A DNA stretch of 64,000 nucleotides from Epinephelus fuscoguttatus (Eukaryota; Chordata; Actinopteri; Perciformes; Serranidae): contig NC_064758.1 of assembly GCF_011397635.1 (NCBI RefSeq), forward strand, positions 18,239,513 to 18,303,512, in the 5' to 3' direction. Shown here piece by piece: positions 1 through 64,000 of the stretch (the stretch's first letter is position 1; each line of letters opens with the position of its first letter). The notes beneath the pieces are model-generated. The model was not told the origin of the DNA, searched no databases, and saw only the letters and a list, made by a program, of their open reading frames with translations. The position numbers and the translations under genes were made by a program.

Positions 1-1565
1 CATACTGGACCAATTTCAAAAGTTTTGTTCACATTACTCATTAATTACAAAAACTTGGGAAAAGAGGATCCAGGTTGAAAATACCAAGGCTACCCTAAAA
101 GTAATTACTCATATTACATCATGTCTGTTTAATTACAGTTATTTGTAAAAGGATACAGTGTCATTGCACAAAACAGATGCATGAATCGTGAATTATCTCC
201 TTGTTCATTCATCAGTTGTTAAATCTCACTAGCCCCCTGTCCCTGATGTCTTACATGAGGAGAACAGCATTATGAGTTTAATTACTGCACACTAATGAAA
301 CATCTCACAGCTGATCAAAAAGGCTCTGGGGCCCTCTGCTTTTCCCACAGCGCAGGACTCAGTTGGCTTAATGTCCCTAATGGGAGGAATGCAAGAGGGG
401 GGAAATATGTTTCCCACACACCAAAGAGAGTTAATTGTGGAAGAGTTATTATTCCTCCAGCCGCTTGGGGATACCAGTGGGTGGAAGATGCAGAGTCAAC
501 TGTGTATCAAGAGTTGATAGCACTGGTAATTAGCAGAGAAAAACTGATGTCAGTCAAGGGACATGTTGGGTCAGTGACAGCTGTTGTTTGCTGAAATGTG
601 CAAGGTCTTGTGTTTTCTAGGGTTGCATTTTGGCATTTTTGCCCTGGGGGACCAACTAAGAATTTGAATGTTAGTTATTACAATATTTGAAATCAATAGT
701 ATGACTAGTATTGCATTGGAATATTTGGACAGTTCAGGATTTACTATAGCAGAAATGATAACTAATTAGGATTTCACGATGAGTGGGATGAATAGGAGGT
801 TGAGCATTTGTCCTGTTGATAGACAAACAAGGCAACAGTTCACATGCTGTTCTCTGTCTAGAACAAATACTGTGTTTTGAGTAGAATTCCCATTAGACCA
901 ATTAGTGTGTGAAAATGTTTGATGAGAACCTAACCAGCAGTGTGTGACATATTGTATAATCATTCATCAAACATTGGAGCACCTGAAGCTGTGGCTCCAA
1001 ACTGACTGGCTTGTGACCCCTTAAAATCAGTTAAGTCTACCAGTGACCCCGTCATGGGTTGAGGCCCTAGCGTGGATGTAAATAATGAACAGTAAAAAGT
1101 GATTTTTCCTTCTTGGATAGTTTGATCTGGAGATTTTTTTTACAGGCCTTACAAAAATTCTCATCTCTCTAATCATTTTGTGACCCCCTCGGATATGTCT
1201 TGGGCTGCAATTTGCGGTCCCAGCCCCTAGTTTTGAAACCACTGACCTACACTAAAGGGTTGCAGTTGGTTTGACAGAGCAAACAGCACATAATTTGGTT
1301 ACGTTTTAGGGGGAAAAAATTGAAATTAATACATTTTGTATAGTTTTAATGTTGATGTTATTAGATAAAGTCTTTAAGGAACATCCAATGGTTAGATCAA
1401 GATAGAATAAGCTGCACCTAATTTGTTTCTTACATATGCTTTATTTCTTTGATGGGATTCAAAGTTTGTGAAATTAAAACACTTTGATCCTTACTGATCA
1501 ATTCCTTGTGGGTCTGGCCCTGTTGGGGCCTGGAGTTGGTCAGGGTGCACAACTGTGTCTCTTAC
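1..1565. other. espn intron 5 (partial), with a dispersed repeat
   Basis: No espin exon is seen here. Around 985-1250 the sequence, with its recurring TGTGACCCC and the ending GAAACCACTGACCTAC, resembles a dispersed teleost repeat whose ends read 'gaaccactg'. The rest is AT-rich and unremarkable. Confidence 0.5.
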
Positions 1566-1697
1566 CATGTTCTCCACAGTGCGCAGATATTTGGCACACT
1601 GGGAGTGGCCGTTGTATTCAGCTAGGTCTGCTCCTGTGAAGCCGTCCTGATCCTTGATGCCCAGGTCCACCCCATTGACCACAAGGATCTGACAGCA
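1566..1697 (-). CDS. espn: espn coding exon 5 (last in window)
   Basis: 132 bp (44 codons), acceptor CACTCTCCAG, donor GTAAGA. It reads [12 protein letters not shown], then [20 protein letters not shown], and ends RTVENM, the end of the espin ankyrin domain. The open frame past the donor is intron read-through. No later exon is recognisable between it and base 1. Confidence 0.94.
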
Positions 1698-4600
1698 CTG
1701 GAGAGTGACATGAGAAAAATTGTCACTTTAGAGTATAAAAGATAGTGTTCTTTTATAATTGAAGTGTTCTTTTATCCATCAACATTTGAATTAGTTATAA
1801 GACCCTTCCTAGGAGGATGCAAAATATGACCTGATTAGTCAATGACCATCTGACCACCATTCATAGACACAGTCTTGCTTGTAAATTACTATTATTGATA
1901 ACCTGGAATAAAATTTCCTCCTTAAAAGCAGAATACTACATCCTCTTTAATTCAGAGCATTTCTGGTAATAAAAATAAACTTGGAACAGGTTAAAGCATC
2001 AGTTTTGAAACACCCCTGCCAAGTGCCAGGTGGACGTCAGACTAAGCTGCTTGTTTTCAGACTGAGAAAGCTTTGTGTTTCCATATTGACTCGATGTGTT
2101 AGCTTCCTAATAATGTTCTCTCCAGCCCAAAACTTGGGCCAGCACCTCATATGTCAGGTCAGCTTCCTTTGAGTTCACTCTTATGCAAAATAACAATTTT
2201 CTCTATGTTGTAATACATCATGCGTGGGCTGAAACAGCTGACTGACCAAAGCTGGACACAACTAAATGTTAGTAAAAGTAGAAGGTCAGAGTGGTGGTAA
2301 AACTATAAGCCAAAGGCCATTTATTCAAAACGGATGGTCAAGTTTCAAACTCGGAATGAATATGTGAGCACCAATAATCATAATGCTTCTACATAACCTA
2401 TATGAATATTGTTTGCATGACATTGTGGTTTTTTTTAGGCTACTTCATGTCTGCTATTGCTCATGTTGCCATTACTATTAGAAAGGATCAGGACAGCCAA
2501 CATTCTGCACAGTCACTCTACCATCATATTAGATAAGTAGATGCACACATTAAACACCCAATTATTTAAAAAGCATTTCCATCTTTCACCATGTATGCTA
2601 ATTTCAGACTGACTGAGCACAACAGAAGTAACAACAAACAGAACACAAACACACACCTCCAGTTCACCGTTCTCTGCTGCGTCGTGAAGTGGGGTCCCTC
2701 CCCAGTTGTCAGTGACGATCTCTCCTCCGTGCAGCAGCAGCCAGCTGAGCACCTTCGCATGGCCACGACTAGCTGCAAAGTGCATGGCCGTGGCCCCGTC
2801 ACCATCCCTGTCTGTCAGACTGATCTCTGTGAAACTCATCTGAAGTAAGGATAGATACAAGTTAGGAATTAACAAGAGCTGCTTAGGGGAAAAAGTTAAA
2901 GAAACCTTTGCCTTTCTTTTTCAGTAGTAAAAACCTGTTTTTTAAATATGATGCAACAAAGTTCTGACATTAAGAGTCATTTTGGATATAAAATATGCTG
3001 ACTTTGACTAGAACTCAGTATCATTCAAAAATATTTATCCAACATTAATTTGCCAGATCACAGGTTTGATCTATTGTGTTACAACATTCCTACGTACCAG
3101 CCAGACGATGACAGTGTTGTGGCCCATCTGGGCAGCAGCATGCAGAGGTGTCATCCCGTCATTGGCTCTGATGCTTGGATCCGCCCTGCAATCCTTGACC
3201 AGGTATTGGACGACCTCCAGATGACCCTCCTGGCAGGCCAGGTAGAGCGGTGTGGCACCATTCTTAGTTTGGGAGTTGACAACACTGTAGGGGAATTAAA
3301 CAGTAAAGTGAATGAAGATACGCATGAAGATCCAGTATCTATAAAAGACATTGTATGTTGCAGCCAGTCCTGCTGTCATCACTGAAAACCAAATGGCTGG
3401 AAGGAGAGGTACTTGTTCATTTACACGTATAAGTCTGAATCCATAAAGCCTACTGACTCCCATAAATAGATACTTTACAATTGTGGGTTTTAAATGCAAC
3501 TCACTGGGATTTCAACTATGTGATGGATTCAGCTTTATAGTCTTATGGTACAAACCTCACTGCCTGGATGAAGGTTTTACTGAGTTCATGTCGATACATC
3601 AGTTGTCTCAAATATTTTTTGCATATACATAGTGCATGTATAATTACATTTTCATAAAAAACTCTCACATTTCATAATAACCTCTGTAGTGTGTAATAAT
3701 TTATCACAAGATGTGGGGAATATATTACATATTGTGTTCAGGCTATTTATTACAAAATCTAGTGTTATTACATAATAAAGGAAAAGTTTATTACATGTTT
3801 GTCTAGTTATTACATAATGCATTGTTACCAGGGTAAATAAACTAAAAAGGAGAGCATGTGTTTGAAAGGCAACATTTAAATTGAATGCAAAACCATTACA
3901 CAGAGCCTGTGAAAAAACAAAACACTAATTTGTCTCTGTTGTTCTGCCTAGAAACGGTCACAGTCACTAACATGTGTCACAATGTATAGCCTAAGTATAG
4001 TTTGTGCTTTCTTTAAAAATGAACCATTTGATTTCTTAAATCCTTAACTTTATCTAACATGTAAAGGATTCTTTGTTTCACCAGGTTTCAGTTCTTGTGA
4101 TTTTTACCACGAAACACTTAAACTCTACACTGAGACCAAGACTGGAAAAAACACACCATCCTGTAAAAGTGGAATTTTGGCCAGAAAACATAGTACTACA
4201 TTAGCAAGAGATAAATGGGTTGGTGGCCCACCATTGCCTATAATCGCATCACAGTCTCTAGCAGTCCCTGGTCGGTCTTTTGGTAGTACACCACTCAAAT
4301 AATGGAGATTTAAGAAAGTAAAATTTATTTAATTCCTGTAGCATTTACTTGTCAATTTTCTCTAAAAATCTCAGTTTATTGTTGGAGCAGTTGATGACAG
4401 CACCGCCGAGAAACAATATGCCATTGTTTAAAACTGGACTAAATTTTATTGAAAAGTCTCTTAAAATAAACACTACAGTGCTTTTTTTAATGACATTTGA
4501 TAACTAAATTTTAATATATAACCTGTTGTGCATGATATGCTGGGAAGACTTCTAAGCAAAAGCTCTTCAAAAGGATGTGGAGGGATAAACGGCTGACAAC

Positions 4601-7600
4601 CACTGCAGACCTGTACATTAATAATCACTTTGCATCTTATATTGAGCTGAAAGAAACTCTCTCTGTTCCTCAAGCTCACTTTATGAGTCAGATATTTTGT
4701 TAAAAACATCCTGGCTCTAAACATCTAGTCTCAAAATTGTGTCATTTCTAAAATGTATCCTCATGTATCTGATAACTGTGACACATATTACTTTACATAA
4801 GGTACCCTAGGTCTAATCTCTTGGTTTTGTCTTAAAATTGTCTCATTTTGGCAGTATATCTTCTCTTGGTATTGTAAGTTTTCTGAGAGATTGAAAGAGA
4901 GGATATTTCTTGGGGAAAGGAAGGCTACCAGTGCTCCTTGTTTCTCTAGGCGGCTTGGGGAACTAGTGTTGGGAATACATCTAGAGAGGCGAAACAATAC
5001 ACTGGGTTTGCAGGTTAAGTTTGAGAGTAACTGGGGCCCAATAATTAGGCATCTTAATTTACCACCAATGAGTTTAAGCCTAAGAGACACCATGTTTTGT
5101 TATTCTTAGCGGTTTTTCCTTTTTGGTAATGTAATAGGCTTATTATCGTTGTATTCATCACCGTCTAGTCAGGCTTTCTGTTGTTGTTTTTTTTGGGTTG
5201 TTTTTGTTTTTGTATGTGTATGTTATAAGTTGGTTTATAAATGTCACTTTTATGTGATGAACATGAAATATAATAAGAGCCAAAACCCTTACTTACATCA
5301 CAGTACAGTGTGCTGGTTTTCTAGTGGGGCACTGCAGCAGTAATGGTGGCTTGCCTACTTCCTATTTCAACTTGGATCAGTTCATTTAAATGATCCGCTC
5401 ATTATCCCATAAGCAAATTGTGCTCTTCAGACACTACAATTAAATGATTGTTTTCACTCTTTCAGCTGTCAGATGACAGAAACCCATTGATCTGAAAGGT
5501 CAACTGTGACAGGAAAACATCCCTTTTGTCAATGTCAACAAGCAGCTATTTTGAGAGCAGACAGAAGTGACACTGAGCCAAATCCCGCTTCCCTATTTCA
5601 AAAGGCCCTTAGCACCGCCTCCCATCCATTGCTTGTATCCCTGCTTGTCCCAGATCTTTTCAGTCACAGTGGGAGGTCAGGGAGTGAATGAGCGCTTCCC
5701 CACTAAATCCCATAAGGGTGTGCTTTATTTGGACACTGACAAATGAGCAATGAGTCTCCTAAGAGGATTACCACTCCACTGGCTTTGCCCGACTTGCTCT
5801 GTGCTTATCCAAGGGTTGCCAGTCACCAAGACAGACTGAGTAGGTGAGGAGGAGCAGAGGAGGTGAGGAAAATGAGAGGCAGGGCTTAAGTGGACAGGTG
5901 GATCTTGTAGACACAAACATGACCCTGCCAAACTTTCCCTCCCAAGGATGTGGCTCAAGGCCAAAACTCTGGTGACTAAAGACCCTGCATTACACCACAT
6001 GTGGATGTTCTGGTCTAAATCTTAACAGACAAGGTTGTACCTACCTATGATCAATCAGGTCTTATTCTGAGCCAGAAAATAGATACACATTCTTAAAATA
6101 AAATCATCTGTGGAATATATAGGTATAAATTTCGGCACATTTGTGGTTATGTTTGAGGCTCAGGCTTGTCTTTCAGGAAAAATATTACAAGTAAAGACAC
6201 TTAAAATATTTGAAAATAAGTAGGGGAAGTAATCTACAGATCTGTCATCAGGAAGTGGGCAGACTTGTTAATTATTGAGTGTAACCAAAGTGGGCTGAAG
6301 TTCACCTGCTCACTGAGGTCTATATAGCAGAGAAGCTTGCATTCATCATTAATCCTAACCACAGACTTCGTTATAATGACAAAGTCGAGTGTATTTGTGG
6401 TAGGACCAATGCATTTCTAACATAGCACACAAGCCTTTGTCACAATACTCCAAAGTGAAGAGGCTTGAACACTTCACTAAAGAGGTGCTTTTGGAGAACA
6501 GGTGTGGATTTCACAGAGCTAAGAAAGAAATTAGCCTTGTGTGACGACAGAGCTAGCAGGTGGCCCAATGGGTCCTCAGACACTTTGTCACTCAAAAGAG
6601 AAAAAAAAATGCACTTTAAAGAAGGAGACATTTGATATATTTCCAGTTCAGCTCCGATGAGTAATTCACCTCAGTAATTGTCTGGGCACTGTCCCGTCCC
6701 CCATGTACACAGTAACAAAGAGCAAGGTTATCTTCATTACTGGTAGAGTAATTGATGTCACACTAATAGTCCTCTTGTCTGATAGCTGAGGCTTGTTAGC
6801 TTCTCAGTGGCTTTTCCTGTATAAATAATAAAGAATGTTGTGGGAGAATTTATGCTCTTTACTTAACAAGGTGACCCAAGTCTTTTGTGTAAGAATTCTT
6901 TCTTTCGTGGAAATTTACTGATAACGTAATTTGCAGCTCTTGTCTATATCTTTAACCCTTTTTCCACCAAAATTAGTGCATGTATGCAGGTTTTTAAATG
7001 CAGGAAAGCTGTTAATAGGTGACAGACTGCTTTCTCATTGCCATGCAGTAGACGAGTGTGCCTTTCTGTTTTTGTTTTTTTTTTTTTTTCCTGGTGTGTC
7101 ATATTCGGCAACACAGACTGGCTGGAATGCAGGTTAGTAAACAGTAGAAAGACGCATGGAGGCCAGTAAAATGTTACTGTGGTTACTTCTTTTTTTATAT
7201 CTGTTATTTATTCGGTCTCTCAAAGTCTGCCTGCTAAGAATAGCACGTCTACCCAGGTGTCATATTTCCATCACTGCTGATCGGGCCGATTGATGCTGAA
7301 GCCAATGGCCATGACTACTGCAGTCATTTGTCCCCCGAGGGAATACTGATTATAACCTTCCCCACAAAAGCCAGATGTTAGCAGGTGTTAATGGGTTATT
7401 TGTCCAGTGGGAATGGGGCTTTATTTTAGAGGCTATGGCTGTTGGCAGCAGAGCCCAAAAACTGTAAGACAACAACATTAAAACACAGACAACAAACCTC
7501 AAGGGACACACAGGGACATTTGATGTGGTCCTATTTGAGTAGAACACTTCAGGGTTTTAGGGTATGTTTCCCACTGATGCTTCACATATCCAAACTAGAT

Positions 7601-10600
7601 AAAACAGCCCTGAGCTCACCTTATGTAATCAGTGCAGTAATCTTCACGTTAAAAATTGCACGTCTTACGTTATAACCTGATAACAGTACTCTCTCAAAGT
7701 GTACAGTTTTAATACTGTGAGCATCTCAAAATGGCACGTTACATTGCTTTTCCTCAGTGTAAACCTCTTGTTGTAAAACAGAACAGAAAGGGTTTTTATC
7801 CAACTTGTACCAAGAAGTTATTAAGAAGATTAGTGCTGAGGAAAATAAGTGCAGCTCAGCCACTGGCTGCGTGGAAAACTTTACTCACCTATTTACCCCT
7901 TACTCTTCTTGTATAAACGCAATGCTGAACGCCAACTCACATAACGGGACACTTTGCCAATTTTAAACTACCTTTGTTTGATAACAGTTCGGGTAGTATG
8001 TGTAAATGAACTATGGTGAACTTCCCTCCATCTTACCAGCACCCAGATCTCCCTGCTCAGCTCAAATCCAGCGGATGACGTGTTATGGTGGCTGAAGGGC
8101 TGTTGCTTGAACTATGATTATTATATATTTGCATTTTCAGATGCCTGCCACTATGGACACAAAGAGAAGTGGATCGAGAGAGAGCCGTCCCTATGACTCT
8201 CTCAGCCTCTGACCAAACTTTGATCAAACTTTAAAACTAGGCAGTGGTGATCAAATTTATACCAAGACTCTGTCACCATATTGCCTATTTCTTGCCTAAA
8301 GAGTCTTGCAAAACATATTGTAGTGCACTGGTAAGCTGTAATAGCAAGAGTTCTTGAACAGGAGGTGTCTGCCTTACCGTTTCCTGTATTGTAAAAACGG
8401 AGGCTGAAAATACAAGATCAAATGTTAAAACTAGGCATTGCTGATAAAATATGAACCAAGATTCTGTTACTGTATTGAGTATTTCTCGCCTCAAATGTTG
8501 AACTCACTGTTAAATTGTAATTCGTGATAATTTGGAACCAGCTGGCCGAAGTATTGTTTCCTGTGTCAAAACCAGGCCCCCAGGAAAACTGCTGACCCTT
8601 GCAGCAAATTTGTCCCAGTGTCCACTCGCAGTACTGCAGCGAAATAATCCCCTGCAGCCCAGAAAGGATTTTCCCCGTAGGCCCCCATTGTAAAAGAGAT
8701 GTCTGTAAATCTGTTCACAGGACACCTGGAACTGCAAACAAGATCAGTTATGACTCTTTCTATTTTGAATTTTTGAGCCATGGTGGATTTATATATATGT
8801 AACTTTCCTCAAGCTGAGAAAAGCGATTTAAATACCTTTGACGTCATCACAATGTAAAGTCTACGAACCGAACGAGAACTGGTGGGCAGGGCCAGGGGGA
8901 GACACCTTACTGCATACATTCAGTGGGCCGCACACCACGGAACTAAACCTGGAAGCTAGAAAACTTTCTTGGTGTGTGCACCAGGTGAGCAACTCCATTG
9001 GAATGAGTAGTCGCCATCTTGGCATTTAGTATCTAGTTATTATCAAAGACTATGGTCAAAACAGATAAGCTTACATTACTTTTTTTTAATTTTTTTTTTT
9101 TTTTTTTTAAAAGAAGATGGTCTTAAATTAATTTTATGGTGGACCGTATGATCCATTTGAGTTATACAGTACATATTCCTGCTCAGCAACTGTTCTGTAA
9201 ACATAAGAAGTGAGGAAAGACTAAACAAGGAATTCGGAGACTGTCCTGTGTATCCACCTTGTGTGTTTCCAACAAACCTTTATGTAGCCAACTTTAGAAT
9301 ATACTACTGCAGAGGTCTACCCTTTTCAACTGCATGTTGGAATTATGGCTTGGCCAAAGATCTTAATCTGCACTAATTGATTGCATAACCTGTCTGTAGC
9401 CTCTCTCTCCGTCTCCCTCTCTCTCTCATTCATTCACTCTTTTGTGTGCTGAGGCTATCAGCAGAGGCACAGCACATGAGCCTGTTGGTTTTGGTTCTCT
9501 GGGATGGACAGGCGAACGAGCTACCAATTCAGATGCTAGCTTAAGAATCTAACAAACACTAAAATATTGGGAAACAAAGCCACATCTGTGTTGTGCTAAT
9601 TGGAACACAAAAAGACTTTGATTGCTTAATGAGTACAACACTGCAGACAACTGAGTACTGCTGCCATTTTATGGTAAGACCTCTATCTTGAGTGCCTGTC
9701 TATACTTCACAGGGGATCGCTAACCTGTGCATGTCATTCAATAGAAAATGAATTTGCTCTGTGTCACTTGTTATACTGTTATCCAAAAATGACAACTATA
9801 CACTAAAGGAAAAAAACAACAACCATCTCAGTGGGTACTTCATGTATGTTTAAATCAGCACTGGTATTTCTTTACATTTTGTACATACACACATTTTACC
9901 CAACCAATGAATAGATGTGGTAGTTGTAGTTTCCACACACAAATCATATGTATACCTATGAAAAGTAACACACCAGAATTTGGATATAACCCCTATAATT
10001 ATGAGCCAGTAATTCGTATGTAAACCAAATAATCAGGAAGGCTGAAATAACATGACAAATACGCTGACTGAAGTAAAGAAGGAAGTAGTATAAAGAGGGA
10101 AAGTTTGCTGGGGGAAAATCCTGTGTTTGTTTGGCCTATCCACTACCCCATCCTGCTTCCTTATGCAGACTGGTGTTTGTGTCTTGTGTGAAACCAAGTG
10201 AACTTTGAATTATTTTAACCTACTCAACTTTACTTGCCTAAATCTAACCTATGTAATTTTACATCAAGTATGTAGCATGACATTGCCATTTAGAGGGTAA
10301 TTCACACTAATTTGTTGCATATCACACAAACCATTGTATGTGCATTTTCAAAGGCAATAATATGACCATTGTATAAGGATACATTTTAATTGTGTGTTTC
10401 AGTGGTTGTAGTTACTCTAAATGCTGTGTCAAGAATAAATTTCAGTGGTAAACTCTTGCAGATCCTTTTATTGTCTGTCATCAAAAGGTCGTATTGGATA
10501 AAGATATATGTCAGATATAGAAATACTGGTACCAAGCCTCAATCCTAAAACCAGCTCACCAGAATTCAAAAGTCTAAAATGGTCAAAGCCAAGGTGGAGG

Positions 10601-12559
10601 TCTTGAAATGAATGGCATATGCATTCATGAAATAGAACTTAAACCACTGGTTTAGTAAAATGATGCAAAAAAACTTCAAATGTAATTGGTTTTTGGTTGT
10701 TGCTTGCTTGCAGCAACACTCTCATGTTATTGTTTCGTCAACAGTTGCTAAAGTGATCATGTAACAGAGGCGGTCATGTTGTCCATGTGATTTTTCAAGC
10801 AGAACAAACTGAGCCATCCAATTACCTCCTTAAACTCACTGATACAAATTTGCAGCTTGTAATAAACCCTGAAACAAGAATGCTATCTCTATTTTGCAAA
10901 GTTCAATTCTAAACAATGCCTGAGGCTAGTGACTAGAAAGCAGCCCGTCTATTCAAACGGATTTGTTTTCCTCATTATCTTATCGCTGGTTGGGGCTACT
11001 GTGTGTCGCCGTGGAGATGGTGGTAAACAGCAACAGTGGGAGTGGTGGCGGAGAAGAGTGAATGGGGCCCAGCTATCACGGAGCTACCATGTCCCTGGGG
11101 CTCATTAAATTTTCAGCAGCTATGCACCTGTCTGGGGTGCAACCACACAATATTGGAGGTGCAGAGCACAAGGTTAGTGTCTGGACAAGCCGGTCATTCT
11201 GCTCAGGTCATCAAAGATAAAGCAACAGATAATACTGATTAACTTAAAGACTAAGTTGTAAATGAGCTACATTTCTATTTCTTTATGGCAGCAGTTTGTG
11301 ATCATTGTTGATGGCTGACAAAGACACCAGCACAGAGAACATCCATCAGCTCAACGGTTATCTCCGTATTTACCTTTTTTATTCTTTTACAACCAGACAG
11401 GTGTTATCAATAAACTGAAAAACAAACCATGCAAGGCACACAGTCTTGCCTTTAATGTCACCCAGAGGAACCTGTTTGTACACTGAATCCACTTTAATAT
11501 CACTAAAATAGCAACAACTAATTTAAGTTTAATAGCATTGATTGTTTACCACTCTCTGTCGGGAGGAATCAATCAACAGCCATATTACTGAGATGCCAGT
11601 GAGCAGGACCCAACCTATTCATCTTCTGCATGTGTCAGTTAAATAAATTTGTATTTAGTGCTGCAGTGCAGCCATATTAAAAACACAAACACAATCAAAC
11701 AATTACTCAAAATACAAAGTGTCATAACATGAATGTTTTCATCCAATATGAAGAACTGTTTCTTCAGGGAAAGGACAGCTAACACCTTCCCTCACAGTGT
11801 TAATTCCAGTGACTGTAACTGTTAGTGGGGCTCTGATTAACAGGTTATTATCCTACTCCCCTACTAGGGAATATCAGACACACAAATCCATGTGAATACT
11901 CAAGAAATACAATAGGTATTCACAGTGATATGATGGTAATACTCTGTACTTCAAAACTGCAGGTCACAGTGCCAGAGCTGCATATTTCCTCATATCAACT
12001 GATGGCTCAGTGAAGCTACTGATCTGACTAAGGAGCTTTTTCAGTTTTTCTTTGCTCTCAATACGGTCGACACAGACATACTAATTATATACATTTGGTC
12101 AAAGTTGTGTAACTTGAGTACTGCGGCGTAGATTCTGTGAAATCTGTGCATAACTTTTTTTTAAAGCAAATATTACCAACAAACAACCTGGTTCCTGCTT
12201 AGGAAGAGTCTGTAGTGTTGGTTCATGCTAATCCCGTCCTTGAACTACGCCTCACTCTTGTCCATGTAGACGTAATAGTTAATATGGGAGGGTGTTATCT
12301 CTACAGGGGACTGGTGGGTCTGACACTGAACTGATTAGGGATGATATTCATCAAGGGGTAATCATACTCAAACAAACACAAACACTTTTTACCAGAGCAG
12401 TAACAATTAGTCAAGTGATATAAAATTAATTGGCAAGTATTTTCATAATCAGCTAATTGTTTAAGTCATTTTTGCTTAAAGAGTGACTGAAACACTTGAT
12501 GATTCAGGTTCTTAAATTTGGCAACTTGCTGCTTTTTTTGGTCTTGCATTATACTAGTT

Positions 12560-12590
<31 letters not shown>

Positions 12591-14779
12591 GGATTATGGA
12601 CTGTTAGTGTATAAAACAAGACACTTAGTGGGGAACTTTGCCCATTTTCAACCGCACCATGACAGAATGTGCAGATTAAAGTGTTTGGCATCCCCTTGTG
12701 CCATGAGTGCCTAGAGCACCCAGACCATCCACTGACTGATCCAAGTCTTCTGGGTGAGGTGAAATGTGTCATCAGTCCGCTGGCAAATGAGTGGGTGTTC
12801 TGGGCGCTTGTGGCACAGGACGGAGCCAAACATCATTCATTTGCACACACTGAGTTGACAGAGCTGGTTGAAATTTGGCAATGTTTCCCTTTAATGATGC
12901 CACCCTGTGCTTTAGGATAGTGTGTTGGCCATTTTTCATTTTTTTTCTGATGTTCTACAGACCAAATGATCAATCAAGAAAATAATTGACAGACTTACAT
13001 TGCATCTAATTTTGTAATTGAAACAAGATCTTAACAAAAATACATCAGACCACAAACACTCATTTGATTTGTTAACATGGCTCTCAGACAGACTTGTGTC
13101 AGCATTATGGAAATTATTCTTGATGTATTACATAAGCAGCACTCAGGGCTATGGTGCTGTGCAGTTTGTTTTTAATTGGAAAAATAAGCCGTTAAGAGTT
13201 TTTCTTTATTCTAAATGGGATTTAAATAGAAAGTATTTCAACTGCCATGAGTAGCAAAAAAGTGAAGTTCAGGCTGCTTCCCCTCAGGGCCAGTTGGTGT
13301 CGTAAATAATACCTACAGTCTGAGCCAAAAGCTGATCACTTGTTTGGTAAGCATCTGAAAAGATGTAAGAGTTTACTTGCTGACCTTTGAAATCTGGTAG
13401 ATAATTTATCAAAGTCAGACTGCTTAAGTGGCAGCAGTCTGAAATCTGAATCTGAGCAGTGGATCTGCTGCAAGCTGTTTCAGTTACAAACAGTAGGAGG
13501 AAACTGAGAGCCGACAAAAACTAAAACTTGCCATAGACTAAAGGCTCTATTAAAATCAAATCTGTGTTGTAATCTTCACAAGTGAAGGGTGTGTTGAAGA
13601 GCACCAAGTTAAATAAAAAGAGGTGTATTAGGTACTAGACTTTAGATTTATATCTTATGGTATGTGATAAAAGTAACTCTGATATTGTATTTTTATATTG
13701 ATTTGGGCTGTTTATACTAACTTTGTCATATCTGTTAAACGATTAACACGACTGTCGTCCTGACTGCTGTTTTACCAGCTCAGAAAGAAACCTCAGATTT
13801 TCATTTCAATTTGGAAATTCCCAGTTTATACATAAAAAGTCTTTTAAATAGGTTGGACAATGAGGATGGGAATAATGGAAAGAAAGATTTAAAGAACCTT
13901 TTGAGACCAACACGTTTTAGCACTGACCTGTTTTATGGATGTGCACCATCAGGAAATAACAATACTGTTGTTCTTGTGTATTACTAAATATACTTAGTTT
14001 AAAAAAAGATATATTTAGATAAATCTTGTATAATTTGTGTGAAGTACTCTACGTCAATGTCACCAACTCTGGTTTTAGAGAGTGTGTTCTATACAAAGGC
14101 ATTTGCATTCCCTGCAAAAACAATCCTTAAATCCTACAAGTTACTATGCTAAATCCCTATTAGACATCAGCGAGAAGAAATCAACAGCTGATAAATCACT
14201 TTGACAGATCAGATTTTAAACATGGTAAAAAGACGCTTACTGACTGCCGCAAAGACAAAACCATATTGCTCTTACTTTGGGCTGTGCCCCAGTAGCAGTC
14301 GCAGAGAGGGCAGGTCTCCCTTGGCAGCAGCATAGTGAACAGGTACGGCACCTGTGTCGGTGGAGGCCCCGGGGTCCACCTCGCCGCTCTTCAGCAGCCA
14401 GTCAGTGATCTCATGGTGACTGAAGCGGGATGCAAGGTGAAGAACGGTGGCACCGGAACTGTCCCTGTCCTGTCAATCAAAGACAGATACAGCTGAAATG
14501 TGGGTTTCTGAAATTACATTTCTAATTATTTTTATGTTCAAAAGGAAATAATCAAAACTATTTCAGATATTTAATCATCCGGGTTTTTTTTTTGGTTTTT
14601 TTTAAGCAGGACCCACCAGCAAATGTCAGACCTATTAAAAACGTCATTACTGTGCAAACTGTACTGCGTTGAAATGTGCAGTGGTTGGCATCCAGAGGCC
14701 ACAACAATGTCAGCAGTCTGTATGAATGACTGGTGCTGCTCCGTCATGGTTCGATTTAAGAATAACGAAAAACAATTTG

Positions 14780-14824
<45 letters not shown>

Positions 14825-17800
14825 TGTTGCTATGTTTTAGTGTTCACTGTTGAAACTGGGAGAAAGGGAATAAATCATAGAACTCCCTGTGCTATGTGAG
14901 ATAGCTGTTCATATACAGTGACAATTGCACTCAAACCTACAGTGTAATTAGCTATATCAGAATAAGAAAAAATAATCTGAAGGATACCAGATATTAAAGC
15001 CAAATACCTGTCATGACTAAAGTAGTAATTTGTAACCTAAGTGCCAGAATAAATGTTGCCATTGTACTTTTCTTCAAACCAGGGATGTGTTGTACTTGTA
15101 TTATGTAGAGGATACGTTAAAACTTTAAATTTCTAACAATGCTGTGGTTACCATATGTTATGTTTATGCACAAAAACACTTTGTCATGGCCAAGAAAAGA
15201 TAGGTTTTGGCTTAAAATACCCATGTTTGGTAGCACAAAAGCCTCTGGAAAAGCAACACTGGATTGCTAAAAACATAGGCTGTAAATATAACGGATGTAT
15301 CTCCAGTGATGTCACCAATTGGTTTGTTTTAAAGCCCATTTTTAAGCCTTGAGTTCGGTACTTCTACTGTCGCCATCTTGGTTCTTTGGAGCCAGAAGTG
15401 ACCATATTTGGGTGAGAGGCTGACGCTGTGGAGGAGCGAGGGGTGGATCTGACTGAGAGGCAGAGGACGCTATCTGCAGACAGCCTGTCACTCAAAGCAG
15501 CCTGCCATTAATTATGGGCAATGTAAAGCCTCAGCAAAATGTAAACCAGTGAGTTATATAAAAATTCAGCCCCCTACAGTTGTCATGAAGATGGAAATTA
15601 GCTATAGAGACCAAATAGTTTTTTTTTCCCAGGCTGTAAACATGTTTACTGCTGCTGTAAAGTTGGGCATTTTAATTTGAGTGTCAGTGGGGACTGACTG
15701 GATTCCAGAGCCAGCTTCAAGTGGCCATTTAAAGAACTGCAGTTTTTGGTACTACTGTGTTGGCTTCATTTTTCAGCTCCCTAGATACCACTTGCTAAAA
15801 ACACCAAAGTCGAACTTTTTTGAAACATCAGTTTTCAGTAGATGCACCCAAAATTCTGTGACACTTTGTTAGTATGCAGGTTGCATTAACACTGGCCATA
15901 ATCACTAGGAAAAAAGAATATCTTACAAGATAAGCTGTTACTTACAGTTTTCAGGTGATTTGCCAAGGTCATTGCCAGTTTCCTATGGAGTTTCTGCCAC
16001 TCAACTTTTCGGGGGTCATTTTCGCAAAATGTTTAAACTATTCCAGATGCTTGACTTTTTCGACATCTTGCTAGCATATCTGTAAGCCTGTCACGTGTGG
16101 TCAAACTGTCGCAGTTTCAGTGGTGCTGGATTGCTGGTGACTGATGTTAGATGAGAGCGAGTCAGAGTCATAAAACTATCAGTAAATGTCCTTGTCTGAG
16201 AATAATTTGTAACAAATAATACTGATGCATAATAAGTAATGTTGGATAAGTATTAATTTATGGACTATTTGGGATTTAAAAAATGGAGCATTTGAATATT
16301 GATTTAGACATTGATTACAATGGCAACAATCGAACCTTTGAAGCATTTGCCAGCCCTGGTGGACAGATGTATAGTAATACTCGAGTCTTATCAACAAGGA
16401 AGGCAGTGGAGTGCCTCACATGAGCATCATTAACATCAGATAAAATCTGTATTAGAGTGCAGTAACATAATGCATTAAGACACAATGGTGAAAAGTGAAA
16501 GCTAACATTAATCACTCATCAAGTAGATTGCATTGCCAGTGGTAATCGATAGGTTTTACTAAATGTCAGCCAAGTATCTTATCAGTTAGTTGGTGGCGTG
16601 GGGTATTATTTGTTCTGCGGTCTGTCAGGCAGCGGCAGTAATGGAGACAGTAAATAGATGATAGAGCTCTTATTACTGTGTTTCAAATTTAGAATCACAG
16701 ATTACAAGAGGTTAGATCGAGTGCCCGATAGACTCGGGTTTGGTACTTGGGCTGTGTTGTGTTGGTCTAATTTATTTGCAAGTAAGAGTAAAATGGGTCA
16801 GCTTGTGGCTTAGTCGTTAGCACTGTCACCTCAAACCAAGGTCTTAGGGATGAATCTGACCGAGCTGACTAGATCATGTCTGTAAAGTTTGCCATGTCTC
16901 CATGAAAATCTAAGTGGCCAGTGACTGTAAATGTTGTATCAGGTCTATGTGTGATAGACTGGTGACCTGTCCTGTGAGTGCCTTGCCTCTCACCCAAAGC
17001 ATGCTGGGACACCTTGCACATGCTCTGCGTAGTATAAGCAAGTGTAGAAAATTACTGGATTATATTGTGTTACTTAATAGAAACAACATTATGGTAAATA
17101 TATGCACATAATGGTACATCTGGGTTTACAGTACAACTGTATCAGAGCTTTTACTAAGACTCCTTCAAAATACCTGCTGCATTCCTTCCCTGGTGTGAAT
17201 ACTATGCATCTTACTGCCAGCATACAAGTTGAGTCATAAAGGCTCATTGGGTTGAATCATGAAGGTTTATATATACTCCTTACCAGACATCTTCCCCACT
17301 ATCGCATCAAACTATGTACTTGTATATGTGCCCTTTGTGAGTTACTGTATGTGCTGTATAAATGATATTACTTTTGCAAATCCAGTTTTGCATACTTCAT
17401 TACCATGGGAACATGAGGCAGTGCAATGGGGTTTGTACTGAAACAACAAAAGACAAAAAAGACTAAACAAACAAAAAAAAAAACTAATGCCTACCAATTG
17501 ACAGTGTCGCACATGTGGTAAAGTTTTGTCAAAGAAATATGATTTCTCTATTTTATATTCCTCTGAACATTTTAACATGTCATCAGAACAATAACAAACG
17601 TATTCAGGCACTTCTCTAACATCACCAAGTCCTGATGTCTCTTCTAGTCTTGATGCTAAATCTGTTTTCAGTGCATATTGAGGGCAGTTCATCTTGCACG
17701 AGGTTATCTTTTGTCATCACCAAACTAATAACTGATCACCACTCAAGATAAAAGGACTGTGGTTTTACAGAACATGACTTAATGGTGTCATGATTGAGTT

Positions 17801-18476
17801 TAAACTATATTTATTGACCTTGTGTTCAACTTACTATTTGTGGAAGTGCCTCTTTAAATGGCAAAGCACTTGTTTAATGACGTTGAGCATGTTGAGTCAT
17901 TTAAGTCATTAAACAGACTGTATATCTCTGTCAACAGCTGCAGGTGGGTCACCCTGCCTTGAGCTGCTATACCCTTTAAATTGTTTTAGTATGTCTGTTA
18001 GAAAATATTATTGTTAGAAAATATTACACCTTTGTTTTAAGCATGAGTAGCCTATATCCCAGATCTACTGGACCCTGAGGCTGTTAGGTAGGTCACATAG
18101 TTGAAAAACTGCAGCCAGGTCAGAGGAAAGAGAGAATTAGGCTTCAACATGCACAACTAAAGCTCAAGTCACTCACCTCTGGCCGACATCCACCCTGGGT
18201 CAGCAGCCACTGTAAGCAGGCCAGGTTGCCGGTGGCGGCTGCGTCATGCGCCGGGCTGGCCCCGTTGTTAGCCAGACAGTTACCCGGCAGCCCTGCCTCC
18301 TCCACCAGGAACCGCAGGCAGGTTAGTTTCCCGGCCCGGGCTGCGTGGTGGACCGGGGAAGCCCCCAGCACATCCTTGACCTCGCTGGTGAGCGTTTTCT
18401 GCGCTAATTGCACTTTGAGAGTCTGCACGTCCCCCTGCCTCGCGGCCAGCAGCGTCCTGTCCCCCTCCACCACCAT
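1566..18476 (-). CDS. espn: espn, espin N-terminal ankyrin-repeat region (partial gene, exons 1-5)
   Basis: Espin is an actin-bundling protein of hair-cell stereocilia and microvilli; its N-terminal ankyrin repeats are known to bind class III myosins. Five minus-strand coding exons join in frame: 18177-18476, 14276-14469, 3098-3284, 2657-2839 and 1566-1697, giving 332 residues, all with GT-AG borders and matching phases. Nearly every segment has an ankyrin signature (for example [10 protein letters not shown] at residues 41-50, [16 protein letters not shown] in exon 3, [14 protein letters not shown] in exon 4), and the order and wording match mammalian espin, whose ankyrin region is about the same length. 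The proline-rich, WH2 and C-terminal actin-bundling parts must lie to the left of base 1, so the gene is cut by the window edge, not broken. The start is the only ATG opening the conserved N-terminus and has G at -3 and +4. It is divergent from the hes2 pair. Confidence 0.96.
2657..2839 (-). CDS. espn: espn coding exon 4
   Basis: 183 bp (61 codons, phase 0 at both ends), acceptor TTACTTCAG, donor GTGTGT. It encodes the nearly invariant espin ankyrin segments [20 protein letters not shown] and [16 protein letters not shown]. The ATG at its first codon is internal, not a start. Confidence 0.95.
3098..3284 (-). CDS. espn: espn coding exon 3
   Basis: 187 bp, acceptor CCCCTACAG, donor GTACGT. After completing the split Asn codon it reads [20 protein letters not shown], then a second repeat with [15 protein letters not shown], ending VIVWL in phase 0. 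About 11 kb of intron separates it from exon 2. Confidence 0.95.
8150..9030. repeat. Dispersed teleost repeat, composite
   Basis: It contains two diverged copies of one module: 8220-8320 and 8410-8500 both read 'GATCAAA-TTAAAACTAGGCA-TG-TGAT', and the same module appears in the opposite orientation at 58800-58910 and 59000-59100. The tail (8760-9030), with its 'CGCCATCTTGG' ending, is a phrase I know from non-autonomous repeats in fish. No coding capacity. The class (probably a non-autonomous DNA element) is inferred. Confidence 0.6.
10045..10300. repeat. Dispersed repeat, family shared with 39030-39370
   Basis: It shares a long stretch with 39030-39370: GGAAGTAGT-TAAAGAG, then GACTGGTGTTTGTGTC, AACCAAGTGAACTT and TTTACTTGCC in the same order. 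Two diverged copies of one interspersed repeat, no coding capacity. Confidence 0.7.
12620..12915. repeat. Dispersed teleost repeat
   Basis: The sequence from GGGGAACTTTGCCCATTTTC to GGCAATGTTTCCCTTTAA resembles a repeat seen widely in teleost genomes. The short open frames inside it are not genes. A related start occurs at about 7947. Confidence 0.5.
14276..14469 (-). CDS. espn: espn coding exon 2
   Basis: 194 bp between an AG acceptor (TTGACAG) and a GTAAGA donor. It begins [16 protein letters not shown] and continues through [24 protein letters not shown], two ankyrin repeats. It ends in phase 2 (AA), which is completed by T from exon 3 to give Asn. Confidence 0.95.
14781..14823. repeat. 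(TTA)n microsatellite
   Basis: About 14 uninterrupted TTA units. Confidence 0.95.
15285..15790. repeat. Dispersed non-coding teleost repeat
   Basis: The wording GGATGTATCTCCAGTGATGT, then CGCCATCTTGG and CCAGAAGTGACCATATTTGG, is a pattern I recognise from a non-autonomous interspersed repeat in fish. No coding frame. The exact ends are uncertain. Confidence 0.5.
16797..17010 (+). repeat. Decayed tRNA-like (SINE-type) teleost repeat
   Basis: The start TGGCTTAGTCGTTAGCACTG resembles a tRNA A box with the usual 'gtggctcagtggttagcac' head, and the end GACTGGTGACCTGTCC with CCTTGCCTCTCACCCAAAGC matches the usual tail of this abundant fish repeat. The copy has many substitutions and internal deletions, so it is old. 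Confidence 0.65.
18177..18476 (-). CDS. espn: espn coding exon 1 (residues 1-100)
   Basis: The ATG is at 18476-18474 and the exon ends at a GTGAGT donor (18176-18171), phase 0. It encodes the first ankyrin repeats, including [10 protein letters not shown] (41-50), FLVEEAGLP (56-64) and a repeat starting [10 protein letters not shown] (71-80), then ends at GGCRPE. It is strongly GC-rich compared with the surrounding AT-rich DNA. Confidence 0.95.
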
Positions 18477-20016
18477 CGCTGCTGCTGCAGATTGGACGAC
18501 TCCTTCCTTGTGGTTGCCTGCGTTGAGCCCGATCGGTTCACCGTGCTAATGGGGTCAGCATTGTATTTACAAAGCTTCAGATCATCTCAGTCACCCGGTT
18601 AGTCTTGTGGGGAAACTCAGTTATCGCTCCACATCCTCCCAGAGCCAAAGGGTCAGAAGCAAGATCCGTTTCCGACCATACACATTTTAATATGCGACAC
18701 CTCTCTACATATTGAAACAAAACTCAGTCCATTATTATCTATCTGAATTATAAACTAACCTGCTTTTATGTTTTGCCCGACGGTGTGGCTCAGTTATCCG
18801 CTTCTCCTCTCCCTGACGCCCGCAGGATGCTGAACACCTGCTGCATAAGTTTAGTTCATGTGTCCCAGTGAACTATCTTTTGTTGAATATGTTTATGGGC
18901 CCTGTGTATCATGTGCCTCAGAGAATATTCCGCCGTGTTTTTCTTCCTATAGCAGATGGCGACATGGGACTCAGCGCCTGTTAAATAATCCATCAAGGGG
19001 AGGATCGCTGAGCCTGTTACAGGTTGTTGCTTTCTGGAAATCGGCTCAGAAGTTAAAGGGGCAGTACGAACAGGCTACTTAAAACTCTGTGCAGGCTTTA
19101 TGTCCCCATAGAGAAAGTTATACAACTGTGGTGGTGGGTGTCAGTCAAGTATAGACCCAGGGCTAAACTCTAATTCAGCAATGGGCTTTTTGAACACACG
19201 CCCAGTCTTGTTTGCATGCGGCCTGATCGGCATTAATTTTACATACGGCAGTGAAATCAGCATCACTGTACACCCACGGTTTGTACACAGGAGAGGTCCA
19301 TCTGGTGGCCTCTCTGTAAAACTGAGCTCAGTAGTTAGGAATTATAGCCCCCAGTATTTGTCAAATATTTGTACCCCTACAGGGGATACGTGAGATTTTT
19401 TAGATTTACTTTTAGTCATGCACAACTTCTTAGATAATTAATAGATGAAATAAAATAAATAATTATATTTGTAAATTCTAAATAATTGTAATTGCAATTT
19501 ATCAAAAAGACACAGTTCAACTACAGTGTCGTCTCACTATTATTGCATTATGACAAACATTGTGATTTATTTATGATTTGAAATATAGCATTTTAGTGTT
19601 TTTTATGTTGTTGTTGTTGTTCAGTAAATCAGACACTGATGGCGCAGCGCTGTATTGTACCTCTTGTTAAAGGCATTTTTTCTACCAAAAAGGTTTGGCA
19701 CTGGGCAGAAAGTATGTGGCTGAAAAAATATTTTATAGAGGATACGGAAAAAAAGTTTGAGAACCGGTGGCCTATTAAAAGTTCTGTGTCTGTAACAGTT
19801 TGATCAACACATTAACCTCTTGCTTAACTGTCGATAAAATCAGCATTTGGTGCATTTGTAGCTGTGATATAAAAACAAATACTACTGAGTATGTAGCCTG
19901 TATCACAATATAATACGTCTGCTCCCACTACAAGTAAGTGTGTGTTTTGCAAAATTATATATGGCTGTGTGGTCAGAGAAACTAATCTTTATGTGCAGCA
20001 GAGAAAAGCACAACTG

Positions 20017-20493
20017 CAGTGGTGGAAAGCAATAATTTGCCTGCATTTACTCAAGCACTGTTATTAAGTGTAATTACATACAAGCAAGTACATACACATC
20101 TATTCAATGTAACTGTATAGCCTCGCTATGCTAGAGAAATATTTTTAGTCCATTTTCTGACGTCACTTTGCAGATTTTGATTTTATGTGCAAATATGATC
20201 CAAAGAAATGATGATATTAACCAAAGTGCCTCACAGTGGGCTATATAAATAGAAAGTAGTTCAAATTAGCTTCACCAGCAGGACAGTGCTGATTACGCGT
20301 TATTGGATCCATAACTTTAACTGAATGATATAGTAAAACACTGAATGAGACCGTTTTTATATTGATTACCTTGAGGAACATTTTGTTGTTGACATACTAC
20401 TTTTATTAGAGTAGGAATGCAGGACCGAACTAATGGATATGCACTGTGGTATTCATACTTATTCTTTCGTAAAGGTTCTGCCCTCCACCACAA
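20017..20493. repeat. Foldback repeat with CAGTGGTGGAA-type ends
   Basis: It starts CAGTGGTGGAAAGC and ends GCCCTCCACCAC, roughly inverted ends. The inside keeps phrases of a common fish element (ATTTACTCAAGCACTGT near the start; GGAATGCAGGACC and GCACTGTGGTATTCATACTT near the end). Non-coding and diverged. Confidence 0.65.
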
Positions 20494-21129
20494 GTCAAAG
20501 CCTGCACATCAGTCACCCTCTCAAATAACTCAGCTGAAGACTACAGGTTTTTTCAGTTAAAACTGTTCTCTGCACAGCTGTTTTCCCCACTTGCAACTGT
20601 TCATAAATGCATACTGTAATGCATACATTATGATATTAGTGTGGTCTGACATTGTCTCGAATCATGAAGTTTTATTATAAAGTAGGGTGGCTATAGTAAA
20701 CACTCATATTTTCATGAACCTGACGTTGTGATGAACTGTAATACTTTAAATCACCAAACGGTGGCAGGATGGCTTCATATTCACCAAGGTGAAGCTGCAC
20801 CTGCTGAAGTGTTCAGGTGACAAGTCATTGTGTGTGGACTTCTCTAAATCACTTGCTGTCACACACGTTATAACAGTCATATCCTAATAACGACTAATAA
20901 TAAAGAAGCAACCTGCTCTTTTATTAAAACACTGGACTAATTATAATGTTTTGAAGCCTTCTTTTTAAACATTGTGTAAATTGGAGGGATTTATAAATAT
21001 AAGCGAGTATATCTTGCTCGTGTTCAGTCTTGTTTATAGGTTCATATCTGTTTGAAATGTTATATTTTCCCGGCTTGATTTTGGAGCTAACATCCTAATA
21101 ATAAGAGAACTTGCAGCCTCACACAGTGT

Positions 21130-21390
21130 CCTGTAGTACTTTCCGCCTCTTCACTGTCAGATTGATTTTTGCGTCTCAGCGGCCTCTGCTTGATGTGGGT
21201 GGGTTTGCTGCGGAGTAGGGGGGTGAGGGGGTTTTGGGACCAGTCTCGTGCTCGGCGCGTGCCTCTCCAGACCATCTGTTGCACCGGTCCAACTGTCATA
21301 GACACCACGCGCCGATCTGGGGGAGGAGAGGGGAAATTCCCACGAGTGGTCTGACTAATGGGACAATTCCCTGAGGAAATGGACAATAAT
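21130..21390. promoter_or_regulatory. GC-rich candidate Notch/HES-type regulatory block
   Basis: In AT-rich surroundings this block packs GGCGCGTGCC (21254-21263), CATCTG E-box (about 21275), CACGCGCC (21306-21313), TTCCCACG (21337-21344, reverse complement of the RBPJ consensus CGTGGGAA) and an overlapping N-box CACGAG (21341-21346). HES proteins bind CACGCG and CACGAG sites, and RBPJ mediates Notch input. The sites are visible; function is inferred. Confidence 0.4.
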
Positions 21391-21811
21391 AACTCCCTAA
21401 CACGATCTGGGAATACACTATGTGAGTGCCATTATATCTGAACATGCGGGAATGGTAGGCGTACTTCTTATTGAATATATAATAAATGTATAGACCTATA
21501 TTATATGTCCCTATTTTAACAATAACATAATATACAATATTGTCTTTTTGAGGGTATATTTATTAATATAAGACTATTTATTTGCCATTTTGGTAAATAA
21601 GTCCAAGACCTAAAACACAGAACACGCCTTTGGTGCAGCTGCAGCTCTATAATTAAGGGATTTAATCATGTGTAGGTGATCTGGAGTCTGTTCCCAGGCC
21701 TCCTTAAAGACGCTCCCACAACTTGAAGCAAAGAGAGGTTAAATCCCTATTGAAGTGGAGAGGGCCAGCCAACGGTTTTCCCTTCAAAGCCTGGGAAAGC
21801 TGGGATATTTC

Positions 21812-21870
21812 TTGCACGCGTCAGACGTGAGACAGTTATTCAAATTGGGCTTAATTATTCAGCGCGTGGG
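21812..21870. promoter_or_regulatory. Two CACGCG/CGCGTG sites flanking a TAATTA motif
   Basis: CACGCG at 21815-21820 and CGCGTG at 21863-21868, with TTAATTATTC between. Possible HES-class sites beside a homeodomain-type core. Candidate only. Confidence 0.3.
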
Positions 21871-22225
21871 CCCCATCTATTGTATGGTCACATCTGCTGC
21901 TGCGCGGGAACATTCAAATTGGGACATTTTCTACTCGGGTCCATGCTGTTTATAACCTAACCCACTGTCTATTAGCAACGGCAAATAACCCCTAAACATA
22001 GGCCTATTCAAACAGTGTATCTAGAGAAAACCACCAAATTCACCGATAGGCTGCAAGTTCATATACGGCCCAAATTTGAGCATTAAAACTGTTAGTGTGT
22101 CAGTCACAGATAATTCAAAAAATCTTTCAGAGCCCACCCAGAACCATCTTTATGACGCAAGTCTCGATAACAACCCTCAAAAAATTAATTAGAATTTGAA
22201 TTTTTAGACCTTTATACCCTTTAGA

Positions 22226-22266
22226 ACTAATAATGATAATAATAAAAATAATAATAATAATTATAA
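22226..22266. repeat. AT-rich (TAA)n-like microsatellite
   Basis: Imperfect TAATAATGATAATAATAA tract. Confidence 0.8.
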
Positions 22267-22393
22267 TGTTGTGTTACCAGTCAGACATCATATATTTAAA
22301 ACCACCCGTAAAAAAAGATTGTAAAAATTATAGTAGAAGTACCCTCTTACATTGAGCAGCTCCTCGCGCCCGTCTGCAACGGCCCAGCTGGTT

Positions 22394-22445
22394 GGCGCGT
22401 GCCCTACAGTAATTGCTTTCGCATGAGTAAACCTGGGCGCGTGCA
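22394..22445. promoter_or_regulatory. Paired GGCGCGTGC motifs
   Basis: GGCGCGTGCC at 22394-22403 and GGCGCGTGCA at 22436-22445, in a small GC-rich island. The same 9-mer recurs near both hes2 genes. Possible HES/HEY class-C sites. Confidence 0.35.
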
Positions 22446-25400
22446 GGGAGGATGCCTTCAGTCCATGTTTAACCGTACAGAGAGTCTTTACCAATGAATG
22501 ATATAAAATACTAATAGTATTAATGAATCGGCTGCATATTTACTTAATATAAAATAAAGAATAAAACCACAGAATCGTTCACCATAATCAATAACAAGAG
22601 GTGTACACATGGTTTATATAAAAAGGGAGACCAGACAAAATAAACTTTATTGAGCAGCTGAAAGAAGACCAACACACACAAAGAGAGAAAATGCTTTATT
22701 TATCATTTTAAATCCGCCCATCCTCAAACTAGGCTGCATTTTTTCCATCTTTCCCTTAACCTTTCCTGCAGTTTTTTTGGATTGGCATAGCGAGAACTGG
22801 AATTAATTCACAAATTTAGGGGACCAGGCAAACACCTTAAGATCTTACACCTAATCTTATAATAAATGGAATACATTAGATATTTAAATTTGGAACAATT
22901 TTGTGATTAAATGAACCTTGCAGCTGTATTGTATAACACTTGTTATAGGCCAGTGTCTGTGTAACTGAGTTCACCTTTCCATATACAATTATTTTACATA
23001 TATTGAAGTGATTTAGATTCCCCTTTTCCCCCATATTAATCCCAACAAATGTCTACAAGTATCAGTTTCTGGCTATTTCAGACCATAAACAAGTAAAGGA
23101 ATTTTTATGTTGTCTATTCTATGATATTCCTTGCTGAACTTTTTAGGCAAATAAACGTCTTTTAATAATTGCAGCCAAGTGTAGATGTTGTGGGAAATAA
23201 AAACAGTTTTCCCTTGTTTTTAAATGGACATTTTTTTTATATAATTACCGTCCATACTGATGTAGACCTTTATCAAAATACAGCTATGCATTTTCCATAT
23301 AAGCTTTATATTCATGTTAACCTGTCTTTCGTGGTTGTTACCTTTATGATTATCCCTAAAACATTTAGTGCATGCAAATGTCTAGAAATATCTAACAGCA
23401 TTATAACAAAAGCAGTGATAAACATGTTAAATTTCTGAGGTAACAAGGTGAATATCTTGGCAAAGTCTTCTGTCCCCTTGAACTCACCATGCAGGCGTGG
23501 TGTCTCTCCCACAGGGACCCAGTCATCCGTGAGCTGCAGTGAGAATTTCTTGGGTCAGACTTTCTCACACTCAGACTCAATAACCACTGACAGAAACAGG
23601 ACAAGTGATTTGACAAGACAAGCGTTTTAACAATGCAGCGTCCATAGTGAACAGTCCAAAAAGTTTTAGACGAGGGGAGAAGACCCACACTTATTTAACT
23701 GTAGCCTACACCAAATAACTGTATATCACAAAGAGTTAGAACAGCTATGTAAATTTATAACGGAGCAGATTAGATTAATGTCTCACATCATAACATTTAA
23801 TCCAAACACCACAGTCACGTGTTACAGTTACGACACGCTGTAGATGTCATTTTCAACGGACAAATCTTATCATTCAAACTCAGACATCAAACACTGTCAC
23901 AAAATATTTCACCTAAAGCCTAATAAATATTTAACAGCAAATTGAGACAGATGAAGATAAGAGGCTGAGATTCAGGCTAAATCACATTGTTTTTAGATTA
24001 AATTAAGCAGTGACATCTTCAACACACAAACAGATTACCTATAAATATAATATTACGTTCTTGCAATGGAAATAATAATGATAATAACATACCAGGGTGT
24101 GACTTCGTTGTCCCTCTGCTCGTGGTTTAAAGCCCATGCAGCGGTGCGCTGCAGGTCGTTGCTGGTTGAAGGCTGCAGTTGTATTGAGCGCCCTTTTACA
24201 ACACGAGGTTTGGGGCCAAATGACAGGGACGCGTTCTCTCTGTGGGCGGACACCTCGTGCAGGCCACGCCCCCTCCACAGCTCGGTTCATATGTACTCCT
24301 GATCCTGCAGGATCATGCAGCTAGAAAATATACAAAATTTCAAGATTTTAAATTGTACATTATTTGTAAGGCTGTTTTTACGAGCTTGAGTCTTAATGCA
24401 AGACTTATTAGACCAAAAAGCAGAGTGATATAATTGTTGAGGCTAGTTATTTGTTGTTGCCAGGTTTGTCTTCAAATCAAAAAGTAATAAAAGGCTTCAT
24501 TTTTTGTGTGTAAATATTCCAAAGAAACCCAGAAAGGCAGAGACACATCCATTTTATCTGATAGAGCAACAATAAATAGCCTACATTTTAGCACCACCTT
24601 TTTGTTTTTACCCAAATGTGAATCCTTTATTCTTATTTTATCCCTTTGTTACGAGCAGTTGCAGCAGCAAAATTAGTACAGTTTTTAGTAACATAAAAAA
24701 TTCTTCCTTATTATTATTAGACCACTTTGATACTATATGTACATGATACGATATACTTTATATACTATGCTCCCCGTAAATTTGTCTTGGACTCAGGAGC
24801 TGAGCAAGCATTGCTGCCTTATAATAATATATAATCCAGAAGAAATGAAGCATACACAATAAAACATGAAAACAGTAACACATACTATAACAGTATTGAA
24901 CATCAGCCTCATATTTTTATTCTGTATTGTACATTGCTTCAATATACAATATCTTAATCTGAATATATTTCCGTGATTGACCTCCCACTCATAATATCCC
25001 CCTTGGACAGCTCTTAATGGTCCCTGTGTCTTACTTCAAAATAATTCATTGGCGCAGGAAGCCATCTGCTGCCTTTGTTCGCCTGGCTCGTGCTGTTCTC
25101 GTGCCCCTGATATGGCAGCACAATGGATCCCCTTCAATCAGAAATCCAATATTCAAAAAACCCGCCAACAAGCAGCCTGTCCTGCCAGTGCCACGCCTGT
25201 GTAGACAGGGATGCTGTAATAGCCTACCTAATATCCTCGATTATTTAGGGAAAGGTTAAAAAATAAAATAAAATAAGCCATGTTTTTTCAGCTTTTAGTC
25301 TCTCTATTGCAGCCTATCACTCACTCCTGTTTTCTATACAATAGCAGAGTGTTAGACTGCGCACCCTGAGGTGCATGACTGTGTCAGAGCTGGGAACGAC

Positions 25401-26049
25401 TGCTATTGGTGGAGAAGCCTATGCGACGCTATAAGTTTACCTTTGTCAACTTTGCAGAGCAAAACAAATGTGCGCCACCAGATGTGTGTTGCCTTACAGC
25501 TTGGCTTTTGGCTTGGTTTGGTTGGATATTCAAATCCCGTCTGAGCCATCCCTCTGATTTATGCAATGTACAATTATACGCAAAAATGCTTCCCTGACAA
25601 CGACACCACAATCGATCCTGCATGTGCACTGTCATAGACTTCGTTTTCAACAGAGGACAATGGAAATGAATGTAGGCTATTAAATGGCGTCTGAGGAGTT
25701 TTAAAAGCAGAATTAGAGTTTGCGTGACATTTTCAAAAGTTCAGTAGCAACTATTAGACTTTGGTCTAATTTATACTTTAATAACAAATAACCCACAGAG
25801 AGCACAACATTTAAGAAAGTCGTGACATTGTTTAGAAGATAGGAGGCAGCTGAAATAATTTTACATCAATTTCAGTCCTTTTCTAAAGAATTTCTATCCA
25901 GGATTTTTTATACCTTTAATTATCAGGCAGATATACCATATTGATAAGGGGGTCAACATTTCTGCATCATTTGGGCTGCTTGATCGGTGGTGTTTTATTT
26001 AGAGAGCTCTATAATTTATCAGCATCCTTTGTTAACGTCTCATTAGCAC

Positions 26050-26270
26050 ATGGGCTGTAGGGATGCTGCAGCAGACACTGTGACAGAATCAGTGACGTCA
26101 GACGGACTTCGTGCAGGAGAAAACAAGTTTGGGTTTTCATCCCTGTTGCGGCAGATGCTTTATGAAACTAGCGTTGGTTTAGGCGTGGGAAGCTTCGTGG
26201 CAAATTTTGATAGGTCTCCCATTTGCATCCCCAGAGGGAGAAATGGCCGTGTGTCATCAGTGCTTTGACA
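26050..26270. promoter_or_regulatory. Candidate regulatory island with CRE and RBPJ-type sites
   Basis: It contains the full CRE palindrome TGACGTCA (26093-26100) and a perfect RBPJ-type CGTGGGAA (26184-26191), and is GC-rich against its flanks. It happens to be open in one frame for 72 codons, but that frame shows no domain. Non-coding regulatory DNA is the likelier reading. Confidence 0.35.
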
Positions 26271-27660
26271 AAATGAAGAAACAGTGCAAAACGTTGCTAT
26301 GCAAAAACATTTGTAAACAAATATTTGACTATTTTTAATTTACAAGAAAAAAATATATTGAAGCCACATAAAGACCTTTTTTACTTTCATCACGCTAACA
26401 TGCCCTTCCAAGGATATCAGGATATTTTGTTTTTAAAAAAGTCTAAAAAATACTGAAGCATACAACCATCACAAGAGCACATACTTATTAACAAAGAGAC
26501 ACTTTTTTTAAGTAGGCTACACCTGTACGATCTAATGCAATCCAATACAACAGCCCTTTCATGAATTGCACTTCTACAAAGCTTAGAAAACACTTTCACA
26601 TGCATATAATGCTCAATAATATCCACTGCATTTCAGATCCATTTATTTCAGGGTGTCATGCCAAACATGTATGTACACACATGCAGGATAATATAATCAG
26701 TGCTTGACCAGAGTAAGACTTTATGAAGATGGATCCTTTTTTTGTTTACAATTAAAACCAATCTTGACTGTTGCACTTTTCATATAATGACAGATTAAAG
26801 AGCTGGTGTGTTGGTGTTGGAACGTTCATTCTTTCTAGCAGGGCGGTATATAGTTCCTCTCAGGATAAAGTCCAAACATAGAAATCCCCTCTCTATTTCA
26901 TTAACATGTGTCTAATGTAGAATCTCAGGTCAGTGTGATGTAATCTGAGGCATTTTAACACAAGAAAACACAGATAATTCTTTGTTATCCTGAGCTTCTT
27001 TCGGTGGTACACAGCGATTCCTTCAGGAGGACAAACATAACATGTACTGTCCAACCTGGATGGGTGACTTCAGGGCCAGAATTTAGCACCAGCTTCTCAC
27101 TGTCAAATGACGCTCTTCTTTTCAGTACCATGGACAGGGGTCACGTCACAAAGAACCACTACATGGAGCAAAACTGTCAACCAGTCACCTGCACCTGACT
27201 CCTCTTGATCAGAGACAAAGCCAAAGATGAGGCCCTTAAGACGTAGCTGAGAAAGATGTGTGTCTCAAGGACTGCTAAAATCATGCCACCCTTTTTTTAC
27301 TCTGTGACATCTATGTTCATGTTGCTCTCTGTCATACAAATGTAGGAGAAAAAGGCTATCATGAAGTTTTCTTTGCTCAAGACTCAGATTCCTTTTACCA
27401 GCTTTTGTTGAACTTTTCATCACATGGTGTTCATATACTAGACAAATCAGTCTGCTGATAAAGACTGAGATGCAGCTGACAGCTATCAAAGAAGCAGCCC
27501 AGTTACCAGAGGTAGTATTGGCATTCTACGTTACTGCAAACCATTTGCACATTATTATCAGACGGACATGTTAAAGCTTTGTTGAAGCAATGCTGTGGTT
27601 AACACATGCATGAGGCACAAAATCCACTTGGTTACAGATAGTGAGTTCTGGGGGAGAATC

Positions 27661-27810
27661 CCAGGAAAGCAGCAATGTTTCGGTAAACCACAACTGCTTC
27701 CCATGCCACTATTGTGGCAGGAAATGCAGTGATGGCTTGGTAAACAATACAGCTGCTTTTTGTGGCACTATCCATGCTGAAAAAACAGCGATGACGCACT
27801 AAATTGTATT
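27661..27810. repeat. Degenerate tandem repeat, about 60-bp unit
   Basis: Units begin GGAAAGCAGCAATGTTTCGG (27663), GGAAATGCAGTGATGGCTTG (27719) and AAAAAACAGCGATGACGCAC (27780), each followed by a GGTAAAC or similar box. About two and a half diverged units. Confidence 0.55.
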
Positions 27811-28640
27811 TTATGAAGTCGTTAGAGTGACCACTGTTTAAGTAGGGTAGGGTGGCATACAACAAAGATCTGGCTAAATCCAAAACCACAATGTTGTGGT
27901 TAAGTGAAATACATCTTATTGTGTTGAGTCTGCTGATGAGCTATTGATATTGGAGCTGGAACAGTCAGTTAAACTCACTTTTCTGGTTGAAAGACAATTT
28001 ATCTAAGTAAGATTTTCCTGCCGGCCATTTATCCTGTTGTCATCTAACAACCTTAGAGTAGAGAGAATTTCATACTGAAGGCTCCGTGTAGCAAAGAATA
28101 GTCTGTGAGGAAACCATTATGTCAGTAGTCTGAGTGTGGCCATTGATTTTTTTGGGGGGGGGTTGGTGCAGCTAGGAACTATGTTTGTGACCAGACAAGT
28201 GAATTGGTGATGAGCTCACTGATGAGCCCACCAATGTGTAGTTGAATCAGGTGTTTCTCAGAGCAAGTTAAACTCAGAGGGAAAATGTGTTGAAATGTTG
28301 GATTGTAGTGTCACACAGTATTGTTGAGACATTAGTCTGCAAATGAGTATGCTCCAGTCCCTTTACCTTATGAAATCTGTGCATCACACTCCACCACACC
28401 AGCAGTTAGGAGAGAGGAGATAAGACAATGTTGGCTTGGATCAAATCAGCATATTAAGTGGAAAAGCCAAGAGAAGGACCACTACATTCCTTTTTCCTTT
28501 CTGATCCTGTCCCACAAACCTTGATGAAAGCCAGGACCCCTGACATTTTGGTATTACAGATGTCTCTTCATTCTCGGTGTTGCACATGTCCCTTGATTGT
28601 CCTTTTTCCCAGTATCAAAATTCAGAATTATTGTTTATCA

Positions 28641-28995
28641 CTTAAAGGAATACATCACCCCCTGAATGATCATTTGTATATCAATTACTCACCCCATGCT
28701 GAAGTGAATTGGGAAGAAAGCTTCATTATTCTTGCATGCCTCTGGTGAATAAGAATCCAAAAAAGGTGAACATTATTCATGGAGTGAAATCATATGGGTC
28801 TGCCCTCAACAACAGAAAAAATATATAAAAAATCAATTTACAAATTTGCATGACTTGTGCAGTATATTATCCAGTATATGTACGTGAGACTGTTTATGTG
28901 GAAGTGTTTTTGATTATTTGTTCATTGTGGAGGCAGTAAGAAAAACAATGTATCTTCCCAAGTTCAACATCACATGGGGAGAGCAACTGAGGACA
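28641..28995. repeat. Foldback repeat related to 56355-56850
   Basis: It starts CTTAAAGGAATACATCACCC, then ATGATCATTTGTATATCAAT and CATGCCTCTGGTGAATAAGA; the far side has the reverse-type phrase TTGTTCATTGTGGAGGCA. The same order is seen in the cleaner copy at 56355-56850. Confidence 0.6.
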
Positions 28996-29114
28996 CAGTT
29001 TTCATTGTAACATTTTCTCTAACTGCTGTATGTCTGTGACATAAGACTCAGTAAAATGATTAATCCACTGTAGTGTTTGAAGACTTAAGATTTGATGATT
29101 TGAAGAATTCTGAG

Positions 29115-29869
29115 CCTTAAAGGGTTAGTGTGTAGGATTAAGTGGCGTCTGGTGATGAGGACTGTAGATTGCAAACAGCTGAAACTTATCCCATTTGCCA
29201 AGCGTGAACTACTGGTTAGAATTCTGTCAGTGTTTATTGTTCGGGAGGTTTTTACCGGCAGATGAATAATCTGCAGAGGTCTTTTCCTCTCCAAAAAAAA
29301 GGAACCAGGTTATTAAAACCAGTAAAAACATTGAATTAAACAGTTTTACATTACAAATCACTATTTTTCCGACACTGCTCCTTGCTTAGGAGCCACTTGC
29401 CCAGCACCCGATCTGTGCTCGCCTTTTTTCTCAGATCACTTACTGTGTGCTCAACTTTTTCTTTTTTTCTTTCTTTTTTTTTTTGGTTTAGATCTAGTGG
29501 TTAAGGAGGTTTCTACAGGGAGCCTAATTATCTACATAGGTAACCTCCTCTCCAAAACTGACCCTGTGATTTAAACTGGTAAACAAAAAAAAGGAATAAA
29601 GCCGTTTCATGTCAAAAGATACATGTTCCTTTTTATGCTGCTCATTGTGGAGGGACTGCTGGCTATGATGATGAATGGCTCTATCTAGCAGTGTTTGTTT
29701 TGTCTGTTCTGGGCTACAGTAGAAACCTGCTCCCTGTGTTTATATAAACAGCTTATTCTAAGGTTGTGAAAACACACCTTTTTTTCCAGGTGATTATACA
29801 CCGTACAAAATGTACTTATTGTTATATATTTCTGCTATAGCCCCCTTAATCCACACTGAACCTTTAAAG
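29115..29869. repeat. Foldback-type repeat with internal duplication
   Basis: Ends CCTTAAAGGGTTAGTG and GAACCTTTAAAG are short inverted termini of a repeat I recognise from fish (CTGGTTAGAATTCTGTCAG, GGGAGGTTTTTACCGGCAG, TCTGTTCTGGGCTACAGTAG inside). The CTCTCCAAAA-GGTAAA-TTAAA segment occurs twice, at about 29286-29360 and 29545-29625, so part of the element was duplicated or a second copy inserted. Confidence 0.6.
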
Positions 29870-31239
29870 CCTTCATGATCATTTGATAATTGTGCATTTC
29901 TCCAAATATTTCAGTGTATTAATTGCTGAACGCATATGTTTATAATAATTCTGAGCCAATTGCTTTTTAGTGTCTGATATCATCATGTAAAACTGTATTT
30001 CAAACATCCCTCTCTACATGGTTACATGATGATCTGCTCCTCAGTGTATTTCTGAATCATTCGTTAGTATAAATCATTTAAATTCTGACTATTGAAATTA
30101 AATACTGCAGCAATTGTTGCAACTTTTGCCATGAGAAAAGGGTTCATAATGAGCTTTACAAAGATTTCTATATTTGTCCCATATGCAAAAGTCTGACCCA
30201 TGAAGTCTGCAGCCATAAAGTCAACAATAGCATTTATGTATATAATGTATATAGATATTTAAATACACTGTCCTTTCTAACAGACCTCAGACTAATCAAA
30301 TTTCTTTCAATGGACATTTCAATCAATTGATGTGAAAATCAAATATCTCTCTCTAGCATTTCATAACATTTTCATTCAACAGTTTTATCACATTTTCTAA
30401 CTACTTATAGCATTTCATAGGTTTCTAACACTTACAGCTATCATTCTGTATGCCTTTGTGAAGTGTCTACAATTTAGATTTAGGTGAACACCTGCTGTTT
30501 TATCGAAATATTTTAGGATGCAAACCCTGGTATAGATTAAATGTCATACGGTTTAAAAGAGGAACATGTTTAATCAAAATCATTTTAATTAAACTTGGAT
30601 TTGATGACCAACTACAAAATAAAGTTCAATCAAACTTGACATGTTTGTCTCTGTACTCAAACACCAGCAGTCCATACAGATGCTTCAATGTGATGCTGAT
30701 AATGTTGGCGTGTTTTTTGGCTTGGGATGCCAGACATCCATTTTGCTACAGTCACGATTTGAAGGCTGGAAAAAAGAGAGGTCTAGAAGCTTCCATGTAG
30801 CCACGATGGAGACGATCACCTTCAGTAAGGCAAAGTTCGTCCAGTCGACGCGTTTGGTTTCACGCATCAATAAACTCCATCTGTCTGAAGGCTCTGGCTC
30901 GTGTCAGTCTCATGCCGTTTATAGACCCAAATTAATCAGAATTTTATTCTCAAACTCAAGGATTAGGATTTGATATGTTTTCTGGGAATTCAGACAACAT
31001 TTTTTAAACCTTTTGGTCCAGATTCTTGCCCCAAACTATTGGAGATGCTGTTAATAATCCGTAGGCTAGATGCGTTAAAACATTTTGCTCCTTCTTCCTT
31101 TATTTAAATTAAATCTGACATAAATAATTATGCGTGAATTCAATAGCTTATACTTTAAGTGGAAGAAAACAATGAAGCTATAATGATATCCCTTTCCCAT
31201 AGAGTTGCTGGAAAAGTTCTCTACTCTGTACATCCTTCA

Positions 31240-31315
31240 ACAAAGGATCACTGTCCTCTCAGCTTGCACAGATGGATACCCACGCTGAAACCAGGACAAA
31301 AAAGGTCCCAACCGA
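31240..31315. promoter_or_regulatory. hes2 upstream block A1 (duplicated with 40925-41010)
   Basis: ACAAAGGATCACTGT, then GCACAGATGGATACCCACGC and AAAAGGTCCCAACCG, run in the same order as the block 2.5 kb upstream of copy B. About 1.9 kb before the copy A ATG. Conservation between the two spacers against unrelated flanks suggests a duplicated regulatory element. Confidence 0.5.
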
Positions 31316-31970
31316 AGCCTCTCTGCATTTTTTTCCTCAGTTTCATCTCTAAGGGTCCGCTCCCAGACTGGACTTGATGGCAGTTATTTGGGGCCCCATG
31401 GGGCAGGACGCGTGCAAAACCGCGCATCTTCAAAAAATGAAAGAGGGATGAAAACCCTCAAGCTATAGCAGGACAGCTTGCAGCCGAAGAGCAGCTCTAT
31501 GTTCACCAAAATGATATGAGCTTGTTGAACTACATGTGTTTCCAAATGTGGATAAATCAACTAAAATTTAGTTGATCTTTCAGTGTATTGAACATGCTCC
31601 CGCTTTTTATCATTGCCCTTAAAATGAGGGAAGTGAACAATGCATGCGTATTTGCTTTATCTAACAGATTAAGTTGTATTTGCTGGCTTTCCTGAGAACT
31701 TACAATGGGCCATCCTTTAAACATCGTGATGTGCAGTGTTGTTTTTATTTGGTTTGTTTTAACGCAGTATTCCATTGTGCCAACGCGCTGAGACGCAAAC
31801 CTCCCCCTCTCCAAAAGAGGCACAAAACGTAGTTGAAGCACACTGATGGTGAGGGAGCACCAGCAGGATGCTGATGGGAGCAGCAGCGGAGTGGTGCAGC
31901 AGTGGGAAACAGAGGAGGGAGGGGGTGTATGTGGTGTGTCGAGAGGGAAGATGAGGAGAAGGGGGGTTTC

Positions 31971-32011
31971 CCATCTGTTGCGCGGTGGTTGTGGCGCGTG
32001 CCGAACGCGTG
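31971..32011. promoter_or_regulatory. hes2 upstream block B1 with CATCTG and two CGCGTG sites
   Basis: CCATCTGTTGC, GTGGCGCGTGCC (GGCGCGTGCC at 31993-32002) and AACGCGTG (CGCGTG at 32006-32011), matching 42123-42157 in order. Fits E-box plus HES class-C sites. Confidence 0.5.
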
Positions 32012-32400
32012 AATCCCACTGTGCAAAATTCCCTGCACTGTGTTTGGTTTAATGGTCAGCAGCAGAGATTGACTGGAATACTACAAATATGTTGAAATTT
32101 GTTTAATTGTGAAACATTATTTTATATTTAATACTGTGTTTATATAGGTTTTAAGGGATTATAACTTCAAAAGAGGCCCAGTTTTACTGAATCACGCCAG
32201 CTCCTCACCGTGTCATCCATGCAGTGTTAGAGCAGACTTGCATGACTCCGTTGTATACGTATATTCCTACGTTTACACTCTGCAGATGCACGCTCCTCTC
32301 TGCGTGTGTTGCAGGTTGTCCAGTCACCCAGTCTCCACCCCCACTGCTGCAGGTAAACACCGTGTTGCTGATACTGGAAACAAGCTGCTGAGGGTCCACA

Positions 32401-32437
32401 AGCAGATGTTAATCCATACATAGCGTGGCTTGGGTAT
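32401..32437. promoter_or_regulatory. hes2 upstream block C1
   Basis: AGCAGATGTTA followed 20 bases later by TAGCGTGGCTTGGGTAT (32421-32437). Both words recur exactly at 42547-42582 with spacing of 19. It lies 742 bases before the copy A ATG. Confidence 0.55.
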
Positions 32438-33063
32438 CTGGTTTATTAATTTTGGGAATAGATTAGTCTTGTCACCTCAGAATCACTCATCTGGTTCTGT
32501 GTCTCTTTCTTTATTGTGGCGGGTCCAGAAGCATAAATATACTGATTTCCTGTGTGTGTATGTGTTTTTAATGTATTTATTATTTAGATCTTATATTTTA
32601 ATTTGTAGTTTACAGCAGTGCAACTTTCAGATGTCTCATTAAACTAAAATAACTTTTACGCATTTGGCCCTCCATCAGTGAGAATTTTCAAAGCAATTAT
32701 AATAAGATATAAACAGGATAATAAACAGAACTAAGGTTAATTTAATAACAAAGCAAGGCGAATACAGAAGCAATCTTTACCTACACAAGAGCAGCGGTCT
32801 GATGCAACCTGTGTGTTAGAAGAACAGCACCATATGCCTTGTGTGCGTAACTGGATCTTGGATGAACGTTAAAGCTTTAAATTTTAAACGCAATAAAGCG
32901 CAACATCATCACAAAACTTTGCATACCAGCGGTAGACGCAGGGTCCCATCGCGACCAGATGGTCCAGACGGGACCTCCTCTCATCTCCCAAAGGCATTGC
33001 CCCCCTGTGTCACACCCCCAGCATAATGGCTTGTGTCCCCTCCCCTCTGACGCGCCGGTCCAA

Positions 33064-33072
33064 CATAAATAG
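33064..33072 (+). promoter_or_regulatory. TATA box of hes2 copy A
   Basis: CATAAATAG lies about 100 bases before the ATG. A start site about 30 bases downstream (near 33095) gives a 5'UTR of about 70 bases. Copy B has a TATA at a similar place. Confidence 0.65.
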
Positions 33073-33163
33073 GAGGCTCTCCGGCTCTACTGCACACTTC
33101 AGCTCAGCTGCTCCCACAGCAAGTACCTCCACTCAAAAAGCACAGCAACAAGCAGAAAACGAA

Positions 33164-33253
33164 ATGAGTCCCAGCATCACTACCGAGGCCAACCAGCCTC
33201 TCCCTGCCAGGTCCACCGTGGCCCAGAGAAAACAAGCCAACGAACTGAGAAAG
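33164..33253 (+). CDS. hes2: hes2 copy A coding exon 1
   Basis: 90 bp, 30 codons, ending ELRK in phase 0 at a GTAAGG donor. The N-terminal sequence differs strongly from copy B apart from MSP and the last residues. Confidence 0.93.
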
Positions 33254-33979
33254 GTAAGGGACAGAGAGAACCTGCATATCGCTTTATGTTACTGGAAATA
33301 TTTTCTCATTTGTCTCCTTTAAAAGTGCAGCTGAATAACTGGTTTTCATGTTTTTTTTCCAGACTCTTAAACCCTTGCTGGAGAAGAGAAGACGTGCTCG
33401 TATTAACGACAGTCTCGGGCATCTGAAAAGCCTGATTCTCCCTCTGGTTGGCAAAGACAACGCTCGCTACTCCAAGCTGGAGAAAGCTGATATTCTGGAA
33501 ATGACAGTCCGTTTCCTCAGAGACCTTCCCTCCACTCCAGTTAAAGGTATACATCATCTCTTGAGCTACATTGCATAAGCTATTATATCCGAGATTGTGG
33601 GTTACACATGAAATTCAAGCCACTAATCAAATCTCTTCTTTCTCCAGACTCCGCAGACAGTTACAGAGAAGGCTACAAAGCCTGCCTCCAGCGCGTCTCC
33701 GCTCTGCTCCCCAAAACCAGCCTGGATCAGGACGCGTGTCAGCGGGTGAACGAATTCGTCCAGCAGTCCATGTCCGCCACAGTCACCCCAACCTGCCTGA
33801 ACTGCTGCGCTCAGAGCTCCAGGACTCTCCCTCAGATCCATCAGAGACTCCTGAGCCTCAAATCCAGCTTCAGCTCCAGACTGGAGAGCCAGTCCCGCAG
33901 CAGCAGCAGCGCAGTTGCTCCCAGCCAAGCGCAGCCAGGCCCGCAGGCTGTCAACGCAGCCATGTGGAGACCTTGGTAG
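33164..33979 (+). CDS. hes2: hes2 copy A, bHLH-Orange-WRPW transcriptional repressor (3 coding exons)
   Basis: Exons 33164-33253, 33363-33546 and 33648-33979 join in frame to 201 residues. Residues about 28-85 form the bHLH: a HES-type basic region with the hallmark proline ([14 protein letters not shown], 33-46) and helix 2 with [17 protein letters not shown]. An Orange domain follows (about 95-133, [13 protein letters not shown]), and the protein ends in WRPW (198-201), the Groucho/TLE-binding motif. HES2 rather than other HES proteins is supported by [15 protein letters not shown] and DSYREGY, all close to human HES2. HES proteins repress E-box and N-box genes as dimers, usually downstream of Notch. 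Odd points: it lacks the intron that copy B has after the loop, and its last exon is nearly identical to copy B's. The ATG at 33164 is chosen over 33026 because the TATA box lies between them. Confidence 0.95.
33363..33546 (+). CDS. hes2: hes2 copy A coding exon 2 (fused exon)
   Basis: 184 bp, after acceptor TTTTTTTTCCAG, ending at GTATAC in phase 1. It equals exons 2 (96 bp) plus 3 (88 bp) of copy B with no base gained or lost at the join. Confidence 0.93.
33648..33979 (+). CDS. hes2: hes2 copy A last coding exon
   Basis: 332 bp with the Orange domain, a Ser/Gln-rich linker and WRPW, stop TAG at 33977-33979. By eye it has about 21 differences from copy B's 332-bp last exon. Confidence 0.94.
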
Positions 33980-34440
33980 ATTAGATGGACATTTATGTCA
34001 TGCTTGTTATTTATTTTGAGATGTTATTTATGCTATTTGTATTCCAATAACTGTTGTCGTAGCGATTAAGAATTGTTGGAGTTGTTGTACAGTGATTTTA
34101 TTAAGCATGTGGCTCATTTTGCCTTCACTGCCAGAGAGCACTAGCACAGATCTTTAAGAAACGGAAGTCTATGAGCTCTTTTAAAAATGCAATCCTCTTT
34201 GGGGTTTCAAAGATACGGGTTGTAGTCAACACTTTTGTAAAACCCCAAGGGTGATTTTGTGTGAGGTTTGCACGATGGACTTAAAAGTATTTTGGTCTGT
34301 GCAAAAAATAGTCTGTAAACACTATGTGTTAAATAGGATTATTTATTATTCACTGACGTCATGTAAGATAAATGCTTTGTGATACTGCAAATGTTTTGTT
34401 ATTGACAAAAGCTTTTCAATAAATATTCATGTCAAAAATA
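33980..34440 (+). promoter_or_regulatory. hes2 copy A 3'UTR with two AU-rich nonamers and poly(A) signal
   Basis: TTATTTATT occurs at 34007-34015 and 34339-34347, the core AU-rich element linked to rapid mRNA decay, which suits a HES transcript. AATAAA at 34418-34423 is the likely poly(A) signal. Copy B's 3'UTR has neither nonamer and is unrelated in sequence after the stop. Confidence 0.6.
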
Positions 34441-35819
34441 TGGTTGTGTTGTTTGATCTTTGATTTTGTGGTGGTCTAAAGATCTCAAATAGGCTATATC
34501 TTAAAGCCAGACGACTTCATAAGAGGACTCTCAGTTTTATGAATGGGATGGAAAAAGGCGCGCAAACGCATAAAGCCGCAGGTCAGCCTGAGCCTATTGA
34601 TGCTGATGAGCAGCTGCTCTATTGTTGCAGATGTGAGGCGCCTCTCTAGTTGCCGCCAAATTGGTGGGAAGAAGTTGGGCTGGTTGTGCGACGGGACACA
34701 CACTGAGATGACTGCAGTCATGACAGATTTAATGTCATTCCAAAAAACCGCACACTTGTTTGTCAGTAATTTTATAATATTCGATGAAGCGTTTCCTAAA
34801 CAAATATTAGTCAGCATATCCCAGTGGTTGCCAATAGCAGGCTTGTAAGTTTATTGGCAAATTTATGGTCACAATATAAGTTTTTTCTCATATCTAGTAT
34901 GGCTGTCTTGAATTTACCGCTTTAACTAAATGATATCAGGAGTTAGTACTTCTGTTTCCAAAGTGTTTATTCCTGCATGCATGATCATATAACCAGCACT
35001 TGTACACTGCTTATTGCATTTTCTTTTGAAAGACTACTTTTTAAAAAAATAATCTCAATGATGTCTGCCCCCCTCTAAACTTTACTGGATTTAAGTCATA
35101 TTCAAAAGCCTCTATAGGAGAAGGGTCACAGTTTATATACAAGCATTTAGTCCAGTAAAGAAGTTCTCTAGGCATTATGAATAAATTAATAAGACTTAAC
35201 TTTCGTGAAACACCATAAAGCAGAATGGACGCTAATAGCAACTCTTGGGCCATAAGCAGGTACCTAAAATGCATTAGCATATAGGCATTATTATTCTTTG
35301 GCCACTGTGACACCAAACAATGTTGTGACAGGAGGTAAACTTGTTTTGAAGAATAACGTAGAGTTTAATTTCTTAGCTTTTAGACAGCTATTAGTTTTAC
35401 TCACTTTAATATGGGATGGAAATCATCTTATAGAGACTTGGACCCTAATCTTTATTCATCTTTATCATTCAGCATGATATTATCCTCCTGTGGTATAATG
35501 CAACTGAGAGCAGGGACTCTTGTTGGTTGGATTTGAGTCATACTTCAACTAAAACTCATTCTTAATGCAAACTTATGTTGTTTACTAACACTAGGAATAG
35601 GTCATAAAATATACCTTCGGTGGTCACTCTTGAGGGAGATGAAAAAGAGGCTGTTAACTGTTATAAAAACTGGTTATTTTAAGTGATGACTTCCTCACTT
35701 TTAAGACACGTGCAGAACCTGGTGAAAAGCTGAGGCTAAAACTGAGATTTTATTTTCTCAAAAAGTTGTGCTCTTCTTTTAAAGTAAAAATGCATCTTGT
35801 TGCCACCACTTTTTTTTTT

Positions 35820-35863
35820 GCACATGACCTATGCTGTATTGGATTACAGCATAGGTCATGTGC
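35820..35863. repeat. Perfect 19-bp inverted repeat with 6-nt loop
   Basis: The arm GCACATGACCTATGCTGTA (35820-35838) and its exact reverse complement (35845-35863) flank TTGGAT. The stem does not extend past either base. It may be a cruciform or hairpin RNA; no known miRNA is recognised. Confidence 0.9.
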
Positions 35864-36136
35864 ATAGGCAACAGCATAGGCTTTGCATAGAGCTGATGCA
35901 CAAGTATAAATCTACCTTGATGGTGATCTGTCATATATGCACACCTCTGTTTAGTGTCTTCATATGGTTAACACAGCTTAACATGCTTCCCCAATTCATT
36001 ACCAGCTGTACAGCTCTGACTCACTACTATGAGTTATAGACCTACTCTGGGGTAGGATGGCCTGCTCTGGCCACCTGTAGGCTTCGTCATTGGTACACTT
36101 TTGTATATAAGGCAATTCTTGCTCCTATACTATCTA

Positions 36137-36530
36137 GGTTCAAGGTTCAACGGTTCAAAAGGTTTTTATTGTCAATCATTGTATGTGCAGGACATACAAA
36201 GAATTGAAATGCTGTTTCCCTCTCACCTGATATAATGTCATACAATTTAAGAGTTAAAAGAAAGCTAAATTGGAATAATGATAATACAATAAAAAATGAT
36301 ATATACAAGTAAAAATAAAGAGAAAACTAAGTAGTATTACAAAAAGACAAGACACTCTAGAAAATACTCTAAACCTATGTACAATCAAAGTGATCAAGGT
36401 GCATGTTAGAGCAGCTTATGGGATGTACGTGATGTACGTGTAGTGCAAATGACCAACAGCAGCAGATATAATATGGAGTGGTGCAAATAGTTATGGTAAA
36501 GTGAAGTAAAGTGCACAGTGTAAAAACAGA
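36137..36530. repeat. Dispersed teleost repeat
   Basis: TTCAACGGTTCAAAAGGTTT, TTTTTATTGTCAATCATTGT, AGAATTGAAATGCTGTTTCC and later GTGCAAATAGTTATGGTAAA follow the order of a common fish interspersed repeat. Diverged, non-coding. Confidence 0.6.
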
Positions 36531-38600
36531 CTGTGTCTTTATTATACAGAAAAGTGTTAGACAGTATTTTTGCCATCTCAAGACTTTATTATGCTTTCTA
36601 TTCCAAATGCCAGTACGGAAATTGGATAAAGGACTTTTAAGTATTCAACACCTTTGTCATGGAATATGTTGCAAAATGACTTTGAAACTCAAGGCAGTAA
36701 TCTCATGAAATGCTTTTAAATCCACAACGAAAGAAACAGAGGCAGATTCCTTAAGATATCAGTTTACTTATTTATTTAGTTTACCTGGTTAAGAAACTCT
36801 TCTAAACTTCTCTTGTCAGATGTGACTCTCTTTTGCTTAACTTCCTTTTTATTTTGTCTCTCTTTGTGTTATTTGTGTTTTCTATCTGTAACTTTTTATT
36901 TAGGCCTCTGCCTGTCTTTTGAAAAGACAGGAAATCTCATAAAGGTTAAATAAGTAAACAAAAAAAGTGCCACTTTCAGTGAACAAAATCAGATAGTCCT
37001 TTTATAAAATTCATGGTTTTCCGATAGTGTTGTTGTTTATGGATGGATGTTGAAGAATTGTCGAATGGACCAACAACAGTGCGGTAACAAATGCCTACTG
37101 GATTACCAACTGTATCTTAAGCTCATTTTATGTCTCTCCAGGTTGACTGTCAGACTGAACTGGAGTGTACTGATGAAACCAGTGGCTCCATGAGGTAGGA
37201 CATGTCTATGGGAACTTATTGTCTTCTGTGGGAAATGGTCAGCAATAGTGCAAATGGCATGCTACTGTACATACCCATTAAACCTCGCCAGTCACTGTTA
37301 GTATTGCGGCTGTCTGTAGAGATCGATTTTTTCAATAGAAGTGATGTGTGCAGAGCTACATCCCAGTGATCAGCTGAGGTTAATAAGAGGCAGTCTGAGT
37401 TATCTAGTAGGTATCTCCTGCAGTTAGTCTTTAACATATGAAACTCCTTTGTGGTTTCAGACAGTTTCTTTGCTGCGCTGCAGTGGAGGGTAGTAACGCA
37501 TAGAGGGAATTTTGTACACTTGATTTGTTCACACTGCTAAAGCCTCATATTGTTTTCAGCTGAACCTAAAATGCACTTTTGTGCACAAAGAGGACCTGTC
37601 CATTTCTTATGTCAAAGTCAGGTTAACAAGGGAGTTATTAAAAAATGTGGACATTACTTTTACATTTTTCCCGTGGAGGTTAAATGCACTTATTTTGTAT
37701 AACTCTGGACAAAAGTGACTGCCAATCTATTTAACAAGGAAAGAAGGGCTTAACAGAGTTTGAAAATCTCTTTTAAAGAGTGTTTTAAGCTGCAAGATAG
37801 GACATGAAACATAGAGGTATGAAGAGTATGAAGAGAATAATCATGGACCACCAAACACAAAGGATCAAAAGGTTAATGTGAGATTAATAAAGCAATAATA
37901 AAGATGTCAAAATAATAATATAGAAATAGATATGCAGGACATTAAAATTATTTAAGACAAAGATAAACAACACAGATGACACTGATGATCTCAATATAAT
38001 GTTACAAACAAATAAGTAGTTTATGAACACTGTTGGATCAGCTTGCCTCCAGTTCAAACATGATGGGTTTAAAAGCAATGTGTGATTGAAGCATGTTCTA
38101 CTCAGAGGGAGCAGCAGACATGAAGGCTCACATTAGGAACAGAAAGAAGTTCTGGAGTGTAAACAGCATTCCCAGCCCTTATTTGGAACAATAAATTTGC
38201 AAAAGTATGCAGATCAGTATGACTCTGTAAAGCCCTGCTTACCCTATCATACAAACAAGAGTGTAGGTTTTGTTCCAACACTGAAGGACAAACCTATGAA
38301 ACATGGCGTTGTGGGGTCCTCTGCCAGAAAAAAAATGAATATCAAACACTTAATTTTCTACATTGTGGTGACTTTCTATGCTCCAGTTTGTACCGTTTCT
38401 GCATCACTTCAGGGTGTACATGTCTTAAATTTTGTCAAAATAAAAATAACACTGATGGTTCAGGCAGAACTCCACAATGCAGAACTGACAAATGTTTCTT
38501 TTTCTTTGTCTCAAAATAAAGGCAGGACTTGCTTCCAAAATAAAAGCCCACTTGTGACATTTCTTTTCAGTTCAGAAAACATTGCTATAATGCACTACAG

Positions 38601-38651
38601 ATAATATAATATAATATAATATAATATAATATAATATAATATAATATAATA
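38601..38651. repeat. (ATAAT)n microsatellite
   Basis: Ten uninterrupted ATAAT units. Confidence 0.95.
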
Positions 38652-39029
38652 TACATTTTTATAGGATACGAAAGGTGTTACAATGCCTAACCATTAACTA
38701 TGAAAGACATTTTGTCTGAAGATTAACAGTCCTAAAATACAGTATAAGCTCTAAAAAACGGGATCCGAATTGTTCAGTTTTTCTTGTTGAAAAGCAAAAG
38801 CCAATTATATGAAGAGTGACAGTGTTTTTGCTCCCTCATGCTCCCTCATGCATATTCCTGTGGATATTACTGTCTTTAAGGAGCATTTTACCAGTATCCC
38901 AATAAGATTTACATTTACTGTATAGCTGTTCTCATGCACTGTTCCCAGAATCTGTATGAGGCTTTACCCAGAATTTGTATACAGCTCACATAATCGTGAG
39001 CTGGTGATGTGTGTGTAACCTACATAACT

Positions 39030-39370
39030 GGAAAGGCTGCAATCATGTGACCATGAGTGTGCTGATGAGAGTAAAAATGGAAGTAGTGTAAAGAGCAAAG
39101 CAACACGGGACTTTCCCCCCAGGAGACTGGTGTTTGTGTCCCATTTGAATCCAAGTGAACTTAGAGTTATCTTAAGCTACGTTGCCACCATGTTTCTTTT
39201 CCTGAACCCCAACCTACGTAACTTTACTTGCCCAAAATTAATCTATGTAACTTCACCTTAAATATTTAACCTTACGTTAAGTAGGCTACGAAATGTGACA
39301 GCACACCATGTTTCTATTCCTAAACGTAACTTTACATTAAGTACGCAATGTTCCATTAAGTAATGTAATG
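39030..39370. repeat. Dispersed repeat, second copy of the 10045-10300 family
   Basis: It shares GGAAGTAGTGTAAAGAG, GACTGGTGTTTGTGTC, CCAAGTGAACTT and TTTACTTGCCC in order with 10045-10300. Its AACCTACGTAACTTTACTTG phrase is typical of this fish repeat. Confidence 0.7.
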
Positions 39371-39662
39371 AATGCCATTCGTGGAGCAATGATTAGTTAG
39401 ATATTGAAACACTGTATGACGATATGTTTGTATATTTGACAGATCTGCATCTCATTTATGTCCAGTACCAACGTTCAGTGTCAATGCAGCAGGCAGTGTG
39501 CCCTTTACAAAGCATCTGAGGGTGTAGGGTTCCAGTTGAGGTTATGGTGGGGGTTGGGTGCATCTGAATTTTGTGCAGGAGACAAGAGTTTGCATCCTGT
39601 CACAGACCTGCTAATCACAATCTCTACCCTTAACCATGCTGTATTTACCACAGATAGTAGTT

Positions 39663-39717
39663 AGTGCCAACATTGTCTCTCTACAGTATCATACTGTACA
39701 GCGACAATGTTGGCACT
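39663..39717. repeat. Near-perfect 27-bp inverted repeat
   Basis: Arms 39663-39689 and 39691-39717 around a single C pair with two mismatches; the outer 15 bases (AGTGCCAACATTGTC) pair perfectly. A DNA foldback or hairpin RNA is possible; no known miRNA family recognised. Confidence 0.85.
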
Positions 39718-40924
39718 GAGAAAAATGTATTTGTTTTCTGGGATTTTGCATTATTTGTTCAGTACTGGAGCACTTGTCAGGGTTGATTTTGCACAGTATT
39801 TTTAAAGAAGCAGGCATGTAAGAGACATGAAGGGTTTAATAAATGCTGCTATTGAGCTGCATTACGGAATTTGTAGGATCCAGTGATTTGGAGCTGGCTC
39901 CACACTACAGACACTGGACATTTTGCTGCTTCCATTTTGATCGTTCTTTTTATGCGTCTCTCTTAGTCTCCCAATGTTTTATAAAAGTGCACTGCTAAAT
40001 CGTCGGAGTCGTCCTTTAATTAGTAGAGATTTGCTATTGAATGAGTATTTGCCTGTTTTGGCATCACATTATATTGTTTGATTCAGATCAGTGGTAACAG
40101 GCTTCAGGTGGAATAACACCAAGTCCAACTGGTGTAGAAAGAGACAAGGAGCAGCTTAAGTTATAGTGTACTGGAGAACAATCTACTCTAATTTGAACTG
40201 ATAAAAACTTCAAAAGTTAAAATATGGAAAAAAAATCAATTTGCAAACACGCAGTATGTCCTTTTACTCCATTTACAAAACTGGATGAGTGAGTGAAGCC
40301 CAAACACATGGAAGCTGCAAGACAAACCAGTTTGCTTCTCTTAAAAAGAAACCATTCTGACCCAGTATTGGATTGAAGGCTTTAATGGATGCTATTGTAT
40401 ACTGTACTTATTTCTTTCCAGTTTTCTGGTAAAATTCAATTTTACTTTCATTTGAACAGACCAAAGTATAGTCCCACAAAAGGACTAAAACAACCGAATT
40501 CTGTATTTTTAGAGCAGAACAAAAAATATAATGAAGAGTGTGCACAAACCTGTCAGTCAAATAAAGGGAATACCACTGCAGAGGTTATACACCTGAAAAA
40601 AGTGGTCGTGAAAACTGGGATATTTTCTTTATTTGACCTGTTTCACAGCAGAAGAGCAGGGCATTATTTAACACATTCTTTTTCATTTTTGACATGTTGG
40701 TGGTCACATGTGGAGTTTGTTTATGGATATTATAGCTGGATATGGTGTGTAAGACTCAGAAAAAACCCAAAACAAACATATAATCAAAAACGAATCCTCC
40801 CGTTTCCTCTCAGCTCACATCACGCTGAAGCAAAAGTCAGGTGGAGTCCCGTGTCTCTGTTTCTCTCCCCACCCTTAGCCCCACATGCGAGTCTTATTCA
40901 CATGAAGTGTCGGAACATTGTCAG

Positions 40925-41010
40925 ACAAAGGCTCCCTGTTATCCTGCCTGCACAGATGGGTTACCGACGCCGATTTTGTTAGAAAAGACAAAAGAGGACT
41001 CTAACCGTAG
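40925..41010. promoter_or_regulatory. hes2 upstream block A2
   Basis: ACAAAGGCTCCCTGTTATCC, GCACAGATGGGTTACCGACG and GGACTCTAACCG match 31240-31315 in order. It also overlaps the end of a long chance open frame. Confidence 0.5.
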
Positions 41011-41089
41011 GAGCAAAACGTAGGAAAAGTGTACCTCCTCCCAACCCCCATCACCTCCATCATCCCTCTATCCCAGCGGGGCGGTGAGG

Positions 41090-41099
41090 GGCGCGTGCA
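41090..41099. promoter_or_regulatory. GGCGCGTGCA motif
   Basis: Class-C HES-type candidate site just downstream of block A2. Copy A has a weaker counterpart, CGCGTG at 31409-31414, at the corresponding place after block A1. Confidence 0.35.
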
Positions 41100-41950
41100 G
41101 CAAGTGTGCCTCTCTGTTTCAGGGCAGCGCTTGGCTTTGTTGAAGCAGCGCTGCATGATCATGTCTGCACGATGCTGACCTTCACATTTAGACTCTGTAG
41201 ACTTTATTTATTGTCATTTCAAATTGTGGACATAGTTGGAAGTTATGCTCAATCACCCAAACACCTTATAAATGATAGCAAACATTAAAATCATATTGCG
41301 CCATTAAGATGGATAAATCTAGTGCACGAGTGCGGTTTGGAAACCAATTTAAAGTTGACGTAATGCAAACACATTATGCTCTCTTTATGATTGAATCCAT
41401 ATATTGTATAAAGATGAATAATGGATTAGTGTAGTCATTTGCCTTTGCGTTACTGCTTTAATATACTCTTCAATATTGGATTTGTAATTCTGTAATTCTG
41501 CTTGTGTTTTGCGAAGTTCTTACAATATCAGAAAAAAGATAATGCTTTTTTTAAGATTCTCAGTGTGTGTTTTCCTATGTGAACTGTTTGATGTTTACCG
41601 TAATAATTTAAAAAGAACCGTGTCCACTGGATCATGCAATCTGCTCTTTCAGACCAGCATCTCCATCTCCACCAACAGCTTGAGCTTTGTGTTTCGTCAT
41701 CATCATATGATATTGATAAACAGGCATTTCATGATAGCTTGGACGCCAAAATATCCATGAGTCCAGCCGAAGGAGACAATTGCAACAGAGTTTCCAAACA
41801 GGGGGGGCGAGAATGGTTTGTTTCAGTTGGACGACAACATGGACCTGTAAGGGGCATGCAGATGGGGCACCCACGCCAAAACTGCGTGGAGATCATGTGT
41901 CGTGCGTGTAAAGTCTATAGAAAGAGCTTGAGTATATGCAATGCAATATA

Positions 41951-41951
41951 T

Positions 41952-41982
<31 letters not shown>

Positions 41983-42000
41983 GGGGGTGGGCGCGCGCGC
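41951..42000. repeat. (TG)n + G22 + (GC)5 tract
   Basis: TG repeats (41951-41965), then 22 uninterrupted G (41966-41987), then TGG and alternating GC. Both quadruplex-prone and Z-DNA-prone on paper. Confidence 0.95.
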
Positions 42001-42122
42001 ATGGATAAGATGTGGATAGATCCACGGTGGGACTGGGAGGCTGGCTGTTGAGGATGCTGGTGTGGTGCAGGAGGAGTGTATGGGGGGGTGGGGTCGATGG
42101 ATGGAGGCTCGGTAACAGACCG

Positions 42123-42157
42123 CCATCTGGTCCCCGTGGCGCGTGCTGCGCGCGTGG
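42123..42157. promoter_or_regulatory. hes2 upstream block B2
   Basis: CCATCTGG, CGTGGCGCGTGCTG (GGCGCGTGCT at 42138-42147) and GCGCGTGG (CGCGTG at 42151-42156), the same order as B1. Confidence 0.5.
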
Positions 42158-42546
42158 TTCCCCTGAGTGCAGTGGTATTTGATGGGTTGTCATGTCTCTC
42201 CAGTTTTTATTTAAAATCTGAAAAATCTCAAAGCTGTAATTCAAAGTTGGATTCATAGCTCACATGGCACATGGTTGGTTATGGAATACAACAAGACCAC
42301 AAATAAATAGCTTAAGTATTAATAACACATAAAAAGTTAAATCTGACATCAGGCTCATTTTATATTTCGCGGTGGCTATTATGATTGAAGTACATGCTCC
42401 CTCGCTACCCACCCTTTGTTTTTCAGCCCCCGCCGCGTTGCGTGAGGCGTTGGCAGCAGCGGGATACACCCTTCAGGTAGAGACACCCCCCGGGCAGAAA
42501 CTGCATAAAAACATCATATGCAAAACTATTGTTGTCAAAATCTAAG

Positions 42547-42582
42547 AGCAGATGTTATTTGAAAGTAGCGTGGCTTGGGTAT
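42547..42582. promoter_or_regulatory. hes2 upstream block C2
   Basis: AGCAGATGTTA then TAGCGTGGCTTGGGTAT (42566-42582), identical words to C1. It lies 898 bases before the copy B ATG. Confidence 0.55.
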
Positions 42583-43377
42583 GAGATTGGAGTAAGAGTC
42601 TGTATCTCTGTGGACACTTGTTCATACGCTCAAGCCTGACCCCTACGCCAGCAGTGTGTGTATTGCACCCTATTGTTCAAAGTGTGTATTTTTATTTTAA
42701 AACACATAGCGTAAAGTATATGTAATCAAACTTGGGCAAATTACGCAGTAAAATACAATAAAACCCCAACGTGGAACAGCATCATGAAATTCAGCAGGCA
42801 AACATATTTTAACAATATAAAGTTATTACAAGCTCATAAATAAATTGTTGGTGTTGAGAAGATATTATTCTTTAAAATGAATTTTATTTCCTTGTTAGAT
42901 CTCAAAATAAACGAACCCTATATAACTTATAATACAGCCTATATATTAAGTACCCAGCTCCAAAGCACTGCGTAATTACGCACCACTAATTATATATTTT
43001 TGTGTATTTTAGAAACACCTTTTCCATCCACTATATATGAAATAAGAAACCTACTTATGTTATATTTAATTTGATATAAGTTGGGTTCAAAGAGTTTGCA
43101 GAATTGATATTTGGTGAATGAGCATTCGGTGCGTCCAAAGCTTCTTTACGCACACATTTCTCCAGCTTGTTACCGCAGGTTTTGTTTTATTTGGTCGCTG
43201 GATCACAACGCAGACACGCGCTATAGTTGTTACGCATGGATTAGAATAGAAGACAGATGGTTATCTCACTAAATTTGATGGTTTTGTGTTGTTTCCATTG
43301 AGTTCATACTCCAAATCGTTTCGTGTTGGCTTGGGGGCGTAGCCGTGACGCACGTTAACCGACGCCAGGGAGCTGCA

Positions 43378-43383
43378 TATATA
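43378..43383 (+). promoter_or_regulatory. TATA box of hes2 copy B
   Basis: CATATATACC with TATATA 86 bases before the ATG. A start near 43410 gives a 5'UTR of about 55 bases. Confidence 0.65.
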
Positions 43384-43463
43384 CCGCAGCCCTTGGCCGT
43401 TTGAGACACATCTTCACTGACTTTCGTTCTGGACACTTCTCTGGCACAAAGACGAAGCTGAAA

Positions 43464-43553
43464 ATGTCTCCAAACATGACTTGTGAAGCTCTGCAGTCTT
43501 TTTCTCCAAAGCTAACTGTGGCCAAAAGAAAAGAGGCTCTTGAGCTCAGAAAG
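43464..43553 (+). CDS. hes2: hes2 copy B coding exon 1
   Basis: 90 bp, 30 codons from [11 protein letters not shown] to LELRK, phase 0, GTAAGC donor. Confidence 0.93.
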
Positions 43554-44386
43554 GTAAGCGAAGTCAAGGAATTTTGCTTTATTATCTTAAACATTTTCTC
43601 TGATGTTTTGCACGTAATGTAATGAATGAATTCTAAACATGATGTTTTTTTTTCAGACAATGAAACCTTTGATGGAAAAAAGGAGGCGCGCCCGTATCAA
43701 CGACAGCCTGAACCATCTGAAAAACCTCATCCTCCCCCTCACAGGCAGAGATGTAAGTTCTCATATCCATTTCAATGCATGCATAATACGTTTCTGAAAC
43801 ACCTCAGTCATGGCAACATTTAGGCTCATATGTTTAACATTTGCTTTTTGATTATTTTTCAGAAGACTCGCTACTCCAAGCTTGAAAAAGCCGACATCCT
43901 GGAAATGACTGTGAGGTTCCTCAGCGACATTCCTCCTGTTAACACCAAAAGTGAGTGGTTCTGCTTGTATAACGTGTTTGTTGAGAGATACAGAAATAGT
44001 GGACTCTTCTCGACACTTTTGAACAGAGGAACTAACAAGTCATTGTCTTTTCAGATTCCGCAAACAGCTACAAGGAGGGCTACAAAGCCTGCCTCCAGCG
44101 CGTCTCAACTCTGCTCCCCAAAACGAGCTTGGATCAAGACGCCTGTCAGCGGGTGAACGAATTCGTCCAGCAGTCCATGTCCTCCACCGTCACACCAACC
44201 TGCCTGAACTGCTGCGCTCAGAGCTCCAGGACTCTCCCTCAGATCCAGCAGAAACTCCTGAGCCTCAAATCCAGCTTCAGCTCCAGACTGGAGAGCCTGT
44301 CCCGCAGCAGCAGCGGCGCAGTTGCTCCCAGACGAGCGCAGCCAGGCCCGCAGGCTGTCAACGCAGCCATGTGGAGACCTTGGTAG
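43464..44386 (+). CDS. hes2: hes2 copy B, bHLH-Orange-WRPW transcriptional repressor (4 coding exons)
   Basis: Exons 43464-43553, 43657-43752, 43863-43950 and 44055-44386 join to 201 residues, exactly the length of copy A. It has the same layout: a basic region with the HES proline ([15 protein letters not shown]), helix 2 with [17 protein letters not shown], an Orange domain ([13 protein letters not shown]) and C-terminal WRPW. The four-exon structure, with an intron between the loop and the YSKLEKAD segment, is the usual vertebrate HES structure, so this copy keeps the ancestral form. Tandem and same-strand with copy A, about 9.5 kb downstream, and only about 0.9 kb before acot7. The ATG has A at -3. 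Likely a nuclear DNA-binding repressor recruiting Groucho/TLE. Zebrafish also has two hes2 genes; which one each copy matches cannot be decided here. Confidence 0.95.
43657..43752 (+). CDS. hes2: hes2 copy B coding exon 2
   Basis: 96 bp, 32 codons from [11 protein letters not shown] to LPLTGRD, acceptor TTTTTCAG, donor GTAAGT, phase 0. Basic region, helix 1 and loop. Confidence 0.94.
43863..43950 (+). CDS. hes2: hes2 copy B coding exon 3
   Basis: 88 bp, from [11 protein letters not shown] to PVNTK, acceptor TTTTTCAG, donor GTGAGT, phase 1. Helix 2. Confidence 0.94.
44055..44386 (+). CDS. hes2: hes2 copy B last coding exon
   Basis: 332 bp, acceptor CTTTTCAG, Orange domain to WRPW, stop TAG at 44384-44386. 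Confidence 0.95.
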
Positions 44387-44850
44387 ATTTCTTCAGTTTT
44401 CAGTTTCTTCCAAAAGCCTGTGAAAACTGTGAAGTGTTTCATATGTAGGCAGCATGTTGAGATAGCATCACTTGTAAATATACACAGTGATTGATGAAAG
44501 CCAGAATTCATCGTTAAATCGTATTGGTTGAGTATTATATACTTACGCTCTGCGCACGAGTCTGTTGTCCTGTTTAAGTTGACAAGTTTAGACGGTCGTA
44601 TTTTCTTAAATCTGCATGTATGTATACGGTAAATATTTAGTCCTCTCCGCGGACTAAGTGATGAAGGGCCATTGAAACAGCCCTGTAAGACCCAAAGGGT
44701 CAGTGTGTATGAATTTGCACCATAGACCTCAGTGTCCTGAGTCTGTGCAGATGAACTCTGTAGACATGTTATGTGTCATTGTAAGTATCTCTGTGGGGAT
44801 GTTTTATTTTTGCTATTCACAGCAAATGTTGTATATATGTTATATAAACA

Positions 44851-44856
44851 AATAAA
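44851..44856 (+). promoter_or_regulatory. Poly(A) signal of hes2 copy B
   Basis: AATAAA about 465 bases after the stop. The GT-rich stretch (TTTTGTGTTGAGTG) just after it fits a downstream element. Confidence 0.6.
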
Positions 44857-44879
44857 ACTGCCATGTCGTGGTAAGATTT

Positions 44880-45723
44880 TGTGTTGAGTGTTTTTTTTTT
44901 TTATACCCTATAGATAACGACATTGGTCTTCAGTCATGTGCGTAATTACGCATTTTTACGCACAGCCATACTTTATATGAAAGCTGTGCCATGGTAAATG
45001 AAAATAAACGTTATTTAGTTGGCACACTTCAGACAAAGGGTAGACTGACTGTGCCTTTCATTGCAATACAATTCAAAAGCAAAGTTTTGAGGAGGCTTCC
45101 TTCCAACAATATGGAGCATGGAAACCAAAGCGTCTCCAGACTCTGAACTGAAACTTGTTACAGCACACATGATGTAATATTTCCTTATATGGAAACTCTC
45201 TCTGTTTAATAAGCAAAGGCCTCGGTGACACATCTGTCAGATTTCAACAGAATAAAAACCGTTACTCAGGATGGAGGTTGTGGTCAAACGCGCCCACCTC
45301 AGGCAACATGAAATATTGCTCCTACTCTGAGCATGTTGGAGGAAATGTGGTCTCTGCTGCCCTCCTCCGACGGCTGCAGGTAATGACATGGTCATGGTTT
45401 CTAGTTCCGTTGTACAAACATGTTCAGCTCTATGAAAGACACCGGCCACTACACTTAACATAAATGTTTTTTGGTTGGTTTACGTCATTTTTGAATGTTT
45501 GCAAAACAAATGAGCTACATTATATAAACACCTCTGAAGTCTAAGCAGGTCACTTTTCCTACAGATGAGTCATTGTGAAAGAGACCAGACAGAGCAGCCG
45601 GCGGACACCGGAGGAGTCTGACTTCCCCTCACATCTCACAGTATCCTGCTGCAACACGAGACCAACAAACCCCGAGAGCTTATCATCATCACCACCACCA
45701 TCATCATCAGCAGCAGAAGCAGC
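44880..45723. other. Short spacer and presumed acot7 promoter/5'UTR
   Basis: No TATA is visible near acot7 exon 1. The last part (45590-45723) is GC-richer, with a run of ATC/ACC and AGC triplets directly before the ATG (45680-45723), typical of a 5'UTR under a housekeeping-type promoter. Confidence 0.5.
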
Positions 45724-45773
45724 ATGTCGGCACCGCAGGCGCGCGACGCACCATCCTCCCTTCAATTATGCAG
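45724..45773 (+). CDS. acot7: acot7 coding exon 1
   Basis: 50 bp encoding 16 residues plus two bases (AG) of an Arg codon, donor GTAGGA. The LQLCR end matches IQICR of the human protein. Confidence 0.9.
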
Positions 45774-48700
45774 GTAGGACGTTTGTCACGACACATAAAC
45801 ACATACGCAAGCAAGTAGCAGCCTTCACATGCTAATAACGCGGTGTTGATCGACAAATGACGAGAACAGCGCGGCTACCGGCGTCGCTGCGTCGGTCCTC
45901 ACGGGATGATCACCCAGATAATCCGCTCCGGGTCCGTTACAATACACAGAAGGCTTCTTTAATGTCACTGTGTTCAGTCGATGGTCGACAGTGTTTAATT
46001 TTAGCTGCTTTATGACGCGTCAAACGGCATGTGTTCAGGTTTTTCAGCCGGTGGGTTACCGGCAGACATGCTGATCATTTATGTCGTATGTGATGACCTC
46101 AGCGTGATAAGCACCGGTAGGACACGCGCTGAGCCCACCAAGGACACATTAAGGTCGCCATCATTTCACCGAAACTACCATAAAAGTTTCATTTCAAGGC
46201 GTAGGCTTGAATTAATGTGCGCATGCAAACAGTTTGTCTGGAGTGTGCTGTTAAATCCCGTGTAGTTGAGCCTTTAATATTTATCACCATAATAAAGAAG
46301 AACAGTGACAGCAAACAGTGACGTATGTGATACAGCGGTAATGACTGGTGCCTATTAAAATACCTTTGCAATGAATAAGCTCAATTTCCTAGCAGCATGC
46401 AGTTTGTTGTACTTGTGCTTGCCTCTAGGTGGAGCCATATAACTCTCTACAAGAAGTAGGCTGCACTCAGCTGCTTCAGAAAAAACCCTGACAATTCAGA
46501 TGAAGCTTAATTTCACTGAAAGTTATATTAGAGCTGAATATTATGTTTGAATTTGTTTTGCAGTTTGCCCCATGGCTTTAAATTCCCTCAAAACAGCAAC
46601 ATGAATATCAATTCTTACTTAAAATATAATTGCTATGTCCAGTTTTGTCTTGTCTATTGCATTACATGTAGCAAACAGTGCCACATTTTGAAACACTGTC
46701 AACCCAACCACTGCTTTGTGTATGTTCGGACTAAAGGAAAGAGGATATTTTTAACTTGAGAGCTAAGACATGTACTGACGCAATCATAGCATGAGGTGGT
46801 TTGGTTATAGTGAAAGCAGTCTTCAGCAGAAGCCTTAAAAATAGACTCTACTTACAAGTCTGTCATCATATTTTGCACTAAATGTAAGAAACATCACACA
46901 GTCCCCTTAATTATCTCTGCAAGACATTCTCACAAACATGTCATGATGTTTGTCCGGTTTTAAAGCTGCTGCACAGTTAAGTGACACATTTTTATGAACA
47001 TATCAGGCTGTTCAACCCAAGTAAAATCAACAATGAAAATATCCACCCATTTGGTTGTCATATCCGTGTTACTGATAAGAGTTTGCCCAAAGTTTGTCTT
47101 ATGCAAACATTTTCTGAAAGCAAAAATACTCTGAAAGCACAATCTCCAGACAGGCTGATCACACAGTGAGTGCTTCACAATGAGAGAAGCTGGTTTACTG
47201 TACACACTGTATTGTGTGGTAAAGAATAGGAATATGAGGCTGATCAGTTGATTCTGGCCTGAGTGGAAACTGTAAAGCCTTCTTTACTATACGTGATCCA
47301 GGCTTCGTTTTTAAATGACAACATGACAACAACAAGCAACATTGTCATATCACAGTTTGTGTAGTGTATTGATTTTCCATATTTGTGTGATGATGTAATG
47401 TGATGCCAGCAGACTGACACGTCATCCCTAGATCGGACACAGAATCTGAGCAGAAACTGTTTCACTGGACATAAAATAGGATTTGAGGATTATTTTATGA
47501 TCAGTTTCCTTGAACCTGCCCGCAGAATAGAATTCAGACACAGCCCACAGTGACCTTTACCCTCAGTACAAACAGTTTAACAGTTAAAGGTGTGTGTGTG
47601 CAATTAGATGTGGGTGGTTAGCTGGTTTGTTTATATAGGGATTTGTCAATGATTGCGACCACGCCCCTCAGTCAAAATTCAGTGTGTCTCATGGCTGCCA
47701 TGCTAAGGCTACATTTGTAGTGTGAAATGGTGGGTCTTACTTTTATTTTTCCAATTTCATTTCACTGTAGTTTAACCAGAATTTATATTAATTATATGCA
47801 GAAATAAGATACCACCCAACACCAACTGGCCTCACAATATGGGGTACACCAGCAGCAGCCATTTTTAACAGTATTAAAGTCTTTTGAAGAATTTTACCTT
47901 CCTAACCTGGGACTTTGCTGAGCTTATTGCCAGTGATCCACTTTCTTGATCACTGCAGCTTCCTCCAGAAACATTCATTATGCACCTACATAGTCTGCTT
48001 TATTTTTAGCCACGCTAAACTTTCACCTCCTACGCGCTTTCTCTTGGCTGCCCTTACCTGTGTACGTCAAATTCAAACCACAATTCCTAACACTTATGTC
48101 ACGTGTGACTCCAGAGACATGTGTCCAAACGGCCTGGTGATTGCTCTGCTTAGACTCTTCTTCACTACAACTCTCATTGATAACATGTCTCAACTTCTCT
48201 GGAAAAAACAAGTCACATCCTGTTTTCTTTTCTTTTTTTTAAGAGGAACCTAACATCAGATTGTACGATTCCCTTTCATCACGTCATCATATCACCTATC
48301 CCTGGGCTGCAAACTTGAATGTTGCCTCTAAAAAATCCACCTTTCTGACTTTTTTTTATCACATCCTATTCACTTTGCAGAATTATTTCAGAGATGCATC
48401 ATTTTAGAGATCAGACAACATTTCAGGGATTACATGCTTTTTCATCGGTTGTAATGACCAGTACAGACCCACTACTGCACTGTAAATAGGTAGGATTTAT
48501 CATCTCTGAGCCCAAAGAAATCCCATCATCGTTAGTTTTACGGTACATTTGGAAACATCTGGACCTAGCCTGGTTTTTAAATGAACTTTTAATTGAAGCT
48601 CCCTGACAGTTACCCTGCTTTGTTTGTTTGTTCACTATACCTCAAACTGCTTCACTCTTTTCTTCTCACCTTGAGTCACTTGACATTAGCTTACAAATGT

Positions 48701-49265
48701 GGTAGTTTAGGTTTAAGCTTCAGCTGCAATTACATGCAAGTTTCTTCAGATGAGAGCATCAGCTAAATGTCTGAATTGTGACACATTTTTACTCCTATTG
48801 CTAATACTATAATAATAATAAAAATTCAAAACCTTTAAGCAATGGATAGTCATCTGGTGTGTGTCTGGCCATGCAAACATACACAGAATTAAAGTGTGTG
48901 TTTTATGTTTGTGGACGTACAGTTGTGAATGTTTGATGAATTCCTGTCTTGCCTGGTAATGTTGCCTGGCTGCAACACAGTTCAGTCCTGCTTATGATGC
49001 AGAATACCCTCCACCCCAGTTGCTGATGGGGCTAGGGACAGACATGATGCCAAAATGTGCTTTTCGGAGGCTAATTCACACTCTTCACTGCTGTTCTGCT
49101 CTGCACAGGTAAAAGTTAGATGTTTTGTGTTTGTTTCAGCAAGCTGTGAGAAGATTTTGACTGTACTGATGCACTTGTTCATGGTAGTAGTATGGCTTTC
49201 CCTTTATTTTTAAGCTTAAGATTCTAATAGTGACAACTGATGTTAAAAAACCCAACATTTAGGTG

Positions 49266-49329
<64 letters not shown>

Positions 49330-52300
49330 AAACTTCAAAACCGTTTTGTATAAGTAGGAACATCTGCACACCATTTCTTGCGTCGACTATCTGTTTAGTC
49401 TAGATATTTAATTTAAATATACAGTGCTGGGTACTTTTAACAATCTAGATAAGACGTCATAATTTGATGGTGGATTGCTTTAGGATGTCAGTATATTACA
49501 GGTTCATATCAACATTGTAAAGGGCTTTTGTGCTGGACTGTGTTTGAGAGAAGTGATCTATATTATATTTCTAAAACCTGTGGTCGATTCAGGTGGAATG
49601 TTTTAACAGAGGGGTCTTGTGACACTTACAACTGCTTTGGTTGTGATCTTTGTCTGACTGTAAAAACACAATCATTGTGGAGAACAAAATTCTTTGGGTG
49701 GGGGATCAGCTCATCAAAAGCAAAAATCTCAGATCAGGGTTTCTCAAAGTTTTGATGGCTGAGTGCCATTTTAAGGAGCCAGCATACGATTGAGGACCAT
49801 TGACACACACTGACTTTTTTTTTTTTTTTATCATATATGATTTTTATGCCATTTTCATGACACACTGTCAACACCTACAGTGATTTAGCCCACAGCACAC
49901 TTTACATTGTGTACACATTACATTCTAGTTTTTCACTTTTTAAATACTTTTGAAAGTAATGAAATACAGAGACCGTATAATTTGTGACATTGATTGTACC
50001 CACAGTGGTTAAGCAGAGCCTTTTGCTGCAGTACAGCAACACGACTGCACAAATCACACACAGACCTGCAGTAAACCACAATACTAGAACTGGTAGTATA
50101 ATAATAAGTGCACATTGTTCTGTTAATTTATGAAGACATCTCTGTTGCTGGTTATTTTGGGCTTTTGTTTGATTTTAGATAAACAAAGCCTTTCAGAATA
50201 TGAAACTTTTATCGCCAAATTCAGACAATCAATACAGTTTTGAAGCTTATAAAGGCAAGATGACAAGCTGCAATCACTTGTCAGCTGCACTCAGGTCCTA
50301 CCCAGTGCCACTCCCATCCCTCCCTCTATGTCTACCTGAAATTATGAATGAAAGGCTTTACGTTATAGTAACTAGGCAGGATCCAGGACAGTTTTGTCTG
50401 ATTTCAAATATAAAAGTGTTGGCTTTCAGAATATTAAACCATCTGAGCTAGCCTAGCTTTAAGTGGCTTAGCATCGTGCATCAAAATAATGATGTGCAAC
50501 GTTAAACTTTTGTCAGTATGGACATGCTACACACCATTAGCTTGGTCAGATCCTCTACAGGTCAGTCAATCAGTTCAAATTATGAAAACCATGAGCAGCA
50601 AAGTGTAAGTAATTTTATACTGGCATGGTTAACAAGAGAAACAAAAAAGTGTTAACTCCTCCTTAAGTTCGGGTAAGTGTCCCTTCCTCAGTTATTTATG
50701 TTCCTTTAGTCTGTAAAGGCTCTCCAATCAAAAGAATAAAAAGGAGTTTTCATGAAAAATTGATCCAAGTTGTGAATATTGTCATATGAAGTCCACTGCT
50801 TACTGTATATGCTAACTTCTGCCTTCAAACGGACTGCAGTGAAATATTCTCTTCCTGCAACGTGTTGTAGGGTTTGCTTGTTTTCATTACCCCCGTGGCT
50901 ACAAAATAAAAATATCCCTGTATCTTTTAGTTTATTTTCTCTCCCCAAGGCAGCCACCAGAGTACAGCATTCTCTCCCAGTTTAGAAGAATGGGCTCTGT
51001 CATGTACAACCCCTGGCAAAAATGATGGAATCACCAGTCTTGGAGGATGTTCATTCAGTTGTTAAATTTTGTAGAAAAAAAGCAGATCACAGACATGACA
51101 CAAAACTAAAGTCATTTCAAATGGCAACTTTCTGGCTTTAAGAAACACTAAAAGAAATCAAGAAAAAAATTGTGGTAGTCAGTAACAGTTACTTTCTTAG
51201 ACCAAGCAGAGGGAAAAATTATGGAATCACTCAATCCTGAGGAAAACATTATGGAATCACCCTGTGAATTTTCTTTCCCAAAACTAACACCTGCATCAGA
51301 TTAGATCTGCTCGTTAGTCTGCAGTTAAAAAGGAGTGATCACACCTTGGAGAGCTGTTGCACCAAGTGGATTGACATGAATCATGGCTCCAACACGAGAG
51401 ATGTCAATTGAAACAAAGGAGAGGATTATCAAACTCCTTAAAGAGGGTAAATCATCACGCAATGTTGCAAAAGATGTTGGTTGTTCACAGTCAGCTGTGT
51501 CTAAAATCTGGACCAAGTACAAACAACATGGGAAGGTTGTTAAAGGCAAGCATACTGGTAGACCAAGGAAGACATCAAAGCGTCAAGACAGAAAATTTAA
51601 AGCAATATGTCTTGAAAACAGAAAATGCACAGCAAAACAAATGAGGAACAAATGGGAGGAAACTGGAGTCAATGTCTGTGACTGAACTGTAAGAAATCGC
51701 CTAAAGGAAATGGGATTTACATACAGAAAAGCGAAACGAAAGCCATCATTAACACCTAAACAGAAAAAAACAAGGTTACAATGGGATAAGGAAAAGCAAC
51801 CGTGGACTGCGGATGACTGGATGAAAGTCATATTCAGTGATGAATCACGAATCTGCATTGGGCAAGGTGATGATGCTGGAACTTTTGTTTGGTGCCGTTC
51901 CAATGAGATTTATGAAGATGACTGCCTGAAGAAAACATGCAAATTTCCACAGTCATTGATGATATGGGGCTGCATGTCAGGTAAAGGCACTGGGGAGATG
52001 GCTGTCATTACATCTTCGATAAATGCACAAGTTTACGCTGACATTTTGGACACTTTTCTTATCCCATCAATTGAAAGGATGTTTGGGGATGATGAAATCA
52101 TTTTTCAAGATGATAATGCATCTTGCCATAGAGCAAAAACTGTGAAAACATTCCTTGAAGAAAGACACATAAGGTCAATGTCATGGCCTGCAAATAGTCC
52201 GGATCTCAATCCAATTGAAAATCTGTGGTGGAAGTTGAAGAAAATGGTCCATGACAAGGCTCCAACCTGCAAAGCTGATCTGGCAACAGCAATCAGAGAA

Positions 52301-55300
52301 AGTTGGAGCCAGATTGATGAAGAGTACTGTTTGTCACTCATTAAGTCCATGCCTCAGAGACTGCAAGCTGTTATAAAAGCCAGAGGTGGTGCAACAAAGT
52401 ACTAGTGGTGTGTTGAAGTGTTCTTTTGTTTGTTTGTTTTTCATGATTCCATAATTTTTTCCTTGGAATTGAGTGATTCCATAATTTTTCCCTCTGCTTG
52501 GTCTAAAAAAGTAACCGTTACTGACTACCACAATTTTTTTTCTTGATTTCTTTTAGTGTTTCTTAAAGCCAGAAAGTTGCCATTTGAAATGACTTTAGTT
52601 TTGTGTCATGGCTGTGATCTGCTTTTTTTCTACAAAATTAAACAACTGAATGAACATCCTCCAAGACTGGTGATTCCATCATATTTGCCAGGGGTTGTAT
52701 CTTCACCGCGAGCAGTGCAAACTTTGAAGGCTGTTTTCTCAAAATCATTGCTCAGTGACATTAATTATGTAATGTGACATATTTTGCTTAATATTTAGAG
52801 AACAAAAACAATACTGTTATTATTAGAAAGCGAAGAATCTCCTCCATTTAACAGTGTAAAAAATCTAAGTAAATGTTTTTATGAATGAAGCAATAACGCA
52901 CACAATTTCAGAAAGAAAATGTACATCCTAACCACATAGAAACATTTTTTAAACTCTTAAGTTGGAATCACACATGTCTCTGGGCCTCTTGGCAGATGTG
53001 TCACTGAGACATTCCTTACTCTGCCAGTCTGTCAGCTGTGACACACAAACCTAGGTGTAATGACAACAGGTTGTATTGGTCAACTGCCATCTGTCTGTGA
53101 ATCAGTGGGTGTGTTGAGATCCAGTTTGACTACTCGAGACACCTTAGGCGGAGTCAACCTAACGCCTCATGACATCACTCACCACAACAATGCCAGGGCC
53201 CAAAATCTCAGGAGATGTGCATGTAGAGATCATTCACAAGGGAAGTGGACCAGAGAGCAAGACTGAGAATCAATCAGAGTGCAGAGATGCGTTGCTTTAG
53301 GCCTCCGAGCAGCAAAGCTGAGAAGGCAGTGGTGGTGGAGAAACGCCAAGTCAGTCAAAGTCAGCAAGTCAGCAGAGATGTCATGAGAGATGGGGAGGCA
53401 GGAGCTCCGCAGGGCGCTAAATATCAACTCAGCAGGTAGTTCGTCTCGGACGCGCTCACACATACACACACAATGATGCTGAATTTACAGGATGCTCTGT
53501 CTGATACACTCTTTCTCTTCTCACACACACACAAAACAGTGATACAGTGATATTTATCTTGTACATTGATGTTGTGTTATTTATTGAGGTTTCTGTTGTG
53601 TTGTGCTGATCTGGGCAGAATGAGTTTCCCATGGGGACAGTAAAGGACACCTAATCTTATATTATCTCATACAAAATTTGCTGTTTGAAAAAAAATAACA
53701 ATATTTTAAAAAGTACTAAATGAAAATACTTTTACTTTGTTAAACTTTTTGATTATTGTTCAGACTGTGTCAGACAGGTGCTGATTGATAATTAATTGAT
53801 AGGCTGGTCAGTTTTGAGACTGTAGCTTTTGCTGCTGTTGATTGGACTGAAATATATTCTCAACAGTTTAGCATTTTTGCTTTATATGTATATTAAAGTT
53901 GATTAAAATAAAGGTAAATCAGCACCTCTCTATCTTTCTTCATTCACAACAGTAGTGTTTATCAAAGTGCTGTATAGTAGAGTTATTTATATATTGCCTG
54001 GTTATTATGTGTAACATGACAAGTACATTATTTTAGTTTTGTGTTTTTATTTCCCCTTTAAATGTTGTTTTCAATTCAGTTTAGTTTCAGTTAGTTTCCA
54101 TCGTTGGTTTGCTTGTTTGAGTGAAGTTTTTATTAGTTTCAGTATTAGTATTAGTCATTTTTTATAACAATTTGTCAGGGGCATTGATTTAAGAAGTTCA
54201 GAAGAGGTATGACAACACAAATACAGCGCTTTGTAAAGACAGTTGACTCAAAGTCATAGAGACATTGTCTCAGTGAAGTGCCACCTCACACTCAATGTGT
54301 TGACAGGTTTGATCAAATTGACAGAGACTGAAATGGAAGATATTTGCCATATATTTGAATTTTATTTTAGTTCAGTACATTTTTTTTCAAAGTCTAGATT
54401 TTATTTTAAGTCTAGGTTTTTTCACACCTAGTTTTAAGGGGTTTTTATGGGGGAGTTTTTCCTTATCCGCTGCGAGGGTCCTAAGGACAGACGGATGTCG
54501 TATGCTGTAAAGCCCTCTGAGGCAAATTGTGATTTGTGATATTGGGCTTTATAAAATAAAAGTGAATTGAATTGAAATTGTTTACTCTAGTTTTAGTCAA
54601 ATATAACAACTGTGGCCACGTGTAGTGCTTCTGCTTTGTCTGTGGCAACACGATACTGCTCCTTGGTGTTGCAACAGTAAAATTCCCCACCTGTTCACAT
54701 GTAACTCTGACTCAGACTATTTTTAGAGGAAGTCTACGTCACACTGCCATTCATATAAATAAATATATAAACAAATAAACAATCATTTCTAACTGGCATC
54801 AGTAGTAATCCTCAGATGGTTGACTGTTGTCGTAACCATGAACCAAACATTAAACATGACTCATGCACGATCAGCCTCCCTGTGCAGTGCGATCGCTAAT
54901 GCTATCAAGATGTGGATCTTTGTATTGCACAATGTACACATTCCTGTGAAAGCGTTACCGTCTGATTTCCATGTAAAATTGTAGTGCAGCCGTTCATACC
55001 TTGCGTCTGTGGCGGAGTCTGTTGGAGTATGTAAGCAGATTGGATTGTAACAGGTAAAACTAGTTTAACCCACACATGGAGGAATTGGAAACAGCTGATG
55101 TGCATGGCAACATCCTGTACTGCCAGTGAAAATGATGCTGTATGTCATCATCAGATAGACACAGAGAGGTCAAAAACATCTACAAAACAACTAAGTCCTT
55201 GCAACTCATCAGTAACTATCTGGAAGGACATCTCAACAGATGTGTTCTTAGATAGTTCTGCTATTGCCAAGAAACATGTCAGATTCTTTATGACTTTTTT

Positions 55301-58300
55301 TGTTACAGATAGGGTCAACAAACAAGTCACTTTAACTGAAAACACAGGAACATTTTGTTAACCTTTGATAATGCCGATCAGAGCATCCTCTGCCCCACAC
55401 AGCCAGAACTATCTCAAGTTGTTGGCTCAGCTCTGTACTGTTAAAACTTTAATTACTGTTAAAGCACCAGATGTTGGAGTAGGAAGACACTACCTTTTTT
55501 TCTCCTGAGATCATTGCTCAGCGATGTTTCGACCTACTGCGGCTTTCCACTGAAAAGCCTCTCTGCGGCTGGCCTGCTGACTGTCCCAAGAGTTACAACA
55601 AAACATGGTGAAGCAGCATTTGGTTATCATGCAGCACAAACTTGGAATAACCTCCCAGATGATGTAAGATGAGCCCCATCTGGGACCCCTTTAGGTCAAA
55701 GCTAAAAGCGCCCTTTTTTAACACTGCCTACTCCACCCTGTAATGACCGCAAACTCAATTTTAAAACATTTTAAATAATCTTTTTTATCTTTCCTACTCT
55801 TGTCTGGACTTAACTATTTTTAATGTTTTTTTTTTTTTAAATTGTAAATAATTTATTAATTAATTTTAGCTTTTATATCTTTTCCCTTTTCTCTTTTATT
55901 CTAAGTCTGTATCCTTTATTAAGTTTTATATTTTTATGCTCTGTAAAGCGCTTTGAATTGCCCTGGTGTATGACATGTGCTGTACAAATAAAGCTGCCTT
56001 GCCTTGTCAGGTTTTCACATTTATTGATCCATAGTATTTTTTCCCAACAAGATCCCAAGAACTCTTAAAACAAGATGCTACAGTGATAACACATACACCA
56101 GATCCAGAGTCATGCTAACTAATCTTCTCTTCACTGCAGGATCATGCGGCCAGATGATGCCAACATTGTGGGAAACGTCCACGGCGGCATCATCCTCAAG
56201 ATGATCGAGGAAGCTGGATGCATTGTTGGCACGCGGCACTGCAACACACAGAATGGGGTAAGAGACAACATCTACATTCAGACTATACGCTAAACTAGTT
56301 TATTGTACTGCTGGTAAATTAAGGTGGCAGGACTTCTCTCCTTAAGTTGTTTAGTTAAAGGAAAATGCACCTGCAAAATGACCATTTGTATATCGATTAC
56401 TTACTGCGTGTTACGTTGACGTGGTGAGGAAAAAATTTTCTGTTACATGCCTCTACGGTTAACGAAGAAAGAACGCTCCTAAAAAAGCGGACATTCATTA
56501 TGAAGTGAAGTAATCAGGGTCCAAGTTTCATTTATCCAGTAATGCTCAGTACTTCCCAAACACATGCATTTACACAGGTCAGTACAATCAGTCTCCTGCA
56601 AGCACACACAGGTGCGTTCTAGGCATGCTCCTGTTAGGTAGAAGTGTTTTATAATTTAACATTTTAGAGTAAATGCACATATTTGGGAAGTATGAAATCA
56701 GACTTGGACCATGATTACTTAATGAAAAATGTTTGCCTTTTTTGGATTCTTCATTAACAGTGGAGGCATGCGAGCAAAAAAGATTTTCCTTAGCACTTAA
56801 CACACGGTAAGTAATTGACAATCAGATGGTCATTTTGTGGAGTAGTCCATTTTTACCCACAAAATGGGTGAATTGCACAGTCCTACAATTGTCAAATACC
56901 CAATGTTCCCTCTCAAACCCTAAGAAATAGACAAAAATATAATGTGCACAGGAGTCAACAAATGTGAAGTGTTCAGTAAAGAAAAACATTATTACCATTT
57001 GTTACGTTTACCGCTTCTTTTATTAATGTGGAAAATATGAAAAAAAAAATGGGGGAAATGAGGCAAATGAAGTACCTTAAAAGAGAAAAAATGTTTCTTT
57101 GGTAGAGTTATTGGTTTATTCAATTAGAGACGGTAATCTGCAAAATACAAAAAACTACAACAAAGTTCCACACAGTTCACCTTGTTTGTTAATCGTCTAT
57201 AACAGATTTAAATCTACTATTTTCAAACCGCATGGCTGCATTAATAATTTTTTCAGCATTTTCTCACCCAGATTTGTTTTCCTCCTTACCGCCTTGGTTT
57301 TACTTTTCACCTGGTGAACCTTAACCGACTTTTGTCTTTCATCATTCAATTGTCATCTCAACTACTACAACAATGTGCACATACATGTTTTGCTGTTCAG
57401 ATCAAATATCAGGACACACACATTTTTGGACAAAGCAGCCAATGACACACTGAACTATTGTGATGAAGAGTGAAAAATACTTACATTTAGCATATTCTTG
57501 AAATCCTCTAAAACATTAAAGTCAAATTAGATTCAGAAATGACTTTTAGCTTTTATACTCATTCCTTTGTTCTGTTACTGTATATATTACTCACCATTTA
57601 TACTGTAAATACAAAAGTACCTCCAGTGTTTTATATGTAATTCTATTTGTGTGCTTTATATGTTGTGGTTATGTTATGGTATATGAAAATATAGGCTTGC
57701 AGTTGGTGGTGCCATCACAATCAGTTAATCTATCAAATTTTATTTGTACAGTATAGCACCTTTCATACATACAGGGTTAGTACAATTCAGATGACTGAGA
57801 AGCTGCAAATAAAGCAGTACAGATGTAAAAATCACAAATTTTATGACCACCTCCCCTCACACTACTAATTTCATATAGGATGTTAAGAATTTGGGATTTT
57901 ATCCCGGTGTCTGCCACTCCACTTAAAGACGCCCTGTATAAAGCAGGAAGATACAGACTTTCAGAAGAAATAGCTCATCATAATCAGTTTTATCTTCTGT
58001 TTTACTCAAAGAATATTGTCTGTCATGTTAACATTTATAGGGACACATTTGATTTTTTTTTAAGTGGGGTTGTATGAGGCACTTATCTATCATCAGGGTA
58101 TTACCTACAGTAGACAGCACACCCACACCCTAAAAAGAAGCCTATCTAAGACAAATCAGTATCTGCCTAGTTTATTTCTGATGGGGAACTGGAGCCGTCA
58201 TATCATTCACTTCAAAGCCTCCAGGCTCCTTTGACAAGAACAGTGGTTTTACCTCGCAGAACATGAGAGCTGCTTGTCTACCGCGGCCTCGACCATGTTG

Positions 58301-60484
58301 TTTGTTTTTGTTATTGTTATCTATTATTTACAACATTCCTTTTTTTCAGTATTGTCTCACCCAGACTTGTTTTCCTCCTCACGGTCTTGGTTTTACTTTT
58401 CACCTGGTAAACTTTAACCCACTTTTGACTTCATCATCTCAACTACTATTACAACAATGTCAACATACATGTTTCATTGTTCAGATCAGATATCAGGACA
58501 AACAAATGGAAATAGTTAAAGGTAGTCAATTCTTGAAATAATCTTAAAGAATTATTTCACCCCTGGAAAGATGGCCTTTTAATAAAACTAGGATGTCTAT
58601 GCAGTAGAAAGATGCAGAGAAAACAGAGAAAAAGGACACTTTTACACAAGAGGGAGAAAACCTACAACTACCAGAATGCACTGCACTACACCAGACTAAT
58701 AAATGCTCCCACTGGTGGGTGACGTAATGTGAACACGTCCACTTGACACAACGGCGGGCGACTGGCAAGAAATAATCTTGTGTTACAGTTACACAGGAAG
58801 CTAAAACATGTTTCTGAAAACATTTCAGGTGAGAAATAAGCAATACAGTAACAGAATCTTGGTTTATATTTGATCAGTACTTCCTAGTTTTACTGTTTGA
58901 TCTGGGTTTTTTTGGCCTCCATCTTCAATGTACAGGAAACAGTATGGCACCCACTTCCTGTCCACAAACTCTCGCTATACACAGCTAAAAATGGCACTAA
59001 AATATGTTTCTTAAAGCATTGTAGGCGAGAGATAGGCAAAACAGAAATATTATATTGACATATATATTTGATCAGCATTGCTTAGTTTTACCATTTGATC
59101 AGAGAGGGGTGGATCTGTCTCTTGATCTTCTTCTATATTCTTTGTGTCCACGGTAGCAGCAACATGTGTGACATGGGTGGCGGGCAATATGAAAATCAAG
59201 GAAAATATAAAAGAAGGAATGGTCACGACAACAGTGCCAGACAATGAACTGACTTTGGCGTCAGCTCGTTTGGAGTCAAATTGGAGTCTGCAAATAACAC
59301 TTTAACCCACCTTCAACTTTAATTAAAAAATCCTTTTGCCAGACTAAAATACACACATTACATGATGTAAAGCAGCGAAAATATTCTAAATATAGTGTGC
59401 ACTGAAACTGATATAGATTTTTTTATGTTACCCCCATCCACAGCAGCACATTGCTTAGCTTCTGTGTCGATCCTTTTGCCTGCCTCTCCACCTGCAGCTG
59501 TGCCGACTGACAGCTACTCTAGGTAATACAGTTGGCTTTAAGTAACTCATATAACCCCATTTGAAAACATCCAAACTATCCCTTTAAGATCTAGGTTTCC
59601 TGTGTCCTCATCTTTTTACACTGATTACAAACACTGCACATATTTTTGTATTTATCTTTTATAGACATCACGGTACCTTTAAACTTGTCTGATTAGCATC
59701 TCTGTGGCGCAGCACAGCTGTTATCAGTGAAATGTGGCAGGTTGGAAAAAGAAAGATCTCCATGTGGACAAAAGGCTGAACCTTTAAATTTTATATTTTG
59801 TCCGTGGATGTTGAGAAGTTGAATATATATTGTCACGCATACCAGTGGACTAAAGCTTGAAATGTAATGTTTTTATCTTGAAACTTCTTGTATCTACCTA
59901 AACACAACCCCAAATAAGATTAACTTGCTAATGAATATGAGGCAACTTGAAATAAGTCAAACAGCTTTGCATAGTCAGCACTAGATAATCAAATCCACAC
60001 TCAAAAAAGTCACCTCGCTTACTTAGAAACAGAGTTTTTGCACTGCTACAGTTGTCAAGATCATTAGTTTCAGTAGGACTAAACAGGATATATACTGGGG
60101 CACTTAAAGAACTTTTGGGTATTTTACCCTACATCAAAAAGATTTCTGGCACTTCAGACCCAATCCTCTAGCTGATTTTCTTTCAGAACAAAAATTCCAG
60201 ATGCTATACTAATCTAGCTAATACTTTCTGTACAGGTCTTCAGTAGAGGGATATAATTTTTCTTTAGTGTTGTAAAAGAATGTCAGATGTTTGTAGAAGT
60301 TTTAAGTTAGCTGTTTCGTCTCTCTAGGACCGCTGTTTGGCAGCTCTAGTTCGGGTGGAGAAGACAGAGTTCCTGTCCCCCATGTTCATTGGGGAGGTCG
60401 CCCACGTCACCGCCGAGATCACTTACACCTCCAAGCACTCACTGGAGGTGCAGGTCAAAGTCATGGCAGAGAACATCCTCACAG
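45724..60484 (+). CDS. acot7: acot7, cytosolic acyl-CoA thioesterase 7 (partial, exons 1-3)
   Basis: ACOT7 hydrolyses long-chain acyl-CoA to free fatty acid and CoA. It has two HotDog domains, and its brain form is cytosolic. Exons 45724-45773, 56140-56257 and 60328-60484 join in frame to 108 codons plus one base: the N-terminus and most of the first HotDog domain. The read-out MSAPQARDAPSSLQLCR then IMRPDDANIVGNVHGG matches the human cytosolic form in length and position; Asn25 corresponds to the catalytic Asn24 of human, and NVHGG is the HotDog signature. Exon 3 carries EKTEFLSPMFIGEVAHVTAE and YTSKHSLEVQV. Remaining exons, including the second domain with its catalytic Asp, lie beyond base 64000. 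The start has A at -3 and follows an upstream triplet-rich 5'UTR. No alternative first exon was recognised. Same strand as the hes2 genes. Confidence 0.96.
49267..49327. repeat. (TG)n microsatellite
   Basis: About 30 uninterrupted TG units. Confidence 0.95.
51005..52699 (+). mobile_element. Tc1-family DNA transposon, nearly complete
   Basis: Terminal inverted repeats of roughly 220 bp start TACAACCCCTGGCAAAAATG at 51005 and end with the complement at 52699; TA at each end is the expected target duplication. Inside each long repeat the word TATGGAATCAC recurs (outer ATGATGGAATCACC, inner AATTATGGAATCACTC), an IR/DR arrangement. The two ends stay highly similar over their length (for example CAGAGGGAAAAATTATGG and its complement), so the insertion is fairly recent. 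It sits in acot7 intron 1, same strand. Confidence 0.95.
51383..52405 (+). pseudogene. Tc1-type transposase with one in-frame stop
   Basis: One frame of 340 codons runs from ATG 51383 to TAG 52403-52405, interrupted only by TGA at 51683-51685 (codon 101). The N-terminus has a paired-type helix-turn-helix (about residues 8-45, SRNVAKDVGCSQSAVSKIW) and a GRPR hook (59-62). The catalytic triad is intact in spacing: D153 (FSDES), D244 (FQDDNASCH) and E279 (PDLNPIENLW), giving DD34E, as in the Tc1 family. The stop lies between the DNA-binding and catalytic parts, where a CGA Arg codon turning into TGA by CpG decay is likely. Without readthrough no full transposase can be made, so the copy is probably inactive by itself. 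Confidence 0.93.
54435..54580 (+). repeat. Non-LTR retrotransposon 3' tail (short)
   Basis: GGGGGAGTTTTTCCTTATCC, GCTGTAAAGCCCTCTGAGGC, TTGTGATATTGGGCTTTATA and a terminal GAATTGAATTGAAATTG run are the 3' end of a common fish LINE/SINE family. Confidence 0.65.
55510..56007 (+). mobile_element. 5'-truncated LINE, C-terminal ORF remnant and 3' tail
   Basis: A broken frame at about 55540-55680 keeps the LINE C-terminal phrase VTTKHGEAAFGYHAAQTWNN followed by LPDDVR and a stop. The end AAAGCGCTTTGAATTGCC, then TACAAATAAAGCTGCCTTGC, is typical of L2/Rex1-type fish LINE tails. Dead copy; exact family uncertain. Confidence 0.7.
56140..56257 (+). CDS. acot7: acot7 coding exon 2
   Basis: 118 bp, acceptor CACTGCAG, donor GTAAGA. 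It completes Arg17 and encodes IMRPDDANIVGNVHGG through RHCNTQNG, including catalytic-type Asn25. Confidence 0.95.
56355..56850. mobile_element. Foldback (MITE-like) element, whole length palindromic
   Basis: The left half (AAATGACCATTTGTATATCG, ATTACTTACTGCGTGTTACG, ACATGCCTCTACGGTTAACG, then GTAATCAGGGTCCAAGTTTC) returns inverted on the right (complement of GTGGAGGCATGCGAGC, ACACACGGTAAGTAATTGAC, CAGATGGTCATTTTGTGG). No coding capacity. A related diverged copy lies at 28641-28995. Confidence 0.75.
57250..57425 (+). repeat. Intronic duplicate segment, copy 1
   Basis: Shares TTGTTTTCCTCCT, TTGGTTTTACTTTTCACCTG and a later ATACATGTTT-GTTCAGATCA with 58345-58505, same orientation, about 1.1 kb apart. 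Confidence 0.75.
57730..57840 (-). repeat. Retroelement 3' tail, reverse orientation
   Basis: ATCAAATTTTATTTGTACAG and ATAGCACCTTTCATACATAC are the reverse complement of a typical LINE/SINE tail ending in '...tataaataaa'. Confidence 0.5.
58345..58505 (+). repeat. Intronic duplicate segment, copy 2
   Basis: Copy of 57250-57425 with scattered differences and small indels (for example CTTGTTTTCCTCCTCACGG, GTTTTACTTTTCACCTGGTA, CAACTACTATTACAACAATG). Confidence 0.75.
58537..59590. mobile_element. Composite foldback element, about 1 kb
   Basis: Left end CTTAAAGAATTATTTCACCC; right end AACTATCCCTTTAAG is its approximate complement. The inside carries two copies of the module TTTGATCAG-A-T-CTTAGTTTTAC--TTTGATC (58870-58910 and 59065-59100) also seen inverted at 8220-8500. 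Non-autonomous. Confidence 0.55.
60328..60484 (+). CDS. acot7: acot7 coding exon 3
   Basis: 157 bp, acceptor TCTCTCTAG, donor GTGGGT, phase 1. DRCLAALVRVEKTEFLSP to ENILTG, the beta-sheet part of the first HotDog domain. Confidence 0.95.
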
Positions 60485-60825
60485 GTGGGTAACATCTGAT
60501 ACTTTTACAACAGACACACACTACAAAATACAGTCCAGACATGCCTTTAAAACTGCTCACTGTTAAAATGAGTATCTGACATTCATTCAAGGCAAGTTTT
60601 TTTTTGTTTTTTTTTTTAATATTCCCAAAGCTGTTACACCTCTGGTTAGAGGTACGTTAGGTACGATTAAATGAAAGAAGATTTTTGCATTCTGAGTAAT
60701 TTCATTTGAACCTGCACAGCAGCATTCACCTTTAGCCTCATTCTCACCCACATCACTACAGCAGAGAGAAAAGAATGACAGACATTCAAGTACACAGGTA
60801 TGCAAAGACAGGAAGACAGACGAAA

Positions 60826-60850
60826 CACACACACACACACACGCATGCAT

Positions 60851-60901
<51 letters not shown>
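60826..60901. repeat. (AC)n microsatellite, interrupted
   Basis: AC repeats with a GCATGCATGT interruption at about 60842-60852. The open frames of repeated Cys/Val on the other strand are products of it. Confidence 0.95.
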
Positions 60902-60904
<3 letters not shown>

Positions 60905-61971
60905 TTGGCACCTATCATATGCGATAATAAATAGACATGCAAAAAGGCATACAATCAAAACCAGGACACGTGGGGCTGTTGCTCTGTTATTGATGTGGGT
61001 TTGAATCTGCTGTCTGGAACAAAATCAGTTTCTTAAATCCTGTTGCTGTGTCTTCAAAAGCTGCAGATTATAATGCACATTGTTCAGTCCAAACCCAACC
61101 TCTGTGTCCTGTAGAAATCACCTAAATGCCAATCAGTATACCTGAGATTTAACCATATATTGTATTATGTTTAACTTGGTCTCATATAGGTTTAAGACCA
61201 TAGAATTCAGTATGAGGACAGATTTCTACAGCTCAGATCATTGTTATAATTTCTAAAAGTTCAAATCCTTTACTTCATAACATCTTAAAAAGGCTGCACA
61301 AACAGTATGTCTAAATAATGGGTAATTACATTTAAAAGATGTCATGTCTGCTTCAACTCATTTTTGCTGAAAGGGTAACTATTTTTTTGACAAACTCAAG
61401 AGGTAAATTAATAGCAGCAATGTTTTAATGAATGCAGCAGCACAAGTCCAGCACCAACAGTTATGCACCCAGTTTATCAGCAGTGTAGGTGAGTGGGATG
61501 CATGATTGTTCAGTCACCTATAGTCAAAGAAAATGGAAAAAAAGAGACACTGATTTGCTTCAGTATTAATTTAACATAATATATTTGACAGATTTTACAC
61601 TTGATAGATTTATATAGAATAAAACATTATTATTAATTATTGTTGGGACAAAATCTTCTACAATTGATTTGCATTTTTATTATAATTAGGATGACTTAAT
61701 TTCCCTATTCACTTATCTACCAGGTGTCCATAAAACATGCAGTAGTAAGTAAATAAGTAGTATTTCTGAATCACACAGCTGAAACCATTTTCCTTAATTA
61801 CCATTTACGCTTGAATGTACAGCAGATATTTTGATGAGCACAGATGTTAATAATAACATTACAATGGCTCTGTATTATTAAACTGGCCCAGTAAGCCATG
61901 ACCCTGTGATGTTGAGCCTGCAAACACAATATCAGGACCCTGAAACTGAAGCAGCTAAATTAAATTCAGCC

Positions 61972-61973
<2 letters not shown>

Positions 61974-62003
<30 letters not shown>
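61974..62003. repeat. Poly-T run
   Basis: About 27 consecutive T. Confidence 0.9.
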
Positions 62004-62006
<3 letters not shown>

Positions 62007-62702
62007 TTTGTGGTTTTTCTTCTGTGACAAATCAAAACATCTTACACAAAGAAGGACTGTGTTTATTCCCTTTATTTTTACGTAGGCAGCAGAGATGACC
62101 GGAAATGAAGGGAGATAAGAAAGGGGTGACACACTCAGTTTTCTTATATTTGTGAGTCAGAATCAGTTTGGCTGCAGGTTGTCAAGGTACTTACGTTTCA
62201 CCTCGCTGCAATGCAGAAAATTTACATCACTGAATTTAGCTGCATGTGGGCTGGAGAAGTTATTTTCATAAATGATTTAAAGCTGCTGTAGAATCATCCA
62301 ATTCTCTCACTATTTATTTTTTAAAAATCTTTTATTTTATTTATTTCGCTTGAAAAGTCTTAAGTTGTCCGAATACTGGCTGTTTCACTTGGCACTGAGT
62401 CAGGTTCAGTCAAAGGTTAAAACTTATGACCTCACTGTGATGTCTCTCTGATGGACCAGTAGAGGGCAGCACACAATAAGTTACACAGCTCGGAGGAGCA
62501 TGAAAGATGAAACACTGCTGTCATGAGGCGCTGCATTACATGCTGTATCAGGGGAATGGAAACTCAGAGCCATGTTGAGCTCCAGTTTTAGAATGTTTGC
62601 CATGTTTGCAGTCTGTAATTCTTGTTAATTACAAAGATATGTGCACATATAGTGTGTGCTATGCAGAAGTAAGAGCATACATGCACGTATATGTATGCAG
62701 GC

Positions 62703-62727
62703 ATACACACACACACACACACACACT
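62703..62727. repeat. (CA)n microsatellite
   Basis: About 12 CA units. Confidence 0.9.
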
Positions 62728-62898
62728 GCCCAGAGTCCCTTGAGTAAATACGAAGGGAGGATCACATTGAGCTGACCTAGTGTTATCTCTGAACCTTTAA
62801 ATGCCAGTGGCAACAGTGATGCACAGGCTGTAACAACATCATGTGATGTGCTGACCGTACTGTAACTGCTTTGAGATGAGGGCTACACCTGATAATAC

Positions 62899-62899
62899 A

Positions 62900-62948
<49 letters not shown>

Positions 62949-62949
62949 G
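62899..62949. repeat. (TG)n(TA)n(CA)n compound microsatellite
   Basis: TG, then about 13 TA units, then CA: an overall near-palindromic simple repeat. Confidence 0.95.
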
Positions 62950-63246
62950 CACTTATCTATCATGGTAATGCTGGCGTAAATGTTTTTTTTTTTTGTTTTG
63001 TTTTTTTTTTTTTTTGGATATGCTACAAAGGTACCCTCTCTTGTGTTCTTTTTCCTTTAATACCTGCCCATCTTCACGAGGGTAAGAGACAGAGGGAGGG
63101 AGTGAGACAGGCAGACAGGCAAATCGATGGGTAAAAAGATAACAGAGGGAAGGAAAGAGGCAGAAAGAGTGATTGTAAGAAAGAATAAGACAGAAGGATG
63201 AAGGAAAGGAAGTGTGAGAAACAAAAGAAGTATCCCCTAGACAGCA

Positions 63247-63260
63247 GTTACCCTAGCAAC
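63247..63260. promoter_or_regulatory. RFX-type X-box
   Basis: GTTACCCTAGCAAC fits the X-box consensus (GTTRCC, two bases, RGYAAC) at every position and is palindromic. RFX factors act on ciliary and neural genes. In acot7 intron 3; function unproven. Confidence 0.4.
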
Positions 63261-63717
63261 AGGCTTGTACTGGTTGGTTGGCTGGTTGCTGGGCTGGAAG
63301 CAGGTTGACGGAGGCGGAGGCAGAGATATGAGATGACAGGTGGAGAGCAGCGTACATACATTCATACATGCATGCATACAGGCATCGGCAAGGACAGCCT
63401 GCCACAGTGCATGACCTTTCAGGAAGGACCCTGAAGAGGGGAGATCAGGAAGAGAGTGGTGTTTGGTTTGATGCAGGTTACAGGATTTAAGATTCAGAGC
63501 AGTGATCCGCAGTTTACTCCTGTTGTCTATATGTGTTCATATATGGGGAGAAACAATGTTAGAAACAAAGACAGTCTCGGGAAACCTCTGCATCCTGCAA
63601 ACATATTTAACATACAAGGACTACTGACTGATGTCTATGGGAGCCAAAGAGTAAACTACTGTGATAAACAACCATCATAGCAAAATGTTAATTTATTTCC
63701 TCTTAAAACATTATTAG

Positions 63718-63860
63718 TGGGGCACACGGTAGCTCAGTGGGTAGAGCAGGGGTCCCATGTACAAAGGCAGTGTCCTTGCTGCAGCCGCCATGGGTTTGAT
63801 TCCAGTCTGTAGCTCTCAACTAAAGGCTTAAAGCCAAAAAAAGTCATCTTTAATCCCCCC
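63718..63860 (+). repeat. tRNA-like SINE-type repeat, internally deleted
   Basis: TAGCTCAGTGGGTAGAGC (A-box-like) and GGGTTTGATTCC (B-box-like) with CCCATGTACAAAGGCAGTGT between are the head of a common fish repeat; TAAAGGCTTAAAGCCAAAAA is its tail. The middle is missing. Not a functional tRNA: no anticodon arm or acceptor stem pairing. Confidence 0.7.
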
Positions 63861-64000
63861 CAAAAATTACTAGTTATATAATTAATGTTATCAGACAAAA
63901 ACAAACAGACACATTATTATTTTAGGTAAGTAAGTTAATTTGCATATTGTGTAAATACAAATTGCAGCTTTTATCTCAAGTACAGTCCACATTAGTACTT

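What the first reader, a model, noticed from the sequence alone, without database searches (positions are those of the whole stretch)
33648..44386. Gene conversion confined to the last exon of the tandem hes2 pair
By eye the two 332-bp last exons (33648-33979, 44055-44386) differ at about 21 sites (about 94% identical), 6 of them in the first 22 bases. The bHLH exons differ at about 27 of 96 and 26 of 88 sites (about 70-72%), mostly synonymous. Introns and 3'UTR are not alignable, and similarity stops within a few bases of the TAG. Purifying selection cannot explain matching third positions over long runs in only one exon. A recent conversion tract from about 33670 to 33985 is the simplest reading; it homogenises the Orange and WRPW parts while the DNA-binding parts drift apart.
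Basis: seen in the sequence. Interest (0 to 1): 0.75.

Follow-up and report, generated by a model that had tools for sequence, protein, structure and literature searches.

The report
Gene conversion in hes2 last exon
Two old, neighbouring copies of a developmental regulator gene, probably of a fish, seem to have had the tail end of one copied over the other recently while their DNA-binding parts kept drifting apart; this is a clear case of a known process.

Summary
Two hes2-like genes lie in tandem between ankyrin (espin-like) and thioesterase (acot7-like) exons in an unnamed 1.05-Gb assembly, by gene order a fish. Exons 1-4 differ at 34/90, 27/96, 25/88 and 21/332 sites. Silent divergence is near saturation in exons 1-3 (dS 1.75, 95% 1.09-4.19) and low in exon 4 (dS 0.17); a shared dS is rejected (p 5e-10). 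Nine control paralogue pairs from the same genome show no such drop. Constraint on the protein does not explain it: in the last 192 nt none of 54 comparable silent codons differs, while all six differences change amino acids.

Refinement: the tract is graded. Exon-4 nt 141 to 3 bases past TAG is silent-identical (dS <0.051); nt 27-140, with most of the Orange domain, is intermediate (dS 0.41). Where the intermediate part starts is not resolved. The recent event thus covers the linker and WRPW tail; Orange was probably homogenised earlier.

Best explanation: ectopic gene conversion, probably at least twice, confined to the longest block of homology left between ancient tandem copies. Direction is unknown. 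The decisive multi-species trees could not be run, because no other fish genome was available. New instance of a known kind.

The parts
33164..33253 (+). hes2-A exon 1 (90 nt, 30 codons)
   Evidence: ATG and donor GTAAGG; 34 of 90 sites differ from B
33363..33546 (+). hes2-A fused exon 2/3 (96+88 nt), bHLH; intron 2 absent between 33458 and 33459
   Evidence: splice sites; Pfam HLH 44.5 bits for protein A; 27/96 and 25/88 differences
33648..33979 (+). hes2-A last exon: Orange (sub-threshold), linker, WRPW, TAG
   Evidence: 21 of 332 differences; Pfam Hairy_orange 20.2 bits, below the 25.3 cut-off
33650..33673 (+). first 8 whole codons of the last exon in A (exon-4 nt 3-26); too short to place inside or outside the tract
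33674..33787 (+). intermediate layer of the tract in A (exon-4 nt 27-140), probably an older conversion
   Evidence: dS 0.41 (0.16-0.83); differs from exons 1-3 (p 0.003) and from the rest of exon 4 (p 9e-5) (labelled 'E4 25-140'). A whole-CDS two-change-point fit starts this layer at CDS 241, in exon 3
33788..33982 (+). recent conversion tract in A (exon-4 nt 141-332 plus 3 nt of 3'UTR)
   Evidence: 0 of 54 silent codons differ; six differences, all replacements; dS <0.051; end of identity
43464..43553 (+). hes2-B exon 1
43657..43752 (+). hes2-B exon 2 (bHLH, first part)
   Evidence: splice sites; Pfam HLH 46.1 bits for protein B
43863..43950 (+). hes2-B exon 3 (bHLH, second part); intron 2 present at 43753-43862
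44055..44386 (+). hes2-B last exon
   Evidence: one of only two DNA matches in the assembly
44081..44194 (+). intermediate layer of the tract in B (exon-4 nt 27-140)
44195..44389 (+). recent conversion tract in B

Best explanation
hes2-A and hes2-B are an ancient tandem duplicate pair (direct orientation, last exons 10.4 kb apart) whose last exons were homogenised by ectopic (interlocus) gene conversion. Inferred mechanism: a break in or near one last exon is repaired from the other copy. The 332-nt last exon is by far the longest homologous block: introns and 3'UTRs no longer align, and the other exons give blocks of 88-96 nt with identical runs of at most 16 nt. The tract therefore cannot spread past the exon. 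At least two events are likely: an older one whose trace is the intermediate part (nt 27-140, start unresolved) and a recent one covering nt 141 to just past TAG. Shown: the silent-site contrast, its layering, its 3' limit and its absence in nine control pairs. Inferred: conversion as the process, the number of events, the homology-length limit. Unknown: direction, and whether selection favoured the result.
For: dS of exons 1-3 versus exon 4 is 1.78 versus 0.17, shared dS rejected at p 5e-10. The longest run of identical silent codons (54) is reached by 0 of 20,000 permutations; best-segment scores with mismatch penalty 3 or 5 by 0 of 5000, for silent codons, third positions and all sites. Silent differences are 33 of 62 codons in exons 1-3 and 9 of 95 in exon 4 (stop excluded). 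In nine control pairs where both parts aligned, the last-exon to bHLH ratio of silent differences was 0.6-1.6; hes2 by the same measure gives 0.20. The six differences in the last 192 nt are all replacements, not what protein constraint leaves. Introns and 3'UTR do not align. Only two strong matches to the last exon in the assembly. Longest identical runs: 53, 52, 44, 39 nt in exon 4, at most 16 in exons 1-3. Age of the pair: high dS here, and a zebrafish HES2 pair on chr8 with one intron loss (PMC3396596, sections 8 and 10 read).
Against: No second fish could be fetched, so the species-versus-copy trees that would prove concerted evolution are missing. The control pairs are other bHLH-Orange genes, share loci with each other and are mostly unlinked. 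Silent constraint special to the hes2 last exon is not formally excluded for the intermediate part. The layering rests on 9 silent differences, and the whole-CDS two-change-point fit starts the intermediate layer in exon 3 (CDS 241, 10 of 46 silent codons), not at exon 4. Best-segment scores with penalty 1 are weaker (p 0.0032 and 0.002) and for all sites uninformative (p 1.0, the segment is the whole CDS).
Confidence: 0.88

Rival explanations
1. Strong constraint on the last exon (protein, RNA signal or a second reading frame) kept it alike since the duplication.
For: The exon is GC-rich (GC3 0.75 in both copies), and one other plus-strand frame is open through it in both copies. The intermediate part has low omega, 0.06.
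Against: In the last 192 nt silent sites are identical while six replacements are present; long constraint on the protein gives the opposite. The open second frame shows no silent bias (2 silent, 3 replacement codons in the last 192 nt). GC3 of 0.62-0.80 is also seen in the last exons of 12 control genes, where silent sites diverge about as in their bHLH exons. An unknown RNA signal was not tested.
Confidence: 0.05
2. A recent partial duplication or exon replacement: the 3' part of one copy was replaced by a non-homologous insertion of the other's last exon.
For: Would also give one near-identical exon beside diverged ones; incomplete duplication is discussed as an alternative to conversion in the Caenorhabditis review PMC3966223 (passages seen).
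Against: Identity ends 3 nt after TAG and no intron 3 or 3'UTR sequence was carried along; no third strong match to the last exon was found. The gradient inside the exon would need a second step.
Confidence: 0.04
3. Conversion through a reverse-transcribed hes2 mRNA rather than DNA-DNA repair; the exact intron-2 loss of copy A would be a trace of the same route.
For: Copy A lacks intron 2 exactly, the tract is 3'-biased and holds no intron sequence.
Against: The fused bHLH exon of A is far diverged from B, so the loss is not part of the recent tract. A zebrafish HES2 also has an intron loss (which intron is not stated in the section read), so the loss may be old. Intron 3 of A is present. A tract inside a single exon does not need a cDNA.
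Confidence: 0.03

Closest known systems
LWS opsin tandem pair of medaka (PMC6389941; abstract and passages seen)
   Same: Tandem duplicates in fish; the 3' part (from within exon 2 on) is more alike between paralogues than the 5' part; at least two conversions proposed.
   Different: There the tract includes introns and several exons, and comparison of two species shows it directly. In hes2 only one exon is clearly involved and introns no longer align.
lws paralogues of anabantoid fishes (PMC11291592; passages seen)
   Same: Silent distance between paralogues falls to zero over parts of the coding region; read as conversion.
   Different: Shown with several species and breakpoint analysis; not a transcription factor.
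hes5-type pair at C7:18012795/18015735 of this assembly (L021; type named by recall)
   Same: Neighbouring Hes genes with very low silent distance (3 of 140 silent codons).
   Different: bHLH and tail are alike together in one open frame and the pair is inverted, so a recent duplication fits there; hes2 has one exon alike and the others far diverged.

Membership tests
Hes (hairy/E(spl)) bHLH-Orange repressors | bHLH domain | tested here: met
   Pfam HLH 44.5 and 46.1 bits, cut-off 20.7; HES-1 structure 2mh3 matched by copy B, E 6.3e-18 (copy A not searched)
Hes (hairy/E(spl)) bHLH-Orange repressors | Orange domain | tested here: inconclusive
   Hairy_orange 20.2 and 23.7 bits, below the curated 25.3; 22.8 bits each in the genome search
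Hes (hairy/E(spl)) bHLH-Orange repressors | C-terminal WRPW | tested here: met
   both proteins end WRPW then stop
hes2 subgroup | four exons with phases 0-0-1, as stated for human HES2 (and HES1/4, 3, 6, 7) in PMC3396596 | tested here: met
   B: 90, 96, 88 nt before the last exon, phases 0-0-1; A the same with intron 2 missing. Shared with other Hes genes, so not specific to hes2
hes2 subgroup | neighbours espn and acot7 (medaka chr7 near hes2.2, PMC8320183, passages seen) | tested here: met
   ankyrin-repeat frames on the minus strand at 2.5-3.3 and 18.1-18.5 kb; 4HBT thioesterase matches at 56132-56292 and 60307-60480; naming them espin and acot7 rests on the domains plus recall
hes2 subgroup | groups with hes2 of other vertebrates in a tree | not testable with these tools
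Ectopic gene conversion | silent distance drops sharply over a bounded segment of otherwise diverged paralogues | tested here: met
Ectopic gene conversion | the segment groups by species, the rest by copy | not testable with these tools
   one genome-contig scan (last exon) and one viral-contig scan (bHLH exon) found no relative; the window's assembly has no relatives held

The most novel reading that the evidence does not exclude
Recurrent, homology-limited conversion has for a long time kept the repressor tail of this tandem transcription-factor pair evolving as one unit in teleosts, while the two DNA-binding parts evolve apart. The exon map alone would then set which module of the protein is concerted and which can specialise.
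Probability: 0.3. Interest if true: 0.5.

Novelty: new member of a known kind. Interest (0 to 1): 0.3.

Why it matters
Gene trees made from the whole hes2 coding sequence of this species would mix two histories: the last exon would suggest a young duplication and the bHLH exons an old one. It also offers a simple test of how exon length decides which part of a duplicated protein stays homogenised. As an instance of exon-limited conversion it is ordinary in kind.

Tried and rejected
Relatives: one scan of genome contigs with the last exon and one of viral contigs with the bHLH exon found none. The window's assembly could be searched but has no relatives held and gives no file, so the multi-species tree and per-species dS were not possible. 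Direction of conversion: no close outgroup in the assembly (third-best hit E 0.03), and base composition does not separate donor from recipient, so it is left open. GC-biased conversion as a reason for the high GC3 of exon 4 was considered; last-exon GC3 of the 12 control genes is 0.62-0.80, so no claim is made. Positive selection in the last 192 nt: omega is not significantly above 1 (p 0.097), and with a silent fraction of 0.235 six replacements out of six have probability about 0.2 by hand, so no claim. Dual coding: rejected. Biopython YN00 failed for exons 1, 2 and 3 taken singly, and NG86 gave no dS for exon 2, so a codon model was fitted by my own script (with kappa fixed at 2.2).

Control pairs: of 20 stretches fetched, 16 were used and four (L025, L026, L038, L039) were not. 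Sixteen pairs besides hes2-A/hes2-B were compared, one of them with hes2-B itself. Nine gave in-frame bHLH and last-exon stretches separately; silent differences, bHLH then last exon: L020p/L036 18/28 and 15/38; L020q/L036 28/52 and 41/87; L020p/L020q 18/31 and 11/27; L027/L028 14/81 and 51/186; L029/L033 29/58 and 71/134; L027/L029 25/55 and 46/93; L030/L031 44/69 and 47/87; L030/L032 43/78 and 68/155; L035/L037 17/32 and 20/29. hes2 by the same measure: 27/51 and 10/96. Not in that count: three pairs aligned as one stretch (3/140, 6/141, 34/81) and four with no last-exon alignment. Rows in other reading frames and N-terminal rows were left out by hand; some kept rows run a few codons into introns. 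Counting the N-terminal basic-region rows would change three ratios to about 2.1 (L027/L028), 1.0 (L029/L033) and 1.05 (L027/L029). The pairs share loci and are not independent; by recall they are Hes, Hey and Dec types.

Literature (8 searches). Aimed at conversion in hes2/her: hes2.1 with hes2.2, 0 papers; hes2 with gene conversion, 2 papers, unrelated by title and abstract, not read; hes2 with concerted evolution, 1 paper, same; hes2.2, 5 papers hold it, 4 listed; her4/hairy/zebrafish/gene conversion, 83 papers hold three terms, 12 listed, none of the 12 with 'gene conversion'. None listed is on conversion in hes2. The library holds open-licence papers only. PMC3087554 (passages) was seen and not used further.
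Full report
What is there. The window is G000:C7:18239513-18303512 of an unnamed assembly of 1.047 Gb in 26 contigs; that it is a fish is inferred from the gene order. Two hes2-like genes stand in direct orientation. hes2-A has exons 33164-33253, 33363-33546 and 33648-33979; hes2-B has 43464-43553, 43657-43752, 43863-43950 and 44055-44386. Both proteins are 201 aa with a bHLH domain, a sub-threshold Orange match and a WRPW end. Copy A lacks intron 2 exactly. Ankyrin frames lie on the minus strand to the left and thioesterase matches to the right. This agrees with espn, acot7 and hes2.2 reported together on medaka chromosome 7 (PMC8320183, passages seen). Human HES2 is reported with four exons of phase 0-0-1, and zebrafish with two HES2 genes on chr8; one zebrafish HES2 protein shows an intron loss and another an intron gain (PMC3396596, sections 8 and 10 read). 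The pair is thus probably old, though orthology with the zebrafish pair was not tested.

The observation. Differences are 34/90, 27/96, 25/88 and 21/332 for exons 1-4. BLASTN aligns 33645-33982 with 44052-44389 at 93.8%; besides the other exons and one upstream element nothing reaches E below 0.1. Among codons with the same amino acid and a silent choice, 33 of 62 differ in exons 1-3 and 9 of 95 in exon 4 (stop codon excluded by hand). A codon model gives dS 1.78 and 0.17, and one shared dS is rejected with 2dlnL 38.5, p 5e-10. The longest run of identical silent codons, 54 codons at CDS 415-600, was reached by 0 of 20,000 permutations. Best-segment scores with penalties 3 and 5 were reached by 0 of 5000; with penalty 1 the p-values are 0.0032 (silent codons), 0.002 (third positions) and 1.0 (all sites, where the segment is the whole CDS).

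The tract has layers. A change point inside exon 4 falls at nt 141: 9 of 41 silent codons differ before it and 0 of 54 after it; 7 of 3000 permutations do as well. Nt 27-140 differ from exons 1-3 (p 0.003) and from nt 141-end (p 9e-5). The change point was chosen on the same data, so the last p-value is too small; the permutation figure takes the choice into account. Nt 3-26 cannot be told apart from exons 1-3 (p 0.57) or from nt 27-140 (p 0.26). Over the whole CDS, a two-change-point fit gives 32/57, 10/46 and 0/54 silent codons with breaks at CDS 241 (in exon 3) and 415. So the recent break at nt 141 is firm and the start of the intermediate layer is not. The Orange domain (residues 96-127) lies at about 33659-33754, in the less homogenised part. 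The recent layer is the linker and WRPW tail.

Why not selection. In the last 192 nt, the six differences (exon-4 nt 194, 199, 244, 261, 278, 280) are all replacements, at codon positions 3, 2, 2, 1, 3, 2 (by hand). Constraint on the protein would leave silent differences first, as it did in exons 1-3 (omega 0.13). The one other frame that is open in both copies shows no silent bias. As a control, 20 stretches were fetched from the same assembly, 16 of them used, and 16 further pairs compared; in the nine with both parts aligned, the last exon had 0.6-1.6 times the silent differences of the bHLH exons, against 0.20 in hes2 by the same measure (counts and dropped rows in Tried and rejected). 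One of the nine pairs is itself a neighbouring pair (L020, two genes in 10 kb).

How it most likely works. Ectopic gene conversion between direct repeats 10.4 kb apart. Identical runs in exon 4 are now up to 53 nt, and at most 16 nt in exons 1-3. Efficient homologous repair needs long matching stretches (established knowledge; the review PMC3966223, passages seen, names identity and length of homology as major determinants of conversion frequency, and says that diverged introns may impede it). The 332-nt last exon is the longest homologous block, so it alone stayed within reach, and the tract ends where homology ends. This homology-limit step is an inference. Two events, or one older event followed by partial repetition, explain the layering; one event with a ragged edge is not excluded.

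What is known. Fish opsins give close parallels: medaka LWS, with at least two conversions over the 3' part, and anabantoid lws, with silent distance falling to zero over parts of the gene. Five searches aimed at hes2 or her conversion listed no paper on it (one search listed 12 of 83), in an open-licence library only.

Limits.

The start of the intermediate layer is now given as unresolved, after looking again; coordinates of the layers, the control ratio (0.20 by the same measure) and the literature counts were made exact.

Noticed in passing
31991-32017 and 32401-32437 (A); 42136-42162 and 42547-42582 (B): Two short noncoding elements upstream of both hes2 copies (E 0.019 and 5e-5) keep their spacing (410 and 411 nt); the first holds two CGCGTG cores in each copy, a Hes class C site by recall, so autoregulation is possible.
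   Followed up: partly
33458/33459 versus 43753-43862: Exact absence of intron 2 in hes2-A; a zebrafish HES2 is also reported with an intron loss, so it may be an old marker of the A lineage.
   Followed up: partly
L021 (G000:C7:18010000-18019000): Near-identical inverted pair of hes5-type genes (type by recall) about 0.26 Mb away, 3 of 140 silent codons different.
   Followed up: partly
51380-52402: Tc1/mariner-like transposase: 51686-52402 matches Pfam DDE_3 and HTH_Tnp_Tc3_2; the open frame just upstream (51380-51682) looks like its start and was not scanned.
   Followed up: no
33841-33927 and 44248-44334: The six differences inside the recent tract are all replacements (H/Q, R/K, Q/L, S/G, SQ/RR); omega above 1 is not significant (p 0.097).
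   Followed up: partly
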